From: Chloroflexota bacterium
Lineage (GTDB): Bacteria; Chloroflexota; Anaerolineae; B4-G1; SLSP01
Reading direction: 5' to 3'
NCBI GenBank assembly: GCA_019873645.1
Contig: JAIOAX010000007.1
Span: 90,944-154,943, forward strand
DNA length: 64,000 nt
Positions within the stretch are counted from its first letter, which is position 1. Each line of letters starts with the position of its first letter. The notes under the pieces were generated by a model. That model was not told the origin of the DNA. It searched no databases and was given only the letters and a program-made list of their open reading frames with translations. A program made the position numbers and the translations under genes. This document shows positions 1 through 64,000 of the stretch, piece after piece.

Positions 1-1
1 C

Positions 2-382
2 CGACGCATTGTGCGTCTGGATTTGGTCGCCGAGCAGGCGGTGAATTCGGAAGAAATTCGTTTGCGTCAAGATGTCAACGTCACCTTTACCCTGGACACG
101 GTGGAAGAGCCGCCGCCGGCCAAGTTGATTAACCACCTGGCGCGCTTGAGTGTGTTTCAACTTCAGGAAAAAGCCTGGAAGGCCTTGCAGTCGGGGGATG
201 TATCTCAGGCAACCCGCTACCTGGAATATGTGGCTACCCGTTTGTTTGATATGGGACAGCGCGATCTGGGGCAGGCTGCTATGTTGGAAGTCGGACGTTT
301 GTCTCATGGCGGCGATCCTACCAGGGAGGGGCGTAAGAAGCTGCGCTATGGCACGCGAGGTTTGATTGCTGCGGCGAATTGA
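2..382 (+). CDS. C-terminal part of a VWA-domain-like protein (5' truncated by window edge)
   Basis: The frame is open to the first base of the window, so the GTG at 11 is probably internal and the gene starts outside. The visible 126 or so residues have the beta-strand then helical pattern (a QDVNVTF stretch, then a helical segment with ALQSGDVSQATRYLE and a tail around LGQAAMLEVGRL) that I associate with the C-terminal part of bacterial von Willebrand factor A proteins of the YfbK/CaCl-channel-like type. The VWA fold and its MIDAS motif would lie upstream and cannot be seen. It is followed after 27 bases by the FHA gene on the same strand and looks like part of the same transcript. The family assignment is by resemblance only. 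Confidence 0.6.
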   Translation, partial: RRIVRLDLVAEQAVNSEEIRLRQDVNVTFTLDTVEEPPPAKLINHLARLSVFQLQEKAWKALQSGDVSQATRYLEYVATRLFDMGQRDLGQAAMLEVGRLSHGGDPTREGRKKLRYGTRGLIAAAN

Positions 383-409
383 ACCCTGTATATTTTTAGG
401 GAGGCCAGG

Positions 410-934
410 ATGACTCAAAAAAATAAAATCATTTGCTCCTCATGTAATGCCGAAAATTTACCTGGAACGCTCTTTTGTATTCAGTGTGGTACTTATCTCC
501 CTTCAGGTGGGCCGTTGCGCACCGAGCCCTTGCCTGAGCAAGAAGAAGGACGCCTGGCTCGTCCGCGTCAGGAAGGGCGGGAGGATGAAGAACAAAGGGC
601 GCTCAATATCGAGGTTGAAATCCTGAACACCGGGCGGAAAATTCTCCTCTCCGCCGACCGTGAAATCCTTGTAGGACGTTTGGATGCGGCCCATGGCATT
701 TTCCCGGAGCTGGACTTGACCACCGATGGCGGCCTCGAACAAGGCGTGTCGCGGCGTCATGCCCGTCTTTACACCCGGGAAGGCATGTGTTTCTTGGAAG
801 ACCTGGACAGCACCAACGGGACGTTTTTGAATGAAGAGCGGCTTACGCCTTATCTTCCTTACACTTTTCATGATGGCGACCTTGTGATGTTTGGAACGAT
901 GCGTTTGAAAGTGCATATTTATTCTAATCATTGA
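410..934 (+). CDS. Zinc-ribbon and FHA domain protein
   Basis: A 174-residue soluble protein. Residues about 9-27 hold a zinc ribbon with two CxxC pairs (CSSC and CIQC). Residues about 85-170 form a forkhead-associated domain with the expected GR, SRRH and STNGTF core motifs. FHA domains bind phosphothreonine peptides, so the likely role is a phospho-dependent adaptor in Ser/Thr-kinase signalling; no kinase is visible in the window. The ATG follows a GGGAGG-type Shine-Dalgarno site. It lies between the VWA-like gene and a small unknown gene in a compact operon that also carries a response regulator and a GTPase. Zinc-ribbon-FHA pairs of this size are common in Chloroflexota and Actinobacteria. 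Confidence 0.85.
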   Translation: MTQKNKIICSSCNAENLPGTLFCIQCGTYLPSGGPLRTEPLPEQEEGRLARPRQEGREDEEQRALNIEVEILNTGRKILLSADREILVGRLDAAHGIFPELDLTTDGGLEQGVSRRHARLYTREGMCFLEDLDSTNGTFLNEERLTPYLPYTFHDGDLVMFGTMRLKVHIYSNH

Positions 935-958
935 TCCTTGCTACAGGAACGGTTCATT

Positions 959-1201
959 ATGGCATATACAGTGTTGATCCATATCTTGAATGAAGATGCA
1001 ATTGTGGGAGAGATCGAGGAACTGCCGGAGCAGAACTCTCCGTTTTTGGTGTTGACCTCACCGCGCTTGCGTGATGGGCGGGATGTCTCCTATTTTTTGC
1101 CGGAGACGCACACGGTGCTACTTCCCTGGAACCGCATCCACAGCGTTGAAATCTTGCCGACAGAGGGAGAGGAAAAGATTGTCACCTTCGTCCGTGAGTA
1201 A
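959..1201 (+). CDS. Small protein of unknown function (80 aa)
   Basis: I do not recognise a family. The track ORF opens at a TTG at 938, but the ATG at 959 gives the natural start MAYTVLIHI, with AGGA about 10 bases upstream. The 80 residues alternate short hydrophobic strands and acidic turns ([14 protein letters not shown], then a proline-rich turn and [11 protein letters not shown]), consistent with a small all-beta fold; there is no signal peptide or membrane segment. The stop overlaps the GTG start of the response regulator, so the two are translationally coupled. Its fixed place between an FHA protein and a response regulator suggests an accessory role in that signalling unit, which is inference. 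Confidence 0.7.
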
Positions 1202-1931
1202 CACTGACGTTCACCCTCTGGTCCTGGTGGTGGATGATGAACCCCGCATTATCCGCTTCGTGCGGATCAATCTGGAGATGGAGGGTTTTCGGGTCATTGA
1301 AGCCTCTAACGGTCTACAGGCCGTGGACGAGGTGCGTGAGAAAATGCCGGATGCGGTGCTCCTGGACGTTTCGATGCCGGAGATGGACGGTTTTGAGACC
1401 CTCCGCATGATCCGCGAAATTTCCAGCGTGCCGGTGGTGATGTTGACGGTGCGCAGTTCCGAGGAGGATAAGGTCCGGGGACTGGATCTTGGGGCGGACG
1501 ATTACATTACCAAACCGTTCAGTCCGCGTGAGCTGGTGAGCCGCCTGCGCGCCGTTTTGCGTCGCGTACAGGCAACCACCCTGACCGCCTCTCCTTTGCT
1601 GGTCATTGATGACTACCTCAGTGTGGATTTCAATACGGGTGAGGTCATCGTGAATGGCGAGCGTATTAAGTTGCGCCCGACCGAGTTTCGCCTGTTGCGG
1701 CATCTGATCGAAAACGCCGGGTGGACGGTGCCTTATAGCACCCTGCTTTCTAAAGTGTGGGGCTACGAATATAAAGACGCGATTGCTTATTTGCGGCTGT
1801 ATATTAACTATCTGCGAAAGAAAATCGAGCCAGACCTGGAGAACCCGCGTTATATTTTCACCGAACGAGGCATGGGGTATCGCTTTGTAGATTTTCGTCG
1901 CCAACAGATAGAAAGAGGAGAAGTACTGTGA
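1194..1931 (+). CDS. OmpR/PhoB-family response regulator
   Basis: A DNA-binding two-component regulator of 245 residues. The track start at 1071 would add an unnatural arginine-rich tail; the GTG at 1194 starts directly before the receiver domain and overlaps the upstream stop. The receiver has the acidic pair D14/D15, phosphoacceptor D58 in [12 protein letters not shown]85 and K107 in TKPFSP. The C-terminal half (about residues 140-240) is a winged helix with the family signature TEFRLLRHL, and the RGMGYRF wing close to the end. No histidine kinase is encoded next to it, so it is an orphan in this window. It overlaps the downstream GTPase by four bases (GTGA), which suggests coupled synthesis. 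Confidence 0.93.
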
Positions 1932-2446
1932 AGGTTTACAAAATTGTTGTCACCGGGCCGTTTAATGCCGGTAAGACGGCTTTTATTCGCGCCGTCAGCG
2001 ATATTGACATGGTCACAACCGAACGGCGGATTTCGGACCCACAAGTGGCAGTGACTGTAAAGCCCGAAACGACGGTAGCCATGGATTACGGACAGAAACG
2101 TTTAGGCGACGTGCTCCTGCACCTGTATGGGACGCCGGGACAGATGCGTTTTGAGTTCATGTGGCCCATTTTGGCGAAAGAGATGGATGCTTTTGTATTG
2201 CTTGTGGACAGCACCGACCGGGCCAGCTTTATGGATGCTAAGCAAGTCATTCGTCTGTTTCGCAAACAAGCCAAAGTGCCGTATGTGGTGGCGGCCAACA
2301 AACAGGATCGTTCTGTAGCATTGTCGCCGGCCGAAATCCGACGGCTTTTATCGCTGTCTGAAAATATCGCCGTGGTGCCTTGTGTGGCGCAAGACAGAGC
2401 CTCGGCCCTGAATGTACTGGAGCATCTCTGTCAACTTTTGGCGTAA
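1928..2446 (+). CDS. Small Ras-like GTPase (COG2229/MglA-like)
   Basis: A 172-residue P-loop GTPase. Walker A is GPFNAGKTA (G10-T17), the G3 region reads [10 protein letters not shown] rather than canonical DxxG, and the G4 base-recognition motif is NKQD. This replacement of DTAGQ by xGTPGQ is typical of prokaryotic small GTPases of the MglA and COG2229 groups, which act as polarity or signalling switches with a Roadblock/LC7 partner. No Roadblock protein is in the window; one could lie upstream of the VWA-like gene. The GTG start overlaps the regulator stop. Cellular role here is inferred from family: a nucleotide switch working with the FHA and response-regulator proteins of the same operon. 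Confidence 0.85.
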
Positions 2447-2469
2447 TATCGGATAAAGGTATTCGGGGA

Positions 2470-2547
2470 CCAGGGACCTGGAACCGGCTAGTGCCCTTAT
2501 CCTCAATTCCCAATTCCTGCTCCCAAATCCCTAATCCCTAATCCCTG
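2470..2547. repeat. Short heptad-type repeats (CCCTAAT / CAATTCC)
   Basis: After a degenerate GGACCAGGGACCTGGAACC stretch come CAATTCC twice and then CCCTAAT units in tandem (AATCCCTAATCCCTAATCCC). The same CCCTAAT and CCCCAAT heptads recur inside the DUF2723 gene at 36788-36815. Heptanucleotide repeats of the CCCCART type (STRR) are known from cyanobacteria; function unknown. Confidence 0.6.
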
Positions 2548-2574
2548 TTTTCTCAAGGAGCGTTGTATGAGTCT

Positions 2575-2743
2575 ACTGAAAAAACTAAAGATATCACCGC
2601 AGAGTCGCGGAGGGCGCAAAGATTTTTATATCGGATTCAATAAGATTAAGTCTTTCGCGTTTCATTACTAATTTTATTGATATAAACTTTAATTTTTCTC
2701 GGCGTTCTTTGCGTCTCTGCGGTGAATTAAACTTTTTTCAGGA
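2575..2743. mobile_element. MITE-like inverted-repeat element, non-coding
   Basis: The left end reads CTGAAAAAACTAAAG then ACCGCAGAGTCGC; the right end, reverse-complemented, reads CTGAAAAAAGTTTAATTC then ACCGCAGAGACGCAAAG. The two arms are thus an imperfect inverted repeat of about 40-50 bases around an AT-rich core of roughly 70 bases. GAGTCT occurs immediately outside both ends (2569-2574 and 2744-2749) and could be a target-site duplication. No transposase is encoded. The right end contributes CAGGAG, the apparent Shine-Dalgarno site of the metallopeptidase that follows. Confidence 0.5.
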
Positions 2744-2752
2744 GAGTCTTGT

Positions 2753-3442
2753 ATGGGAATTCCAATGTACTATGTCTTTGGATTACCGGCCTTGATTCTG
2801 GCTTTATATGCTCAATGGCGCGTGACCTCGACGTACAACAAGTACCTGCGGATCCCTAGTGCGGCGCGCATGACGGGCTTGCAGGTCGCTCAGTATCTGA
2901 TGCGGGCGACGGGATTGGCGTTGCGCATTGAGGGCGTTGGGGGGCAACTGACGGACCACTACGACCCGCGCAATAAAGTGCTGCGCCTTTCTTCTGGTGT
3001 CGCGCAGTCCAGTTCGGTGGGCGCCGTCGCCGTGGTGGCGCATGAGATAGGGCATGCTCTGCAAGATGCCCAGGCGTTTGCCTTACTGCGCTTGCGTTCG
3101 GGACTCGTGCCGGTGGTCAATTTTACTTCGTGGTTGGGGCCGATCATCTTTCTGGTGGGGATGCTTTTGCAGTCCGAGCCATTAGCGACCGTGGGGGTGT
3201 ATTTCGTCGCTGGCGCGGTCGTCTTCGCGTTGCTCACCTTGCCCGTAGAGCTGGACGCCAGCCGCCGCGCGATGCACTTGCTGGAACAGAGCGGCATTTT
3301 GGCCGACGAAACCTCGCTGCGCGGCGCGCGTAAGATGCTCTCGGCGGCGGCGCTGACTTACGTTGCTGCGTTAGCGCAGGCCATCTCGACGATGCTGTAT
3401 TACATCTTCCTCTTGAGTGGCAATCGGCGACGCCGCGCTTAG
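2753..3442 (+). CDS. YugP-type membrane zinc metallopeptidase (Zn_peptidase_2)
   Basis: A 229-residue membrane protein matching the YugP/PF04298 family in length and layout. An N-terminal membrane segment (about residues 3-20) is followed by a domain carrying the zinc-binding HEIGHALQ motif near residue 98, then two further hydrophobic segments (about 123-165), an ELDASRRA helix that likely supplies the third zinc ligand (glutamate), and a C-terminal hydrophobic helix. The role of the family is poorly known; membrane-protein quality control is the usual suggestion. The start is the ATG behind CAGGAG, which lies at the end of a MITE-like repeat. It is followed closely by an Hsp20 chaperone, in keeping with a stress or proteostasis function. 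Confidence 0.88.
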   Translation: MGIPMYYVFGLPALILALYAQWRVTSTYNKYLRIPSAARMTGLQVAQYLMRATGLALRIEGVGGQLTDHYDPRNKVLRLSSGVAQSSSVGAVAVVAHEIGHALQDAQAFALLRLRSGLVPVVNFTSWLGPIIFLVGMLLQSEPLATVGVYFVAGAVVFALLTLPVELDASRRAMHLLEQSGILADETSLRGARKMLSAAALTYVAALAQAISTMLYYIFLLSGNRRRRA

Positions 3443-3476
3443 ACGCCAGGCCGTTACGTACCGGGCAGGTGCAGCG

Positions 3477-3929
3477 ATGCGGTGGAAGTTGAATCCCATA
3501 GCGGATTGTATAGCTGTGCGCGACGCGGTAGCGCGTTTGTTGCACGACTCCCGCTTTACACCAGCGCGCGTGCTGCGTGTTTTTCGACGTGAGACGGAGG
3601 CGCAGGTCAGTTTGCCGGTAGATGTGTATATAACGGCAGAGGATATTGTGGTCATGGCGGCAGTTCCGGGCCTCAAGCCGCGTGACCTGGAGATTAAAAT
3701 CGAAGGCGATTGCCTGACGTTGCGCGGCAAATATCCACCCCCGGTGGCGAATGTTGCCTATGCGATGCAGGAATGTCCAACCGGCTATTTCAGCCGTACC
3801 TTGAAACTTAACGTCCCCGTGGATGCCCAACGCGCACAAGCCAGAATTCTGGACGGACAACTTACGGTTGTGTTGCCCAAAATTCAGGCGGCGCAGTCGA
3901 AGGTGGTTCACCTGCGCGTGCAAGCCTGA
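3477..3929 (+). CDS. Hsp20/alpha-crystallin small heat shock protein
   Basis: The track ORF starts at a GTG inside the metallopeptidase gene; the ATG at 3477 behind AGGTG gives MRWKLNPIAD, typical for this family, and a usual length of 150 residues. The alpha-crystallin domain (about residues 40-145) has the VPGLKPRDLEIKIEGD strand region, the short loop around LRGKYPPP, and the strand pair SRTLKLNVPVDA. These ATP-independent holdases bind unfolding proteins and form oligomers. The classic C-terminal IxI anchor is weak (VVLPKIQ). A clear hairpin terminator follows after about 30 bases. No CIRCE-like inverted repeat was seen upstream. Confidence 0.9.
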   Translation: MRWKLNPIADCIAVRDAVARLLHDSRFTPARVLRVFRRETEAQVSLPVDVYITAEDIVVMAAVPGLKPRDLEIKIEGDCLTLRGKYPPPVANVAYAMQECPTGYFSRTLKLNVPVDAQRAQARILDGQLTVVLPKIQAAQSKVVHLRVQA

Positions 3930-3957
3930 GCGATTTTCCACTAACTTCGCTTTTGAA

Positions 3958-3996
3958 GGCGAGCGCAGACAACGGCGGGTCTGCGCTTGCCTTTTG
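3958..3996 (+). terminator. Rho-independent terminator after hsp20
   Basis: GGCGAGCGCAGAC pairs with GTCTGCGCTTGCC across an 8-base loop (13 pairs, one G-U), followed by TTTTG. It separates the metallopeptidase/hsp20 pair from the lipoprotein gene. Confidence 0.8.
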
Positions 3997-4092
3997 TATG
4001 TCCTGCATTAAGATCAAGTCATGTGCAGCCGATGTCATAAAAACCATCCTCAATTGCCATTATGGTCTCATTGTGACCTTATAGGGAGACGT

Positions 4093-7000
4093 ATGTGCAT
4101 CAAGAAGTCACGTGTGTTGTGGCTGGGATTAAGCCTGTTTATCGTGTTAGGTCTGGCGGGATGTGGACAGACCGCTTCTACGCCACAACCCTTGCCGACC
4201 TTTACGCCTGAATCTGCCGTACTTCCTGCACCGGTGACGCCAACGTCGCCGCCAACTATAGCGCCGCCCACACCTGCCGGTCCATATCCACCGATACTTC
4301 TGGACTACACGCCGCGGACGGGTCAGGAAGTCGCCCCGGATACGCCTATCACTTTGTATTTTGATCAGCCGATGGATCAGGCCAGCGTTGTGGCAGCGCT
4401 GCGGGTGACACCGGCCGTCGAAGGCGACTACACATGGCCGGATGAGGCCACGCTGGTCTTTCGGCCTAAGGCCCTGGCGACTGCCGCCCGTTATCGCGTG
4501 GCGGTTGTCGGGGAAGTCCGTTCGGCTGCCGGGCTGGTTTCACATCCTGAGCTGACTTTTTCTTTTTCGACGTTTGCGCCGTTACAGGTCACCCGTGTAA
4601 GCCCCCAGGCTGGCGATAGTGAGGTACGCATTGATGCGCCGGTTTGGGTCGCTTTTAATCGTGCCGTCGTTCCTCTCGATTGCGTGGGAAAAACGGCGGG
4701 AGCGAATATGGCATGTGCACCACTGCCGTTGACCTTTGCGCCTCCAATAATGGGTACCGGCACATGGGTGGACACCTCGCTGTATCGTTTCGATCCATTT
4801 CGCGGCTGGGACGCCGGCGTGACCTACAATGTCACCCTTGCTGAGGGCGTGCACAGCGTGGAGGGCGTGACGCTGGCTGCGCCGTCCTCCTGGTCGTTCA
4901 GCACGGCGCTGCCGGTTATTCGTCAAGTCAGCCCCGCTGATGGACAAACGAATGTCCCGCTGGAGGCTGCCATCCGGGTCATCTTTAACACGCCGATGGA
5001 TCAGGAGCATACCGGCAATGCCTTTCGGGTCAGGGATACCGGTGGAGAAAATGTCCCTGGCGTCATTACATGGGCAGATAACGGCGCGACATTGATCTTT
5101 ACCCCGGCTTTGAAATTAAAGCAGGGTATGCAGTACACTGTCCAACTGACCGCACGCGCGCGGGCGGCGACCAGCGCGCCTTTGCAGAATCCCCAAACCT
5201 GGACCTTTACCACCGTTCCCTATCCGGCGTTGCTCACCGCGCTTCCCCGCGCCGACGCTATCAATGTGGACGTTGCCGAACCTGTCCGCCTGACTTTTAT
5301 CGGGGCACTGCATGAGGCCACCCTGGCCGACCATGTGGTTGTGACCCCCACACGTGGCAACGTGGATGCGCATTTTGATCCGGCCTCCGGCATCTATCAA
5401 CTTTCCTGGGATAAAGACCCGCAGACCAGGTATTGTGTGCAGCTCAAACCCGGCATTGCCGATATTTACGGCAACGTCATCACCGCAAGCCGCGAGTTTT
5501 GCTTTGTAACCGGTGATTGGCCGTCCTTTATCGGGATGGCGGCGCCGTTGGAGACCGTGACGCTGGATGCGGCGAAACCGGCAACGGTGTATTTGTTAGT
5601 GCGGAATGTGGGGAGCGCGGCTTTTACCCTTTCCACGCTGGATGAGGCGAGTTTCATTCGTGGTCATGAGGTCGCCGGTGCCGCTATCCGCGATTGGAAA
5701 GAAACCTTCAAGACGCCCCGCAACGTGGCTACGGTTGTCCCTGTCAATCTGCGCCTGCGGGGAGATGCACTGCCGACAGGCTATTATCAACTGGCGTGGA
5801 ATAACCCTCCATGGGGCGGGCAGACCATCAGAATCGGGGTCGTGGACCGTCACGTAACCCTGAAGCTGGCCTCCACTCAGGCGTTGGTCTGGGTCACCGA
5901 TCTGCGCAGCGGCGAGCCGATCAACCGCACGCCCGTACGGCTGGTAGACCGTGAGGGCGTGCTCATTGCCGCCGGAACGACGGATGGCAACGGTTTGGCC
6001 GTCATCCCCATCAGTCCACGTACGGATCTGTGGGAACCTGTCGCCGCCATCGTGGGGGAACCCGGTAAGGCAGGGTTTGGCGTTGCCATCACCCAATGGT
6101 TGGCCGAGGCTACGCCGTGGGCCGCCGGCATAACGCTCGATGGTCGTGCGGCGTCGCGTTACGCGCTGGCGCTGTACACCGATCGCACTTTCTATCATCC
6201 GGGACAAACGGTGTATTTTCGGGGCGTCGTGCGTGAGGGCGATACCCGTTATCTGCTACCTTCTTCGACTCTGCCGGTGCTGGTAACGGTACGCGGCCCG
6301 TCGGGGCAGGAAATCTATTCCAGCACTGTGACCCTCTCGGAGATGGGCACTTTTGATGGCGTATTTGCGCTTGCCGGGGAGGCTACGCCCGGCGATTATA
6401 TGCTGGAAGCCCGCCTGCCGCACATTCAGGATGACCGGGTGTGGCGTGTGCCGTTCAACGTGGCGGTGCATCAGACGCCGATGTTTGAAATTGCTGTTGT
6501 GCCGGAGCGCACGCATATTTTGAACGGCGACGCCTTGCGCGCTGTGGTTACGGTGTATGGCGCTGGAGGCGTGCCGGCCGCTCAGCAGTCGGTGACATGG
6601 AAGGTGCTGGCGGAGGCGCCCGCCGCTGGGGCTACCCGCCTGGAAACGGTTGTGGCGCACGGTCAGGCCACCACCGCTGCCGATGGCCGTTGTCTAATCG
6701 AACTTCCGGCTACTTTATTGCCTCTGGATGATTCTGCTGCTCTCGGGCCGCAGAGTTGGACGATTGAAGCTACCTTGACCGGAGCGCAGGACGTTTCCCC
6801 CGGCGGGCAAGCACAGGTGACAGTACATCCCGCGCGTTTCTATGTGCAGGTGACTTCGCGTCAGCGGGTAGTGCGCGCCGGCGTGCGCACGGAGGTACAG
6901 GTACTGGCTCTGGATTGGGAACAGCGTCCCGTGGCCGGACAGGTGCTGACGGCATCGTTGACGCAGCGCGTTTGGCAGCGTGTGCCTGCAGGCGATGGCA

Positions 7001-9966
7001 TGGCATCGCAGTGGGTCTATACCGATACCAAAGTTTCCTCCGCCAAAGTCACCACCGATGCCGAAGGGCGTGCTACAACCTTTGTCAACCCGCCCCGCAG
7101 CGGCACCTATATCGTTGCCACCGACGCACAGGATGCCGATGGGCATCCCGTCCATGCAGAAATGTCGCTGTGGGTGAGCGGCTCCGAGGTCGTGCAGTGG
7201 CCGACGGAGCCGGGGCGTGTCACGCCGATCGGCGACCGGGATGTCTATCGTGTCGGCGAAACGGCCAAAATTCTGGTTCCTGTCGCGTTCACCGGCACGT
7301 ATCAGGTGTTGATCACCGTAGAACGTAACGACATTCTTAAGGTAGAACGCCGGGTGTTCGACGCTCCCAATCCGGTCATCGAGCTGCCTATCCTCGAGGC
7401 TTATGTCCCCAACGTTTACGTCTCGGTGCTCAGCGTGCGGGGCGTTTCGGAGGCTGTGCCTGCGCCGGATGTGCGGATGGGCTACCTGAAATTAAATGTT
7501 GAACCGACCGTACAAACGCTCAACGTTGAAGTGTTGCCCGATAAGGTCATTTATGCGCCGGGCGACAAAGTCGTTTTGACGCTACGGGCTACCGATGCAA
7601 CCGGGCGTCCGGTGGACGCCGAACTTGGGGTAGCACTGGTGGATCAGAATGCCTTGCCGTCGGCCGGGTTGGCGTCGTTGTATGGCGAACGGCCGCTCCA
7701 GGTGGTCTCCGGCGACGGAGTGCTGGTCTTAGCCAATCGCGCCGGGCAGCGTTCGGCAAGGCCGGGGCAGGAAGCGGCGCCTCTCATAACCCGGTATACG
7801 CGAACCAGTGTACCTGAGCAGCAGGAAACGCGCGCGATGCCCTGGACTTACGCTCATTTTGCGGCTACGGCGCTTTGGGAAGCTCATGTCCGTGTCAACG
7901 TCAGCGGCGAAGCACAGTTGACTTTTGTTTTGCCTGAGACGCCGACGCGCTGGGTGGCGCAGGTGCATGCCGTCACCGCAGATGCCAGAATTGGCGAGGG
8001 GCGTGCGGAGCTGCCGGCGCTCAAGCCGCTGCTCATCTCCCCGGTGCTGCCGCGTTTTCTGGTCGTGGGCGATCAGGCCGAGGTTGCGGCGGTCATCTAC
8101 AACAACGCTGCGGCCGCTGTGACGGCAACAGCGCGTCTTACAGTTGAAGGAAACGCATTGTTGCCTCAGACGGCGACCATCCCGGCCGGTGGTCGGGTGC
8201 GTGTTGTCTGGACGGTCGCGGCGCCGCAACAGGCTGCTGAAACGCTGTCCCTGGTCTTTTCTGTGGCGGGCGGTGGCTATCAAGATGTGGTGCGTCCGGC
8301 GACCGGCGGCATTGACGGGATCCCGCTTTACCGTTATGTCTCACCGGATCTGCCGGGGACAAGGGGGGTGCTGGATGAGGCCGGGACGCGCCTGGAAACG
8401 CTGTACGTCCCGCCGGAGGCCGGTGATGCAAGTGCATTGACCGTGCGTCTGACGCCCTCATTGCTCAGCGCCGTGGTGGATAGCCTGAGCAGTTTGGAAG
8501 CGTATGCGCGCGTCTCGTCCGATGGACTTGTGGGGCAGCTCCTGGCGCATGGGTTGACCTATAGCGTGCTTCAGGATTTGGAGATTACGGATACGGCGTT
8601 GATAACACCGTTGCAAGCCACTGTAGACACGGCCCTGGAGCGTCTTTATGTTCGTCAAAACTCTGACGGTGGATGGGGACGCTGGGAGGGTGAGAGTGCA
8701 TTGGATGTGACGGCTTACGCTGTTCTGGGGTTGAGCCGCGCCAAACGGGCAGGTTTGCCGGTGCGGCAGGCGGCCTTTACACAGGCCCAAACTTACGTCT
8801 ACAATAAACTAACCCAGGACTTGCAAAGTGAGATCAAAACGGCGGAAGATGCCCTGGCCCTCTATGGACTCTCTGTAGCCAACGTGCGCTGGCCGGCCGG
8901 CGCCGCAGCGACCCTGTATGCAGCCCGCGAGGCTTTAGGAACCAGGGGCCGCGCCTATCTGGTGTTGGCGCTGGGGACAACCGACGCTGCGGACCCACGA
9001 ATCCCTTCTCTCCTGGACGGGTTGCGGAGTGGAGCGCAGATCACCACCACCGGCGCGCATTGGGAAAGCGACGACGGCGCCGGTGGGCCGGCCGATACCG
9101 TGATCACGGCATTGATTGTAGAGGTACTGGCGCGTTTCGCTCCTGATGATCCCCTGTTGCCACAGGCGGTGCGTTGGCTGATGCTCACACGGCGTAATGA
9201 AGGGTGGGGGGGACCTCCGGCGACGCTTCAGGCCATCTCTGGGCTGCTCGCGGCGTTGCGTGTTTCCGGGGATTGGGATGCCGCCTATACCTGGAATCTT
9301 GCGCTGAACGGCTTGGCGTTGACAGAAGGCGTGGCGCGCGCCGACGCTCTGGACATGCCGGTGAAGCTGCGGGTTGGATTTGAGGCACAGGGAGGTGGAT
9401 TCCCCGCGTTGTCGCGGGAGCCTTTGAACATCCTGGAAATTTCACGCACTGCTGGACCGGGGCGGTTGTATTACACCGCGCGCCTGGAATTAGCTTTGCC
9501 GGTTGCGTCCATTGCAGCAGAGAGCCGGGGTTTTACACTACGCCGGGAGTACTGCGCCATGACCGACGGCAACGACGCCGCCCTGGCGCTCTGTCAACCT
9601 GTAACGACGTTGCGCCAGGGCGAAGGGGTTGAAGTGCGTTTGACGCTCATCGCGCCGCGACCGGGCGCCTACGTGATACTGGAAGACCCCTATCCGGCAG
9701 GATTGGAACCGGATACAGAGTCGCTGGCCCGTCCGAGTGCCGGATGGTGGGATGCCCCCTTCACGCACCGCGAGTGGCATGCCGAACACGCCGTGTTTAT
9801 GGCCCGCGAGCTGGCAGCCGGCACGTATCGGGTCGTCTATCGCCTGCGCGCGGCGACACCGGGAACCTATACTGCCCTGCCCGCCACGGTGACCCGAATA
9901 GATTCGCTCGAAGTCTGGGGGCGTTCTGCGGGACAACCGATCGTGGTCCTGCCGCTGCTCCCTTAA
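4093..9966 (+). CDS. Alpha-2-macroglobulin-like lipoprotein with SbsA-type Ig-like domains, no thioester
   Basis: A 1957-residue exported lipoprotein. The track start at 4021 is too early; the ATG at 4093 behind AGGGAG starts a lipoprotein signal with lipobox LAGC (Cys24). A Pro/Thr-rich linker leads to about four Big_5/SbsA-type Ig-like domains (residues about 60-475, each with a YTPxxG or VSPxxG opening and an F-x-x-PMD strand). Macroglobulin-type beta domains follow, including TDRTFYHPGQTVYFRG, which matches the MG3/MG4 region of bacterial A2M. Near residue 1515 the alpha/alpha-toroid repeat GGWGRWEGESALDVTAY marks the thioester domain, but the expected CxEQ motif just before it is missing (LEAYARVSSDG instead). 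It ends VVLPLLP. Such proteins are thought to trap proteases in the envelope; without the thioester, covalent capture is not possible. Confidence 0.85.
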   Translation: MCIKKSRVLWLGLSLFIVLGLAGCGQTASTPQPLPTFTPESAVLPAPVTPTSPPTIAPPTPAGPYPPILLDYTPRTGQEVAPDTPITLYFDQPMDQASVVAALRVTPAVEGDYTWPDEATLVFRPKALATAARYRVAVVGEVRSAAGLVSHPELTFSFSTFAPLQVTRVSPQAGDSEVRIDAPVWVAFNRAVVPLDCVGKTAGANMACAPLPLTFAPPIMGTGTWVDTSLYRFDPFRGWDAGVTYNVTLAEGVHSVEGVTLAAPSSWSFSTALPVIRQVSPADGQTNVPLEAAIRVIFNTPMDQEHTGNAFRVRDTGGENVPGVITWADNGATLIFTPALKLKQGMQYTVQLTARARAATSAPLQNPQTWTFTTVPYPALLTALPRADAINVDVAEPVRLTFIGALHEATLADHVVVTPTRGNVDAHFDPASGIYQLSWDKDPQTRYCVQLKPGIADIYGNVITASREFCFVTGDWPSFIGMAAPLETVTLDAAKPATVYLLVRNVGSAAFTLSTLDEASFIRGHEVAGAAIRDWKETFKTPRNVATVVPVNLRLRGDALPTGYYQLAWNNPPWGGQTIRIGVVDRHVTLKLASTQALVWVTDLRSGEPINRTPVRLVDREGVLIAAGTTDGNGLAVIPISPRTDLWEPVAAIVGEPGKAGFGVAITQWLAEATPWAAGITLDGRAASRYALALYTDRTFYHPGQTVYFRGVVREGDTRYLLPSSTLPVLVTVRGPSGQEIYSSTVTLSEMGTFDGVFALAGEATPGDYMLEARLPHIQDDRVWRVPFNVAVHQTPMFEIAVVPERTHILNGDALRAVVTVYGAGGVPAAQQSVTWKVLAEAPAAGATRLETVVAHGQATTAADGRCLIELPATLLPLDDSAALGPQSWTIEATLTGAQDVSPGGQAQVTVHPARFYVQVTSRQRVVRAGVRTEVQVLALDWEQRPVAGQVLTASLTQRVWQRVPAGDGMASQWVYTDTKVSSAKVTTDAEGRATTFVNPPRSGTYIVATDAQDADGHPVHAEMSLWVSGSEVVQWPTEPGRVTPIGDRDVYRVGETAKILVPVAFTGTYQVLITVERNDILKVERRVFDAPNPVIELPILEAYVPNVYVSVLSVRGVSEAVPAPDVRMGYLKLNVEPTVQTLNVEVLPDKVIYAPGDKVVLTLRATDATGRPVDAELGVALVDQNALPSAGLASLYGERPLQVVSGDGVLVLANRAGQRSARPGQEAAPLITRYTRTSVPEQQETRAMPWTYAHFAATALWEAHVRVNVSGEAQLTFVLPETPTRWVAQVHAVTADARIGEGRAELPALKPLLISPVLPRFLVVGDQAEVAAVIYNNAAAAVTATARLTVEGNALLPQTATIPAGGRVRVVWTVAAPQQAAETLSLVFSVAGGGYQDVVRPATGGIDGIPLYRYVSPDLPGTRGVLDEAGTRLETLYVPPEAGDASALTVRLTPSLLSAVVDSLSSLEAYARVSSDGLVGQLLAHGLTYSVLQDLEITDTALITPLQATVDTALERLYVRQNSDGGWGRWEGESALDVTAYAVLGLSRAKRAGLPVRQAAFTQAQTYVYNKLTQDLQSEIKTAEDALALYGLSVANVRWPAGAAATLYAAREALGTRGRAYLVLALGTTDAADPRIPSLLDGLRSGAQITTTGAHWESDDGAGGPADTVITALIVEVLARFAPDDPLLPQAVRWLMLTRRNEGWGGPPATLQAISGLLAALRVSGDWDAAYTWNLALNGLALTEGVARADALDMPVKLRVGFEAQGGGFPALSREPLNILEISRTAGPGRLYYTARLELALPVASIAAESRGFTLRREYCAMTDGNDAALALCQPVTTLRQGEGVEVRLTLIAPRPGAYVILEDPYPAGLEPDTESLARPSAGWWDAPFTHREWHAEHAVFMARELAAGTYRVVYRLRAATPGTYTALPATVTRIDSLEVWGRSAGQPIVVLPLLP

Positions 9967-9998
9967 TTTCGCCGCCGGTTATGCAACTATACACAGTA

Positions 9999-10120
9999 GT
10001 TACGCGGTTCGTTTCTTGGGACAGGATTTACAGGATTGACAGGATGAAAAAGCTCTACAAAGCCTTCTTTAATCCTGAAAATCCTGTTAATCCCTGTCAG
10101 AAAATGACGCAGTGCGTAAC
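9999..10120. repeat. Dispersed palindromic element of the GACAGGATTTACAGGATT type
   Basis: Left arm GTTACGC...GACAGGATTTACAGGATTGACAGGAT and right arm, reverse-complemented, GTTACGC...GACAGGGATTAACAGGATTTTCAGGAT form an imperfect inverted repeat over 122 bases ending in GTTACGC/GCGTAAC. CTATACACAG and CTATATACAG flank it as near direct repeats. Elements with this iterated ACAGGATT core are widely scattered in environmental bacterial genomes; it does not encode protein. Confidence 0.6.
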
Positions 10121-10135
10121 GCCTATATACAGAAA

Positions 10136-10188
10136 CGACTCCATGACTACGCGACTATATGACTACGTAACTATGTGACTACGTGATT
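10136..10188. repeat. GACTA-type short repeat abutting the treS ribosome binding site
   Basis: Iterated ATGACTACG/GCGACTATATGACTACGTAACTATGTGACTACG units run up to the AAGGAGG Shine-Dalgarno site of the next gene. Related tracts lie directly before the ribosome binding sites at 59364-59397 and 62481-62515. Confidence 0.6.
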
Positions 10189-10202
10189 AAGGAGGATACG
10201 TT

Positions 10203-11831
10203 ATGCTGGATTGGTACAAAGACGCGATCTTCTACGAAGTTTCGGTCAAAGCTTTTGCCGACAGCAACGGGGATGGCATTGGCGACCTGCGCGGGCTGAC
10301 CGGCAAGCTCGATTATCTGCGTGATTTAGGCGTGGATGCGATCTGGATGCTGCCGATCTTCCCCTCCCCACTGCGTGATGACGGCTATGATGTCGCCAAT
10401 TACATGAATATCCACCCCTATTACGGGACGCTGGAGGATTTCAAGGTCTTGCTCGACGCGGCACACAAGCGCGATTTGCGCATCATCGTCGAGTTAGTGG
10501 TGAACCATACCTCGGATCAGCATCCCTGGTTTCAAGCCTCGCGCGATCCGCAGCATCCCGAACACGCGCGTTACCGGGATTGGTACGTGTGGAGCGACAC
10601 TGATCAGCGCTACACCGGGACGCGCATTATCTTTCTGGACACCGAGCCGTCCAACTGGACGTTTGATCCCGTGCGCGGGCAGTACTTCTGGCACCGCTTT
10701 TTCAGCCATCAGCCGGATTTGAATTATGACAACCCCGAAGTGCAGCGGGCGATGCTGCGCGTGGTGCAGTACTGGATTGACCTGGGTGTGGACGGCTTTC
10801 GCATTGATGCGCCGCCGTACCTGTATGAGCGTGAGGGCACGAACTGCGAGAACCTGCCGGAGACGCACGCCTACCTCAAACGCCTGCGCGCTTTTGTGGA
10901 TGCCTACGCGCCGGGCACATTCTTGCTTTCGGAAGCCAACATGTGGCCTGAAGAGGTCATTCAATACTTTGGCAATGGTGATGAAGTGCACATGAATTAC
11001 CACTTCCCGCTGATGCCGCGCATCTTCATGGCGTTGGCGAAGGCTGACCGTGCGCCCATCCTGGCGATTATGGCGCGCACCCCTGAATTGCCCGCGCCGT
11101 GCCAGTGGGGGACGTTCCTGCGCTGCCACGACGAGCTGACGCTGGAAATGGTCACGCCGGAGGACCGCGCCTTTATGTGGAATTTCTACGCGCCGGAACC
11201 GCGCATGCGGCTGAACCTGGGTATCCGGCGGCGGCTCGCGCCCTTGCTGGATAACGACCGCCGGCGCCTTGAAGTTGCCAACTCGATGCTGCTCACACTC
11301 ATTGGCTCGCCGTTCATCTATTATGGCGATGAGATCGGCATGGGCGACAATATCTGGCTGAATGACCGTGATGGCGTGCGCACGCCGATGCAGTGGGACG
11401 CCGGCCCGAACGCCGGATTCTCGGATGCACCTGCTGAACGGCTCTATGCACCGGTGATTGATGATCCCGTGTATGGCTACCAGAAGGTCAACGTTGCCGC
11501 GCAGCGGGCCGATGCAGGCTCGCTGTGGCACTGGATGCGGCGCGTGGTGCACATTCGCAAACAGCATCCGGTGTTTGGGCGGGGGACGCTGCGCTTCCTG
11601 GAGTCGGAAAATCCGGCGATTCTGGCCTATCTGCGCAGTGACGGCGCGCAGACGGTCCTCGTCGTCAACAACCTCTCCGCCGCGCCACAGAAATTTACCC
11701 TTGATCTGAACGCTTATGCCGGAAAAACTCCCCACGATTTGTTAGAGATCGTTACGTGGCCCCCCATTGAAACGCTGCCCTATCCTTTCTCCTTGCCCTC
11801 TTATGGCTATCACTGGCTGGCGCTGGCATAA
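10203..11831 (+). CDS. treS: Trehalose synthase (maltose alpha-D-glucosyltransferase)
   Basis: A 542-residue GH13 enzyme of the TreS subfamily, which interconverts maltose and trehalose by intramolecular transglycosylation in the cytoplasm. The N-terminus [20 protein letters not shown], the stretch [15 protein letters not shown] and the HDELTLEMV motif are characteristic of TreS. Predicted catalytic residues are nucleophile D202 (GFRIDAPPY), acid/base E244 ([11 protein letters not shown]) and the transition-state Asp in RCHDE (H309-D310). [11 protein letters not shown] and [12 protein letters not shown] are also typical. It has a perfect AAGGAGG ribosome binding site. No fused maltokinase domain is present and no treY/treZ is nearby. 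A strong terminator follows, so it is probably a monocistronic osmoprotection or glycogen-linked gene. Confidence 0.93.
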
Positions 11832-11864
11832 GTCTGACCTGAATTCAAGCGTATACAACGAGTA

Positions 11865-11894
11865 CAACGCAGGGGTGAAAGCACCCCTGCGTTG
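11865..11894 (+). terminator. Strong hairpin terminator after treS
   Basis: CAACGCAGGGGTG and CACCCCTGCGTTG pair perfectly over 13 bases around an AAAG loop. The downstream T-run is poor (CTGTATTTG), so it may also act as a bidirectional insulator. Confidence 0.75.
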
Positions 11895-11905
11895 CTGTAT
11901 TTGAA

Positions 11906-11975
11906 AGTTGTTACACAACTGCCACATAACTACCACATAACCCAAATGGTAGACTGAGCATAAATCTGCTATAGT
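11906..11975 (+). promoter_or_regulatory. Candidate regulatory region of the giant surface-protein gene
   Basis: Three signals sit in 70 bases: a dyad AGTTGT-TAC-ACAACT (11906-11920); two direct copies of CCACATAAC spaced 11 bases apart (11922-11930 and 11933-11941); and a TATAGT -10-like hexamer (11970-11975). Direct repeats with 11-base period next to a -35 position are the usual layout of OmpR/PhoB-type regulator sites, and such a regulator is encoded at 1194-1931. The -35 hexamer itself is weak (TGGTAG). Regulatory function is inferred. Confidence 0.35.
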
Positions 11976-12036
11976 GTAGTTGGGAATAATGGTTATGAAA
12001 TTATTTGTATGCGCAGCAGGGGATGGAGGCGTAATA

Positions 12037-15000
12037 ATGAATCGCAGTGCTTGTTCGAGAAGATTTTTGAGTGTTTTTCTAGCCCTTATGCTTGTAGTAA
12101 GCGGGATCACCACATTAGCACCGGCGACGCCGGTCGCGGCGGCGGGGATTTTGACGGTGTCGGTACGCAATCTCGCCGGCGAGCCGCTCAACGCCTACAA
12201 CCTGGTGGTGGACTCCAACATCAACGGTATGTCTACCGCCTCGCCCTCGGTGGCGACGGTCATGGTGCGGTTTTGTAACACCGGCGATGCGCCGCTCACC
12301 AACGTGACAGGTTACATCGGCGACTTCGACACCAACAAAGATGGCAACATAACGACCGATGACTTTACAGTTGGCATTTATCCGCCACGCAACACTAGCG
12401 ACGCAGGGTTTAGTACGCAACACCCGGCTTTGATGGACATCACACCGACCACGTATCGCTTTCAGCATATCGGCGGGGCGTTGGGAACCGCCGATGGCGC
12501 GCGCTATATGGGGACGCTAACGGCCGGGGAATGTCGGTATCAATACTGGCACTTCACCTATCCGCTTTGTGAGGGCAATCTCGCCGCTCCTTGCCAGAAA
12601 ACCAATCCCCTCGCCAGCGCCACCTGGGGCGAATCGGTCAAGCCGCAGGATGACCTGTGGTTGACGTTCGATACCTGGGCCACCTCCGATCAATATCCAC
12701 TGGCCAGCGGCGTTCCCAACGACAGTTGGAAGATGACGATGCGCAACGAGATCTCGGCAATGGCGAACAAAATTCAGCCGAATCCCGATGGCATTTGGTT
12801 CAACACCGACCCCAACACTATCCGCCCCGGCGGCGTGATCACGACGAACGGCGTGTTGTACGAGTTCGGCAACATCAACCAGGGTTTCGACAACGACGGC
12901 GATATGATACCGGACTATAACGCCTGGGCGCAACCGGTCGGTAATGCGGATTTCGACCCCTCCTGCTTCCGCCTGATTCGCACCACTGGCTACCTGGACA
13001 TTAGCCGCAGCGGCGGCAACCCCAATATGATTTTGCCCTTCACGGATAAGCTCTATTTCACCAACCTGCCGCCCGACAACACCGGCGTGCGTGGCTATGT
13101 GCATTACACCTTCCTGGCATTAGGCGGGCCGTGTAATGTGGCGCTGTCGCCGTATCAGGAAGTGGCTTCCGGGCGCGATAACGAGAAGTTCAATGCAGAC
13201 TATGGCAAGGGGCCGGATCCATTGTCCACACCCTTGACGGAAATGACGATTTCCAAGAACGGGCCGGCTTCGGTAGCGATGAATACCACCTATACCTACA
13301 ATATCCCCTTTGCCAACCCCGGCAGCCAGGATATCGGCATTACGTTGAGCAGCGGTTTTGGCGTGGAGATGCCATTGGGCATTGTAGATAAGGTGCCCGC
13401 CGGTCTGCGCTACGTCTGCGGTTCGGCTTCGGCGAGTTTTACTAACTACTCTGGTTCGTATCGCAAATTGTTCTCCAATGACGGAGTGACGTGGAAAGAA
13501 TCAACTGTTGCCAATAACTCGGATATATTCTACGCTGGGTCGCCTATGTTCCCCGGCACGAATTGCCCTACTACGAATCCGCAAAGTACAACTTCCGCTC
13601 CCATTTATATCCGCTGGGAGTTGACTGCGCCCCTCCCCAAGCAGAACGGCGCGACGGTGAGCAGCGGGGTAGCGACATTCCAGGCGCGGGCCGAGGCGGC
13701 GACGTTTATCAGCGGCGGCGGTTCGCCCGTGGTGACCAATGAAGCGTGCGCGAAACTGGCGACGGCAGGGGTGAGCCTGGCCTGCGGCAGCACGACGACG
13801 TTGATTCAGGGCACGAATAGCATCGGCAACTTTGTTTGGCGCGACCTGGATAAGGATGGCGTGCAGGATGGCGGTGTTGAGATCGGCATTCCTAACATCA
13901 ACGTGAAATTGTATTGGGACCAGAACGGCAATGGCGCATTTGACGCTACCGACGTCTTCTTGTTTCAAACCTCAACCGATAGCAATGGACTGTATTGTTT
14001 AGGCGCGGGCGCGGATAATACTTGCAACACTGCTGATGATACATTGCCAGACGCCAAGTACGTGGTGGTGATAGATAGCAATGACACCGATTTGCCGGCC
14101 GGATATGTGCTGACGACCCGCAAAGTCATCCCGATTGACCTGGATTCGGCGCAGACCAATCCGTCGCGCGTTTATAACGACACCGCCGACTTTGGCTTCG
14201 GCCCGGTGTTGACGTTGGACAAAGCGCTCACTTCGTCCAACCCGGCGTATGTGGGCGAGAATGTGCAGTTCAAGCTAGACCTGGTCAATACCTTGCCCGG
14301 AACCAGCGGTGGGTACTGTCAGTATCGCGCCTGGGCCGGGGAGGTGAGTGCCGGTACGCCCGCCACCGATTCGCCCCCCTGGGTTGCACCCAATAATGCT
14401 GTGGGGTCTTATGATGAAGCGTATGCGACCCTCACACTGGGCACGAATACGGACAAACTGGGTCTCAGCCGATTCAACACCGGCTCTACCACCGGGGGCA
14501 ACATCTCGAAAGTAGAGTTGTGGATTTACTTCAGAGAAATGGCAGAATTTCAAGATGCCTCCCAGGATGACCGGGTTTTTGTCCAGCCCTATTATGGTAA
14601 TGCGGTTTTGGGGACGTCGGTGCAATTAGACTTCAACTATTTCAACCAGACTGCGCCGGCTAACTATCTCTATAAGCTGGATGTGACCAGTCGGCGGAGC
14701 TGGACGCTGGCGGATTTTGCCCCGGGAACAGCCTTGACTGAGCTGGAGATTTCCGGCACAAAAGGGAACGCTTCGATTAAAGGCACGATTGGCGTAGATG
14801 CGGCAATGTACGTGATTACCACCGACCGCACCGACTGTGGTCAGGAGGGTGTCATTGCGACCTTGCCGGTCACGGATACTTATGACGCCGACCTGTTGGA
14901 GTTTGTCGCTGCCGACCCGCCGGCCTCGGCGGTGGTGGTTAAAGGGACTGCGCCGAACTCAACCGGCACCATCACCTGGACCAATGTTGGGCCGCTCTAT

Positions 15001-18000
15001 CCGGGTGAGGCGAACTCCATTTTGGTGACGTTCAAGGCGCTGGCGACAATTGCTTCACCAGGTACCACCAACTATGCAGCGGTGAGAAATGCGAAATTCG
15101 ATACCGGCCGCCCGGTAAATCAGGTCGAGGACTCAGCGCAGGCTTATATCCAAACGCCTAGCTCCATTGCAGGCACAATATGGGCTGATACTGACGAAGA
15201 CGGTTGGACAGGGACATCGCCTAATATGACCAGCAAAGAGAGTGGCGAAGCGGGTATTCCCAATGTAGAAGTTGAGTTATGGGCTTGTGTCAACAATACG
15301 ACAGGTTTGCCTATGACCGTGGCGCAAGCGGCCAGTAATAAACCCTGTGAAGATATCGCTAACAATGGTACCTGGACATTGATGACCGTCACTCGCACGA
15401 ACACACTCGGCAATTACAAATTCTCCGGCTTGCGCGATGGCTTCTATAACATCAAAGTGGATACCAGCACGCTGCCGGCCGGCTTCACCTTGCAAACCGG
15501 CGAGGCGAACAACTATACCGGTGGGGCGTCGGGGATTAACTCTGGTTTTGATACCTACTGGTCTTCCCCAACGGCAAACCTGAGTGATAGCAACTTTAAT
15601 CCGCTCAGCGCCGAGAATGTCACGCGGATTGATTTTGGCTTTACCAATCCCGCCGGCACCAACGGCGGCGTCTTTGGCTACATCTGGAACGACGCTGACA
15701 ACGGCGGCTATAACGACTGGGATGCCACTGAAACGCCCATCCCCGGTGTAGACGTTTATCTGTGCTTGAGCTCGGCAACACCGCCTTGCACCTCAAGCAA
15801 TGCAGTGGCGACTGCTACGACGAATGAGTTTGGCTTCTATAGTTTCAATCGCGCAGCGGGGAACTACATCATCGGGGTGGATTCCAACGACCTGCCCGGA
15901 ATGACCCAATCTGCCTCGCCGGATGACACCGTCGGCACATGCGACCCCTCCAATTGCAACGGACAGAAAACCACTTTTGCCATTCCCGACGACAATCTGG
16001 CCGGAGCGTATAATTTCGGCTACACCGGCGGCCTGAAAATCGGCGATACTGTGTATGTGGACTGGAACAGTGACGGTTCGCAGAACGCAACCACTGAAGA
16101 AGGCATCGGCGGCGTGACGGTCTACCTTTACCGTGACATTGATGGCGATGGCGTGTTGGATGCCGGTGAACCGTTGCTGGCGACGACGGCGACGCTCTAC
16201 AACATCATTGACGGGTATCTCGATGTCAACAACGATGGCAGTATTACCTCAGCCGACGATGGGATGATTCAAGGCTATACCATCATTGATGGCGCGGTGG
16301 ATACTGATCGCAATGGAACGATTGGCGCGGGGGATACCGGAACACTCGGCGGTTACACTGTGATCAATGGCCGTTTGGATGTCAATGGCGGCGGAGTAGA
16401 TACAACAGATGATGCCAGCAAGCTGGGATGGTACGAATTCACCAAGCTGGCCGGCAATAACAATAAATACATTGTCGTCGTCAACGAAACCACCATTCCG
16501 TCAGGCTATGTCCAAACTGGCGACCCGGATGAGTCGGGAATGTGCGTTACCTGTGACGCAATGGATCCGCTGACCTTGGGGACATCAGATTATCTCGCGG
16601 CGGACTTTGGTTACAGGCCCACCGGTACAGCCTCCATCGGCGACCGCGTGTGGAAAGATAACGATGCCGATGGGGTGCAAGATACGTATGAAGTCGGCAT
16701 CGGCGGTGTGGCGGTGTATCTGTACCAGGATCAGGATAGCGACGGCGTACTTGATCCTGAGGACGCGGTTGTTATTGAGACGACCACGACGATTAACTAT
16801 CAGGTAGTGGATGGTTGTATTGATATTGACGGCGACGGCGTCTTTTGTAGCGATACCGGGGATGCGGCCATGGCGGGCACTGGACTGATGGGCGTCAAAG
16901 TCTATGGCGGCCGGCTGGATATGGATGGCGATGGCCGGGTGGCCTACAAGGTTATTGATGGCGCGATTGACATCAATGGGGATGGCACTATCACCACGGC
17001 GGATGATTTCCCCTCACTCTATGGCAAGCGCATCATTGATGGACGGGTAGACTTCAACAACGATGGTCTTGTCACTACGGCTGACGATACCGGGGTTGGT
17101 CAGGACTACCTGGGCTATCGGGTCATTGATGGTTATCTTGACATTGACAATGACAATGCGACCGCGCCGGATACTGGCGATGATAGCGATTGGGCAGTCC
17201 CCGACGAGGGCGACGACGGCACATATTTCGGCTATGCCGTGATTGACGGCAAGCTGGATATGAATGGCAGTGGCACAGTGACTACCGCTGACGATAGCAG
17301 TGCTCTGATCGGCATGTACCAGTTCACCAGGCTGCCGGCTGGTAGTTTCATCGTCAAAGTTGAAAACTCTAACTTCGATCAGGTCGGCGACCCCCTCTAC
17401 GCCTTACAACAGACCAACATCCAGACGCCGCCCGGCATAGAGAACCAACACAAAGTCACACTGACCACCGGGCAGGCTTACACCGCCGCCGACTTCGGTT
17501 ACACCAACGGCGCGATTGGCGACCTCATCTGGCAGGATAATAACGGCAACGGCTCATGGGACACGGGCGAGCCGGGCATCTCTGGCGTCAGGGTCTGGCT
17601 ATACATTGACCAGAACAATAACGGCATCTACGACGCCGGAACCGACACTCCGTATGACTATGACGGCAACGGCACAGCGGGCAACCTGGGCGACAGCGTG
17701 ACGACCGATAGCAGTGGCATCTACCGCTTCATTGGCCTGCCCGCGAGCGCGACTGATAAGCCTTACCTGGTGGTGATTGACCCCGCCATGTTCACCAGCG
17801 GGCAGCCGTTGGATAGCACGAAGTTCACCCTCACCTACGATCCTGACGGTCCAACGTGGGACACCAGCATTACACCGCGGCCTACCTATCCGCCGTGCGG
17901 TACAGGCGTGGGCTACGACAAATGCAACAACGTCTCTCAAGTCCCGCTGCTCCTGGGGCAGATGGACTACGGCCAGGACTTCGGCTACCAGCCGCTGCTG

Positions 18001-21000
18001 GCTATCGGCGATACCGTGTGGATTGATACGAATGGCAACGGCGTCCGCGATACGGGCGAATCCGGCATCGCCAACGTGAATGTGTACCTGTGTTCCGACG
18101 CGGCGTGCGCGACAAAACTGCGCACCACGTCCACTGACCTGGACGGGTTGTACTCATTTGGCGGCCTGAGCGATAACACCACGTACTATGTGATGGTGGA
18201 AACCAATCGCACGACGGACCCGGATTTCCCGGCGAACCTGACCAATACCTACGACCCCGATGGCACAAACAATGCGGTGACGCAGGTCTCCACCAGCGGC
18301 GGCAAAGTGACCACCGTGGGGACGCTGAGCGGTTGCGGTGTGACGCAAGATTGCGCGCTCAAAGCGGATTTCGGCTTCCAGTACACCGGCTCGGCCAGCA
18401 TCAGCGGCTATGTCTTCAACGATGTGGGCAACAACGGCGGAACGCCGGGCGTGGGGTACGTGCCCGGCACGGATATTCCGATTGCCGGCGTGCCGGTCTA
18501 TCTCTGGTCAACGTGCGGGCCGGATGGTGTGTGCGGCAACAGCGATGATGTGACGATGCTGGTCGCGGAAACCACCACCGCTGTCGATGGCAGCTACTCG
18601 TTCACCGGACTGCGGTCGGATACGTACCGCGTGGCGGTGGGCGCCAGCGCGCCGCAACTCAAGGAGATGACGCTCACATACGAACCGGATGTGGTGGATG
18701 GCTACTGCAACACCTCCGGCGATAACTGTAATGTCAATACCACGGTCGTCATCGGGGCGAGCGTTACGAACAAGAACTTTGGCTTCTATGCTGCCATTGA
18801 CTACGGCGACCTGTTGGATTCTTACCGCACGACCACAGCGTATGGCGGCGCGGGGCATATCATCCCGACCGGCTCCACCCTCTATCTGGGCGCCGCCCGC
18901 CAGACCGAAGCCAATGGCCGTCCCACCTTCGACGCCACGGGTGAGGGCAACGAAGAGGATGGCGTAACCTTTAAGCCCGGTCAGGTCTATCGGGGCGGCA
19001 ACACACTCACCTTCGAGGTGACCATTGCCGGCGCCAATGGCTATCTGGTCGCGTTCTTCGACTGGAATGGCGACGGCGACTTCGCCGACGCTGGCGAGAT
19101 TGTGAACTTTGCCAATCAGGCTGCCGGCACCCGCGATTACACGGTCAATGTGCCGGCGGGCGCGGATTCGGGCAGTATGCTCAACGCGCGCTTCCGGCTC
19201 TACGATAGCACGCAGGTGACTTCTTATGGCGCGGATGGGCTGGCGGTCAACGGCGAGGTGGAAGACTACCAGTGGAAGTTTGGCTCCATCGGCGACTACG
19301 TCTGGATGGACCTCGACCGCGACGGCTTCCAGGACGCGAGCGAGCCGGGGCTGCCCAACGTCAAGGTTAACCTCTACAAGAGCGACGGGACGACGCTGTT
19401 GGCGAGCACCTACACCGATAGCGCGGGACGTTACCGCTTCGAGACCCTCGGCGACGGCGATTACGTGGTGAAAGTAGATACCACCACATTGCCCAACGGT
19501 GGGACAAACATCGTCAACACCTATGACCCCGACCAGCCGGGCGGCGGCGACAGCGCCAGCGGCGTGATTGCGCTCGCGGCCGGGCAGCGGGTGGATACCG
19601 CCGACTTCGGCTACGCGCCCAGCGCGACCAAAGCCGCCATCGGCGACTATGTCTGGTCGGATGCGGATAACGACGGCATTCAGGACCCCGGCGAGCCGGG
19701 CATCGAGGGTGTCACGGTGGCGCTCAAGAATGCGGCAACCGGCGCGCTCATGGCCACGACGACCACAGACGCCGCCGGCCGCTACCTCTTCACCAATATT
19801 GACCCCGGCGAGTACATCGTGGATGTGACCGATACCGGCGGAAAACTTGCCGGCTACACGCTCAAGGTCGGCCCGCAGAGTAGCACCGACCCTACCGCGC
19901 CCATCAAGGTGCGCGCGGGCGATGTGTACCTGGAGGCAGACTTCGGTTACTACAAGAGCGGCCTGGGTTCCATCAGCAACCAGGTCTGGCTGGACTTCAA
20001 TGGCAATGGCTTGTTTGAAGGCGGCGAGACCGGTTTGAGCGGCGTGCAGGTGATGTTGATTAAGGACAGCGACGGCGACGGCGTCCGCGATGCGGGCGAA
20101 CCGGTCATCGCCACAGCGGTGACGGCGGCGGATGGCGCGTATACCTTCACCGGCTTGCCGCTGGACTACGGCAGCGGCAACGCCAAGTACCTGGTGGTCG
20201 TGGGCGATACAAACGTCGCGCTCCGCGACTACATCAAGACCACCGGCGCGAGCGCGACCGCCGATAGCTATAGCAAGAGCGAGCCTTACGCAGTCACGCT
20301 GAGCAGCGGGACGCCCACCAACGTCACCGCCGACTTCGGCTACCGCTATCCGCTCAACGTCAACGGGCTGATTGGCGACCGCGTCTGGTTCGACCTCGAC
20401 GGCGACGGCGTACAGGATGAGGGCGAAGCCGGCATCCCCGGCGTGACGGTGTACCTGTGTACGTCCAGCCCGTGCGGCAGCGGCAACGCCATCCGCACAA
20501 CCACCACCGATGTCAACGGCAATTACTACTTCCCCAGCCTGCCCGCCGGGACGTACTATGTGGCGGTGGACACCTCCACGCTCAAGGGCGGCGTCACGGT
20601 CAATACATTCGATGACGATACTGACTATGATAGCGAGAGCGGCGCTATCAACCTGGCGGCCGGGCAGACGTATGTGGGCGCGGACTTTGGGTACGATTAC
20701 GCCACGGCTGGTCACAGTATCGGTGACAAAGTCTGGCGTGACGATAATACCAACGGGCGCGATGATGAGTCCACGACCGGCATCTCCGGTGTCACGCTGG
20801 CCTTGTACAAAGATAACAACAGCGATGGTCTGTTGGATAGCGGCGATACGCTGTTGGCGACGGACACTACTGACAGCAGTGGTATCTATGGCTTCAATGG
20901 GTTGCCCGCTGGCGACTACATCGTGGATGTGACTGACGAGTACGGTGTGTTATTTGGCTATCGCCAAACGGCAGGCAACGATCCCTGGCCTGTGCTCATC

Positions 21001-23319
21001 AAAACGGCTAGCCGCAGCGACATTGACTTCGGCTACGTGCGCGAAGCCGCCCTCGGCTCCATCGGCGATACCGTCTGGTTCGACGTAGACGGCGACGGCG
21101 AGGTGGACCCCGTCGAAAAGGGCCTCCCCGGTGTCAAAGTCTGGCTGTATGTGGATATGGACAACGACGGCATCTTCGACCCCGACGACGGCGACGGCGT
21201 CTGCGAGACCGGCGAGGACTGCATCTACGACTACGATGGCGACAGTACACGCGGCGATGCTGACGACAGCGTGCTCACCGGACACGACGGCGTCTACCGG
21301 TTCGGCAATTTGCCGGCGGGCAATTACTTTGTTGTTGTAGAAGGCGATGGCAGCACCACCGGCAACTTTGCCAGCGGCAAGCCGCTGAATGGCCTGGCCT
21401 CGACAACCGGCGGGCAGGTGAGCGCGGTCATTCATCTCTCGGAAGGTGAACGCTACCTGGAGGCGGACTTCGGTTATCGCAACAGTTCAGGAACCTACTC
21501 CATCGGTGACTTTGTCTGGGCCGACGCTGACGCCGACGGTATCCAGGACCCCGGCGAGCCGGGTATCGCCGGCGTGCTAGTTGAGCTTTTCAATGCCAGC
21601 AACGTTTCGCAGGGCACGGCCACGACCGACGCCTACGGGTACTATCGCTTTACCGGCATCACTACCGCGGGGGTCTACTACGTCAGAGTGCGGGATTCTA
21701 ACTTCACTTCTGGTCAGCCTCTGGAAGGGTATACGGTCACAAGCGGGCCGGAAAGCCAGGGGAATAATCAGAGCAAGGCTTATCAGCTTAATGATACGAC
21801 GCCTTCTGTAGACAAGGTGGACTTCGGCTTTGACAACGCCAGCCTGGGCTCCATCGGCGACCGCGTCTGGCTGGACTTCAACAAGGATGGAAATCAGGAT
21901 ACCGGCGAGCCGGGGCTGAAGGGCATCTACGTGGACTTGATTTCCGGCGGCAATGTCATCGCCACCACCGTCACGGATGCCAATGGCAACTACTCGTTCA
22001 CCGGTTTGAAGTACGGCGCTTACACCGTGCGCGTCGAGGATCGGGACAATCTTCTGCAAGGCATGACGCTCACGACCGCTGGCGCCTTCGACCGCACCGT
22101 TTCTGCTGGGACGCCCAACCACACTGACGCCGACTTCGGCTTCAATGACCCCACCATCGGCGACTTCGTCTGGCTGGATGACGGCGACGGCATCCAGGAA
22201 ACCGGCGAGAGCGGCATCCAGGGCGTCAAAGTGCTGCTGTACCGTGACATTGACGGCGACGGCGTCATTGATCCTGGCGTGGACAATCTCATCATGACCC
22301 GCTACACCAACGAGGACGGTTACTACTACTTTGGCGAGCTGCCGTTCAATACGACCTACATCATCAAACTGGATGACAGCAATTTTGCATCGGGAGGCGT
22401 TCTTGAGGGCTTCAAGACGACATTGCAGAATCAAGGTGGTGATGACGCCAAGGACAGCGACGCCGCGGCTAACCTGACCTCTGGCGTCCAGATTGCAATT
22501 ACCACCCCTGGCTTGCAAACGGAGGACTTCACCCTTGACTTTGGCCTGTTGTGCACTACGTGCCGTACCATCGGCAACCTGGTTTGGCAAGACCTGGATG
22601 CGCCTGCTACATCTGGGCACGGTTACAAGGATACTGATGAAAGCGGCCTGGATGGCGTCACGCTGGTGCTCTACCGTGATTTGGATGGCGACGGCGCCAT
22701 TGACGAGGATGATCCGGTGGTGGGCAAGACAACCACGAGCGGCGGCGGTTCCTATGCCTTCTCTAACCTTCCGCCTGATACGTATATTGTTCAGGTTACG
22801 GATGAAAACTTCGTGCTCAAGGGGTTTGTCTGGTCCGATGGCACGTATAACAATGGGGATAACTACAGCCATGTAACAACCTACGCCGTGAATATCACCA
22901 GTGGAGATGTCAACTACGCGGACTTCGGCTTCTACCAATATCCAGAAGCGCCCACCGCCGTCACCCTCGCCGACTTCTCTGCGACGGCGCAGGCGGACGG
23001 TATCCTTCTCACCTGGGAGACGGCTGCCGAGCTGGACAACGTCGGCTTCAACCTCTACCGCAGCACGTCGGTGGATGGCCCCTACACGTTGCTGAACGCG
23101 ACGCTCATCCCGCCACAGTTCCCCGGCGAGGTCATCGGCGGCATCTACGCGTGGTTGGATGCCGATGTGCAGCCCGGTATCAGTTACTACTACAAACTCG
23201 AAGATGTGGATGTGAAAGGTGTCAGCACTTTCCACGGGCCGGTGACGGTCACGGCGCGCGCGACAACGGCGGCCCCAGGGTTTAAGGTGTTCTTACCACT
23301 GGTCATGGCGCAGCATTAA
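12037..23319 (+). CDS. Giant secreted SdrD_B-repeat surface protein (3760 aa)
   Basis: The start is the ATG at 12037 behind GGAGGC, not the earlier track start, giving a signal peptide (RRFLSVFLALMLVVSG..., cleavage near PVAAAG). Residues about 40-590 are a variable beta-rich region with DUF11-like parts. From about residue 593 on come roughly 18 SdrD_B-type modules, each opening with a version of IGDxVWxDxxxDGxQDxGEPG and containing a DxDxDG calcium-loop-like turn. A GEVED-type domain (about residues 2250-2410, ending NGEVEDYQW) interrupts the array. Two modules (nt 16190-16430 and 16790-17310) carry embedded dockerin/EF-hand-like inserts of the form VIDGxxDxNxDGxIxxADD. A WETA-type FN3-like module and the tail VFLPLVMAQH end the protein. 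It is presumably a calcium-stiffened adhesin or sheath fibre; no LPXTG motif is present. Confidence 0.88.
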   Translation: MNRSACSRRFLSVFLALMLVVSGITTLAPATPVAAAGILTVSVRNLAGEPLNAYNLVVDSNINGMSTASPSVATVMVRFCNTGDAPLTNVTGYIGDFDTNKDGNITTDDFTVGIYPPRNTSDAGFSTQHPALMDITPTTYRFQHIGGALGTADGARYMGTLTAGECRYQYWHFTYPLCEGNLAAPCQKTNPLASATWGESVKPQDDLWLTFDTWATSDQYPLASGVPNDSWKMTMRNEISAMANKIQPNPDGIWFNTDPNTIRPGGVITTNGVLYEFGNINQGFDNDGDMIPDYNAWAQPVGNADFDPSCFRLIRTTGYLDISRSGGNPNMILPFTDKLYFTNLPPDNTGVRGYVHYTFLALGGPCNVALSPYQEVASGRDNEKFNADYGKGPDPLSTPLTEMTISKNGPASVAMNTTYTYNIPFANPGSQDIGITLSSGFGVEMPLGIVDKVPAGLRYVCGSASASFTNYSGSYRKLFSNDGVTWKESTVANNSDIFYAGSPMFPGTNCPTTNPQSTTSAPIYIRWELTAPLPKQNGATVSSGVATFQARAEAATFISGGGSPVVTNEACAKLATAGVSLACGSTTTLIQGTNSIGNFVWRDLDKDGVQDGGVEIGIPNINVKLYWDQNGNGAFDATDVFLFQTSTDSNGLYCLGAGADNTCNTADDTLPDAKYVVVIDSNDTDLPAGYVLTTRKVIPIDLDSAQTNPSRVYNDTADFGFGPVLTLDKALTSSNPAYVGENVQFKLDLVNTLPGTSGGYCQYRAWAGEVSAGTPATDSPPWVAPNNAVGSYDEAYATLTLGTNTDKLGLSRFNTGSTTGGNISKVELWIYFREMAEFQDASQDDRVFVQPYYGNAVLGTSVQLDFNYFNQTAPANYLYKLDVTSRRSWTLADFAPGTALTELEISGTKGNASIKGTIGVDAAMYVITTDRTDCGQEGVIATLPVTDTYDADLLEFVAADPPASAVVVKGTAPNSTGTITWTNVGPLYPGEANSILVTFKALATIASPGTTNYAAVRNAKFDTGRPVNQVEDSAQAYIQTPSSIAGTIWADTDEDGWTGTSPNMTSKESGEAGIPNVEVELWACVNNTTGLPMTVAQAASNKPCEDIANNGTWTLMTVTRTNTLGNYKFSGLRDGFYNIKVDTSTLPAGFTLQTGEANNYTGGASGINSGFDTYWSSPTANLSDSNFNPLSAENVTRIDFGFTNPAGTNGGVFGYIWNDADNGGYNDWDATETPIPGVDVYLCLSSATPPCTSSNAVATATTNEFGFYSFNRAAGNYIIGVDSNDLPGMTQSASPDDTVGTCDPSNCNGQKTTFAIPDDNLAGAYNFGYTGGLKIGDTVYVDWNSDGSQNATTEEGIGGVTVYLYRDIDGDGVLDAGEPLLATTATLYNIIDGYLDVNNDGSITSADDGMIQGYTIIDGAVDTDRNGTIGAGDTGTLGGYTVINGRLDVNGGGVDTTDDASKLGWYEFTKLAGNNNKYIVVVNETTIPSGYVQTGDPDESGMCVTCDAMDPLTLGTSDYLAADFGYRPTGTASIGDRVWKDNDADGVQDTYEVGIGGVAVYLYQDQDSDGVLDPEDAVVIETTTTINYQVVDGCIDIDGDGVFCSDTGDAAMAGTGLMGVKVYGGRLDMDGDGRVAYKVIDGAIDINGDGTITTADDFPSLYGKRIIDGRVDFNNDGLVTTADDTGVGQDYLGYRVIDGYLDIDNDNATAPDTGDDSDWAVPDEGDDGTYFGYAVIDGKLDMNGSGTVTTADDSSALIGMYQFTRLPAGSFIVKVENSNFDQVGDPLYALQQTNIQTPPGIENQHKVTLTTGQAYTAADFGYTNGAIGDLIWQDNNGNGSWDTGEPGISGVRVWLYIDQNNNGIYDAGTDTPYDYDGNGTAGNLGDSVTTDSSGIYRFIGLPASATDKPYLVVIDPAMFTSGQPLDSTKFTLTYDPDGPTWDTSITPRPTYPPCGTGVGYDKCNNVSQVPLLLGQMDYGQDFGYQPLLAIGDTVWIDTNGNGVRDTGESGIANVNVYLCSDAACATKLRTTSTDLDGLYSFGGLSDNTTYYVMVETNRTTDPDFPANLTNTYDPDGTNNAVTQVSTSGGKVTTVGTLSGCGVTQDCALKADFGFQYTGSASISGYVFNDVGNNGGTPGVGYVPGTDIPIAGVPVYLWSTCGPDGVCGNSDDVTMLVAETTTAVDGSYSFTGLRSDTYRVAVGASAPQLKEMTLTYEPDVVDGYCNTSGDNCNVNTTVVIGASVTNKNFGFYAAIDYGDLLDSYRTTTAYGGAGHIIPTGSTLYLGAARQTEANGRPTFDATGEGNEEDGVTFKPGQVYRGGNTLTFEVTIAGANGYLVAFFDWNGDGDFADAGEIVNFANQAAGTRDYTVNVPAGADSGSMLNARFRLYDSTQVTSYGADGLAVNGEVEDYQWKFGSIGDYVWMDLDRDGFQDASEPGLPNVKVNLYKSDGTTLLASTYTDSAGRYRFETLGDGDYVVKVDTTTLPNGGTNIVNTYDPDQPGGGDSASGVIALAAGQRVDTADFGYAPSATKAAIGDYVWSDADNDGIQDPGEPGIEGVTVALKNAATGALMATTTTDAAGRYLFTNIDPGEYIVDVTDTGGKLAGYTLKVGPQSSTDPTAPIKVRAGDVYLEADFGYYKSGLGSISNQVWLDFNGNGLFEGGETGLSGVQVMLIKDSDGDGVRDAGEPVIATAVTAADGAYTFTGLPLDYGSGNAKYLVVVGDTNVALRDYIKTTGASATADSYSKSEPYAVTLSSGTPTNVTADFGYRYPLNVNGLIGDRVWFDLDGDGVQDEGEAGIPGVTVYLCTSSPCGSGNAIRTTTTDVNGNYYFPSLPAGTYYVAVDTSTLKGGVTVNTFDDDTDYDSESGAINLAAGQTYVGADFGYDYATAGHSIGDKVWRDDNTNGRDDESTTGISGVTLALYKDNNSDGLLDSGDTLLATDTTDSSGIYGFNGLPAGDYIVDVTDEYGVLFGYRQTAGNDPWPVLIKTASRSDIDFGYVREAALGSIGDTVWFDVDGDGEVDPVEKGLPGVKVWLYVDMDNDGIFDPDDGDGVCETGEDCIYDYDGDSTRGDADDSVLTGHDGVYRFGNLPAGNYFVVVEGDGSTTGNFASGKPLNGLASTTGGQVSAVIHLSEGERYLEADFGYRNSSGTYSIGDFVWADADADGIQDPGEPGIAGVLVELFNASNVSQGTATTDAYGYYRFTGITTAGVYYVRVRDSNFTSGQPLEGYTVTSGPESQGNNQSKAYQLNDTTPSVDKVDFGFDNASLGSIGDRVWLDFNKDGNQDTGEPGLKGIYVDLISGGNVIATTVTDANGNYSFTGLKYGAYTVRVEDRDNLLQGMTLTTAGAFDRTVSAGTPNHTDADFGFNDPTIGDFVWLDDGDGIQETGESGIQGVKVLLYRDIDGDGVIDPGVDNLIMTRYTNEDGYYYFGELPFNTTYIIKLDDSNFASGGVLEGFKTTLQNQGGDDAKDSDAAANLTSGVQIAITTPGLQTEDFTLDFGLLCTTCRTIGNLVWQDLDAPATSGHGYKDTDESGLDGVTLVLYRDLDGDGAIDEDDPVVGKTTTSGGGSYAFSNLPPDTYIVQVTDENFVLKGFVWSDGTYNNGDNYSHVTTYAVNITSGDVNYADFGFYQYPEAPTAVTLADFSATAQADGILLTWETAAELDNVGFNLYRSTSVDGPYTLLNATLIPPQFPGEVIGGIYAWLDADVQPGISYYYKLEDVDVKGVSTFHGPVTVTARATTAAPGFKVFLPLVMAQH
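22952..23250 (+). repeat. Copy 1 of a duplicated FN3-like module (DNA-level direct repeat)
   Basis: About 300 bases coding the module LTWETAAELDN...GFNLYRS...PQFPGEVIGG...YYYKLEDVDVKGVSTFHGPV. The nucleotide sequence is almost identical over long stretches to 24914-25210 in the next gene, including GCGACGCTCATCCCGCC and GATGTGCAGCCCGG. Confidence 0.85.
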
Positions 23320-23343
23320 AAATCAGACTAAAATCAAACCTGA

Positions 23344-23367
23344 GCGGCGTGCGAACGCCGCTTTTTT
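23344..23367 (+). terminator. Rho-independent terminator after the giant surface-protein gene
   Basis: GCGGCGT-GCGA-ACGCCGC hairpin with a perfect 7-base stem and a six-T run, 24 bases after the stop codon. Confidence 0.9.
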
Positions 23368-23472
23368 GCGTGCGAAACGTGCGAAATGTTATGCTTCTGT
23401 AATCGTTCACAAATGAAATCCTAACGTTGTATAACCTAATTTTGATTATGATGCTATGTGAAATGTTTAGCA

Positions 23473-23515
23473 GTCCTGCTGTGGTCGATCTCCAACCGCG
23501 CCGCCACGGACTAAG
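23473..23515. repeat. Dispersed GTGG-CGGTCTC-ACCG-CCAC element, copy 1
   Basis: CTGCTGTGGTCGATCTCCAACCGCGCCGCCAC here resembles the reverse complement of 28974-29003 (GCTGTGGCCGGTCTCTGACCGTGCCAC). It is an intergenic imperfect palindrome of unknown function. Confidence 0.5.
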
Positions 23516-23599
23516 GTGTTGAGTGACAAGGTGCAGTCAGGAAAACGCTCCGAGCAAGATGAACGCATGCTGGAAACTGAGGAGGATTTTTGAGGTAGT

Positions 23600-25342
23600 A
23601 TGCCGAAGAAATTGTTTTTCATAGCCGTTGGGGTGGTGTCACTAGCCCTGATATGGACGCTGCCGCTTGCCGCGCAGCGTCATGCGGTTATGTTATCGGC
23701 GCCGCTTGCCGCCGCGCCCAATCAAGTGGCGTTTACTTTGCTCAGCAGCAGCGTGGCCTGGATGGATAATAACAATGCGTGCAGCACGCCGCCGCAGGGG
23801 CCACGCGCGATGTGGTTGGCGCTTGCCGTGACCAACAACGCCACCGAAACGTTGACCGGCGCAGTCGCGCAGCTCTCCGGTTTTACCTCATCTTATTTTG
23901 CGTTGACGGCCGATCCGACGCGCTACATCGGCAACCTTGCGCCCGGCGCGAGCTATTACGGCTACTGGTATGTGGATTATAGCGGCGCGTGCCCTAACCC
24001 GTTCAATCGTACCGACCAATACACGCTCACGGTTACGGCGGATAACCTCAGCGGGCCGGCACACTATACCGGCAATCTCACTATCCAGAGCGCAAACGAC
24101 GTTGGCGCCGGCGACATTATCACTGCCAGCCGCGGCAGTGGCATCGCCATCGGCCAGGTTTTTACGCAGGTGGCGCAATATCAGTTCCCCAATGCCACCG
24201 CCGTCCAGATTCAACCTACCGGCGATTCCGGGTTTCGGGACGATTGTTTCCGCCTGGTAGATGTCAAGGTGACGCAGTCCAATGTTTCAGGGATTCCGGT
24301 GAATACACTGCATCGGTTGTATTTCCCCACTGCTGCACCGAAGAATAACGATCGGCTCACTGTAGAGTACTACTGGCAGGCGCAATGCCGGGCCGATTCT
24401 ACTTCCAAGCCCTGGATGAGCACCGGAACGAGTTCACCGGGCAAGTATTCCAACCGGTACGGCGTGTATTTCACGACCTTTCCTACTGCCAGCTTATCGT
24501 TGAGCATCACCGTATCGGTCACACCCACGCTGCTGTTGAGCGCCGGCAGTGTGACCTACACGGTACGCTTGCGCAATGTCTTTACCCAGCCGATTGTGGC
24601 TAAGGGGACCCGCTTCAACTTGCCTTCCCAGGTGGTTTACAAAGGTGTGACAGCTTCGAGCGCGATTCATAACGGCAACTCCAGCCGCTATCCATCCTTG
24701 AACGCGACCGGCGTTTTAACCTGGATCGGTGTGCCGTTGCTCTCGTATACCGTCCCGGCCTCCGGCACTGTGAGACCAGGCGAGCCGGGGACGCTGGAGC
24801 TGGTCTTCACTGCAACCACACCGGCTATCACCGGTCGCTACGCCGCTTCGGCCATCGCAACGGCAGGGGTGATGGATGTCGGCCCGCTCACCGTCACCTT
24901 CGACGTGGATTTGCCCACTGCGGTCACCCTGGCATCTTTTGAGGCTACGCCGCGGGATGGCGCAGTCCTCGTTACCTGGGAGACGGCTGCAGAGCTGGAT
25001 AACGCCGGCTTCAACCTCTACCGCAGCATAACGCTGAATGGCCCCTACACGCAATTGAACGCGACGCTCATCCCGCCGCAGTTCCCCGGCGAGGTTATCG
25101 GCGGCGTCTATGAGTGGCTGGATACCGATGTGCAGCCCGGCGTCATTTACTATTACAAACTGGAAGATGTAGATGTGAAGGGAGTCAGCACGTTCCACGG
25201 TCCGGTGAGTACCGGCACGGTAGCCATGCCCTCAGCGGTGAGGTGGCGCAACATACAGGCACAGACGACGCCGCTTCCGCTGCTCCTAGGAGGATTGGTG
25301 ACGCTGTTGGGGTTAATCTTGCGTCTTTTCAAGCGCCTCTAA
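23600..25342 (+). CDS. Secreted surface protein with FN3-like module and C-terminal membrane anchor
   Basis: A 580-residue exported protein. The signal peptide MPKKLFFIAVGVVSLALIW is probably cleaved near PLAAQ. Residues about 35-230 resemble the N-terminal region of the giant neighbour (tracts such as GSYYGYWYVDYS and DDCFRLVDV have counterparts there). Residues about 295-435 look like a DUF11-type beta domain. Residues about 440-540 are the WETA FN3-like module, nearly identical to that of the upstream giant. A hydrophobic helix (PLPLLLGGLVTLLGLILRLF) with a basic tail KRL ends the protein, a membrane-stop layout. The ATG follows GAGGTAGT. The last 30 bases overlap the end of the convergent GAF gene. 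Ligand and function are unknown; a cell-surface role is inferred. Confidence 0.82.
   Translation: MPKKLFFIAVGVVSLALIWTLPLAAQRHAVMLSAPLAAAPNQVAFTLLSSSVAWMDNNNACSTPPQGPRAMWLALAVTNNATETLTGAVAQLSGFTSSYFALTADPTRYIGNLAPGASYYGYWYVDYSGACPNPFNRTDQYTLTVTADNLSGPAHYTGNLTIQSANDVGAGDIITASRGSGIAIGQVFTQVAQYQFPNATAVQIQPTGDSGFRDDCFRLVDVKVTQSNVSGIPVNTLHRLYFPTAAPKNNDRLTVEYYWQAQCRADSTSKPWMSTGTSSPGKYSNRYGVYFTTFPTASLSLSITVSVTPTLLLSAGSVTYTVRLRNVFTQPIVAKGTRFNLPSQVVYKGVTASSAIHNGNSSRYPSLNATGVLTWIGVPLLSYTVPASGTVRPGEPGTLELVFTATTPAITGRYAASAIATAGVMDVGPLTVTFDVDLPTAVTLASFEATPRDGAVLVTWETAAELDNAGFNLYRSITLNGPYTQLNATLIPPQFPGEVIGGVYEWLDTDVQPGVIYYYKLEDVDVKGVSTFHGPVSTGTVAMPSAVRWRNIQAQTTPLPLLLGGLVTLLGLILRLFKRL
24914..25210 (+). repeat. 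Copy 2 of the duplicated FN3-like module
   Basis: Second copy of the about 300-base direct repeat described at 22952-23250. Conservation at the third codon position over long blocks points to recent duplication or gene conversion. Confidence 0.85.
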
Positions 25343-26935
25343 TTTGCGCTGCGTTTGTGCAAGTTCTACGCTCAGCCGGGCGTTTTCCAGGGCGATGGTG
25401 GCCTGCCAGGCGAAAACGGCCGCAAAGTTCACTTCTTCTTCGGTGAAGGGGGTGTAGGTTTCGCGCGCCAGGGAGAGCATCCCGATCACCGTGTCCTCGT
25501 GGATGAGCGGTATGCCGACCCAACTGCGCGCCGGCAGCAGGTCTTTCAGGTGAAACCAGTCCGCGCGGCGCAACGCATCGTCCAGGACTAAGGGGCGTTG
25601 CGTGCGGCGAATCTCGTCATAGACATCCCCGGCCCGGATTGGTACCCGCCAGTGGAAGACAGTCTTGTGGCCAGGGAAGCCGCGCATGGCGGCCAGCTCC
25701 AGCAGGGTATCGTTTTGCAGCATAATCGAGCCGCGATCATAAGCGATTACATGGGCGAGTTGCTGCAGGATCATATCGAGGACGGCTTGAGTTTCCAGCG
25801 GACGCGCCAGCGCCCGCCCCACGTGGTGGAGTGTCTCCAAGAGCTGGCGGCGTTCTTTTTCTTTTTGTCTCAGCAAGAAATTTTGTATTGCCATGGCAAT
25901 GTGATCCGCCAGCAATTGCATCGCGGTCACGTCTTCTTCGTGGAAAGCATAGAGTTGATTGCTCTGAGTATCGAGCACGCCGAGCAGCCGTTCCCCCACT
26001 TGCAGGGGCAAAGTCAGTTCGGCGCGAGTGTCGGGCAACAGGTCCCACATCACAAACCGTGGATCCCGCGCCGTATCGGTGGCATAGGCCATGCGGCGAT
26101 TTTGCGCCACCCAACCGATAATTCCCCGTCCGACCTTCACCCGTGCGCCGGCCTGTGTAGCCGCACGCCCGGCGCTGCCGGTACCCGCGCGGGATACCAG
26201 TTCCCCGCTTTTCTCGTCCATCAGAAAGAGGCCGACGTAAGTGCACTGATAGCGCGCGCCGATAATCTCGGTCACATGCTGTAGCATGGAATCCAGGTCG
26301 GTGCTGGTGTTCAGGCGCGCAGCGATAGCCCGGCTGGCTTCCAGGTGGGCACTGTGTCGGCGGTTGGCCGCCTGTTGGGCCTGACATTGGAGGTGCAGAC
26401 GGGCTTCCCGGATGCAGGCGGCCCGGTAAACGCTGTGAATGGCTGCCGCGACGCTGATGGTCAGGACAATGCCCAGGCCGGCATCGAGTGAACTCACTGG
26501 CGTTGTAAAGCCCTGTGGCGCGGCGAGCCACCCGGCGATGATCAGACCCATCAACACTACAAACCAGGTTGTATTGAGCAACAGCAATCCCGCGCCCGCG
26601 CTGAGGAGCAACAGGAGGAAGGTGGCGCGCGGGTCGCCGGCCGTATAGAGGGGGTGAAGGCAGTTCAACAGCCCCAGGACCAGCAGTGCGGCCATAGCAG
26701 CGGGGGCGTTGCGGGTCGAAAGTGTCCACAGACTCAGGGCGACCAGCATCGCCAGCGACAACAGGGCGGAGACGAGCAACAAGCCGAGGGAGAACGGGAC
26801 GCGCGTTTGAACTGGCGCCAGGAAATGATAGACAATACCGATCAGGTAATAGAGACCGGATGCCACGGCTACGCGGGGCAAAGCGGCCAATGTCTGCGCG
26901 TCCAGGTGAGCCTGGATTTCTGCCTTAGACGCCAT
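25313..26935 (-). CDS. Membrane sensor protein with two GAF domains, no output domain
   Basis: The ORF extends to 27004, but this overlaps cdd and passes through a dispersed repeat; the ATG at 26935 gives MASKAEIQAH and 540 residues. Earlier starts at 26977 or 27004 are possible. Residues about 20-190 carry five or six hydrophobic helices, then a coiled linker, a first GAF domain (about 215-360, ending MQLLADHIAMAIQN), a second helical linker and a second GAF domain (about 390-520, with GSIMLQ and VGIPLIHEDTVIGMLSL). It ends in a coiled coil at KLEALEK. There is no histidine kinase, GGDEF, phosphatase or HTH domain, so it must signal through a partner or be a truncated sensor. It is convergent with the preceding surface-protein gene. 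Confidence 0.85.
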   Translation of the reverse strand: MASKAEIQAHLDAQTLAALPRVAVASGLYYLIGIVYHFLAPVQTRVPFSLGLLLVSALLSLAMLVALSLWTLSTRNAPAAMAALLVLGLLNCLHPLYTAGDPRATFLLLLLSAGAGLLLLNTTWFVVLMGLIIAGWLAAPQGFTTPVSSLDAGLGIVLTISVAAAIHSVYRAACIREARLHLQCQAQQAANRRHSAHLEASRAIAARLNTSTDLDSMLQHVTEIIGARYQCTYVGLFLMDEKSGELVSRAGTGSAGRAATQAGARVKVGRGIIGWVAQNRRMAYATDTARDPRFVMWDLLPDTRAELTLPLQVGERLLGVLDTQSNQLYAFHEEDVTAMQLLADHIAMAIQNFLLRQKEKERRQLLETLHHVGRALARPLETQAVLDMILQQLAHVIAYDRGSIMLQNDTLLELAAMRGFPGHKTVFHWRVPIRAGDVYDEIRRTQRPLVLDDALRRADWFHLKDLLPARSWVGIPLIHEDTVIGMLSLARETYTPFTEEEVNFAAVFAWQATIALENARLSVELAQTQRKLEALEKTQD

Positions 26936-26969
26936 GTGGAGTTGCAAATTCGGGGAAATCGCTCCAGAT

Positions 26970-27413
26970 TCATTCATTCCATTCGTTTTTGTTCGTGGTT
27001 GCATTCGTGGTCAGATCGGCGGCCGAAAAACCGTCGGGCAAGAGTTCGGCCAGGGTGCGTTGGCGATAGTTGCCGTCGCTGCGCCCGATAAACACCGGCA
27101 TCTCCGGTGCGCCGAATTCCTGCATCACCTGGCGACATGAGCCGCATGGCGTCCCCCCGTTGGGGGTGACGACGGCGACGGCGCGGATGTGACGCGCCCC
27201 CTCAGAAATCGCCTTGAGAATGGCGACCCGCTCGGCGCACATCGTCAGCGGATAGACGGCATTTTCGACATTACAGCCGGTGTGCACGCGCCCGTCTTCG
27301 GTCAACACTGCGGCGCCCACAGGGTAATGAGAGTAGGGCGCGTAAGCACGTTGCTGGGCTTCTATGGCCTGTTTCACGAGTTGTGCCGCATCAATGCTTG
27401 GAAATTCGGTCAT
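26970..27413 (-). CDS. cdd: Cytidine deaminase
   Basis: A 147-residue homotetramer-type cytidine deaminase that hydrolyses cytidine and deoxycytidine to uridine forms in pyrimidine salvage. Zinc ligands C59, C90 and C93 and catalytic proton shuttle E61 are in TMCAERVAI and PCGSCRQV; the substrate-binding CNVENA is present. The core family fold ends near GFSAADL; the last 13 residues (TTNATTNKNEWNE) are unusual and are encoded by a dispersed ACCACGAATG-type repeat that has run into the 3' end. It lies downstream of glmU on the same strand, separated by a repeat-containing gap of 84 bases. Confidence 0.95.
   Translation of the reverse strand: MTEFPSIDAAQLVKQAIEAQQRAYAPYSHYPVGAAVLTEDGRVHTGCNVENAVYPLTMCAERVAILKAISEGARHIRAVAVVTPNGGTPCGSCRQVMQEFGAPEMPVFIGRSDGNYRQRTLAELLPDGFSAADLTTNATTNKNEWNE
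26971..27011. repeat. Dispersed ACCACGAATG-type repeat overlapping the cdd 3' end
   Basis: On the minus strand ACCACGAATGCAACCACGAACAAAAACGAATGG shows the iterated ACCACGAA/ACGAATGG pattern of a common intergenic repeat. Here it codes for the cdd tail and lies just before the GAF gene start. Confidence 0.5.
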
Positions 27414-27430
27414 GCTTCTCCGTAACTACT

Positions 27431-27475
27431 GTAAGAATCTTTGCGTCTTAGCGACTGTGTGCCTTTGCGTTCCCA
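27431..27475. repeat. TTTGCGT-type dispersed repeat between glmU and cdd
   Basis: AATCTTTGCGTCTTAGCGACTGTGTGCCTTTGCGTTCC shares the CTTTGCGTCT core with the right arm of the MITE-like element at 2575-2743 and appears to be a fragment of the same repeat family. Confidence 0.45.
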
Positions 27476-27497
27476 TGTTCCTGTGGGCGCAACTCGA

Positions 27498-28766
27498 TCA
27501 TGGCTCAGGCGTCTGTTGACTTTCATCGAGCTGCTTGCGGACCCGCGCCGGTACGCCGTAGACCACCGTGCGCGGCGGAACATCGTGCGTCACCACCGAA
27601 CCGGCGCCCGTCTTGGCCCCTGCGCCGATATGCAGCGGCGCGACCAGCAAAGAATCCGAGCCGATGAAGACATCCGCCTCGATTACGGTGGGGTGCTTGC
27701 GCTCTCCGTCAAAGTTGCACGTGATCGTTCCCGCGCCGATGTTCACATTCTCGCCCACCTGCGCGTCGCCCAGGTAGCTGAAATGCCCCATCTTGGCGTT
27801 AGGGCCGAGCGTGCTGTTTTTCAGCTCCCCAAAGTTGCCGACGTGCGCTCCGCGACATACCCGCGCGCCCTTGCGCAGGTGGCTGAATGGCCCGATGTTG
27901 CTGTCTGCTTCCATCGCCGCGTATTCCAACACCGAAGCCAGAACCACACAGCGATCGCCGATGGTACAACTTTCGATAAGGCTGTTTGGCCCGATCGTAC
28001 ATGCTGTGCCAATCGTGGTGCTGCCGCGCAAGTGTGTGTTGGGGTGGATGACGGTATCCTGTCCGATGGTCACATCCGGGCCGATGTAAGTGCTGGCCGG
28101 ATCAACGAGGGTGACGCCGGCCAACATCCAGCGTTCGTTGATGCGCTTTCGCAGAGCGGCCTCGGCTTGCGCTAGATCCGCACGCGTATTGATGTCTATG
28201 ACTTCTGTGGGATCGGCAACGGCAAATGTTTGTACGGCCTTACCTGCTTGGGAAGCCAGTGCGATGACTGAACTGAGCGTGTATTCACCGGTGCGCGGGT
28301 TGGGTTCGAGCTGTTCCAGGAACGGCCACAACGCCGTCGCTTCAAAAACGGCCGCATCGGCGCGCTTCTCGCCACAGATGAGCAGCGTGACGGCTGCTTG
28401 CTGTTGGGTATGCTGTTCCACCAGCCGACGCAGCGTATCGGCCTGCACGAGCGGCATATCGGCGGACAGAATCAACACAGATTCGGCTTCACCCTCAAGC
28501 TGCGTGCGGGCCTGAGCTACGGCGTGGGCAGCGCCCAATGCTTCCGGCTGGACGACATAGCGGACGCGCTCGCCGCCCCAGGCGCGGATGGCGTCTGCGT
28601 TTTCCGACGCTACGACGATGACCGGCGGCGTTGTGGCAAGCGGTAAGGCGGCTTCTACGGTGTATGCCAGCATTGGACGCTCGCCTAACGGATGAAGCAC
28701 TTTGGAAGTCCGCGAGACAAAGCGCGTGCTCTTTCCTGCGGCTAGAATCACAACGGCCAGACTCAT
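27498..28766 (-). CDS. glmU: Bifunctional GlmU: GlcN-1-P acetyltransferase / GlcNAc-1-P uridylyltransferase
   Basis: The start is the ATG at 28766 directly after AAAAGGAGGCATT; the track start at 28823 is upstream of this site. The 422 residues comprise an N-terminal nucleotidyltransferase domain with LAAGKSTRF near residue 9, and a C-terminal left-handed beta-helix acyltransferase domain (from about residue 225) with RGAHVGNFGELKNS, MGHFSYLGD (catalytic His) and GAGTITCNFDGERKH. It makes UDP-GlcNAc from GlcN-1-P, acetyl-CoA and UTP, the precursor for peptidoglycan and the surface glycans encoded further right. It is slightly shorter than E. coli GlmU (456). A -35/-10 promoter is visible upstream. 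Confidence 0.93.
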   Translation of the reverse strand: MSLAVVILAAGKSTRFVSRTSKVLHPLGERPMLAYTVEAALPLATTPPVIVVASENADAIRAWGGERVRYVVQPEALGAAHAVAQARTQLEGEAESVLILSADMPLVQADTLRRLVEQHTQQQAAVTLLICGEKRADAAVFEATALWPFLEQLEPNPRTGEYTLSSVIALASQAGKAVQTFAVADPTEVIDINTRADLAQAEAALRKRINERWMLAGVTLVDPASTYIGPDVTIGQDTVIHPNTHLRGSTTIGTACTIGPNSLIESCTIGDRCVVLASVLEYAAMEADSNIGPFSHLRKGARVCRGAHVGNFGELKNSTLGPNAKMGHFSYLGDAQVGENVNIGAGTITCNFDGERKHPTVIEADVFIGSDSLLVAPLHIGAGAKTGAGSVVTHDVPPRTVVYGVPARVRKQLDESQQTPEP

Positions 28767-28837
28767 AATGCCTCCTTTTCGTTGGAACGTTGGTATGTTT
28801 GTACGGTTGGAATAGGTCAACACGCCGACGCTTTTTC

Positions 28838-28865
28838 ATTATAGCATGCCGGAAATGCAAAGCAA
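28838..28865 (-). promoter_or_regulatory. Sigma70-type promoter of glmU
   Basis: Read on the minus strand: TTGCTT, 16 bases, TATAAT (28838-28843), about 70 bases before the glmU start. The -10 box is perfect and the -35 box has four of six consensus bases. Confidence 0.5.
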
Positions 28866-28920
28866 CCTCTCTCTTCTCGGGTGCATTTCAGAATAAGGGT
28901 GATTTATCAGATACGGCGAC

Positions 28921-29003
28921 CAGACGCTGCTCAGGCCGGTCTCCAGACCGCGCCTGCGCAGCGTCTGATCCCGTAGTGGCACGGTCAGAGACCGGCCACA
29001 GCA
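28921..29003. repeat. Nested palindrome with GGTCTCCAGACC hairpin
   Basis: CAGACGCTGC (28921) pairs with GCAGCGTCTG (28958-28967) around an inner perfect hairpin GGTCT-CC-AGACC; GGCCGGTCTC then pairs alternatively with GAGACCGGCC at 28989-28998. The right part is the second copy of the dispersed element seen at 23473-23515. Confidence 0.6.
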
Positions 29004-29061
29004 AGATTTGCCCCGAAGTTGAAATCCCCCCTCTTCTCCCATCCCCTCTCCATCTCTCTCC

Positions 29062-29092
29062 CCGTCTTCCGTCTGCTGTCTACCGTCTACTG
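29062..29092. repeat. CCGTCTA heptad tract
   Basis: Four tandem heptads CCGTCTT, CCGTCTG, CTGTCTA, CCGTCTA. The same heptad is repeated five times inside the DUF2723 coding sequence at 36947-36981. Confidence 0.75.
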
Positions 29093-29264
29093 CCTTTTGC
29101 TATCCCCTCTCTTTCAAGTATAATCGCCGTATGGAGGGACTATTCCGAAGATGATCAGCAGATTAAGCAGATCGAGCAGATTTATGCGCCAATTGAAAGC
29201 TAATCCGTTCAAATCCGTTTAATCCGTTGACATACATTTGCCTCCCTGGTGAAAAGTGTAGCTT

Positions 29265-30815
29265 ATGACGTCTGCTGTGATTTGGTCGGATATGTTAGTT
29301 GAAGCCTTACCCGGTTCGACGCGCCTGCGGGTGTGTGGACGCAGCATGCTGCCGACCTTGCAGCCGGGCGATGAAGTGCTGGTTGAACCGACGACGGCGG
29401 ACGCGCTTGCACCGGGGGATTGGGTGGCGCTCCACGGCGGCTTCCTGCACCGTTACCTGGGACGGCGCGGCGGCTTCATCGTGACCAAAGGCGATGGACA
29501 TAAGGCTCTCGATCCTCTCTGGTCCCCTGACGCCGTTTTAGGGCGCGTCACCGAAGCCTGGCGTGATGGACGCTGTTTTTACCGCCGCACGCCGGGACAA
29601 CTGCGGCGCGAGCGGCTTCTGGCGGTCGGCCATCGTGTCTTCGGCGACGTTTGGGGCATGCTGCGGCGCGTCAAGGCGTTGTTCCTGGCCTTACTTTTGC
29701 TGGTACTCGTGATCCCGTATGTGCGAGCCGCCGTTGACCTCACCAATTTTACTGCCGAGTCCGGCGCGGACTCTATCACTTTGAGATGGGAAACTGCCAG
29801 TGAGACGGACAATCTGGGATTCTACATCAGACGCAGCCTTTCTAAGTACGGAGAATACGTCAGAATTTCTGATTTCATTCCTTCGCTAGATGAGGGCGCG
29901 GGCGCGCACTATGAGTATGTGGATACCGATGTGACGCCGGGCGTCACTTATTACTATAAGGTGGAAGATGTACCGGCAAGCGGCGCTACGGGCAAATTTA
30001 GCGATCCGGCCTGGGCGACCGTCCCATTGAATCCCACCGCTACCCCCACACCCACGCCGACCCCGACCGTGACGCCAACCCCCACCGTGACGCCCACGCC
30101 GTCGCCGACCTCTTCGACGCCGACGCTCACCCCTACGGCGACCATCACGCCGACGCTGCAACCTACCGTGACCCCCGATCCGAATGTCCGCTTTTGGGCC
30201 GAGAAAACGGATTTGATCGCCGGCGAATGTACCACTGTGCGCTGGCAGACGGCCAACATTCGCGCCGTTTTCTTCGATAATATCGGCGTGGCCGGCGACG
30301 GGGCGCGCACTTTTTGCCCGTGCGTCAATGAAACACACACGCTGACCGTAAAATATCTGGACGGCGCAACCCGGGATTTCACCGTCGTCTTGAGTGTCAG
30401 TGGAGTGTGCGCGACACCGCTTCCGGGAGCGCCTACCTGGACGCCCACGCTGCGTCCCTTACCCCCTGTTGAGTTGCCCGCGACTGCCACGGCCACACCC
30501 ATCCCTGGCGCGACGCCTCGCCCGCCGGCGATAGCGACATTGCCGCCGACCGCTACGCCGACGCCTACGTCTGCGCCTGTATTGCCCGGCTCGCCGACGC
30601 CTTCTCCGTCGCCGACGCCCTGGCATACCCCGGCTTCCCCACTCCAATCACCTATCCCACCGTCCGCGACGGTCGCCAGGCACGTCCTTGTGGAAGGCGA
30701 TTCATATACCGTAAGCGCTGACCGGGTGCTTTCCGTCTGGCTGCTGCTTGTCGGCAGTATCATCGGCCTGGGCTTCATCGGCGCGGGCCTGTGGATGTGG
30801 AAACGGCAATCGTGA
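29265..30815 (+). CDS. S26-like (Ser-His type) peptidase domain fused to a secreted FN3/Thr-Pro-rich protein
   Basis: A 516-residue protein. Residues 1-125 form a signal-peptidase-I-like S26 domain with CGRSMLPTLQPGD (predicted Ser27), FLHRY (His62) and TKGDGHKALDP. The His in place of the Lys of bacterial Lep is the pattern of SipW and ER/archaeal signal peptidases. There is no N-terminal membrane anchor. Residues 132-157 (MLRRVKALFLALLLLVLVIPYVRA) look like a complete signal peptide with cleavage site VRA-AV. An FN3-like module (about 160-250, WETASETDNLGFY), a long TPTPTP region broken by an Ig-like segment (about 305-380), and a C-terminal helix (SVWLLLVGSIIGLGFIGAGLWMW) follow. An ATG at 29658 could start a separate secreted form. 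It is the first gene of an operon with a C25 peptidase. Confidence 0.75.
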   Translation: MTSAVIWSDMLVEALPGSTRLRVCGRSMLPTLQPGDEVLVEPTTADALAPGDWVALHGGFLHRYLGRRGGFIVTKGDGHKALDPLWSPDAVLGRVTEAWRDGRCFYRRTPGQLRRERLLAVGHRVFGDVWGMLRRVKALFLALLLLVLVIPYVRAAVDLTNFTAESGADSITLRWETASETDNLGFYIRRSLSKYGEYVRISDFIPSLDEGAGAHYEYVDTDVTPGVTYYYKVEDVPASGATGKFSDPAWATVPLNPTATPTPTPTPTVTPTPTVTPTPSPTSSTPTLTPTATITPTLQPTVTPDPNVRFWAEKTDLIAGECTTVRWQTANIRAVFFDNIGVAGDGARTFCPCVNETHTLTVKYLDGATRDFTVVLSVSGVCATPLPGAPTWTPTLRPLPPVELPATATATPIPGATPRPPAIATLPPTATPTPTSAPVLPGSPTPSPSPTPWHTPASPLQSPIPPSATVARHVLVEGDSYTVSADRVLSVWLLLVGSIIGLGFIGAGLWMWKRQS

Positions 30816-32830
30816 AACGGCGACCGTGGCGTGGGCTTACGTGGCTGCTGTTGACGGCAGCGCTGGCATGTCGGCTGGCGCCTGCGCTACCGACTTCACC
30901 TGTTGATCCGCTTGGCGGCTGGACGTTGCTGGTGCGCGATGTCGGCCCCCGCTGGCTTGGCCCGGCCTGGTGGCGCGCTCAGGGCCTTGATTCCCCAAAA
31001 CTCGATCCTCAGCGGATGCGCTTAACGCGCGGCGCCGCAACGACGCCGGCTTTGTGGCTTCCCTCTGCCAATGGCCCCGGCTTGCTCTTCTATGGCGACG
31101 TTGAACCGGGACAGTTCGGGCCGGTCGGCAGCTACCAACTTGCGCTTGATACCGCCGGCGCTGCGATGGCGGCGGTCACGGCCGCTTCCCCAGTTTACTA
31201 TCAGAGCGTCACTACTGCGACGCTGTGGTTGGAGCAGGATAACACCTATCGTCCGACTGCGCCGCAGGGAGCAAACTGGCTCTGGACTTCCTTCAATACC
31301 GCTCCGGCCCTCACCCTGACGGTTTCTCTGACCGAGGCGCTCGCCGCGCCCATTACGCTGACCTTGCGCTTTTGGGGGCAAAGCAGTATGCCCCAAGCCC
31401 CCGATCATCATATCCGTGTCCTGTGGAACGGCGCGGTCGTGGATGAGCATTTCTGGGATGGCAACGCGGTCGAAGAGTGGACGGTCGTGGCCCCTGCGCC
31501 GCGTCATGGCGATAACATCTTGACGCTGGTTGCGCCCGGCGACACGGAAGCCCCTGTTGAGGTGACATGGCTGGACCGCGTCGCTGTGACGTGGCAGCGT
31601 ACATTAACTCACACTGATGGGTGGGAAACCTGGTTTGCCGGAGCGGAGCCGGCGGCCTGTTGGGACGGCGTCGAGGCAGAACGTGTAGCCATAGTGCTGG
31701 TAGGGCCGGATGGGACGGTGCATGGGGGGATGCTTGAGCCTGCCGCGGATGGGCGCGTGTGTGTTGAACAAAGCCGGGGCGAGCGCGGCTGGATCGGCGT
31801 GCCGGATGCTGCGCCTGCGCCTGATCTGGTGCGTCCGCGCGAAACCGTTGCTGAGACGACATTGTTGACGGCGGATTATTTGATCCTTGCGCCGCGCATT
31901 TTTCACACGACGCTTGCTCCTCTGATAGAAGCGCGGGCTGCCGAAGGGCTATCTGTGGCCCTGGCGACGCCGGAACAAATTTATGACACGTATGGCACCG
32001 GTGCGCCCGACGCGGAGGTCATCCGTAAAGCTGTGGTCTCGCTGCACGCGCGCGGACGGCTGCGTTATCTACTTTTGGTGGGCGATGTTTCGGCCAAACC
32101 GGGGACGCTATGGCAGAAAGATGTTGTGCTTGTGCCGACGGGGTGGGTGCGCACCGGCTTTGTGGGCGACACGCCTTCGGATCACGCGCTCGTGCTTGAT
32201 GACAGTGGCGCCCCGTTGATCGCCGTGGGCCGTTTCCCGGCTGCGAAGGTAGCCGAAGTTCGGGCGATGGTCGCCAAGACGCTGGCTTGGAAACCGACTG
32301 CGCGTCTGTTGCTGCTGCACGACGACGAGGCGGAATTTGTCTCCCTGACCGACGCGCTCGCCGAAATCTCTGCGCCTGACCTGCGTTTGGGGGACACCGA
32401 GGCCGACGTCCGTCGTGACCTGTTGCGCTGGCTGCGCGCTGCGCCGGGGACGCTGGTCTATGTGGGCCATGGCAGCATGCCCGTCCTGGGCGACGAGAAA
32501 TACCTTACCGTAGATGACGCCGGGGCGTGGGATGGCCCGACCATTGTGGTTGCGTGGACGTGTCTTGCGGCGAACTTCGCCCATCCGCTTCAAACGGGGC
32601 TTGCGGAAGCCTGGATGCGTCATCCCCAGGGCGTCGTTGCCTTTGTCGGCCCGACTGCCGAAACGACAACGGCTGATCAATCGGCGATGGCCCTGGCTTT
32701 CCAACGTGCGCTGCTCGGCGGTGATGCCATCGGCGAAGCGTTGCTGGCCGGCTGGCGCGCTGCGTCATCGAAAGAGGCAGAAATCAGCTTCGTACTGTTG
32801 GGCGACCCGGCCTTGCGTCCGACAAAATGA
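30812..32830 (+). CDS. C25 (gingipain-family) cysteine peptidase, exported
   Basis: The GTG at 30812 overlaps the upstream stop (GTGA) and begins a signal peptide (KRRPWRGLTWLLLTAALACRL), possibly a lipoprotein; the track start is seven codons earlier. The 672-residue protein has a beta-rich N-terminal half (about 60-340) and a C25 catalytic domain (about 350-670) with YLILAPRIF, RYLLLVGDVS, VYVGHGS (His553) and VAWTCLAANF (Cys584), then FVLLGDPALR. C25 includes gingipains and the PorU transpeptidase of Bacteroidota secretion systems, and uncharacterised members occur in Chloroflexota. It is translationally coupled to the S26-like fusion protein, so a joint role in processing surface proteins is plausible but unproven. 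It lacks the C-terminal sorting domain of gingipains. Confidence 0.85.
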   Translation: MKRRPWRGLTWLLLTAALACRLAPALPTSPVDPLGGWTLLVRDVGPRWLGPAWWRAQGLDSPKLDPQRMRLTRGAATTPALWLPSANGPGLLFYGDVEPGQFGPVGSYQLALDTAGAAMAAVTAASPVYYQSVTTATLWLEQDNTYRPTAPQGANWLWTSFNTAPALTLTVSLTEALAAPITLTLRFWGQSSMPQAPDHHIRVLWNGAVVDEHFWDGNAVEEWTVVAPAPRHGDNILTLVAPGDTEAPVEVTWLDRVAVTWQRTLTHTDGWETWFAGAEPAACWDGVEAERVAIVLVGPDGTVHGGMLEPAADGRVCVEQSRGERGWIGVPDAAPAPDLVRPRETVAETTLLTADYLILAPRIFHTTLAPLIEARAAEGLSVALATPEQIYDTYGTGAPDAEVIRKAVVSLHARGRLRYLLLVGDVSAKPGTLWQKDVVLVPTGWVRTGFVGDTPSDHALVLDDSGAPLIAVGRFPAAKVAEVRAMVAKTLAWKPTARLLLLHDDEAEFVSLTDALAEISAPDLRLGDTEADVRRDLLRWLRAAPGTLVYVGHGSMPVLGDEKYLTVDDAGAWDGPTIVVAWTCLAANFAHPLQTGLAEAWMRHPQGVVAFVGPTAETTTADQSAMALAFQRALLGGDAIGEALLAGWRAASSKEAEISFVLLGDPALRPTK

Positions 32831-32849
32831 AACTGCACCTAACCGCGAA

Positions 32850-32894
32850 TTTTCGCTGATTCTCTTTTCGCTGATTCTCTTTTCGCTGATTCTG
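32850..32894 (+). repeat. Three tandem 15-base repeats before a ribosome binding site
   Basis: TTTTCGCTGATTCTC is repeated three times without spacing (the last ends in G) and runs directly into the GGAGG of the next gene. Confidence 0.9.
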
Positions 32895-32902
32895 GAGGAT
32901 GA

Positions 32903-34360
32903 ATGAATGATCAAGACTACCGGCACGCCAAACGTCGTGCTGTGCGTTTGGTGAAAGCCGGAGACTATGCCGGCGCTATCGAAATTTTGCAGATGCTGCG
33001 CGACACTCCGATCAAGCCACCCCGGAAATCTTACGGACTTTTCTGGCTGGCCGTCTGCTTCGTCCTGGTCGGCGGTATGTTGATGGGGTTAGGCGCGCGC
33101 TCTCTGCGTCCCTCTGACCCGCCGGCCATAGTCGCGCCATCACCTACGTTGACTGCATCGCCGACGCCGGAGCCGCTGGTCCCTACCCGCACGCCAACTT
33201 TGACCGTGCCGCCAAGTTCCACCATCACGCCATCGCCGACCTCTACATTCTCCCCGACACCATCACCTGCGGCAACGCAGTCTCCAGTGCCGGAGTCAAC
33301 CGTCACACCGACGAAACCTGTCATCACGCCGGCAACACCGCGTCCTCCGGCAACGTCTGCCGGAACGTCAACGCCGCCGGCTCCCTTGCCGCCAACGCCG
33401 ACATCACTGCCTACTGAGACGCCAATTCCCATATCGGCTTCAGATTTCACCGTGCCCCCTCATGAACGTTTTCGTTTGGGCGTATCCCTGCCCGGTGGGG
33501 CAAAAGGGGGCTATGATCTGTTCACCTTGCGCGCTGGCTGGGTGATGGATTGGGCAGCGCGCAGCGCGCCGGTATTGCCGCCGGGGGTGGATTATATGCC
33601 TACAGTGCGGATGGGCGGGGGAAAGCTCTCCCCGGATGCTGCAACGCTGACTTCTGTAGCGGCGGCACGGCCTGGTTCGACCTGGTTGATCTCTAACGAG
33701 CCGGATGTGCGCTGGCAGGACAATGTAGACCCGGTGACTTATGCGCGGCTGTACCACGAAGCCTATACGGCGATCAAAGCGGGCGATCCTTCGGCTATCG
33801 TGGCGGCGGGTGGGATTGCCCAGCCTACGCCGCTGCGCCTGCGCTATCTCGATCTCGTATTGGAAGCCTACCGCAATGAATTCGGTGCAACGCTTCCGGC
33901 GCAAGCCTGGCATATCCACAATTACATGCTCCACGAAGAACGCAATTCCTGGGGCGTGGATATTCCGCCGGGCATCCCCGACAATACCGGCATTCTGTAC
34001 AGCATTGACGATTCCGGCAACCTGGAGGCCTTCCGCGCGCAAATTTACAGCTTCCGCCGCTGGATGGCTTCGCGAGGGTATGGCGGACAGCCGCTCATCG
34101 TCTCTGAATTCGGCGTGCCGATGCCGGAAGATTACGGATTCCCGCCGGAGCGTATGGCCGATTTTATGCGCGAGACCTGGCGTTTCTTCCTGACGGCGGC
34201 AGATGGTGGGCTGGGCGACCCCAATGACGGTGGACGCCTGGTGCAACGTTGGTGCTGGTTCAGCCTGTACTACTCGGTTTATCCGACCGGCAATCTCGTG
34301 GATGCCGATGGACGCTGGACCCTGTTGGGACGGACATGGATTTCTTTCGTGGGTGACTGA
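32903..34360 (+). CDS. Membrane-anchored TIM-barrel glycoside hydrolase-like protein
   Basis: A 485-residue protein. A short cytoplasmic N-terminus (about 1-45) with AGDYAGAIEILQMLRD resembles a single TPR-like helix pair. A membrane helix (about 46-68) and a Thr/Pro/Ser-rich stalk (about 70-180) follow, then an extracellular catalytic-type domain (about 185-485). The domain shows two well placed glutamates, E266 in SNEPD and E402 in IVSEFGVP, the acid/base and nucleophile pattern of clan GH-A hydrolases, plus WHIHNYM. The exact GH family and substrate are unknown. The correct ATG (32903) is the second after GGAGG; the first (32899) hits a stop after three codons. It may trim or remodel surface glycans made by the adjacent locus. 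Confidence 0.75.
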   Translation: MNDQDYRHAKRRAVRLVKAGDYAGAIEILQMLRDTPIKPPRKSYGLFWLAVCFVLVGGMLMGLGARSLRPSDPPAIVAPSPTLTASPTPEPLVPTRTPTLTVPPSSTITPSPTSTFSPTPSPAATQSPVPESTVTPTKPVITPATPRPPATSAGTSTPPAPLPPTPTSLPTETPIPISASDFTVPPHERFRLGVSLPGGAKGGYDLFTLRAGWVMDWAARSAPVLPPGVDYMPTVRMGGGKLSPDAATLTSVAAARPGSTWLISNEPDVRWQDNVDPVTYARLYHEAYTAIKAGDPSAIVAAGGIAQPTPLRLRYLDLVLEAYRNEFGATLPAQAWHIHNYMLHEERNSWGVDIPPGIPDNTGILYSIDDSGNLEAFRAQIYSFRRWMASRGYGGQPLIVSEFGVPMPEDYGFPPERMADFMRETWRFFLTAADGGLGDPNDGGRLVQRWCWFSLYYSVYPTGNLVDADGRWTLLGRTWISFVGD

Positions 34361-34362
34361 GT

Positions 34363-35373
34363 ATGCAATCAACCTGGTGGGCGCAACTTAAGTCTCGGAC
34401 GCAGGTCTTGCGGTGGATTTTGAGCCTGGGGGTGATGGTGCTCTCGGTGTGGCTGTTGCTCCGTGAGCTGGATTGGGCGCAGGTTCTCAGTGCGTTGCGG
34501 TCGGCGGAGTATGCCTGGGTCGTCCTCGGCGTGCTGGCGATTGTGGGGACCTTCTTCTCGCGGGTGTGGCGCTGGCAGGCGCTTCTGTGGCGTTCTGATT
34601 TGCGCTTCTGGCCGGCGTTGACGGCACTGCTGGTAGGCCAGGTGGCGAATCTGGTGTTGCCGATGCGCGGCGGCGACCTGGTGCGGGCGATGTGGGTGCG
34701 CCCGGAGCGCGCTACCGAACGCAGTGCGGGCGCATCGGAGGCATTGGGTAGCGTGGCATTGGAAAAGGTGTGGGATCTGCTGGCGTTGCTGCTGTGCGGC
34801 CTGTTGTTGCTGGCGCTCGCACCTCTGCCGGCGTGGTTCTCGCAGTCCACGTGGTCTACGGCAGGGATTTTGGTCATCGGTGGGCTGGTGCTGTGGGCCG
34901 GCTTGCGCTGGCAGGATGTATTATTCCGTTGGGCGGCGCTCATCCTGGCGCGTTTTCCGGCAGGATGGGACAAAGCCTTGTTGCCGCGTTTGCAACGTCT
35001 GGCGCAGGGTTTGAACTCCCTGCAGAGCGCGCAGGCTTCCGGGCGCGTTTTCCTGTGGACGGTGCTCTATTGGGGCTGCGGCGCGCTGGCAAACTGGGCG
35101 GTGATGCGCGCGTTTGGCGTCCATTCGCCGGTTGCGGCTATCTTCCTGCTGGCGGCATTGATGGTGGGTAACGCGGTCGTCCCGACACCGGCACGCCTGG
35201 GCGTCTTTGAGGGCCTGTGTGTGGTCTCGCTAGGTTTATTCGACGTGCCTTACGATCTGGCGCTGGCGATTGGCCTGGTGTTGCATCTGGTGGTGATGGG
35301 GCCGCCGTTGATCGCGGCAGGGCTGCTGGCCGCGCTATCCCAGTTGCTGCGGAGGAGCCATGAATCAGCCTGA
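34363..35373 (+). CDS. UPF0104 / lysylphosphatidylglycerol-synthase-like integral membrane protein
   Basis: A 336-residue polytopic membrane protein with about eight hydrophobic helices, matching the LPG_synthase_TM (COG0392) family. Characteristic features are RVWRWQALL after the second helix, LPMRGGDLVRAMW, the LGSVALEKVWDLLALL segment and PTPARLGVFEGL late in the chain. In phosphatidylglycerol lysyltransferases this domain flips the lipid; in glycan loci, stand-alone members are proposed lipid or lipid-linked-sugar transporters. It starts two bases after the hydrolase-like gene and overlaps the following GT2 by 14 bases, so it belongs to the glycan operon. Substrate cannot be read from the sequence. 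Confidence 0.85.
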   Translation: MQSTWWAQLKSRTQVLRWILSLGVMVLSVWLLLRELDWAQVLSALRSAEYAWVVLGVLAIVGTFFSRVWRWQALLWRSDLRFWPALTALLVGQVANLVLPMRGGDLVRAMWVRPERATERSAGASEALGSVALEKVWDLLALLLCGLLLLALAPLPAWFSQSTWSTAGILVIGGLVLWAGLRWQDVLFRWAALILARFPAGWDKALLPRLQRLAQGLNSLQSAQASGRVFLWTVLYWGCGALANWAVMRAFGVHSPVAAIFLLAALMVGNAVVPTPARLGVFEGLCVVSLGLFDVPYDLALAIGLVLHLVVMGPPLIAAGLLAALSQLLRRSHESA

Positions 35374-36340
35374 GTATTCGGTGGTTGTGCCGGCCTATCA
35401 GGCGGCGGAGGTCATCGGCGCGTGTGTGCGGGCGTTGGTGCAGCAGACGGTTGAGCGCGCGCGTTACGAAATCATCGTTGTAGACGACGGCTCAACCGAT
35501 GGTACGGCGGACGCGGCGCAGGCAGCCGGCGCGGACCGTGTGGTGCGCGTCCCGCACGGAGGCCCGGCAGCGGCACGCAACGCTGGCATTGCGGCGGCGC
35601 AGGGCGAGATTGTTCTGTTTACCGATGCGGACTGTGAACCGGCAGCGGACTGGATCGCACGGATGACCGCGCCGTTTGCCGACCCACAGGTGATGGGGGC
35701 GAAGGGCACCTATCGCACGCGCCAGTCATCGTTGATTGCCCGACTGGTGCAGTTGGAATTTGAAATCCGCTATGCGCGCATGGTTGCGCTGCCACGCATT
35801 GATTTCGTGGACACCTACGCAGCGGCCTATCGTCGCGCACTCCTGGTTGAGTACGGCGGCTTTGACACGGCCTTTCCCATACCCTCGGCGGAAGATGTGG
35901 ACCTCTCTTTCCGTCTGGCGCGCGCCGGACACCGGCTGGTGTTTGCGCCCGAAGCCTGGGTCTGGCACCGGCATCCGGCGTCGCTGCGGCGTTATCTGGC
36001 CCGCAAGGCGCGCTTCGGCTACTGGCGTGCGCTGCTCTATGTCCGTTATCCCGACAAAATTGCCGGTGATGCGCACACCGATCCGGCGTTGAAACCGCAG
36101 TTCGTGCTCACGGCGTTATTGGGGTTGACGGCCATTGTGGGGTTGTTCTGGCGTCCGGCGTGGATCGTGGCCGGGTTGCTGCTCATAGCTTTCCTGGCAA
36201 CGACGCTGCCTTTTGTACGGTGGGCATGGCAGAGTGACCCGGCTGTGGCGCTAATCTGGCCCGGTGTGACGCTGCTGCGCGTCGTGATACAAGGCTCAGG
36301 GTTGGCATTTGGTCTGCTGCGGCAACTTGTGAAGAAATGA
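35360..36340 (+). CDS. Family 2 glycosyltransferase with C-terminal membrane helices
   Basis: A 326-residue GT-A enzyme. The nucleotide-sugar site has VVDDGSTDGT (about residues 36-45) and the metal-binding DxD is FTDADCEP (about 92). The stretch PSAEDVDLSFRLARAGH is the ED acceptor/catalytic motif of GT2, followed by WVWHRHP. Two hydrophobic helices near the end (about 250-290) anchor it in the membrane, so it most likely adds sugars to a lipid-linked acceptor on the cytoplasmic face. Its reading frame overlaps both neighbours (UPF0104 upstream, DUF2723 downstream by four bases), showing a coupled operon. Confidence 0.9.
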   Translation: MNQPEYSVVVPAYQAAEVIGACVRALVQQTVERARYEIIVVDDGSTDGTADAAQAAGADRVVRVPHGGPAAARNAGIAAAQGEIVLFTDADCEPAADWIARMTAPFADPQVMGAKGTYRTRQSSLIARLVQLEFEIRYARMVALPRIDFVDTYAAAYRRALLVEYGGFDTAFPIPSAEDVDLSFRLARAGHRLVFAPEAWVWHRHPASLRRYLARKARFGYWRALLYVRYPDKIAGDAHTDPALKPQFVLTALLGLTAIVGLFWRPAWIVAGLLLIAFLATTLPFVRWAWQSDPAVALIWPGVTLLRVVIQGSGLAFGLLRQLVKK

Positions 36341-37764
36341 ACCTTCGTGCGCGTCTACCGATCGCGCTGCTGGCCGGAGGGCTGGCCTTGCTGGTATACG
36401 AGTTGACGCTGGCGCCATCGCTCACCTGGGCGCATTGGGGCGGGGACGGCGGCGATTTCATCACGGCAGCGGTCACCGGGCGGATGCCGCATCCACCGGG
36501 ATTTCCGCTTTATCTGGCGTTGGCGCGTCTCTGGGTGCTTCTTCCCCTCCGCAATCCGGCCTGGCGGCTCAACCTGCTCTCGGCGCTGATGGCGGCCGGG
36601 GCGGTCACATTGACCGCGTTTGCCCTTCAACGTCGGGAAAAATCTCCGTGGATCGTACTTGCGGCGTCGCTCACCCTGGCGTTTGCCCCGTTGTTCTGGT
36701 CGCAGGCGCTCATCACGGAAGTCTACACAACGGCGACGTTCTTTGTGGCGTTGGCGAATTGCGAATTACGAATTACGAATTACGAACCCCCAATCCCTAA
36801 TCCCCAATCCCTAATCTTCAACGGTCTATTGTGTGGCCTGGGGATGTCCGTGCACCCGACATTGGTGTTCCTGATGCCATTGTGGATTATCCATTTGCCA
36901 CGAGATCATAAAGAGAGTATAATTTCCGACTCGCAGTTACATCTTCCCGTCTACTGTCTACCGTCTACCGTCTACCGTCTACTTCTTTTCTTCACTGGCC
37001 TGGGTATCGGCCTGCTCCCCTATGCCCTCTTACCTCTTTTCGGCTCGTGGCCACAGCCGTGGGGCGACCTGCGCACCATCGCCGGGTGGTGGGATGTAGT
37101 GCGTGCGCGGCTGTATTGGGGGTACGCTTTTGGATTGCCATGGGCCGAATGGCCTGCGCGCTTATGGATGTGGGCGCGACTGCTGATCGGACAGTTCTCG
37201 CCGGTGGGGGGGGCACTGGTATTACTTGGCGTCTGGCTCCAACAACGCTCCTGTCGTCGGGAGATACTGGGGTTGGCAGCGGCCGGTGGCTTACTGGCTC
37301 TGTTTGCGCTTGGCTACACTCCGCCGGACGCAATCCTGTATTTGTTGCCGTTACTGCCGTTCTTTATTCCCTGGCTCGCCGTGGGGCTGCGTTGGCTGGT
37401 GCACAAAGGTTTGCCTGCCTGGGCGACGCTGGCCTTGCCGTTGTCACTGCTTGTATGGAACTGGCAGTCCCTGGATTTGCGTCGCGACGCTGAAGCGGTT
37501 TTGTGGTACAATCGTGTTCTGGATGCGGCGCCAGCGGATGCCGTTTTGTTGACGCAGAACGGCGCGCACACCTTTGCGTTGTGGTATGCGCAGGAAGCGG
37601 CGGGACTGCGACAGGATGTGTTAGTTATAGACCGGAATTTGTGGAATCAGGAAAGTTACCGGCAGTTTTTATATCGGCAGATGGGACGCGCGGGCGTTGC
37701 GCCGGAGGATTTGGCGGCGAGTCGGCCTGTGTGTTATGTTGAGGAGGGGATAACGTGTCCATAG
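36337..37764 (+). CDS. DUF2723 membrane protein (GT-C-like), carrying in-frame heptanucleotide repeats
   Basis: A 475-residue polytopic membrane protein. The N-terminus with LTLAPSLTWAHWGGDGGDFITAA and GRMPHPPGFPLYL is the DUF2723 signature; this family belongs to the GT-C superfamily related to protein O-mannosyltransferases, with the Asp of GGDGGD as likely catalytic residue. It probably transfers a sugar from a lipid donor outside the membrane. Two stretches are foreign to the family: residues about 140-160 (CELRITNYEPPIPNPQSLI) and about 195-216, encoded by tandem GAATTAC, CCCCAAT/CCCTAAT and CCGTCTA heptads. They lie in loops between hydrophobic helices and keep the frame open. It overlaps the DUF4012 gene by 10 bases. 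Confidence 0.85.
   Translation: MNLRARLPIALLAGGLALLVYELTLAPSLTWAHWGGDGGDFITAAVTGRMPHPPGFPLYLALARLWVLLPLRNPAWRLNLLSALMAAGAVTLTAFALQRREKSPWIVLAASLTLAFAPLFWSQALITEVYTTATFFVALANCELRITNYEPPIPNPQSLIFNGLLCGLGMSVHPTLVFLMPLWIIHLPRDHKESIISDSQLHLPVYCLPSTVYRLLLFFTGLGIGLLPYALLPLFGSWPQPWGDLRTIAGWWDVVRARLYWGYAFGLPWAEWPARLWMWARLLIGQFSPVGGALVLLGVWLQQRSCRREILGLAAAGGLLALFALGYTPPDAILYLLPLLPFFIPWLAVGLRWLVHKGLPAWATLALPLSLLVWNWQSLDLRRDAEAVLWYNRVLDAAPADAVLLTQNGAHTFALWYAQEAAGLRQDVLVIDRNLWNQESYRQFLYRQMGRAGVAPEDLAASRPVCYVEEGITCP
36756..36815 (+). repeat. Heptanucleotide repeats inside a coding sequence (GAATTAC, CCCCAAT/CCCTAAT)
   Basis: Four heptads GAATTGC/GAATTAC (36756-36783) are followed by CCCCAAT, CCCTAAT, CCCCAAT, CCCTAAT (36788-36815). 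Read in the gene frame they give a 7-residue periodic peptide. The CCCTAAT heptads also occur between genes at 2530-2545. Confidence 0.92.
36947..36984 (+). repeat. Heptanucleotide CCGTCTA repeats inside a coding sequence
   Basis: Five tandem heptads: CCGTCTA, CTGTCTA, CCGTCTA, CCGTCTA, CCGTCTA. It is preceded by AGTATAATTTCCG, which resembles AGTATAATCGCCG beside the intergenic CCGTCTA tract at 29062-29092. Confidence 0.92.
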
Positions 37765-39689
37765 TTGATCGCCATAGACGCAAGATCGCGCTAGGCCTGA
37801 TGATCGTTGGCCTGCTTCTGATCGTGCTGTGGATAGGACAGACAACCTTTGCGGCGCTGTCGCTGGCGCGCTCATTGAAGACAGCGCAGACGCTGCTCGA
37901 TGATCCCCAGACAACCGATATGGCGGCGCTAGGCAAATGGCTGCGGCAGACGCGGCGTGATGTAGTAACACTCCGCCGCAATGTCGGTTGGCTTGCCGGT
38001 ATGGGGCCGGCGTTCCGCGGGTTGCCGAAGGTGGGGGCCATTGCCGGTGACGCACCGGCACTGCTTACCCTGGCCGATGGGCTGACCGAGGCCGGTGTCT
38101 TGCTGTGGGAGGCCGCCGAACCGGCGCTGACGGCCGCCCAAACCGGTGACTCGATGCTGGAGATGGTACCGGTTGTGTTCGCGCGCCTTACGCCGAATCT
38201 GCCGCGCGCCCGCGTTGCCATCGCCACAGTACGTGCGGCTTACACTACATTGAATGTGGCCGCTCTGCCGGCTCGTTTGCAGGGACCACTGATGAAACTC
38301 GGCCCCTTATTGCCGTTGTTGGACGATGGTCTGGCGTTTGCCGAAATGGGGCCGGCGTTGCTGGGGCTGGACGCGCCGCGCACTTATCTGGCGTTGGCGA
38401 TCAATGAGAGCGAGTTGCGAGCCGGCGGAGGGTTCATCAGTGGCGTTGGAGAGGTGCACGTTGAAGGTGGGAAGATCACCAGCATGGCCTTTGTGGATAG
38501 TTACGCCGTAGATGATTTTAAGCAACCTTATCCACTTGCACCGGAGCCGCTACGCCAGTTTATGGGCATCGAATTGCTGGTGTTCCGGGATAGCAACTGG
38601 TCGCCCGATTTCCCGACGGCGGCGCGACAGGCCCTGGAATTGTATCGTCCGCAACATCCGGTCAGTGTGGATGGCCTCATCACCGTGGATCAGCGTGCAG
38701 CGCAGCGGCTTCTGGATGTTCTCGGCCCCATCAAGTTGCCTGACTCAGATGAACCTGTGACCGGTGCGACCTTGTTGGAGTATCTTTATAACGCATGGGC
38801 GCCGGAGGATGGTAACCTGAGCGGTGAGTGGTGGCAGCAGCGCAAAGCGTTTATGGGTACAGTGGCCGCAGCCGTGATGGCACGCATTGCCGAAGGGGAT
38901 GTGAACTGGCTGAGTCTGGCGAAGGCTGTGCGCCAACTTATCGCCGAAAAACACATTATGATGTACTTTGTGGATGAAAATGTGCAGGCGTTGTTGACCT
39001 CGCACGGCTGGGATGCCGGACTGCGCGCGCCGCAAGGCGACTATGCTCTGTTGGTGGAAGCGAATGTGGGGTACAACAAAGCCAGCGTCAAACTGGAGCG
39101 TGCTTTCACCTACGCCGTAGACCTCACTCAGTCGCCGCCGCACGTGACAATGACGCTCGCCTACACCCACACCAGTCAGGTAGCTATTGCTTGCGTCCCC
39201 GAAGCGCGCTATGATCCCGAATACACACAGATGATGGATCGCTGCTATTGGGGGTATCTGCGCCTCTATGCGCCCCAGGGGGCGCAACTGCTGGAGGCCA
39301 GCCGGCATCCGATTCCGGCGGAGGCTGTCGCCAATGGGCAGCCATGGGAGGGCATAGCGCGTATCGCGGTGGCGCCGGAAGGGCCATATACCGTTTTTGA
39401 GCAGGCATTGCTTCTGCCGACGGCCTCGCAGGCGACGGTCTCTTTCACCTATACGCTGCCGGATAACGTAGTGCAGCGGAACTCTGACGGCACATTCACC
39501 TATCACCTGCTATGGCAAAAACAACCCGGATTGCATAAGGCAGCGGCGCGCGTGGTCTTGCGTCTTCCTCAAAATGCTGTATTATGTCCATCGCAGCCCT
39601 ATCTCCGCGCTGCGGACGGCGGTGTATGGGTGTATACGGCGGATATGACCGTAGACCAAGATGTGAGTGTTTGCTACGCAGTGCCATAG
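37755..39689 (+). CDS. DUF4012 domain protein, membrane anchored
   Basis: A 644-residue protein starting at GTG 37755 behind GAGGAGGGG. One N-terminal membrane helix (about residues 11-31) is followed by a helical region (about 35-195) and the DUF4012 core with LALAINESELRAGGGFISGVGEV near residue 215 and ELLVFRDSNWSPDFPTAARQA near residue 273. DUF4012 proteins are of unknown function but occur regularly in polysaccharide loci of Gram-positive bacteria and Chloroflexota; the DNE-x-E-xR-GGGF region resembles the LytR-CpsA-Psr ligase context, and a transferase role at the outer face of the membrane is a fair guess. The C-terminal 150 residues are beta-rich and end without an anchor. Confidence 0.85.
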   Translation: MSIVDRHRRKIALGLMIVGLLLIVLWIGQTTFAALSLARSLKTAQTLLDDPQTTDMAALGKWLRQTRRDVVTLRRNVGWLAGMGPAFRGLPKVGAIAGDAPALLTLADGLTEAGVLLWEAAEPALTAAQTGDSMLEMVPVVFARLTPNLPRARVAIATVRAAYTTLNVAALPARLQGPLMKLGPLLPLLDDGLAFAEMGPALLGLDAPRTYLALAINESELRAGGGFISGVGEVHVEGGKITSMAFVDSYAVDDFKQPYPLAPEPLRQFMGIELLVFRDSNWSPDFPTAARQALELYRPQHPVSVDGLITVDQRAAQRLLDVLGPIKLPDSDEPVTGATLLEYLYNAWAPEDGNLSGEWWQQRKAFMGTVAAAVMARIAEGDVNWLSLAKAVRQLIAEKHIMMYFVDENVQALLTSHGWDAGLRAPQGDYALLVEANVGYNKASVKLERAFTYAVDLTQSPPHVTMTLAYTHTSQVAIACVPEARYDPEYTQMMDRCYWGYLRLYAPQGAQLLEASRHPIPAEAVANGQPWEGIARIAVAPEGPYTVFEQALLLPTASQATVSFTYTLPDNVVQRNSDGTFTYHLLWQKQPGLHKAAARVVLRLPQNAVLCPSQPYLRAADGGVWVYTADMTVDQDVSVCYAVP

Positions 39690-39699
39690 GAAGGTAACC

Positions 39700-40338
39700 A
39701 TGAATAAGCGACAATGGCTATTGATGGGCTGGTTGCTGATCACGATAGCGTTGGCCGGATTGGCAATGCTGCCGGAAGTCTGGGCGAGGCCAGTGCAGGA
39801 TAACTGGACCGTGCCAACTCGCACGCCAACGCCGGGACCGACAACACCGCCGCCACCGACGACCCCACCGCCATCAACCACACAGGCGCCACCAGCGACT
39901 CAACCCCCATCGCCAACCGAGCCGCCAGCAACCGAACCGCCGCCGGTTGCGCCCACTGCGACGCAAATACCGGACGTGACGGCTACTACGACACCCAAAC
40001 TTCCTACTGCGACAGCCGCGCCGGCCACACCTGAGTCGGCCACGCCTACAGCGACTGTCTTGCCGGCCATATCTACGGTTGAGGTTACGGCGACGGCTAC
40101 ATTATCGCCACACAACTCCCCTACACTTGAAGGGACTACGCCAAAAGCGACCGGCGGAACGCAAAATGCAACGCCATCGCCGCCGCCGACGGCTCGACCG
40201 ACCATTTCGACGCCGACGGCCGAGGCTACGTCGGAGGCCACACGCTCAGAGGCAGGAGGGCCATGGCTTTTCTGCAGTGGTGCGGGATTACTGGTGGTCG
40301 GTCTGGTACTCTTGCTCCTATGGCGACGCCAGGGATGA
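39700..40338 (+). CDS. Secreted Thr/Pro-rich stalk protein with C-terminal membrane anchor
   Basis: The ATG at 39700 behind AGGAAGG gives a 212-residue protein; the track start lies inside the previous gene. It has a signal peptide (RQWLLMGWLLITIALAGLAMLP, cleavage near VWA), about 150 residues of low-complexity TPTPPP/ATAT sequence, and a final helix (WLFCSGAGLLVVGLVLLLLW) with basic tail RRQG. No folded domain is present. Such sequences are typical heavily O-glycosylated stalks, and its place between DUF4012 and the ABC ATPase in a glycan locus that has a DUF2723 GT-C protein makes it a possible substrate of that enzyme. This is inference. Confidence 0.75.
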   Translation: MNKRQWLLMGWLLITIALAGLAMLPEVWARPVQDNWTVPTRTPTPGPTTPPPPTTPPPSTTQAPPATQPPSPTEPPATEPPPVAPTATQIPDVTATTTPKLPTATAAPATPESATPTATVLPAISTVEVTATATLSPHNSPTLEGTTPKATGGTQNATPSPPPTARPTISTPTAEATSEATRSEAGGPWLFCSGAGLLVVGLVLLLLWRRQG

Positions 40339-40350
40339 ACGAGGTTATTT

Positions 40351-41604
40351 GTGACGGAACCGATCATCGTTTTTGACCACGTTTCTAAGACCTTCAATCT
40401 GCATAGCAACCGTTCACGTTCGTTTCAAGAAGCACTGATCAACTTGGGACGGCGGCAGCCGCGCGTCCATGATGATTTGCATGCCCTGCGCGATGTCAGC
40501 TTTACCGTTGAGCGTGGGACAACGGTGGGCTTCATCGGTCCAAACGGCGCCGGCAAGAGCACCCTGCTCAAACTCATCGCGCGCATCCTTGAACCTGACG
40601 CCGGTAAAATCACGGTGCTCGGCCGGGTGGGAGCGCTGTTGGAACTCGGCGCGGGTTTCCACCCGGAACTGAGCGGGCGCGAGAACATTTACCTGAACGC
40701 TTCGATTATGGGCTTAAGCCGCCACGAAGTGGACCGGCGCTTCGATGAAATTGTGGCTTTTTCGGAACTGGGACGTTTCATTGATGTGCCGGTGAAACAC
40801 TATTCTTCGGGGATGTATGTACGACTCGGCTTTGCCGTTGCAGTTAATATCGCCCCGGAGATTTTGCTGGTAGATGAAGTCCTGGCGGTGGGGGATGCCG
40901 CGTTTCAGCACAAGTGCACCGACCGCATCGCACAAATGCGGCGCGAAGGCGTGACCATCGTGTGGGTCTCGCACGACCTGGGAACTGTCCAAACCTTGTG
41001 CCATCAAGCGATCTGGTTCAACGAGGGGCGCGTCGCAGCGCACGGCGAAGCTACCGATGTGGTGATGGCCTATCTGTCGCATGTGGCCGAACAAGAGGAG
41101 GCGCGTGCGCATCTTGAGTCGGCATCGCAGGCAGAACAGGCAAAGCAGACGGAACAGGCGGTCCGAAATCGTTGGGGCACGGGGAAGGTCCGCATCACCG
41201 ATGTCAAGCTGTGCGATGGGCAAGGTAATCCGGCGGTCACATTCAGGACCGGGGAGCCGCTGCATATCCATCTGCGTTATCAGGTCGAAGAGCGGGTGGC
41301 CGAACCGGTGTTCGGTCTGGCGATCCATCATCAGAGCGGGACGCACATTTGCGGGCCGAACACCCACTTCGGCGGGTTGGAGATCACAGAAATTAGTGGC
41401 ACAGGCGAGGTCGTCTATACGGTTCCGGCTTTGCCCCTGTTGGAAGGTGCTTATACGGTCTCAGTATCGGCCCACAATCGGATGGACACGGAGATGTTTG
41501 ACTATCACGACCGTCTGTACCCTTTCCGCGTCTATCCGGGCAAGTCGCCGGAACGCTATGGCTTGATGACTTTGAATGGGTATTGGCGGTTGAATGAAGA
41601 CTGA
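40351..41604 (+). CDS. Polysaccharide ABC exporter ATPase, Wzt type
   Basis: A 417-residue ATPase starting at GTG 40351. The nucleotide-binding domain (about 1-245) has Walker A GPNGAGKST (about 63-71), the O-antigen exporter-specific stretch GRVGALLELGAGFHPELSGREN, signature YSSGM, Walker B ILLVDEVLAVGD and the switch histidine in WVSHDL. After an Ala/Glu/Gln-rich linker, residues about 275-415 form a beta-sandwich like the Wzt C-terminal carbohydrate-binding domain, which recognises the capped non-reducing end of the glycan. Its membrane partner (Wzm) is not in the window; the gene may lie elsewhere. It overlaps the next gene by 11 bases. With the methyltransferases downstream, a methyl-terminated, Wzt-recognised glycan is a reasonable inference. 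Confidence 0.9.
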   Translation: MTEPIIVFDHVSKTFNLHSNRSRSFQEALINLGRRQPRVHDDLHALRDVSFTVERGTTVGFIGPNGAGKSTLLKLIARILEPDAGKITVLGRVGALLELGAGFHPELSGRENIYLNASIMGLSRHEVDRRFDEIVAFSELGRFIDVPVKHYSSGMYVRLGFAVAVNIAPEILLVDEVLAVGDAAFQHKCTDRIAQMRREGVTIVWVSHDLGTVQTLCHQAIWFNEGRVAAHGEATDVVMAYLSHVAEQEEARAHLESASQAEQAKQTEQAVRNRWGTGKVRITDVKLCDGQGNPAVTFRTGEPLHIHLRYQVEERVAEPVFGLAIHHQSGTHICGPNTHFGGLEITEISGTGEVVYTVPALPLLEGAYTVSVSAHNRMDTEMFDYHDRLYPFRVYPGKSPERYGLMTLNGYWRLNED

Positions 41605-43936
41605 CAGGCACATCTTAGTCATCAGTCATGACGTCGTCGGTGCTCACATGGCCGGGCCGGGAATCCGCTATTGTGAACTGGCGCGCGTGTTGGCACAGCA
41701 CTTCCGCGTGACTCTGGCCGCCCCCGTTGTGAAAGATGTGACTATAGCGGATGTTGAACTGTGGCCCTACCAGCCTGGCGTATGGGATTCGCTTGCGCCG
41801 GTAGTTTCACGGGCAACAACCCTGGTGCTCTGTGGCGACGTGCTGGCATGGTTTCCGCAGTTCATGCAAGGTGAGACGCCGTTGGTGATAGACGGCTATG
41901 ATCCCCATCCGCTAGAGACATTGGCACTGTTTGCCGGGATGCCGGAGCAAGCGCAGCGGCACCAAGAGCGTGAGCGGATCTTGCAAATGCAATGCCGGGC
42001 CGGTGACTTTTTCATCTGCGCCGGTGAGCGGCAGCGAGATTGGTGGTTGGGATTATTGGAGGCGACGGGACGACTCAATGCCCAGGTCTATAACGCCGAT
42101 CCCTCGCTGCGGCAATTGATTGATGTGGTTCCTTTTGGATTACCTGCTTCACCTCCGCAACATACCAGGACGGTGCTCAAAGGTGTCTGGCCGGGCATTG
42201 CTCCAGATGACAAGGTCATCCTGTGGGGTGGGGGACTGTGGCAGTGGCTTGATCCTCTCACGGCGATCCGGGCAATGGCACGCTTGCGAGAGCAACGCAA
42301 TGATGTGCGGCTGATTTTCCCCGGCACGCGCCACCCCAATACTGCGATCCCCGATATGCCTGTAGTGCGTCAGGCTCGAGAACTTGCCGCAGATTTAGGG
42401 CTTTTGGACAGCCACGTTTTCTTCGGCGATTGGGTGCCTTATGCCGAGTGGCCCAATTACCTGCTGGAAGCGGATGCGGGGGTGTCGCTGCATTTTGATA
42501 CTGTGGAGACACGCCTGGCCTTTCGCAGTCGGGTGTTGGACTACATCTGGGCCGGGCTACCGATGGTGCTCACGGGCGGTGATGCAACCGCCGATTTGGT
42601 GCAGCAGCATGGACTGGGGCAGTTGGTGGATGTTGAGGATGTGGACGGTGTTGTACAAGCGTTGCTTGACATCCTGGCGCAACCGTGCGTGGCCTGGGAA
42701 GTACACTTTGCCACGACGCGGGCGCAGTTGACCTGGGAGCGGGCGGCGGAACCGTTGGTGCGGTTTTGTCAACACCCGCGCCGGATCGCAGATTGTTCTA
42801 CCATGGTGTTCGGCGAGCCAACAGCGACACCGGCGATTCCGGCGGCCGTGCAAACGCGGCTGGAGCAGCAGGAACAGGAAATTGCACGTTTGCGCGCTTT
42901 GGTGGACGGCTATGAGCGCGGGCGATTCATCCGGTTGATGTCTTATTTGCATGGTCTATGGCAGCAATCAATAGGGCGTTTGCTGGTTCAATGGCGAAGG
43001 CGACGGTGGGTTAAGCATTTTCATCAGGCGTTGTGTCATGAACTGGGTACGGTTAGTGATCATGCATTTGTAGATCGTGCTTATTGGCGGATCCTGCGAC
43101 GTGCGCCGGATGCAGCGGGATTTAAACATTATACGGATTTATTAGCCCGTCATCAACTGTCGCGGCGTCAAGTAGTGGCATCTCTTGTGCAATCGGCAGA
43201 ATTCCATGAGGCATTACGGCGAATGTACGGCATTGTTGAACAATTGCATCTCGTGCGTTGCCAGATGATTAAACAATTGCCTCCAGCACAGGATGTGCTG
43301 GATTTAGGAGGAGCAGCTCCGAATTCGATTCAAGGTGCATTATTGGTAATGGGTTATCCTCATCCCCTAAAAACTCTGACCATTGTAGACTTGCCACCGA
43401 TAGATCGGCTTGGGACGTATATATATGGGTCGGATGAGCGACCGGGGGAATGGATAGCGACGGAGGTGGGGCAAATTCGTTATCTTCATACCCGGATGAC
43501 GGATTTGAGAGCTATCCTCTCTTGCAGCATGGATTTGGTTTTCTCTGGTCAAAGCATTGAGCATATCAGCGTATTGGACGCAAAACAAGTGATGCATGAA
43601 GTGTACCGCATCTTACGTCCTGGCGGGCATTTTTGCCTAGATACGCCGAATCGTGCCTTGACCTCAATTCAATCCCCGGACCAATTGATCCATCCTGAAC
43701 ATCAGGTTGAATATCATGTTTCTGAACTTGTGGCTCTGCTGCGAGAGACGGGATTTATTATAGAAAAAGTTAAAGGCATCTGTCCGATGCCGAATACGGT
43801 ACGCACCGGCGTGTTTGATGCGAATGAGATCTTTGCCCACGCTTACCTTTCTGATGAAGCGGAGCAAAGTTATTTATTCTATGTCCAATGTGTAAAACCT
43901 GATGATAGAGAAGATGATAGAGAAAGTGTAAATTGA
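41594..43936 (+). CDS. Three-domain protein: GT4 glycosyltransferase, DUF4214, SAM methyltransferase
   Basis: A 780-residue fusion. Residues 1-385 are a GT-B fold of the GT4 type (MAGPGIRYCELARVLA at the N-terminus; KVILWGGGLWQWLDP and RSRVLDYIWAGLPMVLTGGD in the donor domain). Residues about 473-545 are a DUF4214 domain (FVDRAYWRILRRAPDAAGFKHY...LVQSAEFHEAL). Residues about 560-775 are a class I methyltransferase with DLGGAAPNSIQG as a modified SAM site, MDLVFSGQSIEHI and RILRPGGHFCLDTPN. The pairing suggests a sugar is added and then methylated, perhaps as a chain-terminating cap. Base composition falls from about nt 43000, so the methyltransferase part is more AT-rich than the GT part. The next gene starts in its stop codon (ATGA). 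Confidence 0.85.
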   Translation: MKTDRHILVISHDVVGAHMAGPGIRYCELARVLAQHFRVTLAAPVVKDVTIADVELWPYQPGVWDSLAPVVSRATTLVLCGDVLAWFPQFMQGETPLVIDGYDPHPLETLALFAGMPEQAQRHQERERILQMQCRAGDFFICAGERQRDWWLGLLEATGRLNAQVYNADPSLRQLIDVVPFGLPASPPQHTRTVLKGVWPGIAPDDKVILWGGGLWQWLDPLTAIRAMARLREQRNDVRLIFPGTRHPNTAIPDMPVVRQARELAADLGLLDSHVFFGDWVPYAEWPNYLLEADAGVSLHFDTVETRLAFRSRVLDYIWAGLPMVLTGGDATADLVQQHGLGQLVDVEDVDGVVQALLDILAQPCVAWEVHFATTRAQLTWERAAEPLVRFCQHPRRIADCSTMVFGEPTATPAIPAAVQTRLEQQEQEIARLRALVDGYERGRFIRLMSYLHGLWQQSIGRLLVQWRRRRWVKHFHQALCHELGTVSDHAFVDRAYWRILRRAPDAAGFKHYTDLLARHQLSRRQVVASLVQSAEFHEALRRMYGIVEQLHLVRCQMIKQLPPAQDVLDLGGAAPNSIQGALLVMGYPHPLKTLTIVDLPPIDRLGTYIYGSDERPGEWIATEVGQIRYLHTRMTDLRAILSCSMDLVFSGQSIEHISVLDAKQVMHEVYRILRPGGHFCLDTPNRALTSIQSPDQLIHPEHQVEYHVSELVALLRETGFIIEKVKGICPMPNTVRTGVFDANEIFAHAYLSDEAEQSYLFYVQCVKPDDREDDRESVN

Positions 43937-45309
43937 TGATGAAAGCCTCAATCATCATTTTATCCTGGAATGGAATGTCGTATCTGGGCCCATGTCTCGA
44001 TGCTGTGCTGGCCCAGGACTATCCGGATTTTGAAGTCATCGTTGTAGACAACGGCTCCGCCGATGGCTCGGCGGATTTTGTGGCAACGCGCTATCCACAG
44101 GTGCGCCTGATCCGTAATGCGCGCAACCTGGGCTTTGCCGCCGGGAGCAACATTGGCTTGCGCGCGGCAGCCGGTGAGGTGTTGGTGCTGCTGAATCAGG
44201 ATACGGAAGTGTGCCCGGGATGGCTGGCGGCGCTGGTGACAGCGCTTCAGGATCCTACGATAGGGATTGTGGGCTGTAAACTGCTTTATCCTAACGGGAC
44301 AATCCAGCACGCAGGCGGACGTATTGTAGATAGCCGCGGGTCGGCGCGACATATCGGGCGCGATGAGATAGACGAAGGCCAATATGACGCGATTCAGGAT
44401 GTGGATTTTGTGACGGGGGCTGCGTTGGCCTTAACACGCACGACGTTCGCTTGCATCGGCCCTTTAGATGAGGGATTTATGCCGGCGTATTATGAAGATA
44501 CCGACTGGTGTTACCGAACACGTGAAGCCGGATTGCGTGTCATTTACTGCCCTTCCGCCATGGCGATTCATTATGAATCTGCTTCTTCGGTTACCAGCAG
44601 TTATACACATCAGGTCAACTTTCATAGTGGACGATTGCGGTTTTTATTCAAACATCTAAAGTTGGAAGATTTGTGGGCCTCCTTTGTACCGGCAGAATCT
44701 GAGGGGATACAAAATCTGGGTCCGGGTGGTGAGTTGGAAGCCTTGCGGCAAGCCTGGATGAACCTGTTGTTGTCACTGCCGGATATTCTCGAATTCCGTT
44801 TGCGCTTCATTGAACCGGATATGGACCCACAAATGATGGGCGAATCGCTGTTTCAAATTGCAATGACATTACGTGGACTATGTGCTAAGGAGCAGCCTTT
44901 TTACATACCTCGCGAGCCTTCAGTCGCTGCACAGCCCGAGATCTGGAACTCACAATTGGCCTCTTTGTACCATGAAGGAGAGATTACGCCACAACCTTTT
45001 CGTTCAAGTGTCCCCGTTATAGGACCAGCCATTGTTGCATTTCGTGAGACATGGCTCAGCATGGCGGCGCGATGGTACATACAGCCCTTGATTATGCAGC
45101 AGCGGGTATTTAATGCCCATACGGTGCAGTTGTTGAATCAAATCACCGACAATCTAAATCAAATCGCCGACAATCTAAATCAAATCGCCGACAATAGTGT
45201 ACGTAGTCAGCAGGAAAATGCTCAACATGTGCGAGAGCTGAATACTTTGCTATCTGAACTTCTTCACTTACAGAAGCGGGTCGCCGAACTGGAAGGGCGA
45301 TTATTATAA
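43933..45309 (+). CDS. Family 2 glycosyltransferase with C-terminal coiled coil
   Basis: A 458-residue protein, coupled to the previous gene by ATGA. Residues 1-260 are a GT2 domain of the rhamnosyltransferase-like type: SWNGMSYLGPCLDAV, VVDNGSADGSADF, LLNQDTEVCPGWL (DxD-like), GAALALTRTTF and YYEDTDWCYRTREAGL. The remaining region is helical and ends in a heptad coiled coil containing NQIxDNL three times, encoded by three tandem 21-base repeats. The coiled coil could mediate oligomerisation or complex formation with other transferases of the locus. Sugar specificity cannot be read. Confidence 0.88.
   Translation: MMMKASIIILSWNGMSYLGPCLDAVLAQDYPDFEVIVVDNGSADGSADFVATRYPQVRLIRNARNLGFAAGSNIGLRAAAGEVLVLLNQDTEVCPGWLAALVTALQDPTIGIVGCKLLYPNGTIQHAGGRIVDSRGSARHIGRDEIDEGQYDAIQDVDFVTGAALALTRTTFACIGPLDEGFMPAYYEDTDWCYRTREAGLRVIYCPSAMAIHYESASSVTSSYTHQVNFHSGRLRFLFKHLKLEDLWASFVPAESEGIQNLGPGGELEALRQAWMNLLLSLPDILEFRLRFIEPDMDPQMMGESLFQIAMTLRGLCAKEQPFYIPREPSVAAQPEIWNSQLASLYHEGEITPQPFRSSVPVIGPAIVAFRETWLSMAARWYIQPLIMQQRVFNAHTVQLLNQITDNLNQIADNLNQIADNSVRSQQENAQHVRELNTLLSELLHLQKRVAELEGRLL
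45136..45198 (+). repeat. Three tandem 21-base repeats coding a coiled-coil heptad
   Basis: AATCAAATCRCCGACAATCTA occurs three times head to tail and codes NQI(T/A)DNL, so each DNA unit equals one protein heptad. Confidence 0.93.
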
Positions 45310-45323
45310 CGTTCTGAAATTGT

Positions 45324-47870
45324 ATGAGTACACCGGTCATCTGTAGCATTGTCGCTAAAAATTACCTGGCCCAGGCACGCTGTCTAACCGAATCATTCCT
45401 TGAACAGCATCCTGAAGGCCGAGTTTTTATGTTGCTAGTTGATCGGCCTGATGGTTATTTTGATCCACGCGCGGAGCATTTCACGACCGTGTTGGTTGAG
45501 GACATCGGCATCCCTCAGTTTGAGGCCCTGACCTTTCGCTATACTTTGTTGGAGTTAAGCACTGCTGTCAAACCTTTCTTTCTGAAGTATTTGTTTGCAA
45601 CGTATGCGCCAGAGGCGCTTTGTTATTTTGACCCAGATATTTATTTCTATTATCCATTGGATGCGCTTTGGGAGCATTTTCAAAACCATGCAATTGTATT
45701 GACACCCCATCTTACCGGCCCATTGGATGAAATCCATAATCCTGATGAATTGTCCATTTTGCGTTCCGGCGTTTACAATCTGGGTTTTATCGGATTAGCA
45801 CGCCAGGCTGCGGTGATGGAATTTCTCGATTGGTGGGCTGCTAAACTGACCCGGTATTGTGTTATCAATCATGATCGTGGATTCTTTGTTGACCAACGCT
45901 GGATAGACCTTGTTCCAGGGCGTTTCCCTGGTGTTTATATTGAACAGGACCCCGGTTGTAACGTAGCATATTGGAACCTTTATCACCGTGAAGTTGTTTG
46001 TGAAGACGGTAAATGGCTTGTCAACGGCGTTCCCTTGAAGTTCTTTCATTTTAGCGGCTTTTCTCCTGATCATCCAGATGTTCTTTCCAAATACCAGGAC
46101 CGTTACGAATTTGCCGATCTCCCACAGGTGTATCCGCTGTTTGCTGCATACCGGCAGCGCTTGCTATCTCAGGGGTATGATGAGGTTAAGTCCTGGCCGA
46201 ATGTCTTTTATCCCGTCAAAGTGAACGGAGTTGTCATTCCTGACGCCGCGCGCCATCTATGGCGTGGATATGAAATTCAAGATCCGACATGGAACCCTTT
46301 TGGCAATGAGGCGTCTGATAGCTCTTTCTTGACAGCGTTGTTGTCCTGGCTGGATGAACCGGTGGATGAAGGAAAACCTCTACTTACCCGGCTGGCTATA
46401 GCGGTGTATCAACAACAAGCCGAGCTGCAGCAACTTTTCCCTGATGTATGGGGGCGTGACCGGGTGGCCTATGCGCGCTGGTACGTGACCTCGGTGGAGA
46501 AAACCTTCCAATTCGACTCACATTTTGTAGAAGCGATGGCACGTTCTTTAGAGACAGATACCAATCCCCGGGCGCGTGCTTACCAGGGGATTACACGTTG
46601 GCTTTTTGCAATTGGACTTGGTCCGCACCTTGAGCGGATATTAGGTGCCCAGCTTGTGGACCGTATTCGTGATTTCTTTGTGCTACGCAGTTCCAATCGC
46701 CCTCCAGCATCTCGCCTGTTGCCTGAGACAACTAAGCCCTTGGCTAAGAGGCGGCCTGTAGCGCGGCAAGGTGTCAACATCATCGGCTATCTGTGTGACG
46801 AAACCGGCGTGGGGGAAAGTGTACGTGCCACGATGCGCGCTTTGGGTTCGCAAGGTTTTCCTCTGGCATGGACGATGGTGAAGAGCAATCATGCCCGTCA
46901 AAATGATCGTTCGGTACTTAGTATGCCTCAAGGACATCCTTTTGGAGTGAACCTGTTTTATGTGAATGCCGACCAAATGATGAATGTATATCATGAACTG
47001 GGGCCGGCGTTCTTTGCAGGAAAATATAACATTGCCTACTGGGCCTGGGAACTCGATCGTTTCCCGATTGAATGGTATGATCGCTTCCGGTATCTTGATG
47101 AAATCTGGGTAGGCAGCCGTTTTGTGCAGAACACTCTGGCCCACGTTGCACCGTTGCCGGTAGTGATCATGGGTGTAGGGATAGATCGTATGCCGACATC
47201 TGCGATCACGCGCGCACAGTTAGGTCTACCGGAAGATCGTTTCCTGTTCTTTTTTGCTTATGATACCCTTAGTATCATTGAACGTAAGAATCCCTATGCT
47301 GTAATTGAAGCTTATCGGCGTGCTTTTGGACCGGACTTTGCAGGTGTTCAACTGGTCATCAAGGTGACGAAATTAGAACAATTCCCTGAACATGCGGCGC
47401 GCCTTCGAGCTGAAATGGCTGATGTCGGTGGGATACTGATTGATCATTATCTCGACCGACCGGAACTGGACGGGTTGTTCCAGGCATGTGATACCTACGT
47501 CTCGTTGCACCGCTCTGAAGGCTTTGGGATGACATTGGCAGAGGCGATGTGCATGGGGAAGCCCGTAATTGCTACCGATTACTCCGGAAATACAGATTTT
47601 ATGAATGTGGCAAACAGTTATCCTGTGGCTTATACTTTAGTCGAGTTGGATAAAGACTATGGGCCTTACCAAAAAGGACAGCGCTGGGCCGAGCCGGATG
47701 TGGATCATGCGGCATTGCTCATGCGTCACGTCTTTGAACACTATGACGAGGCGCAAGCCAAGGGATTGCGTGCAGCAGCGGATATTGCGGCCTGGTATGG
47801 ACGTGAGGCGATGGCGCAGAAGATGATCGCGCGGTTGAAACTGGTATCTCAGAAAAACAGTCAGCCGTAA
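45324..47870 (+). CDS. Two-domain glycosyltransferase (GT8-like N-terminus, GT4 C-terminus)
   Basis: An 848-residue fusion. The N-terminal part (about 1-250) opens with ICSIVAKNYLAQARCLTESF and has ALCYFDPDIYFY, the DxD of a GT-A fold resembling GT8-type transferases, then SGVYNLGFIGLAR. A helical linker (about 330-480) leads to a GT4 domain (about 482-840) with GYLCDETGVGESVRATMRAL, YNIAYWAWELDRFP, EIWVGSRFVQ, and the donor-binding HRSEGFGMTLAEAMCMGKPVI followed by SGNTDF. This second half matches GT4 enzymes common in Chloroflexota and Proteobacteria glycan loci. Two successive sugar transfers by one polypeptide are likely. The gene lies in the AT-richer section of the locus. Confidence 0.87.
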   Translation: MSTPVICSIVAKNYLAQARCLTESFLEQHPEGRVFMLLVDRPDGYFDPRAEHFTTVLVEDIGIPQFEALTFRYTLLELSTAVKPFFLKYLFATYAPEALCYFDPDIYFYYPLDALWEHFQNHAIVLTPHLTGPLDEIHNPDELSILRSGVYNLGFIGLARQAAVMEFLDWWAAKLTRYCVINHDRGFFVDQRWIDLVPGRFPGVYIEQDPGCNVAYWNLYHREVVCEDGKWLVNGVPLKFFHFSGFSPDHPDVLSKYQDRYEFADLPQVYPLFAAYRQRLLSQGYDEVKSWPNVFYPVKVNGVVIPDAARHLWRGYEIQDPTWNPFGNEASDSSFLTALLSWLDEPVDEGKPLLTRLAIAVYQQQAELQQLFPDVWGRDRVAYARWYVTSVEKTFQFDSHFVEAMARSLETDTNPRARAYQGITRWLFAIGLGPHLERILGAQLVDRIRDFFVLRSSNRPPASRLLPETTKPLAKRRPVARQGVNIIGYLCDETGVGESVRATMRALGSQGFPLAWTMVKSNHARQNDRSVLSMPQGHPFGVNLFYVNADQMMNVYHELGPAFFAGKYNIAYWAWELDRFPIEWYDRFRYLDEIWVGSRFVQNTLAHVAPLPVVIMGVGIDRMPTSAITRAQLGLPEDRFLFFFAYDTLSIIERKNPYAVIEAYRRAFGPDFAGVQLVIKVTKLEQFPEHAARLRAEMADVGGILIDHYLDRPELDGLFQACDTYVSLHRSEGFGMTLAEAMCMGKPVIATDYSGNTDFMNVANSYPVAYTLVELDKDYGPYQKGQRWAEPDVDHAALLMRHVFEHYDEAQAKGLRAAADIAAWYGREAMAQKMIARLKLVSQKNSQP

Positions 47871-47877
47871 CCTGAAC

Positions 47878-49062
47878 ATGAAACTTGCTATTGTAGTGCC
47901 CCGTTATGGCCCGAACATTGTCGGCGGTGCGGAGAGCTTTGCCCGGCAGTTGGCCGAACACTTGCCTGCTCCTGAATTTGATGTGCAGGTGCTGACCACT
48001 TGCACTGACGATTTGAGTACTGGCGAGAACGTTTATCCACCAGGATGCACACGCTTAAATGGGGTATGGGTCCGGCGTTTCCCGATTGATACTCGATTTC
48101 GAGATACAGCGCGTTTTCATGCTCTTAACCGTAAACTGGCGATGGAAGCCTCGCTTAGTGTAGATGAGCAATATGCCTGGATTGACAATAACATCCACAG
48201 TCCTGCACTTTACGCCTATCTCATACAGTATGGAGAAATGTTTGATCTACTCTTGTTTATTCCTTATCTGTATGGTATAACATTTTACGGCAGCATTTTG
48301 CATCCTCATAAAACTGTGCTCTGGCCTTGCCTGCACAATGAACCTTTCGCCTATTTCCTCGAAACTCGCTTAATGTTGACTTCTTGTCGTGGTGTGATGT
48401 TTAACAGCCAGCCAGAACTTATGCTGGCCAGTGAGCGTTTGTGTTTGAAACTACCACGCCCGGCCATTGTCGGTGGGGGGATAGAAATACGGCCGGCCGA
48501 TGGACAGCGTTTTCGGAGAAAATGGGGCTTGACTGCCCCTTTTTTACTCTATGCCGGTCGGATCACTGCGGCTAAGAATGTAGAAGAGCTGATGAATTTT
48601 TTTATATACTACAAACAACAATATCCTGGACCGCTGAAATTGGTCTTTATGGGTGAAGGCGAACTATCGTTACCCGCGCACCCCGATTTGTTAAGGATCG
48701 GCTTTCAGCGTGAAGAGGACAAACTTGATGTGTATGCGGCTGCAACGGCTCTGGTGCAACCTTCATTGATGGAAAGCTTCTCTATTGTTATGATGGAATC
48801 GTGGTCTACCGGCGTCCCGGTGTTAGTGCATGGCGATTGTGACGTCACACGTTATCATGTTATGCGTAGCAATGGCGGGTTGTACTATACTAATTTTGTA
48901 GAGTTCGCGGGTGCGCTTGATTGGTTGCTGGCGCACCCTGCTGAACGCGCGCGCATGGGGGCGCTGGGCCGCGCTTATGTGCAGCGTGAGTATAGTTGGG
49001 AGACGGTGATGGGCCGCTTCCGTGAAGCAACGGCGCTTTGGTATGATGTAAGCCCGACTTAA
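47878..49062 (+). CDS. GT4 family glycosyltransferase
   Basis: A 394-residue GT-B enzyme beginning seven bases after the previous stop. The acceptor domain starts LAIVVPRYGPNIVGGAESFARQLAE, with the glycine-rich VGGAE loop usual for GT4. The donor domain has FLLYAGRITAAKNVEELM and the nucleotide-sugar-binding ESFSIVMMESWSTGVPVLVHG, where the E-x7-E pair is conserved. No membrane helix is present; it probably acts peripherally at the cytoplasmic face on lipid-linked glycan. The sequence around it is AT-richer than the left part of the locus. Confidence 0.9.
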   Translation: MKLAIVVPRYGPNIVGGAESFARQLAEHLPAPEFDVQVLTTCTDDLSTGENVYPPGCTRLNGVWVRRFPIDTRFRDTARFHALNRKLAMEASLSVDEQYAWIDNNIHSPALYAYLIQYGEMFDLLLFIPYLYGITFYGSILHPHKTVLWPCLHNEPFAYFLETRLMLTSCRGVMFNSQPELMLASERLCLKLPRPAIVGGGIEIRPADGQRFRRKWGLTAPFLLYAGRITAAKNVEELMNFFIYYKQQYPGPLKLVFMGEGELSLPAHPDLLRIGFQREEDKLDVYAAATALVQPSLMESFSIVMMESWSTGVPVLVHGDCDVTRYHVMRSNGGLYYTNFVEFAGALDWLLAHPAERARMGALGRAYVQREYSWETVMGRFREATALWYDVSPT

Positions 49063-49098
49063 AAACCATTATCCTTGAAAACTTTTGTGGGAAATAAA

Positions 49099-50109
49099 AT
49101 GAGTAAGAGAATTTGGCAAGTGCGTAAATGGTTGATAGACAAGTTCATTCAAATCATAGGGCGGTGGGAAACCCCGGTGGCCAACCCCGCAGATATTTAT
49201 TACAGCTACAAACTTATTTTGGGACGTGATCCTGATGATGAAGGGTGGTAGCAATGGTTAACTTATGCTGAGGCTGGTATGACACGCAATGAACTGGCTA
49301 CCACCTTTCTCAATTGTCCAGAATTCCGTAACCGACAACGTACAGCGCAGAATGTACGGGTTGAGCTAGACGATTTTGTGATGTACGTAGACTCTACTGA
49401 CGCCGATATTGGTCAGGTTATTATCCGTGAGAAAGATTATGAACCTCATGTCACAACTACCCTTTGCCGGCAATTCAAAGCAGAACATACTTTTCTGGAT
49501 ATTGGCGCCAATATGGGCTGGTTCACATTATTGGCCGCTACACGTTTAACTCGTGGAAAAGTGATTGCTGTAGAACCAAACTATCGCAATCTTCAACTGT
49601 TGTACCAGAGTGCATTGGTCAATGGGTTAAGTAACATTACTTTCCTCCCTTATGCAGCCTCGGATGGTTTTAGAATTCTACAGCTCATCTCTGGCGTTTC
49701 CAATGGCCGTGTTATGACAATCGAGAATGTCCATGAGGTATGTGAATATGTGCCGGCTGTGCCGTTAGGAGTATTATTGCGGGATGAACCGCGGCTGGAT
49801 ATTGTTAAAATAGATATTGAAGGTTATGAAGGGATAGCCCTGATGGGAATGTGCGATCTGATAGCTAAACATCGTCCAATCATAGTATCGGAGTTTCATC
49901 CCCAAATGATGCGTCTCTCCAATCTCGATCCAGAGACTTACTTGCGCCAGTTAGTGGCCTGGGGCTATCATCTGGCTGTGATTGAATCGGATGGCACAGA
50001 GTTACCGGCGAGTGACCCAAAAGAAATTCTAAAGTATTGGGAAGATATGAATCGCCGATTTAACCTGACCGGAGAAGGGCATCTGGATATTCTGGCCAGG
50101 CCAATCTAG
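49099..50109 (+). pseudogene. DUF4214-FkbM methyltransferase gene interrupted by one in-frame amber codon
   Basis: The ATG at 49099 opens MSKRIWQVRKWLIDKF and runs into a DUF4214 motif, ILGRDPDDEGW, where TAG at 49249-49251 interrupts; the same frame continues QWLTYAEAGMTRNELATTFLNCPEFRN, the second half of the same domain, and then an FkbM methyltransferase. An ancestral CAG (Gln) to TAG change explains this without any indel. The downstream ORF (49279-50109, 276 aa) is intact from a Met inside DUF4214: the FkbM part has FLDIGANMGWFTLLAA (SAM site), VIAVEPNYRN and DIVKIDIEGYEG. FkbM enzymes O-methylate sugars. A functional product could still be made by re-initiation or suppression, so the gene may be recently damaged rather than dead. 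Confidence 0.75.
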
Positions 50110-50132
50110 TGCAACCGGAGATTTGAATATTT

Positions 50133-51206
50133 ATGCAATCTATACGCGCTATTCACCAAATTGCCCCCGGCTTTTCCTCCGGCGACGCCATCGGCAATCA
50201 AATGGCGAAGATGCGGACGATTTTCCGCGCATGGGGATATGATTCTCAGGTGTACGCGCCTGTGCGCGACTTGCGACTTGATGATCCCGGCCTCGATCCT
50301 GCCGAATATATATCGCATCCCCAGAATGTGTTGATTTACCACTACTCTACCTATACGCCTCTCAGTGCCTGGGTTAACAGTTTACCTGACTTTGTGATCT
50401 GTTATTCGCATAATGTGACCCCGCCGGAGTTTTTTATGCCTTATGATGCTGATTTTGCGGCGCGTTTGGCGTTAGGGAGACAAGATATAGCCCAATTCAA
50501 AGATCGTCCATGTGCCTGGGCGGCTTCGGAATACAATCGTGCGGATATGCTTGCCGCAGGATTCCGGCATGTTGATATTATGCCCCTCTTTCTGCATTTT
50601 GAAGATCTGCAAGTGGCCGGACAAAGCGCCGAAGCGCAAAAAATCGTGAATATGTATGCTGACGGTTGGGTTAACTGGCTGTTTGTGGGACGCCTGGTTC
50701 CCAACAAGCGTCAGGATGACATCATGCGCGCTTTTGCATATTATCATCGTTGCATCAATGCCCACTCGCGTCTTTTCCTGGTCGGCTCGGATGGTAATCT
50801 ACCGGCTTACCGTGCCGACCTGGAGTGGTTGGCCGAGCGGATTGCCCCAGAGCATATTTATCTGCCCGGTGCGGTAAGCCTGGAAGCGCTGGCCGGATAT
50901 TACCGGGCGGCTTCTGTTTTTGTGAGCATGAGTGAGCATGAAGGCTTTGGCATTCCTCTCATTGAAGCCATGATATTTGACCTACCGGTCGTGGCCTTCA
51001 AAGCAGCGGCAATCCCAGATACGTTGGGACAGGCTGGCATATTAATCAACCGCAAGGAGTATGCTGTGATTGCTGAACTGGTAGATTTGTTGATGCGGGA
51101 CACTTCCTTGCGTCAGCAGATTATTGCGCAACAGCGTGTGCGTGTGGAGGAACTTTCCCCGGCTCGTGCCGAAGTAACGTTGCGTGAGTTACTTGAGCGT
51201 TTGTGA
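50133..51206 (+). CDS. GT4 family glycosyltransferase
   Basis: A 357-residue GT-B enzyme. The acceptor domain begins IHQIAPGFSSGDAIGNQM and contains NVLIYHYSTYTPL and CYSHNVTPPEFF; the donor domain has WLFVGRLVPNKRQDDIMRAF and EHEGFGIPLIEAMIFDLPVV with the family glutamates. It closely resembles the protein at 52893-53963 (shared HNVTPP, AxSEYNRxDMLxAGF, VGRLxPNKRxxDI), so the two are paralogs, separated by two small proteins with a shared module. It starts 23 bases after the FkbM gene. Sugar and acceptor are unknown. Confidence 0.9.
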   Translation: MQSIRAIHQIAPGFSSGDAIGNQMAKMRTIFRAWGYDSQVYAPVRDLRLDDPGLDPAEYISHPQNVLIYHYSTYTPLSAWVNSLPDFVICYSHNVTPPEFFMPYDADFAARLALGRQDIAQFKDRPCAWAASEYNRADMLAAGFRHVDIMPLFLHFEDLQVAGQSAEAQKIVNMYADGWVNWLFVGRLVPNKRQDDIMRAFAYYHRCINAHSRLFLVGSDGNLPAYRADLEWLAERIAPEHIYLPGAVSLEALAGYYRAASVFVSMSEHEGFGIPLIEAMIFDLPVVAFKAAAIPDTLGQAGILINRKEYAVIAELVDLLMRDTSLRQQIIAQQRVRVEELSPARAEVTLRELLERL

Positions 51207-51239
51207 TAAATATTAAGGATTCCTTGCAGGCTGGTGTTT

Positions 51240-51707
51240 ATGAGTAATCAAGATGACCTGTGTGATGTCATTGAAGTCCGCACTCCTGATATTGATGCGG
51301 AGGCCATTATGCGCCAGATACGCACCGCTATCCAGGAGCGCCGTGTAGCCTCTGGACTAGAAACGGCAGAGTTTGATGTTTTAGCAAAGGGAGTGCTTGT
51401 ACAACCAACCCTGGCTGACCTGCGCCGTGATTTGGAACGCTTAGCCGAGACCATGCGACATGGTGATATAGAGATGTTCCTCAGCGATGTGCGTCCTTCG
51501 CCTGTCAGGGGTTTGATTCAACGTTTCCGTGCCATTGTGCATAAGGCGATCTTGTTCTACGTCAATCGCCTGGCTGCGCGCCAGGCAATGACCGATCGTC
51601 AGGTACTTTCGACACTCAGGACGGCTTTTCACTTAATTGCAGCCCAGCAGGCGCGCATTGAGGCATTGGAGCGTGCATCTAAGGCAGCAGATGAGACAAC
51701 CGGGTAA
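51240..51707 (+). CDS. Small amphipathic/coiled-coil protein of the glycan locus (PLxG-RQ module)
   Basis: A 155-residue protein; ATG 51240 is preferred over GTG 51234. I know no named family. The N-terminus (IDAEAIMRQIRTAIQERR) is helical. Residues about 83-120 read SPVRGLIQRFRAIVHKAILFYVNRLAARQAM, a strongly amphipathic helix pair that aligns with three copies in the next protein and one in the protein at 59414. The C-terminus (IAAQQARIEALERA) is a coiled coil. There is no signal peptide and no clear full membrane helix, so peripheral membrane association on the cytoplasmic side is likely. Its position between paralogous glycosyltransferases suggests a scaffold or chain-length role; this is inference. 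Confidence 0.75.
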   Translation: MSNQDDLCDVIEVRTPDIDAEAIMRQIRTAIQERRVASGLETAEFDVLAKGVLVQPTLADLRRDLERLAETMRHGDIEMFLSDVRPSPVRGLIQRFRAIVHKAILFYVNRLAARQAMTDRQVLSTLRTAFHLIAAQQARIEALERASKAADETTG

Positions 51708-51732
51708 CATCAGTGATATGATCTGAGAGGAT

Positions 51733-52893
51733 ATGCTAAACCTCTGGACCCCCTCAGAACAAGCCTATATCGCCCGCCTCTACGCCCTGGCGGATGTGAC
51801 CGACCGGGCGTACGCGGTGCGCTCCATGATCCCATTGCTTGGTCCCCTGGTCGTCTGGCTGCGACGTAACCTGACTACCCATCTGCGTGAAGCCTATTTT
51901 GACCCTATCGTAGAACGGCAAGTTCTGTTCAACCGCAAGCTGGCCGATGCGTTGTGCGCCGCCTGGCAATTTCTCAAGGAACGGGCAGTTGATGAAGGGA
52001 ATCATTTCGTTGCTCCTGAAGTACAACGCAGTGCGGCGGCGCGTGAGCTGCTGGAACAGGCGACCATGGCTGCCGCAGCGATGACGGTGTTCAATGCCCT
52101 GTTGTGGGCCGGGCCTTTGCCGGAGTATGGTGAATGTCTGGGAAAGGCGTTTTATCAAGCTTTGTATGCTGCCAGTCTGGCAAGTATGTCTCCGGTGAGT
52201 GAGACTCAAAAAAAGGCGAACCTGCAATTGTTGGAAAACATCCGGCAGTTGGCTCAAAAGATAGAGGCCCGGCCACGCTGGATGGCAAAATTCTACACCG
52301 AATCTCTCGTCCCCGATGTGATGCTCCGGGATTATCGGGTCCATTCATCCAAGCGGTTTATCGGCCCATTGATTGGCTGGTTGCGTTGTCGCCTGACTGC
52401 ACATTTGAAGGAAGCCTACCTTGACCCGACTTTGGAGCGCCAGGTTACATTCAATCGGCGGTTTCAAGCTGCATTGCACGATGCGACCGCACTTGAACGG
52501 GCCTCTGTGACCCGGTTGCGAGTTGCCGCCGACACGGTGGTTTGCCCCTATCGTGTATGTTCTTCGGTTCCCTTGCTCGGTCTGCTCATCGTCTGGCTGC
52601 GCCGTTGGTTGACCGCGCATATAGATGTACCTTACATAATCCCTATCCTTGAACGGCAGGCTGCGTTTAACCGCACCGCCGTCGAAGTCCTGGCGTTGAT
52701 TCAGCAACAGGCGGCCGACTTGCGCGGCTGCGAATCCGCTGTCGGTTCTTTGTTTGAACTGGCGTATGATCTGGCAGAATTGCAGGCGCGGGTAGAGTCG
52801 CTGACTCAAACGGCAGATGCGCAAGAGGAATTCAACACGTTGGTTGGGGAGCTGGTTTCCCGGATGCAAACCTGGATTGCGGAGGTCGGGTGA
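51733..52893 (+). CDS. Protein with three copies of the PLxG-RQ amphipathic module
   Basis: A 386-residue protein of no named family that I know. It contains three copies of one module, at about residues 28-70, 202-246 and 274-319. Each starts Y-x-V-x-S, then (I/V)PLLGPLVVWLRR..LT.HL.EAY.DP..ERQ..FNR or close variants. The copies differ at many positions, so the triplication is not recent. Regions between them are helical; the end (VESLTQTADAQEEFNTLV) is a coiled coil. The hydrophobic LLGPLVVWL segments are too short to span a membrane alone and may form in-plane or re-entrant helices. The next glycosyltransferase starts within its stop codon, indicating coupled expression. Confidence 0.75.
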   Translation: MLNLWTPSEQAYIARLYALADVTDRAYAVRSMIPLLGPLVVWLRRNLTTHLREAYFDPIVERQVLFNRKLADALCAAWQFLKERAVDEGNHFVAPEVQRSAAARELLEQATMAAAAMTVFNALLWAGPLPEYGECLGKAFYQALYAASLASMSPVSETQKKANLQLLENIRQLAQKIEARPRWMAKFYTESLVPDVMLRDYRVHSSKRFIGPLIGWLRCRLTAHLKEAYLDPTLERQVTFNRRFQAALHDATALERASVTRLRVAADTVVCPYRVCSSVPLLGLLIVWLRRWLTAHIDVPYIIPILERQAAFNRTAVEVLALIQQQAADLRGCESAVGSLFELAYDLAELQARVESLTQTADAQEEFNTLVGELVSRMQTWIAEVG

Positions 52894-53963
52894 TGCTGAC
52901 GCGCCTGTGCCAGTTTGCCCCGGCCATCAACCGGGGCGATGCGATGAGCCGTCAGGCCATCGAGATGCATCGCGCCGCCGAGTCTCTGGGTGTGACGGCG
53001 GCGCTGTTTGAATTTGGGCAAGGGGATGATCGCTCTGTTCCGGTGCAACTGTACACGGACTACCGGTCGCGTCCGGGTGACGTGATCATATTGCATTACG
53101 GCGGACGGCGGCATTATGAGGATTGGGTTGCACGCTTGCCGGGGCGCGTTTTTATCTACTCCCACAATGTTACCCCACCTCACTTTTATGAACGCATTGG
53201 CTTCCCCTGGGGCGAAGCGCTCTATCGTGGGCGTGATACATTGGCGGCCCTGGCGCATTTAGGCGGCCTGGCGGTCTCTGAATACAATCGCCGCGACATG
53301 CTGCGCGCGGGTTTTCGGGAAGTGACCGTTCTGCCGCTCATCCTGGACTTCGACACGCTACTTGCGGCGTCGCACACCGCTGAGGCGCAGGCCATCGTGG
53401 CACAATACCGGCAAGTGGGGACAATGAACTGGCTGCACGTGGGACGACTGGCGCCGAACAAACGCATCGAAGATATTGTGCGCGCCTTTTACGTTTATCA
53501 TACAACGCTCAACCCCAACTCGCGCTTGTTTCTGGTTGGCTCGGACAAGGACATGGAAGGCTACACACAACCGTTGCGGCGCTGGGTCGAAGCCCTGGGC
53601 ATTGCATCGGCCGTCATCTTCACCGGACGGGTGAGTGATGCTGAACTGGGCGGCTATTACGCATTGGCCGACCTGTATGTGTGCTTGAGCGCCCATGAAG
53701 GCTTCTGCATTCCGCTGGTTGAGGCGATGTTGCATCGTGTGCCCGTCATTGCGCTGCGTGGCACGGCGGTCACCGAGACGATGGGGCCTGCCGGCATTCT
53801 GGTGGATACACCGGACCCACGATTGATTGCACAAATTGCATATTTGTTGTACGATGATTCCAGGTATCGAGAAGCTATCATCGCCGGGCAGTTAACGCAG
53901 GCGCAGGTATGGCGCCCGGAATGCGCGCTTGAAGCGTTTTGGAAGTGGATACGAGAGCAATAG
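52893..53963 (+). CDS. GT4 family glycosyltransferase, paralog of the one at 50133
   Basis: ATG 52893 lies seven bases after GGAGG and overlaps the preceding TGA; the track start at GTG 52890 is one codon earlier. The 356-residue GT-B protein has the acceptor-side LCQFAPAINRGDAMSRQAIE and YSHNVTPPHFY, and the donor-side MNWLHVGRLAPNKRIEDIV, LVGSDKDMEGY and AHEGFCIPLVEAMLHRVPVI. It shares order and many motifs with the transferase at 50133-51206. GC content is back to the level of the surrounding genome here. A truncated gene follows in the same frame after the stop. Confidence 0.9.
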   Translation: MLTRLCQFAPAINRGDAMSRQAIEMHRAAESLGVTAALFEFGQGDDRSVPVQLYTDYRSRPGDVIILHYGGRRHYEDWVARLPGRVFIYSHNVTPPHFYERIGFPWGEALYRGRDTLAALAHLGGLAVSEYNRRDMLRAGFREVTVLPLILDFDTLLAASHTAEAQAIVAQYRQVGTMNWLHVGRLAPNKRIEDIVRAFYVYHTTLNPNSRLFLVGSDKDMEGYTQPLRRWVEALGIASAVIFTGRVSDAELGGYYALADLYVCLSAHEGFCIPLVEAMLHRVPVIALRGTAVTETMGPAGILVDTPDPRLIAQIAYLLYDDSRYREAIIAGQLTQAQVWRPECALEAFWKWIREQ

Positions 53964-53999
53964 AAATTACTAGAAGATGACAGATCCGGCGCCAGGTTA

Positions 54000-54764
54000 T
54001 TGGAGTACGATCATGATAATGAACAAAACTATTGCCCCTCTTCTGAGAAGCTTGCCTCTGGGACTAATGCTCACCGGATTACTCTTCCTGATGATGGCGA
54101 TGATGGTTACAGTTACTGGCGTATTCCTATGCCGTTTGGCTTTTTGCGTGTTGTGCCAGGTTTTGGCAGCTTGCGAGCCCCGGGGCGATTATGGCAAATT
54201 GGACTCTTTGCCATTTCTATAATAAGTGGTGTAACAATATGGCGGCTGTTGGAACAGTTCAACTCCAAGGTCGCGGCTTTGCTTTGCATGGGCGTGGGGG
54301 TGGCGGTTGTTTCTTGCTTACGAGCTAGCCCGTCTCAATCTGCGGCGACGGTGTTGATCCCACCAGTATGTCCCTGGATGCACGAAACATTGCCGGCCGA
54401 TGCAGTGTTATTACATGCACCCTGGGTGCTAGAGGGTAAAGTGGAAGATGGCATCTTTGTATGGCCGGATGCGGAGAAGATGTTTTGTGCCATCTATCAT
54501 CGGAGGAAAATCGTTAATGGTTCATTGGCTTATATGCCGCCGGAACAACAAGCCCTTCAACAGTGTTTGGTACATTTCCCAAGTGAGCAGGCCATGGATT
54601 GTGTGCATAGAGTAGGGATAACGCATATTTTGATAGATCGCAAGGATATTCCTGGAGATTTGAGCCGCCAGCTTAATGATCCAGGTGAATTACTCAGATT
54701 GGGGCTTGTAGAGTTGTATCGTGACGGGACACATATACTCTATTCTGTAAGCAAAGAAATGTGA
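54000..54764 (+). pseudogene. 5'-truncated remnant of a large membrane protein (GT39/YfhO-like C-terminus)
   Basis: A 254-residue frame opening at TTG 54000 with no good ribosome binding site. From about residue 40 it reads WRIPMPFGFLRVVPGFGSLRAPGRLWQIGLF, the VPGF.S.R.P.R motif found two-thirds along large polytopic glycosyltransferase-like membrane proteins. One or two hydrophobic helices and an extracytoplasmic-type domain (about 110-254) ending ITHILIDRKDIPGDLSRQL follow, as in the C-terminal part of such proteins. The expected 350-450 N-terminal residues are absent. The frame is open back to the stop of the preceding GT gene, which would fit a deletion joint. A second short frame (53977-54222) encodes a hydrophobic stretch that may be scrambled N-terminal sequence. 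It could alternatively be a shortened functional protein. Confidence 0.5.
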
Positions 54765-54786
54765 TGAAATGTCAAGGAGGTTCCTT

Positions 54787-57030
54787 ATGACAACTTACCT
54801 GTATGCTAGTTATCGCCGTAAAATCTTGATAGTTGTGTTGATCTTCATGGTGTTGATAAGTTGGATTGAACCATCTGGAGTCATAGCTCAACCAACTGCG
54901 GGGATAATCCGCGTGGCGCCGACCGGTACCGATACGTCCGGCTGTGGTTCTGAGAGCACACCATGCCGGACGATCCAGTATGCGGTCAATGCTGCCGCCT
55001 CCGGCGATACGATCAAGATTGCGCAGGGCACATATACCGGTTCCGGAGGGGCAGTGGTCAGCATTAAGAAAAGCCTTACGCTTATCGGTGGGTATACTAC
55101 CTCGAATTGGGACACCCCCTCGACCGATCCGGCGTTGACGATCATTGATGGCGAGCATGTTCGACGTGGCGTCGAAATCAGCGATGTGGTCGGCAATGTC
55201 AGTATTGCGTTTCAGGGCCTGACGATCCGCAATGGCTTTAACGACAAGACGCTGGCAGGCGGAGAATTTATCGGCGGGGGAATGTTGTGCCGGAGCGGCG
55301 ATGCAGGTAAGACGGTTACCCTGTCTCTCACGTCGGTGAAGTTTGAAAATAATCAGGTACAGGGGACGACCAATGGCCCGGCAGGCGGCGGCGGGGCCGG
55401 TTTTTACGAGAAATGCCCGGTCACGATGCAGCAAGTGACCTTTAGCGGCAATCAGGTGATCGCCGGGGATGCTACCAATAATACACGCGGCGGACAGGCC
55501 TTGGGCGGCGGCTTTTTTGCTACCAACGGAAGCCACATTACGGCCAACACGATTGTCCTGGTCAATAACACGGCTCGAGCCGGTTCTGGGGGGCAAGGTT
55601 ACCTGAACGATACATGGAATCGCGCCGATGCTCTGGGTGGTGGCGCGGCAATGCAGTATAACAATGTCAACATTGTGGGAATTACGGCGACAAATAATCA
55701 AGCCGTCGCAGGCAGTGGCTCTGCGTATGGCGGTTTTGCCTGTGGGGGGGCGCTTTTCTTTGAGCACAACACCGGCACGGTCGCTATCAGCGACGGCGTA
55801 TTGAGCGGCAACCAGGTGACCGGCGGTGCATCTACTTCTGAAGGCGGCGCCAGCTCCGGCGGCGCGATCATGTCGACAGATAGCGTGTTGTCTTTGGAAC
55901 GTTTAACCATCGTCAACAATTCCAGCATCGGCGGCGCCGGCAGTGACGGCGGCGATGCTGGCGGCGGTGCGCTCTATTTCACCCGTGCTGTGAGTCCCTG
56001 GGGCGCCCCCAGTACTGTGACCGGCGTCAACCTCATCATCGCCGATAATGTAGCCGAGGCCGGCGCCGGCGCGAATCGCTGGGGCGGCGGCGGCGGCATC
56101 TTCAGCCAGAATACCGATTTGACGCTGTATCACGCGACGTTTTCTGGCAACCGGGTGTTGGATTCGATGCAGGCGCCGGCCCTGATCGCGCTCAATTATG
56201 CCGGCACAGATATAGGCTGGAGTACAGCACGTTTGTATTACTCTATTATTGCCAATCACACGCCAGCTTCTTTCAGTTATGCTGCGATGGCGCTCAGCTC
56301 CGGGGATACGTTGCAGATGAACTATACGCTGTTCTATAACAACGGTGGGCGCAATTACGGCGGCAGCGGCTCCATCTCCAATAATAACGAAGTCCCAAGC
56401 GGCAATCCGGCGTTTGTCAGCCCGGGCGCGCCTAATTATAACTATCACATCACCTACAGTTCCGCGGCCCGTGATCGAGCCATTGGCAGCAGCACAACAC
56501 TCGATATTGACAAGGATGCTCGCCCCATCGGCGCTGCTTCGGACGTCGGTGCCGACGAGTACGTTTTACACAATGCGCACCTTGTGGTATCGGCATTTAA
56601 TACGCCGACCAATATCGTCGCTGGTGGCAGCACCTCGCATACGGTGGTGCATCGGATCGTCGTGCAGAATACCGGCGATATTGCGGCTACGACGGCTACC
56701 TTGACCGAGCAATTGTCCACGCCTTCCGCGCCGCTCTCGATGAATGTTTCATCTGGGCCGACATGTACCAGCGGAACCTGCAATTACAATGCCACTACGC
56801 GCCGAATAACCTGGTCAGGCAGTGTGCCCAGCGGCGGCTCCGTGACCATCACTTACGACCTGCTGGTCAATGTCCCCACCGACTACACGGCCTCCACCGC
56901 GATTCCCTCCACCCTCAATTACAGTTTTGCGGACAATGAAGGTGGCTCTGGGAACGGTACACTGGTATCTTCAGTTTTTATCAATGCCAGGCAGGTATAT
57001 TTGCCGCTTGTTGCCAGGCTCAATGAATGA
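54787..57030 (+). CDS. Secreted right-handed parallel beta-helix protein with LPLV tail
   Basis: The start is ATG 54787 after AAGGAGG; the track ATG at 54769 lies before that site. The 747-residue protein has a signal peptide (RKILIVVLIFMVLISWI, cleavage near VIAQ), then CRTIQYAVNAAASGDTIKIAQGTY, the typical opening of DUF1565/pectate-lyase-like and choice-of-anchor-Q beta-helix proteins. Residues about 60-590 carry Gly/Asn-rich rungs (repeats of GGGxxF, NNTxxxGSGG, SGNQV). A DUF11-like immunoglobulin-type domain (about 610-735) precedes the tail VYLPLVARLNE. No catalytic residues are apparent. It is probably a surface adhesin or structural protein exported next to the glycan machinery. The next gene starts inside its 3' end. 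Confidence 0.82.
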   Translation: MTTYLYASYRRKILIVVLIFMVLISWIEPSGVIAQPTAGIIRVAPTGTDTSGCGSESTPCRTIQYAVNAAASGDTIKIAQGTYTGSGGAVVSIKKSLTLIGGYTTSNWDTPSTDPALTIIDGEHVRRGVEISDVVGNVSIAFQGLTIRNGFNDKTLAGGEFIGGGMLCRSGDAGKTVTLSLTSVKFENNQVQGTTNGPAGGGGAGFYEKCPVTMQQVTFSGNQVIAGDATNNTRGGQALGGGFFATNGSHITANTIVLVNNTARAGSGGQGYLNDTWNRADALGGGAAMQYNNVNIVGITATNNQAVAGSGSAYGGFACGGALFFEHNTGTVAISDGVLSGNQVTGGASTSEGGASSGGAIMSTDSVLSLERLTIVNNSSIGGAGSDGGDAGGGALYFTRAVSPWGAPSTVTGVNLIIADNVAEAGAGANRWGGGGGIFSQNTDLTLYHATFSGNRVLDSMQAPALIALNYAGTDIGWSTARLYYSIIANHTPASFSYAAMALSSGDTLQMNYTLFYNNGGRNYGGSGSISNNNEVPSGNPAFVSPGAPNYNYHITYSSAARDRAIGSSTTLDIDKDARPIGAASDVGADEYVLHNAHLVVSAFNTPTNIVAGGSTSHTVVHRIVVQNTGDIAATTATLTEQLSTPSAPLSMNVSSGPTCTSGTCNYNATTRRITWSGSVPSGGSVTITYDLLVNVPTDYTASTAIPSTLNYSFADNEGGSGNGTLVSSVFINARQVYLPLVARLNE

Positions 57031-59320
57031 ACCTTTGACTTTTTCCGTAATCGTCAACACGACCGATCGCGCCGGGCCGTTGCGCACGCTCTTGCGAGCT
57101 TTGGAGCAGCAATCCTATCCACATTTTGAGGTTGTGGTTGTCGTAGGGCCGACCCGCGACAATACGCTGGAAGTGCTGGATGAGTACGCCGGACGGGTGC
57201 GTGTGTTGCGCTGCGCGCACGCCAATCTAAGTGAATCGCGCAACATCGGCTTGCTGGCGGCGCGTGGCGACCTGGTGGCCTATATTGACGATGACGCGGT
57301 CCCGTGTTATCACTGGCTGGCGCACCTTGCGCGCCTGTTTGCCGATCCGCATATAGACGCGACCGGCGGCGTCGTCTATATGATTCATCCCCAGGAAACC
57401 GCCATTCAACATCGGATTGGCTTGATGTCGTCTATGTTTGAGCATTATGACGTGCGCGCTTCGTGGTTGGAACACCTCACTCCGACGGGCTTTGGATCGC
57501 AATGGGCGGCACGGATGATGGGGACGAACATGGCTTTCCGACGCCGGCCATTGCTGGATGTGGGCGGCTTCGATGAGTTCTACGTTTACATCGGAGAAGA
57601 GACGGATGTGATGTTGCGTATGCTCAATGCCGGTTACACCGTACATCCTGTCAAAGAATCGGCTGTTTACCATGCGCCGGCTTCCAGTCGTAACCGAACG
57701 ATGTTCAGTGCTTATGGCCGTTGGTGGATGCAAACCCGTTCCGGGACGTATTTTACCATCAAAAACGGTCGCCATGCGGGCGAACCGGCCGGGCGTATCC
57801 TGGTGCGTTGCCTGCAACTGGCGCACGGCCATTGGATGGCTTACGGACAGTCGCGGCGTGAGCGCAAAATCACCTTTGCGCAGCTCTGGCGGATGCGGTT
57901 TGGGGAACTCTATGCCATTATTGTCGGCGCGCTCCACGGTTTGTACGCGCCACGCCGGCTCATTGATGAGAAAACGAGGGCATCAGCTATGCAGGTATCT
58001 GAACCGATTTTGCCTTTCCAAAACGCGGCATCAGCTTTCCAGGGCGCAGTGGATCCGATCGGCGGACGGCAGCCGGTGCATGCGTTGCCTGATCCGCCGT
58101 TGCGCCTGTGTCTGCTGAGCGGCTCGTATCCGCCGGAGCAGTATGATGGGGTGGGGCGGCTGACTCATCTGATGGCGCAGGGGTTGCACGAATGTGGGCA
58201 TACCGTCCATGTCATTGCGCGCGGTGATAGGGAGACCGTCGCGTTTTACGATGGCGCTTACGTCCATCGCATTCCCTATCAGACAGAACGTTACAGCCTT
58301 TACCGGGGTTTCCCCAACCTGTTTCACACCTTAAATTACAGCCACGCCGTTTACGATAAGGTGCGTCGTCTGCTGCTGAACGACGGCATTCAGATCGTGG
58401 ATTCTCCTATCTGGCAATTCGAGGGGTTGGTGACGGCGGTAAGCGGCAGTGTGCCGACGGTTGTGCGCCTGGTGACGGCTGCGCCACAGGTAGCGCGCAT
58501 CCATGCCGATGACAGCGAGGACCCACACCTGATGGCGGAGATGGAGCGTGCGTTGATCGCACGGGCGCACCACGTGTTGCCCAATACGGCGGCCACCCTT
58601 GCCGCCGCGCGCGATTTGTACGGTGCAGATTTGCTCGATGGTCGTGCCACCATTGTCCCTTACGGCATTGTCCCCGTGCCGGACGAGAACATTTGCCCGT
58701 TTGATGTGCAACGACCCCCAGAGCATTTCACAGTGCTGTTCGTGGGGCGGTTGGAAAAGCGTAAGGGAATTATGGACCTGTTTGAGGCCATCCCTTTGGT
58801 GTTGAAGAAACAACCTAACGTGAAATTTATCATTGCCGGACAGGACAACAGCCACAGCGACGGTTTTCAGCGTCGGACGGGGCAGAGCTATCCGGCATAC
58901 TTCGCCGAACATTTTCGCCGTTATACCGATCACGTTGAGTTTACCGGCATGGTCTCCGACGCCGTGTTGCAGTCGCTTTACCGGACGTGTGATGTGTTCG
59001 TAGCGCCGTCGTTGTACGAATCCTTCGGCTTGATTTACCTGGAAGCGATGAATTACGCCAAACCTGTCGTCGCCTGTCATGTCGGCGGCGTGCCGGAAGT
59101 GGTGGAGCATGGCGTGACCGGCTTGTTGACCGATCCCGCGGCGCCCGCGGCGCTGGCCGAAGCCTTGCTCATGTTCTTGCAAACGCCTGCCAGGCTTTAC
59201 GAATTCGGCATGGCCGGCCGACAACGCCTGCTGAAGCAGTTTACTTATATACAGATGGCGCGCAATTTTGAGAAAGTCTACCGCGCCGTGCTCGCACGGT
59301 CGGCCGATGTGTGTTCTTAG
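57023..59320 (+). CDS. Two-domain glycosyltransferase (GT2 then GT4)
   Basis: The track ORF begins inside the preceding gene; the ATG at 57023 overlaps the upstream stop region (ATGAATGA) and starts MNEPLTFSVIVNTTDRAG, a natural GT2 beginning. The 765 residues hold a GT2 domain (about 1-310) with AYIDDDAVPCYHWL (DxD), GTNMAFRRRPLLDVGGFDEF and EETDVMLRMLNAG, a linker, and a GT4 domain (about 360-755) with LCLLSGSYPPEQYDGVGRLTH, VLFVGRLEKRKGIMDLFEAI and ESFGLIYLEAMNYAKPVVAC. Two consecutive transfers in one polypeptide are likely. It is the third multi-domain GT in the locus. GC content is high, like the genome background. Confidence 0.88.
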   Translation: MNEPLTFSVIVNTTDRAGPLRTLLRALEQQSYPHFEVVVVVGPTRDNTLEVLDEYAGRVRVLRCAHANLSESRNIGLLAARGDLVAYIDDDAVPCYHWLAHLARLFADPHIDATGGVVYMIHPQETAIQHRIGLMSSMFEHYDVRASWLEHLTPTGFGSQWAARMMGTNMAFRRRPLLDVGGFDEFYVYIGEETDVMLRMLNAGYTVHPVKESAVYHAPASSRNRTMFSAYGRWWMQTRSGTYFTIKNGRHAGEPAGRILVRCLQLAHGHWMAYGQSRRERKITFAQLWRMRFGELYAIIVGALHGLYAPRRLIDEKTRASAMQVSEPILPFQNAASAFQGAVDPIGGRQPVHALPDPPLRLCLLSGSYPPEQYDGVGRLTHLMAQGLHECGHTVHVIARGDRETVAFYDGAYVHRIPYQTERYSLYRGFPNLFHTLNYSHAVYDKVRRLLLNDGIQIVDSPIWQFEGLVTAVSGSVPTVVRLVTAAPQVARIHADDSEDPHLMAEMERALIARAHHVLPNTAATLAAARDLYGADLLDGRATIVPYGIVPVPDENICPFDVQRPPEHFTVLFVGRLEKRKGIMDLFEAIPLVLKKQPNVKFIIAGQDNSHSDGFQRRTGQSYPAYFAEHFRRYTDHVEFTGMVSDAVLQSLYRTCDVFVAPSLYESFGLIYLEAMNYAKPVVACHVGGVPEVVEHGVTGLLTDPAAPAALAEALLMFLQTPARLYEFGMAGRQRLLKQFTYIQMARNFEKVYRAVLARSADVCS

Positions 59321-59363
59321 TGCCTTACCGGTGATAAAGTACACCATGCGGGCACGAAAATGG

Positions 59364-59397
59364 CCGACTACAAGACTGGCGACTCCATGACTATTTT
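59364..59397. repeat. GACTA-type short repeat before a ribosome binding site
   Basis: GACTACAAGACTGGCGACTCCATGACTATTTTTT leads into AAGGAGTGA of the next gene. It shares CGACTCCATGACTA with the tract upstream of treS (10136-10188). Confidence 0.55.
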
Positions 59398-59413
59398 TTG
59401 AAGGAGTGATACT

Positions 59414-60103
59414 GTGACCCATAAAACGATTCAACCTGATGAGGTATTGCGCAGTATCGAGTTTGAGCTTTTGCAGGGAACGATCTCGCATGATGACCTC
59501 GGCGCCGGCATTCATACGGCGCGGCAATATCAGAACAAGGTGCGCAGCGAACTGATGGGCGCTTCTAAGGACGCGCCTGATATTCGGGAGACGGCAATCC
59601 GGCTTTTCCAGATTAACGAAATGCTGCTCACATTGATTCAGGAGTTAAACGCTGCTTTGCTGGGCGTCCAGGCCGATCTGCACCGGATGCGGCAGACCGC
59701 CGAAGTGACCGCGCAGATGAATGTATCGCCGGTGACTCTTGTACCGGAACCGGCGACGGTGGCATCGGCAGAATCTACTCCAACCCCGCTGCCTGCCGAT
59801 GTACGCCGCGCCATGCGTTCTGAGGCGTTACAGATCGAAATGGATGTTCAGCCTGTGACCATCCCGCTGATCGGCGGTTTGCTGCGACGGCTCAGGTTCA
59901 TGGTGCACGACCTGGTGTTGTTTTACCTGCGCCGCCTGGCCGGCAAACAGGCTGCGGTGAACCAGACCTATGGCGAATGGGTGTTGCATCTTGTCGAAAA
60001 ATCCGAGCGGCAGCAGATTCAGATTGAGATATTGGCGGCGCGGCTGGCTGCTCTGGAGGCCCGTCTGGCCGAATCGGGGCAGGCGGCTGCGGCGCAAGCC
60101 TGA
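59414..60103 (+). CDS. Amphipathic/coiled-coil protein with one PLxG-RQ module
   Basis: A 229-residue protein starting at GTG behind AAGGAGTGA; family not recognised. Residues about 10-95 are helical. A Pro/Ala/Thr-rich linker (about 110-135) leads to the module IPLIGGLLRRLRFMVHDLVLFYLRRLAGKQAAVNQ (about 150-185), which aligns with the single copy at 51240-51707 and the three copies at 51733-52893. A C-terminal coiled coil (ESERQQIQIEILAARLAALEARLAE) ends the protein. No signal peptide. It sits between the GT2-GT4 fusion and two GT4 genes. The same module recurring only beside glycosyltransferases supports a shared structural role in the glycan machine; the function is unknown. Confidence 0.75.
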   Translation: MTHKTIQPDEVLRSIEFELLQGTISHDDLGAGIHTARQYQNKVRSELMGASKDAPDIRETAIRLFQINEMLLTLIQELNAALLGVQADLHRMRQTAEVTAQMNVSPVTLVPEPATVASAESTPTPLPADVRRAMRSEALQIEMDVQPVTIPLIGGLLRRLRFMVHDLVLFYLRRLAGKQAAVNQTYGEWVLHLVEKSERQQIQIEILAARLAALEARLAESGQAAAAQA

Positions 60104-60114
60104 AATGCTGTTCT

Positions 60115-61404
60115 ATGCGTATCTTGCATATCGGCCCTCGCTATTTCCCCGTGCGCGGCGGCGCCGAAATTTATTTTGGCGAAATCTCGAGCTACCTGGC
60201 CGCGCAAGGCCATGCCGTGACTGTGGCGACGACGGATGTTCTGGATTTTGAGGCTTTCTGGGATCCGCGTCGTCGTCGCTTGACAGAGCGTGAGACCAGA
60301 CAGGACGGTGTGCGTATCTTGCGCTTTCCTATGCGTTATCCGCCTTTTCCGGTTGTGGCTTATCCTGCCATCCGCCGTCTGTTGTGGTTGCTCTCGCTGG
60401 CGCACCCACTGCCTGTGGTGTTGGCGGCGCGTCTGGCGCGCTTTACCCCCTGGGTCCCCGATCTGTGGCGTTGGCTGCAAGCCACAGATGAACCCTTTGA
60501 TCTGGTCGCCGGGGTGAATATCTGTTTTGAATCGTTGCTGGAAGCCGGGCTGCTTTTCGCTCGACGCCGCGGCATCCCCTTTGTCATCTATCCGTTGACG
60601 CACCTGGGCGCCGGCCCGCAACCAGGCGATGATGCGCTGAGCCGTTTTTACACCATGCGCCATCAAGTGAATCTGGTGCTGCACAGTGACGCTGTGGTCG
60701 CCCAGACGCCGACCGAACGTGATTTTTACGTAGAACGGGGATTGCCGCTTGAGCGTGTCCTGGTCGCCGGGCCGGGCATTCATCCCCAGACGCTGCTCGG
60801 TGGAGACGCGGTTCGTTTCCGCAGCCGTTATCACATCCCAGAAACAGCAACGTTGGTGCTGGCAATCTCGGCGATGGCGTATGACAAGGGGACGATGCAC
60901 GTGGTTGAAGCTGTGCGGCGGCTGTGGGCGCAGGGACGGGACGTGGAACTGGTGCTCATCGGTGCAGTGTTGACGCCTTTTCGGCATTATCTGGAACGTC
61001 TCCCGGCCGTCGTTCGGGAGCGTCTTCACGTGTTGGGGACGGTAGATGAGGACGAAAAGCGCGACGCGCTGGCAGCAGCCGACATCTTTGCATTGCCCTC
61101 ACGCACAGACTCCTTCGGCATCGTCTATTTGGAAGCGTGGGTATATCGTAAGCCGGTGATCGGCGCCCGTACCTGGGGCATCACCGATGTCATTGCCGAC
61201 GGCGAGGATGGGTATCTGGTGCCTTTCGGCGACGTGGCAGCATTGGCGGAAAAGATTGCCTTTCTGGCCGACCACCCTGAAATACGAACGGCACTGGGAA
61301 CAGGGGGGGCGCAGAAAGTGTACGCCCGACACACCTGGGAGCACAAGCACGCCCTTGTCCAGCGCCTGTACCTCGATCTGGTCAAAACCAAGCCATGCGC
61401 TTAG
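60115..61404 (+). CDS. GT4 family glycosyltransferase
   Basis: A 429-residue GT-B enzyme. It begins MRILHIGPRYFPVRGGAEIYFGEISSYLA with the GGAE loop. The donor domain has ATLVLAISAMAYDKGTMHVVEAV, VLGTVDEDEKRDALAAADIFALPSRTDSFGIVYLEAWVYRKPVI and GVTDVI-like GITDVIADGEDGYLVPFGD, all typical of the WaaG/PimA-type GT4 group. It overlaps the next gene by 10 bases. Slightly longer than average for GT4 (370-400) because of an insertion in the acceptor domain around residues 60-120. Soluble, probably peripheral at the inner membrane. Confidence 0.9.
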   Translation: MRILHIGPRYFPVRGGAEIYFGEISSYLAAQGHAVTVATTDVLDFEAFWDPRRRRLTERETRQDGVRILRFPMRYPPFPVVAYPAIRRLLWLLSLAHPLPVVLAARLARFTPWVPDLWRWLQATDEPFDLVAGVNICFESLLEAGLLFARRRGIPFVIYPLTHLGAGPQPGDDALSRFYTMRHQVNLVLHSDAVVAQTPTERDFYVERGLPLERVLVAGPGIHPQTLLGGDAVRFRSRYHIPETATLVLAISAMAYDKGTMHVVEAVRRLWAQGRDVELVLIGAVLTPFRHYLERLPAVVRERLHVLGTVDEDEKRDALAAADIFALPSRTDSFGIVYLEAWVYRKPVIGARTWGITDVIADGEDGYLVPFGDVAALAEKIAFLADHPEIRTALGTGGAQKVYARHTWEHKHALVQRLYLDLVKTKPCA

Positions 61405-62486
61405 TCATCAACGCCACTGAAATCGGCCGGCAACGCGGCGGTAACGAAAGCTACCTGGCGGGATTGTTGCAGGGACTGGCGGCGCTTGGTGTCGCCGATG
61501 ATACGACATTGCTGTTGACGCCGGCCGGCCTTGCCGCTTTGCTGACGATCACACCGGCCACTTATGCTGTAGTGAACATTGGCCCGTACCGTCAGTTGCT
61601 GTTTTACCTGTGGCAACAAACTTACCATCTGGCGCGCCTGCGACCGGACTGGTATCTTTCCACATTCTTTCTGCCGCCGGTTGTGCCTTGTCGTGCAGCG
61701 GTGTTGGTGCACGATATGTCATTTCGTGCACACCCGGAGTATTTCCCTCGTTTTATTGCGTGGTATATGCGCTTGTTGACCGCTCTGGCGATGCGGCGCG
61801 CGGAGCGGGTGATCGCGCTCTCGGAGTTCACACGCAGTGAGATTAAACGTTTCCATCCTGAAGCCGCGGCGAAAACTGTGGTCGTTTGGCCGGGGATTGA
61901 CGCCGCTTTCCAACCTGCACCCGACGCCGATGACGCGGCCATGCTTGCGCGATATGGCCTGACTCCCGGCTACATTTTGGCGCTCGGCAACATTCACCCG
62001 CGCAAGAACCTGGCGCGCCTGTTGGAGGCTTACCTGCTGATGCAACAACAGGGCGTGAATCCCCCACCGCTTGTCTGGGCCGGCGCGCCGCGTTGGAGCA
62101 GCGCTGATCTGATCGCGCGTGCACAGGCGGCAGGGGTCTTGTTGCCCGGTTTTATCCCGCAGTCCATCATGCCCGCCCTTTACCGTCAGGCCGTAATGCT
62201 GGTTTATCCCTCGCTTTATGAAGGTTTTGGGTTGCCGCCGGTTGAGGCGCTGGCCTGCGGCACGCCGGCCATTGTCAGCAATACGACCAGTCTGCCGGAG
62301 GCCGTTGGCGAGGCCGCGTTGACCGTAGATCCAACCGACGTCCCGGCCTTAGCGAACGCAATGGCGCGGCTGTTGACAGACACCGACCTCCGCCTCGCGC
62401 TGCGCGACATCGGCCTGGCCTGGGTCCAACGCTTTACTTGGCTTGCCACCGCCCGTAACCTGCTGGCTGCATTGCCACTCGACTAA
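61395..62486 (+). CDS. GT4 family glycosyltransferase (mannosyltransferase B-like)
   Basis: A 363-residue GT-B enzyme of the GT4 group typified by mannosyltransferase WbdB/MtfB. The N-terminus RLVINATEIGRQRGGNESYLAGLLQGL, VLVHDMSFRAHPEYF, RVIALSEFTRSEI, and the donor-side ILALGNIHPRKNLARLLEAY and EGFGLPPVEALACGTPAIVS are all family hallmarks. It overlaps its neighbour by 10 bases and is the last transferase of the run. Mannose or a related sugar is the family expectation, not something the sequence proves. Confidence 0.9.
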   Translation: MRLVINATEIGRQRGGNESYLAGLLQGLAALGVADDTTLLLTPAGLAALLTITPATYAVVNIGPYRQLLFYLWQQTYHLARLRPDWYLSTFFLPPVVPCRAAVLVHDMSFRAHPEYFPRFIAWYMRLLTALAMRRAERVIALSEFTRSEIKRFHPEAAAKTVVVWPGIDAAFQPAPDADDAAMLARYGLTPGYILALGNIHPRKNLARLLEAYLLMQQQGVNPPPLVWAGAPRWSSADLIARAQAAGVLLPGFIPQSIMPALYRQAVMLVYPSLYEGFGLPPVEALACGTPAIVSNTTSLPEAVGEAALTVDPTDVPALANAMARLLTDTDLRLALRDIGLAWVQRFTWLATARNLLAALPLD

Positions 62487-62515
62487 CGACTATGTGACTA
62501 ACGACTATGTGACTA
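62481..62515. repeat. GACTAACGACTATGT tandem repeat before a ribosome binding site
   Basis: A 15-base unit GACTAACGACTATGT is repeated twice and followed by GACTA, directly before AAAAAGGAG of the next gene and overlapping the end of the GT4 gene. Confidence 0.85.
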
Positions 62516-62531
62516 AAAAGGAGTGATCCCA

Positions 62532-63614
62532 ATGACCACAATCACCCTCCACGGCCCCGAATTCTGGATTGACGGCCGGCCCACCTATCCCGGTCGTGAG
62601 TTCGCCGGGCATAAAATCCAGGGCTTGCTTTTCAACGTGCGTGCGGTACAGGCGACCTTCGATGACGCGAACCCGGCCACGCGCAGCTACTGGGCTTACC
62701 CTGATACCGGCGTATGGGACCCCGACCGCAACACGGACGAGTTCTGTGCCGCATTGCCATCGTGGCGCGACCACGGCGTGCTGGCGTTCACGCTCAATGC
62801 GCAGGGGGGTGGCGCGCGCTATAACGCTGAGGTCTACGACCACTACGACAACAGTGCCTTCACCCGCGAGGGCGCGCTCAAACCGGCCTATGCCGACCGT
62901 TTCGCGCGCATTTTGGCCGCTGCTGATGCGCTGGGTATGGTCGCCATTGTTGGGCTATTTTATTGGAAACATGCACTCAAGATGCAGGGTGAACCGGCAT
63001 TCTGGCGTGCGGCGCGGGAGATGCTGGATTTTCTGCGGGGAACCGGGCGACGCAATATCCTCATTGAAGTCGCCAACGAGACCGGGCCGCGCTTCGGCTA
63101 CGAGATTTTCCACGCTGACCGGGCGCACGTGATGATCAATGTACTCAAGGCTGAGTATCCCGAATTCCTCATCTCCACCAGTCAGGGCGGGCTGGATGTC
63201 GGCGTGGGGCATGAACTGCCGCCGCCGTCGCTGGTGCGCAGCGTGGACTTCATCATGCCGCATGGCAACGGCAACACGGCAGAGCAGTTAGCTGCTGGTA
63301 TAGAGGTCATCCAGACTATGCGTGAGTTTCAGCTCAACCCCAAGCCGATTCTCATCAACGAGGATTCCACCAGCATCGCCAATCTGGATGTGGCGTGGCA
63401 ACATTACGTCTCGTGGGGTTACTACGACCAGGGTTACGGCGGGTGGGGCGGCTGGCGGCACGATATCCACATTGACTACAGCGAGAAACCGCGCGAGAGC
63501 GTCTATGCCGATCTCAGCGGCTTTCAGACCCCGCCGGTCAACTGGACAATCAACACGCCCCACAAGCGTGCCTTCTTCACGCGCGTCGCCGAAGTCACCG
63601 GCTACAAAGTGTAG
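62532..63614 (+). CDS. Cellulase-like TIM-barrel protein (clan GH-A-like), cytoplasmic
   Basis: ATG 62532 lies eight bases after GGAG; the track GTG at 62523 is inside that spacing. The 360-residue protein has no signal peptide. It starts with a small beta hairpin (LHGPEFWIDGRPTYPGREF) common in GH5-like proteins, then RNILIEVANETGPRFG with E183 in the acid/base position and KPILINEDSTS with E277 in the nucleophile position, plus DFIMPHGNG between them. This layout fits a GH-A hydrolase or a related inactive protein. Lack of an export signal is unusual for a polysaccharide hydrolase; it may act on intracellular glycosides or trehalose/maltose-type saccharides. It is the last gene of the glycan run. 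Confidence 0.72.
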   Translation: MTTITLHGPEFWIDGRPTYPGREFAGHKIQGLLFNVRAVQATFDDANPATRSYWAYPDTGVWDPDRNTDEFCAALPSWRDHGVLAFTLNAQGGGARYNAEVYDHYDNSAFTREGALKPAYADRFARILAAADALGMVAIVGLFYWKHALKMQGEPAFWRAAREMLDFLRGTGRRNILIEVANETGPRFGYEIFHADRAHVMINVLKAEYPEFLISTSQGGLDVGVGHELPPPSLVRSVDFIMPHGNGNTAEQLAAGIEVIQTMREFQLNPKPILINEDSTSIANLDVAWQHYVSWGYYDQGYGGWGGWRHDIHIDYSEKPRESVYADLSGFQTPPVNWTINTPHKRAFFTRVAEVTGYKV

Positions 63615-63626
63615 CCAATTACCTTC

Positions 63627-64000
63627 TCACTCCCCCATTACCTCTTCCCGGTACACCAGTTCCCAGCCGTGGTACACCAGCACCACGCCCTTGAGCGTGA
63701 CGCGACCGGCGACCTTCTGCACGCGCTCGTCGGCCAGATACCCGCGCAGTTGCGCCTCCGCCTCGGCGACCAGCGCCGGCAGCCGCGCGTCTTTGTCCTC
63801 CCCGCGCGGCAGGTACTTGAGTTCGATGAGATACCCATACTGGATGTCGGGGTAGCGCGCCAGGAAGGGCTCCAGGTAGATGTCGGCAAACCCGCCGCCC
63901 ATCTCGCGCTCCGACCAGGGGATGAAAAAGTGCGTCACGTTGAGGTAGGCCAGCAGGAAGCCCTGGATGACCTTTTCGCCGCCCAGGTAGTCGCGCACCG
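63627..64000 (-). CDS. C-terminal part of a PD-(D/E)XK nuclease-like protein (5' beyond window)
   Basis: The frame is open to the window edge, so the start lies outside. The visible 124 or so residues contain GGGFADIYLEPF, PDIQYGYLIELKYLPRGED and a helix with AEAQLRGYLADERV, which matches the D...ExK core of the PDDEXK_9 domain at the C-terminus of AAA-ATPase/DUF1703 proteins. In that family an N-terminal AAA-like ATPase domain is followed by this nuclease-type domain; the function is uncertain. It is convergent with the cellulase-like gene, with 12 bases between stops, and ends the glycan locus. Confidence 0.8.
   Translation of the reverse strand, partial: VRDYLGGEKVIQGFLLAYLNVTHFFIPWSEREMGGGFADIYLEPFLARYPDIQYGYLIELKYLPRGEDKDARLPALVAEAEAQLRGYLADERVQKVAGRVTLKGVVLVYHGWELVYREEVMGE

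Follow-up and report, generated by a model that had tools for sequence, protein, structure and literature searches.

A recurrent, predicted amphipathic helix module on glycosyltransferases, methyltransferases and small stand-alone proteins of Chloroflexota glycan loci

How the separate transferases of a polysaccharide pathway stay together is known for few O-antigens, through coiled-coil scaffolds like WbdD. The window, that is, the whole 64,000-nt stretch of Chloroflexota DNA analysed here, raises this question with a short segment that recurs in proteins encoded among its glycosyltransferase (GT) genes. The original prediction described five such segments in three proteins, all of which are in place; its count nevertheless falls short, since we found six module copies in four proteins, the sixth being at the C-terminus of a GT2 encoded outside the interval that it reported. 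The genes and module copies are as follows.

40351..41604, + strand: Wzt, an ABC ATPase with a C-terminal carbohydrate-binding domain (Pfam Wzt_C E 1.1e-31, ABC_tran E 1.5e-21)
41594..43936, + strand: GT4-DUF4214-methyltransferase fusion (Pfam)
43933..45309, + strand: GT2 with C-terminal module and helical tail (GT2 class from a locally grown profile)
44992..45177, + strand: module copy, alpha type, aa 354-415 of that GT2 (leave-one-out E 5.4e-6; whole-genome profile match E 5.7e-28)
51240..51707, + strand: stand-alone module protein, 155 aa, its module preceded by an N-terminal helix (IDAEAIMRQIRTAIQERR)
51480..51662, + strand: its module copy, gamma type, aa 81-141 (leave-one-out E 1.8e-5)
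51733..52893, + strand: triple-module protein, 386 aa, with a GT4 directly downstream
51808..51993, + strand: its copy A, beta type, aa 26-87 (leave-one-out E 4.5e-16)
52330..52515, + strand: its copy B, beta type, aa 200-261 (leave-one-out E 2.6e-12)
52546..52731, + strand: its copy C, beta type, aa 272-333 (leave-one-out E 2.1e-15)
52890..53963, + strand: GT4 directly after the triple-module protein (Pfam Glycos_transf_1 E 1.4e-23)
59414..60103, + strand: stand-alone module protein, 229 aa, with two GT4 genes 11 bp downstream
59840..60031, + strand: its module copy, gamma type, aa 143-206 (leave-one-out E 6.9e-7)
60115..61404, + strand: GT4 directly after the 59414 module protein (Pfam Glycos_transf_1 E 3.1e-28)

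The copies recognise one another. Leave-one-out profiles, run against every six-frame window ORF of at least 60 aa, recovered each held-out copy (domain E 1.8e-5 to 4.5e-16), well separated from unrelated ORFs, the best of which had a full-sequence E of 0.0095 or worse. A profile search of the whole genome gave no further clear copy outside the six, the next match having E 0.0077. The family is unnamed, as had been supposed: in sequence searches of Pfam, NCBIfam and PDB, the module profile matched no entry and no characterised family.

Wzt heads the window's glycan cluster, and a search beside it for a Wzm permease found none. The starts of the module genes had been described as coupled to those of GT genes. 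The 51240 gene starts 33 bp past a GT4 stop, 51733 starts 25 bp past the stop of 51240, the start of GT4 52890 lies within the end of 51733 (or immediately after it, taking the ATG of the GT4 gene), the distance from a GT2-GT4 gene to 59414 is 93 bp, and GT4 60115 starts 11 bp past 59414; from these spacings, the description is therefore strictly correct for one junction only, the remaining junctions being merely closely spaced. The hydropathy of the N-termini indicates neither a signal peptide, in agreement with the original prediction, nor an N-terminal membrane helix. Inside the cluster we also observed a secreted-looking DUF1565/DUF11 protein (54769-57030) and, between it and GT4 52890, a 254-aa ORF (54000-54764) that has no significant Pfam family and could be what is left of a larger membrane protein. 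A TMEM260-like O-mannosyl-transferase family protein is encoded at 36337-37764 (Pfam E 5.5e-24), and upstream of the glycan cluster lies a repetitive surface-type protein of 3779 aa (11980-23319), a possible glycosylation target.

The module proteins are conserved in relatives. An orthologue of 51240 in the same genus (L100 11528-11983) is 60% identical, and the pair shows purifying selection (dN 0.31, dS about 2.5), as do 59414 (dN 0.39) and 51733 (dN 0.44) against their orthologues, with dS saturated for both. The orthologue of 51733, found in the same order (L011/L147), has at least two copies in a gene truncated by the contig end. The N-terminal region of 59414 also occurs in four relatives, its arrangement of a module gene followed by two GT4 genes recurs at seven loci, and GT2 relatives with a similar tail type were found at five.

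Across 186 domain hits, the module model reads PivGpliarlrralrrllrwYinpiveqQnafNaavvralraL. Its first part follows the pattern P-[IL]-[IV]-G-x-L-[IV]-x-x-[LF]-[RK]-[RK] ... [RW]-[WF]-Y, and the second helix opens with P-[IL]-x-x-x-Q-x-x-x-N. Among 171 distinct copies, 95% have the Gln of column 29, 97% the Asn of column 33, 80% the Tyr and 82% the Pro of column 24, while conserved R/K dominates columns 11, 12, 15, 16 and 19. Hydrophobicity varies along the columns with a period near 100 degrees, and every copy contains a cationic amphipathic stretch, the best 18 residues of each having a net charge of +2 to +4 and the amphipathic moments being moderate (0.25-0.50). Copy C, with a KD19 of 1.83, is hydrophobic enough to be taken for a weak membrane segment. 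In the AF2 model of 51240 (single chain, with 39 relatives), aa 90-154 form one continuous helix with block pLDDT 83-97. The single-chain model of the GT2 is confident for the catalytic domain, up to about aa 320, and continues with a disordered linker of pLDDT < 50, after which the tail is modelled at low confidence (pLDDT about 43-61) as helices 363-419 and 423-457.

Several module types can be told apart. The beta type, LTAHLREPYLDPxxERQ, is found in the triple protein and in GT4 and FkbM fusions; the gamma type, HxLVLFYVNxLAxxQ, is mostly stand-alone; and a third, large group comprises GT2 tails and RWYINPIVEQQN proteins. Stand-alone proteins with two modules, the second reading LRWLINPIVEQQN, are common in Chloroflexales (L085, L093, L104 and L113 among others).

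Beyond the window, the module is C-terminal on GT2, GT4 and FkbM proteins and N-terminal, ahead of a helical spacer, on class-I methyltransferases, each type of fusion being present in at least two genomes; other copies stand alone. Of 101 stand-alone module genes, 87 are followed by a GT as the next same-strand gene and 91 have one on at least one side, compared with 7 of 486 control ORFs (from ten stretches in five genomes of this phylum); a GT is present at 102 of 110 module loci, and GT density near modules is 3.1-5.0 per 20 kb against 0.3 in controls; these counts are approximate because the GT calls came from profiles grown on the window's own proteins, not Pfam, and the ORFs run stop to stop. 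The matches are concentrated in GT loci, and neither finding that the original prediction had named as a refutation, a hit to a characterised domain or a scatter of hits away from glycan loci, was obtained. No early motif common to the GT4s downstream of modules emerged when tested for (9/83 vs 15/165).

Proteins that are fused in one genome and encoded side by side in another are usually physical partners, and such pairing is the step that we infer here for the module proteins and their GT neighbours. That one helix occurs on four enzyme types and also on small proteins encoded next to GTs is most simply explained by a shared element for anchoring and assembly. We think it probable that the module tethers and assembles glycan enzymes, much as WbdD does for O-antigen enzymes in E. 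coli, and that in it an amphipathic helix lying on the membrane runs into a coiled coil; membrane binding, oligomerisation, partner identity and function are our inferences. The first part would be a cationic amphipathic helix on the cytoplasmic face of the membrane, running unbroken into the second helix and then into a coiled coil, with dimers, trimers or mixed bundles expected. A fused module would anchor its GT or methyltransferase and place the enzyme in a bundle with others, and where a stand-alone module gene immediately precedes a GT4 gene, its product would be the detached tether subunit of that GT4. The three copies of 51733 could bridge several partners, so that the window's GT2, the two single-copy proteins and the triple protein would together hold the GTs of this Wzt-type cluster in one membrane complex. 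Points against this reading are the moderate amphipathic moments, the hydrophobicity of copy C, the low confidence of the GT2 tail helices and the lack of a Wzm beside the window's Wzt. That loci carry unlike module types, as a mixed bundle would predict, is no more than a hint (p about 0.04; the 18 loci include related ones). The membrane-skimming scaffold of the original prediction survives in this form to the extent that the predicted long helix, its cationic amphipathic start and the GT2, GT4, FkbM and methyltransferase fusions fit it.

A bolder version, which we put forward only tentatively, is a plug-in tether: a mobile helix in diverging types, fused to the GTs and methyltransferases of a pathway or encoded next to them, whose set would define the members of the bundle and which in methyltransferase fusions would begin a reversed WbdD-like ruler.

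The same helix could instead be a purely oligomerising coiled coil that pairs transferases, its hydrophobic first half buried in the bundle or against a GT and not on the membrane. The continuity of the predicted helix would suit this, and the near-invariant Gln and Asn that open the second helix resemble core-register residues. However, several conserved positions of the first half are basic, and its W-Y pair is one that interfacial helices typically show; we consider a membrane-free coiled coil unlikely.

The strong tendency of stand-alone genes to adjoin a GT could also mean that their products are small subunits with a regulatory or folding role, which activate the neighbouring GT4 like the accessory subunits of some other transferases. 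We give this a small chance: the module is also carried by GT2, GT4, FkbM and methyltransferase proteins, which have no common fold-specific need, and the GT4s downstream of modules are of several kinds, judged by eye on a sample of 14.

The methyltransferase fusions invite comparison with known scaffolds. WbdD of E. coli O9a and K. pneumoniae O3 combines a methyltransferase, a long coiled coil and a membrane amphipathic helix in one protein and is both terminator and scaffold in an ABC-transporter pathway with Wzt, where it recruits the polymerase (PMC11231755, PMC3482155). In K. pneumoniae O12 WbbB and O7 ORF6, a coiled coil links transferase and terminator modules, again in ABC-dependent assembly (PMC11231755). 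All seven distinct module-methyltransferases (L062, L063, L066, L067, L074, L134 and L189) have a Wzt with a carbohydrate-binding domain in the fetched stretch, read from its ORF in L189 and found by search at the other six loci. It is directly upstream in four (L063, L066, L134 and L189), and in L134 an ORF reading like a Wzm permease precedes it. Encoded beside such a Wzt, the methyltransferase fusions resemble WbdD, and the window's cluster has one too. In all seven, however, the order is reversed, with the module N-terminal and the methyltransferase motif C-terminal at a spacing of 93-206 residues. Because the WbdD order of N-terminal methyltransferase and then C-terminal coiled coil was not found, we do not file them as WbdD members. 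Furthermore, Pfam finds no kinase in them, the module has no sequence match to any PDB chain, WbdD structures included, and most module copies are on GTs or stand alone. While WbbB and O7 ORF6 are single polypeptides, here a short common helix is spread across many separate enzymes and small proteins. FkbM (Methyltransf_21) and Methyltransf_23 proteins of glycan loci supply catalytic domains that carry the module in fusions; the models of these families cover the catalytic domain only, and the module is without an entry of its own. The methyltransferase fusions gave no significant match to the short helix motif found at the N-terminus of stand-alone proteins.

By analogy, the module-methyltransferases may work like WbdD. 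The other function proposed originally was that of a chain-length ruler, in which the helix would set the distance between polymerase and terminator; it is plausible only for the combination of module, spacer and methyltransferase beside Wzt. In the window, a Wzt with its binding domain is present, but none of the module proteins bears a methyltransferase, and neither the 41594-43936 methyltransferase fusion (profile E about 1-7) nor the FkbM protein at 49279 (profile search of window ORFs) has a significant module match. We consider a ruler a very unlikely explanation of the module. The linker of the 41594-43936 fusion does contain an amphipathic stretch, module-like at noise level only (E about 1-7).

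Among near relatives, the six-copy profile found the module in 9 of 20 genomes, the window's own counted, often with several matches per contig. Across a phylum-wide sample of Chloroflexota, 55 of 301 genomes have a match of E ≤ 1e-3 to a 27-row profile. A scan of named genomes gave 80 loci, nearly all from Chloroflexota and including Chloroflexus islandicus and Roseiflexus and Oscillochloris species, in a set biased to one module type because the scan pattern was narrower than the 27-row alignment. Of 250 genomes sampled from the phylum to which the single Bacillota record belongs, only 2 match, and a protein on a deltaproteobacterial plasmid has a weak match (domain E 6e-4). The original statement that similar segments occur near methyltransferases in other bacteria is thus borne out for Chloroflexota and two Bacillota genomes, and weakly for one deltaproteobacterium. 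A rhizobial methyltransferase relative has no module match, tblastn of two module N-termini against plasmids gave no matches, and no relatives were found in the viral contigs searched; full-length methyltransferases used as queries matched mainly the methyltransferase domain of other proteins. In a contig labelled Woesearchaeota (L065), we observed a module protein (3218-3652) near-identical to that of a Thermoflexales record (L064); the contig is probably mis-binned. Chance or convergent likeness among cationic amphipathic helices, which the restricted alphabet of helical sequence might favour, has a negligible probability given the leave-one-out recovery, the copies in 55 of 301 genomes, the near-invariant Gln and Asn and the absence of module matches from the ten control stretches.

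Within the libraries and papers searched, the module is new, and so is its reversed, distributed use; we do not claim categorical novelty, because coiled-coil scaffolds of glycan assembly are already known. An unnamed module is present in about a fifth of the sampled genomes of the phylum, and ~90% of its stand-alone genes adjoin a GT. If the tether-and-assembly reading is true, the module would be a sequence handle on the complex membership of transferases, and many 'hypothetical protein' genes beside GTs would become nameable.
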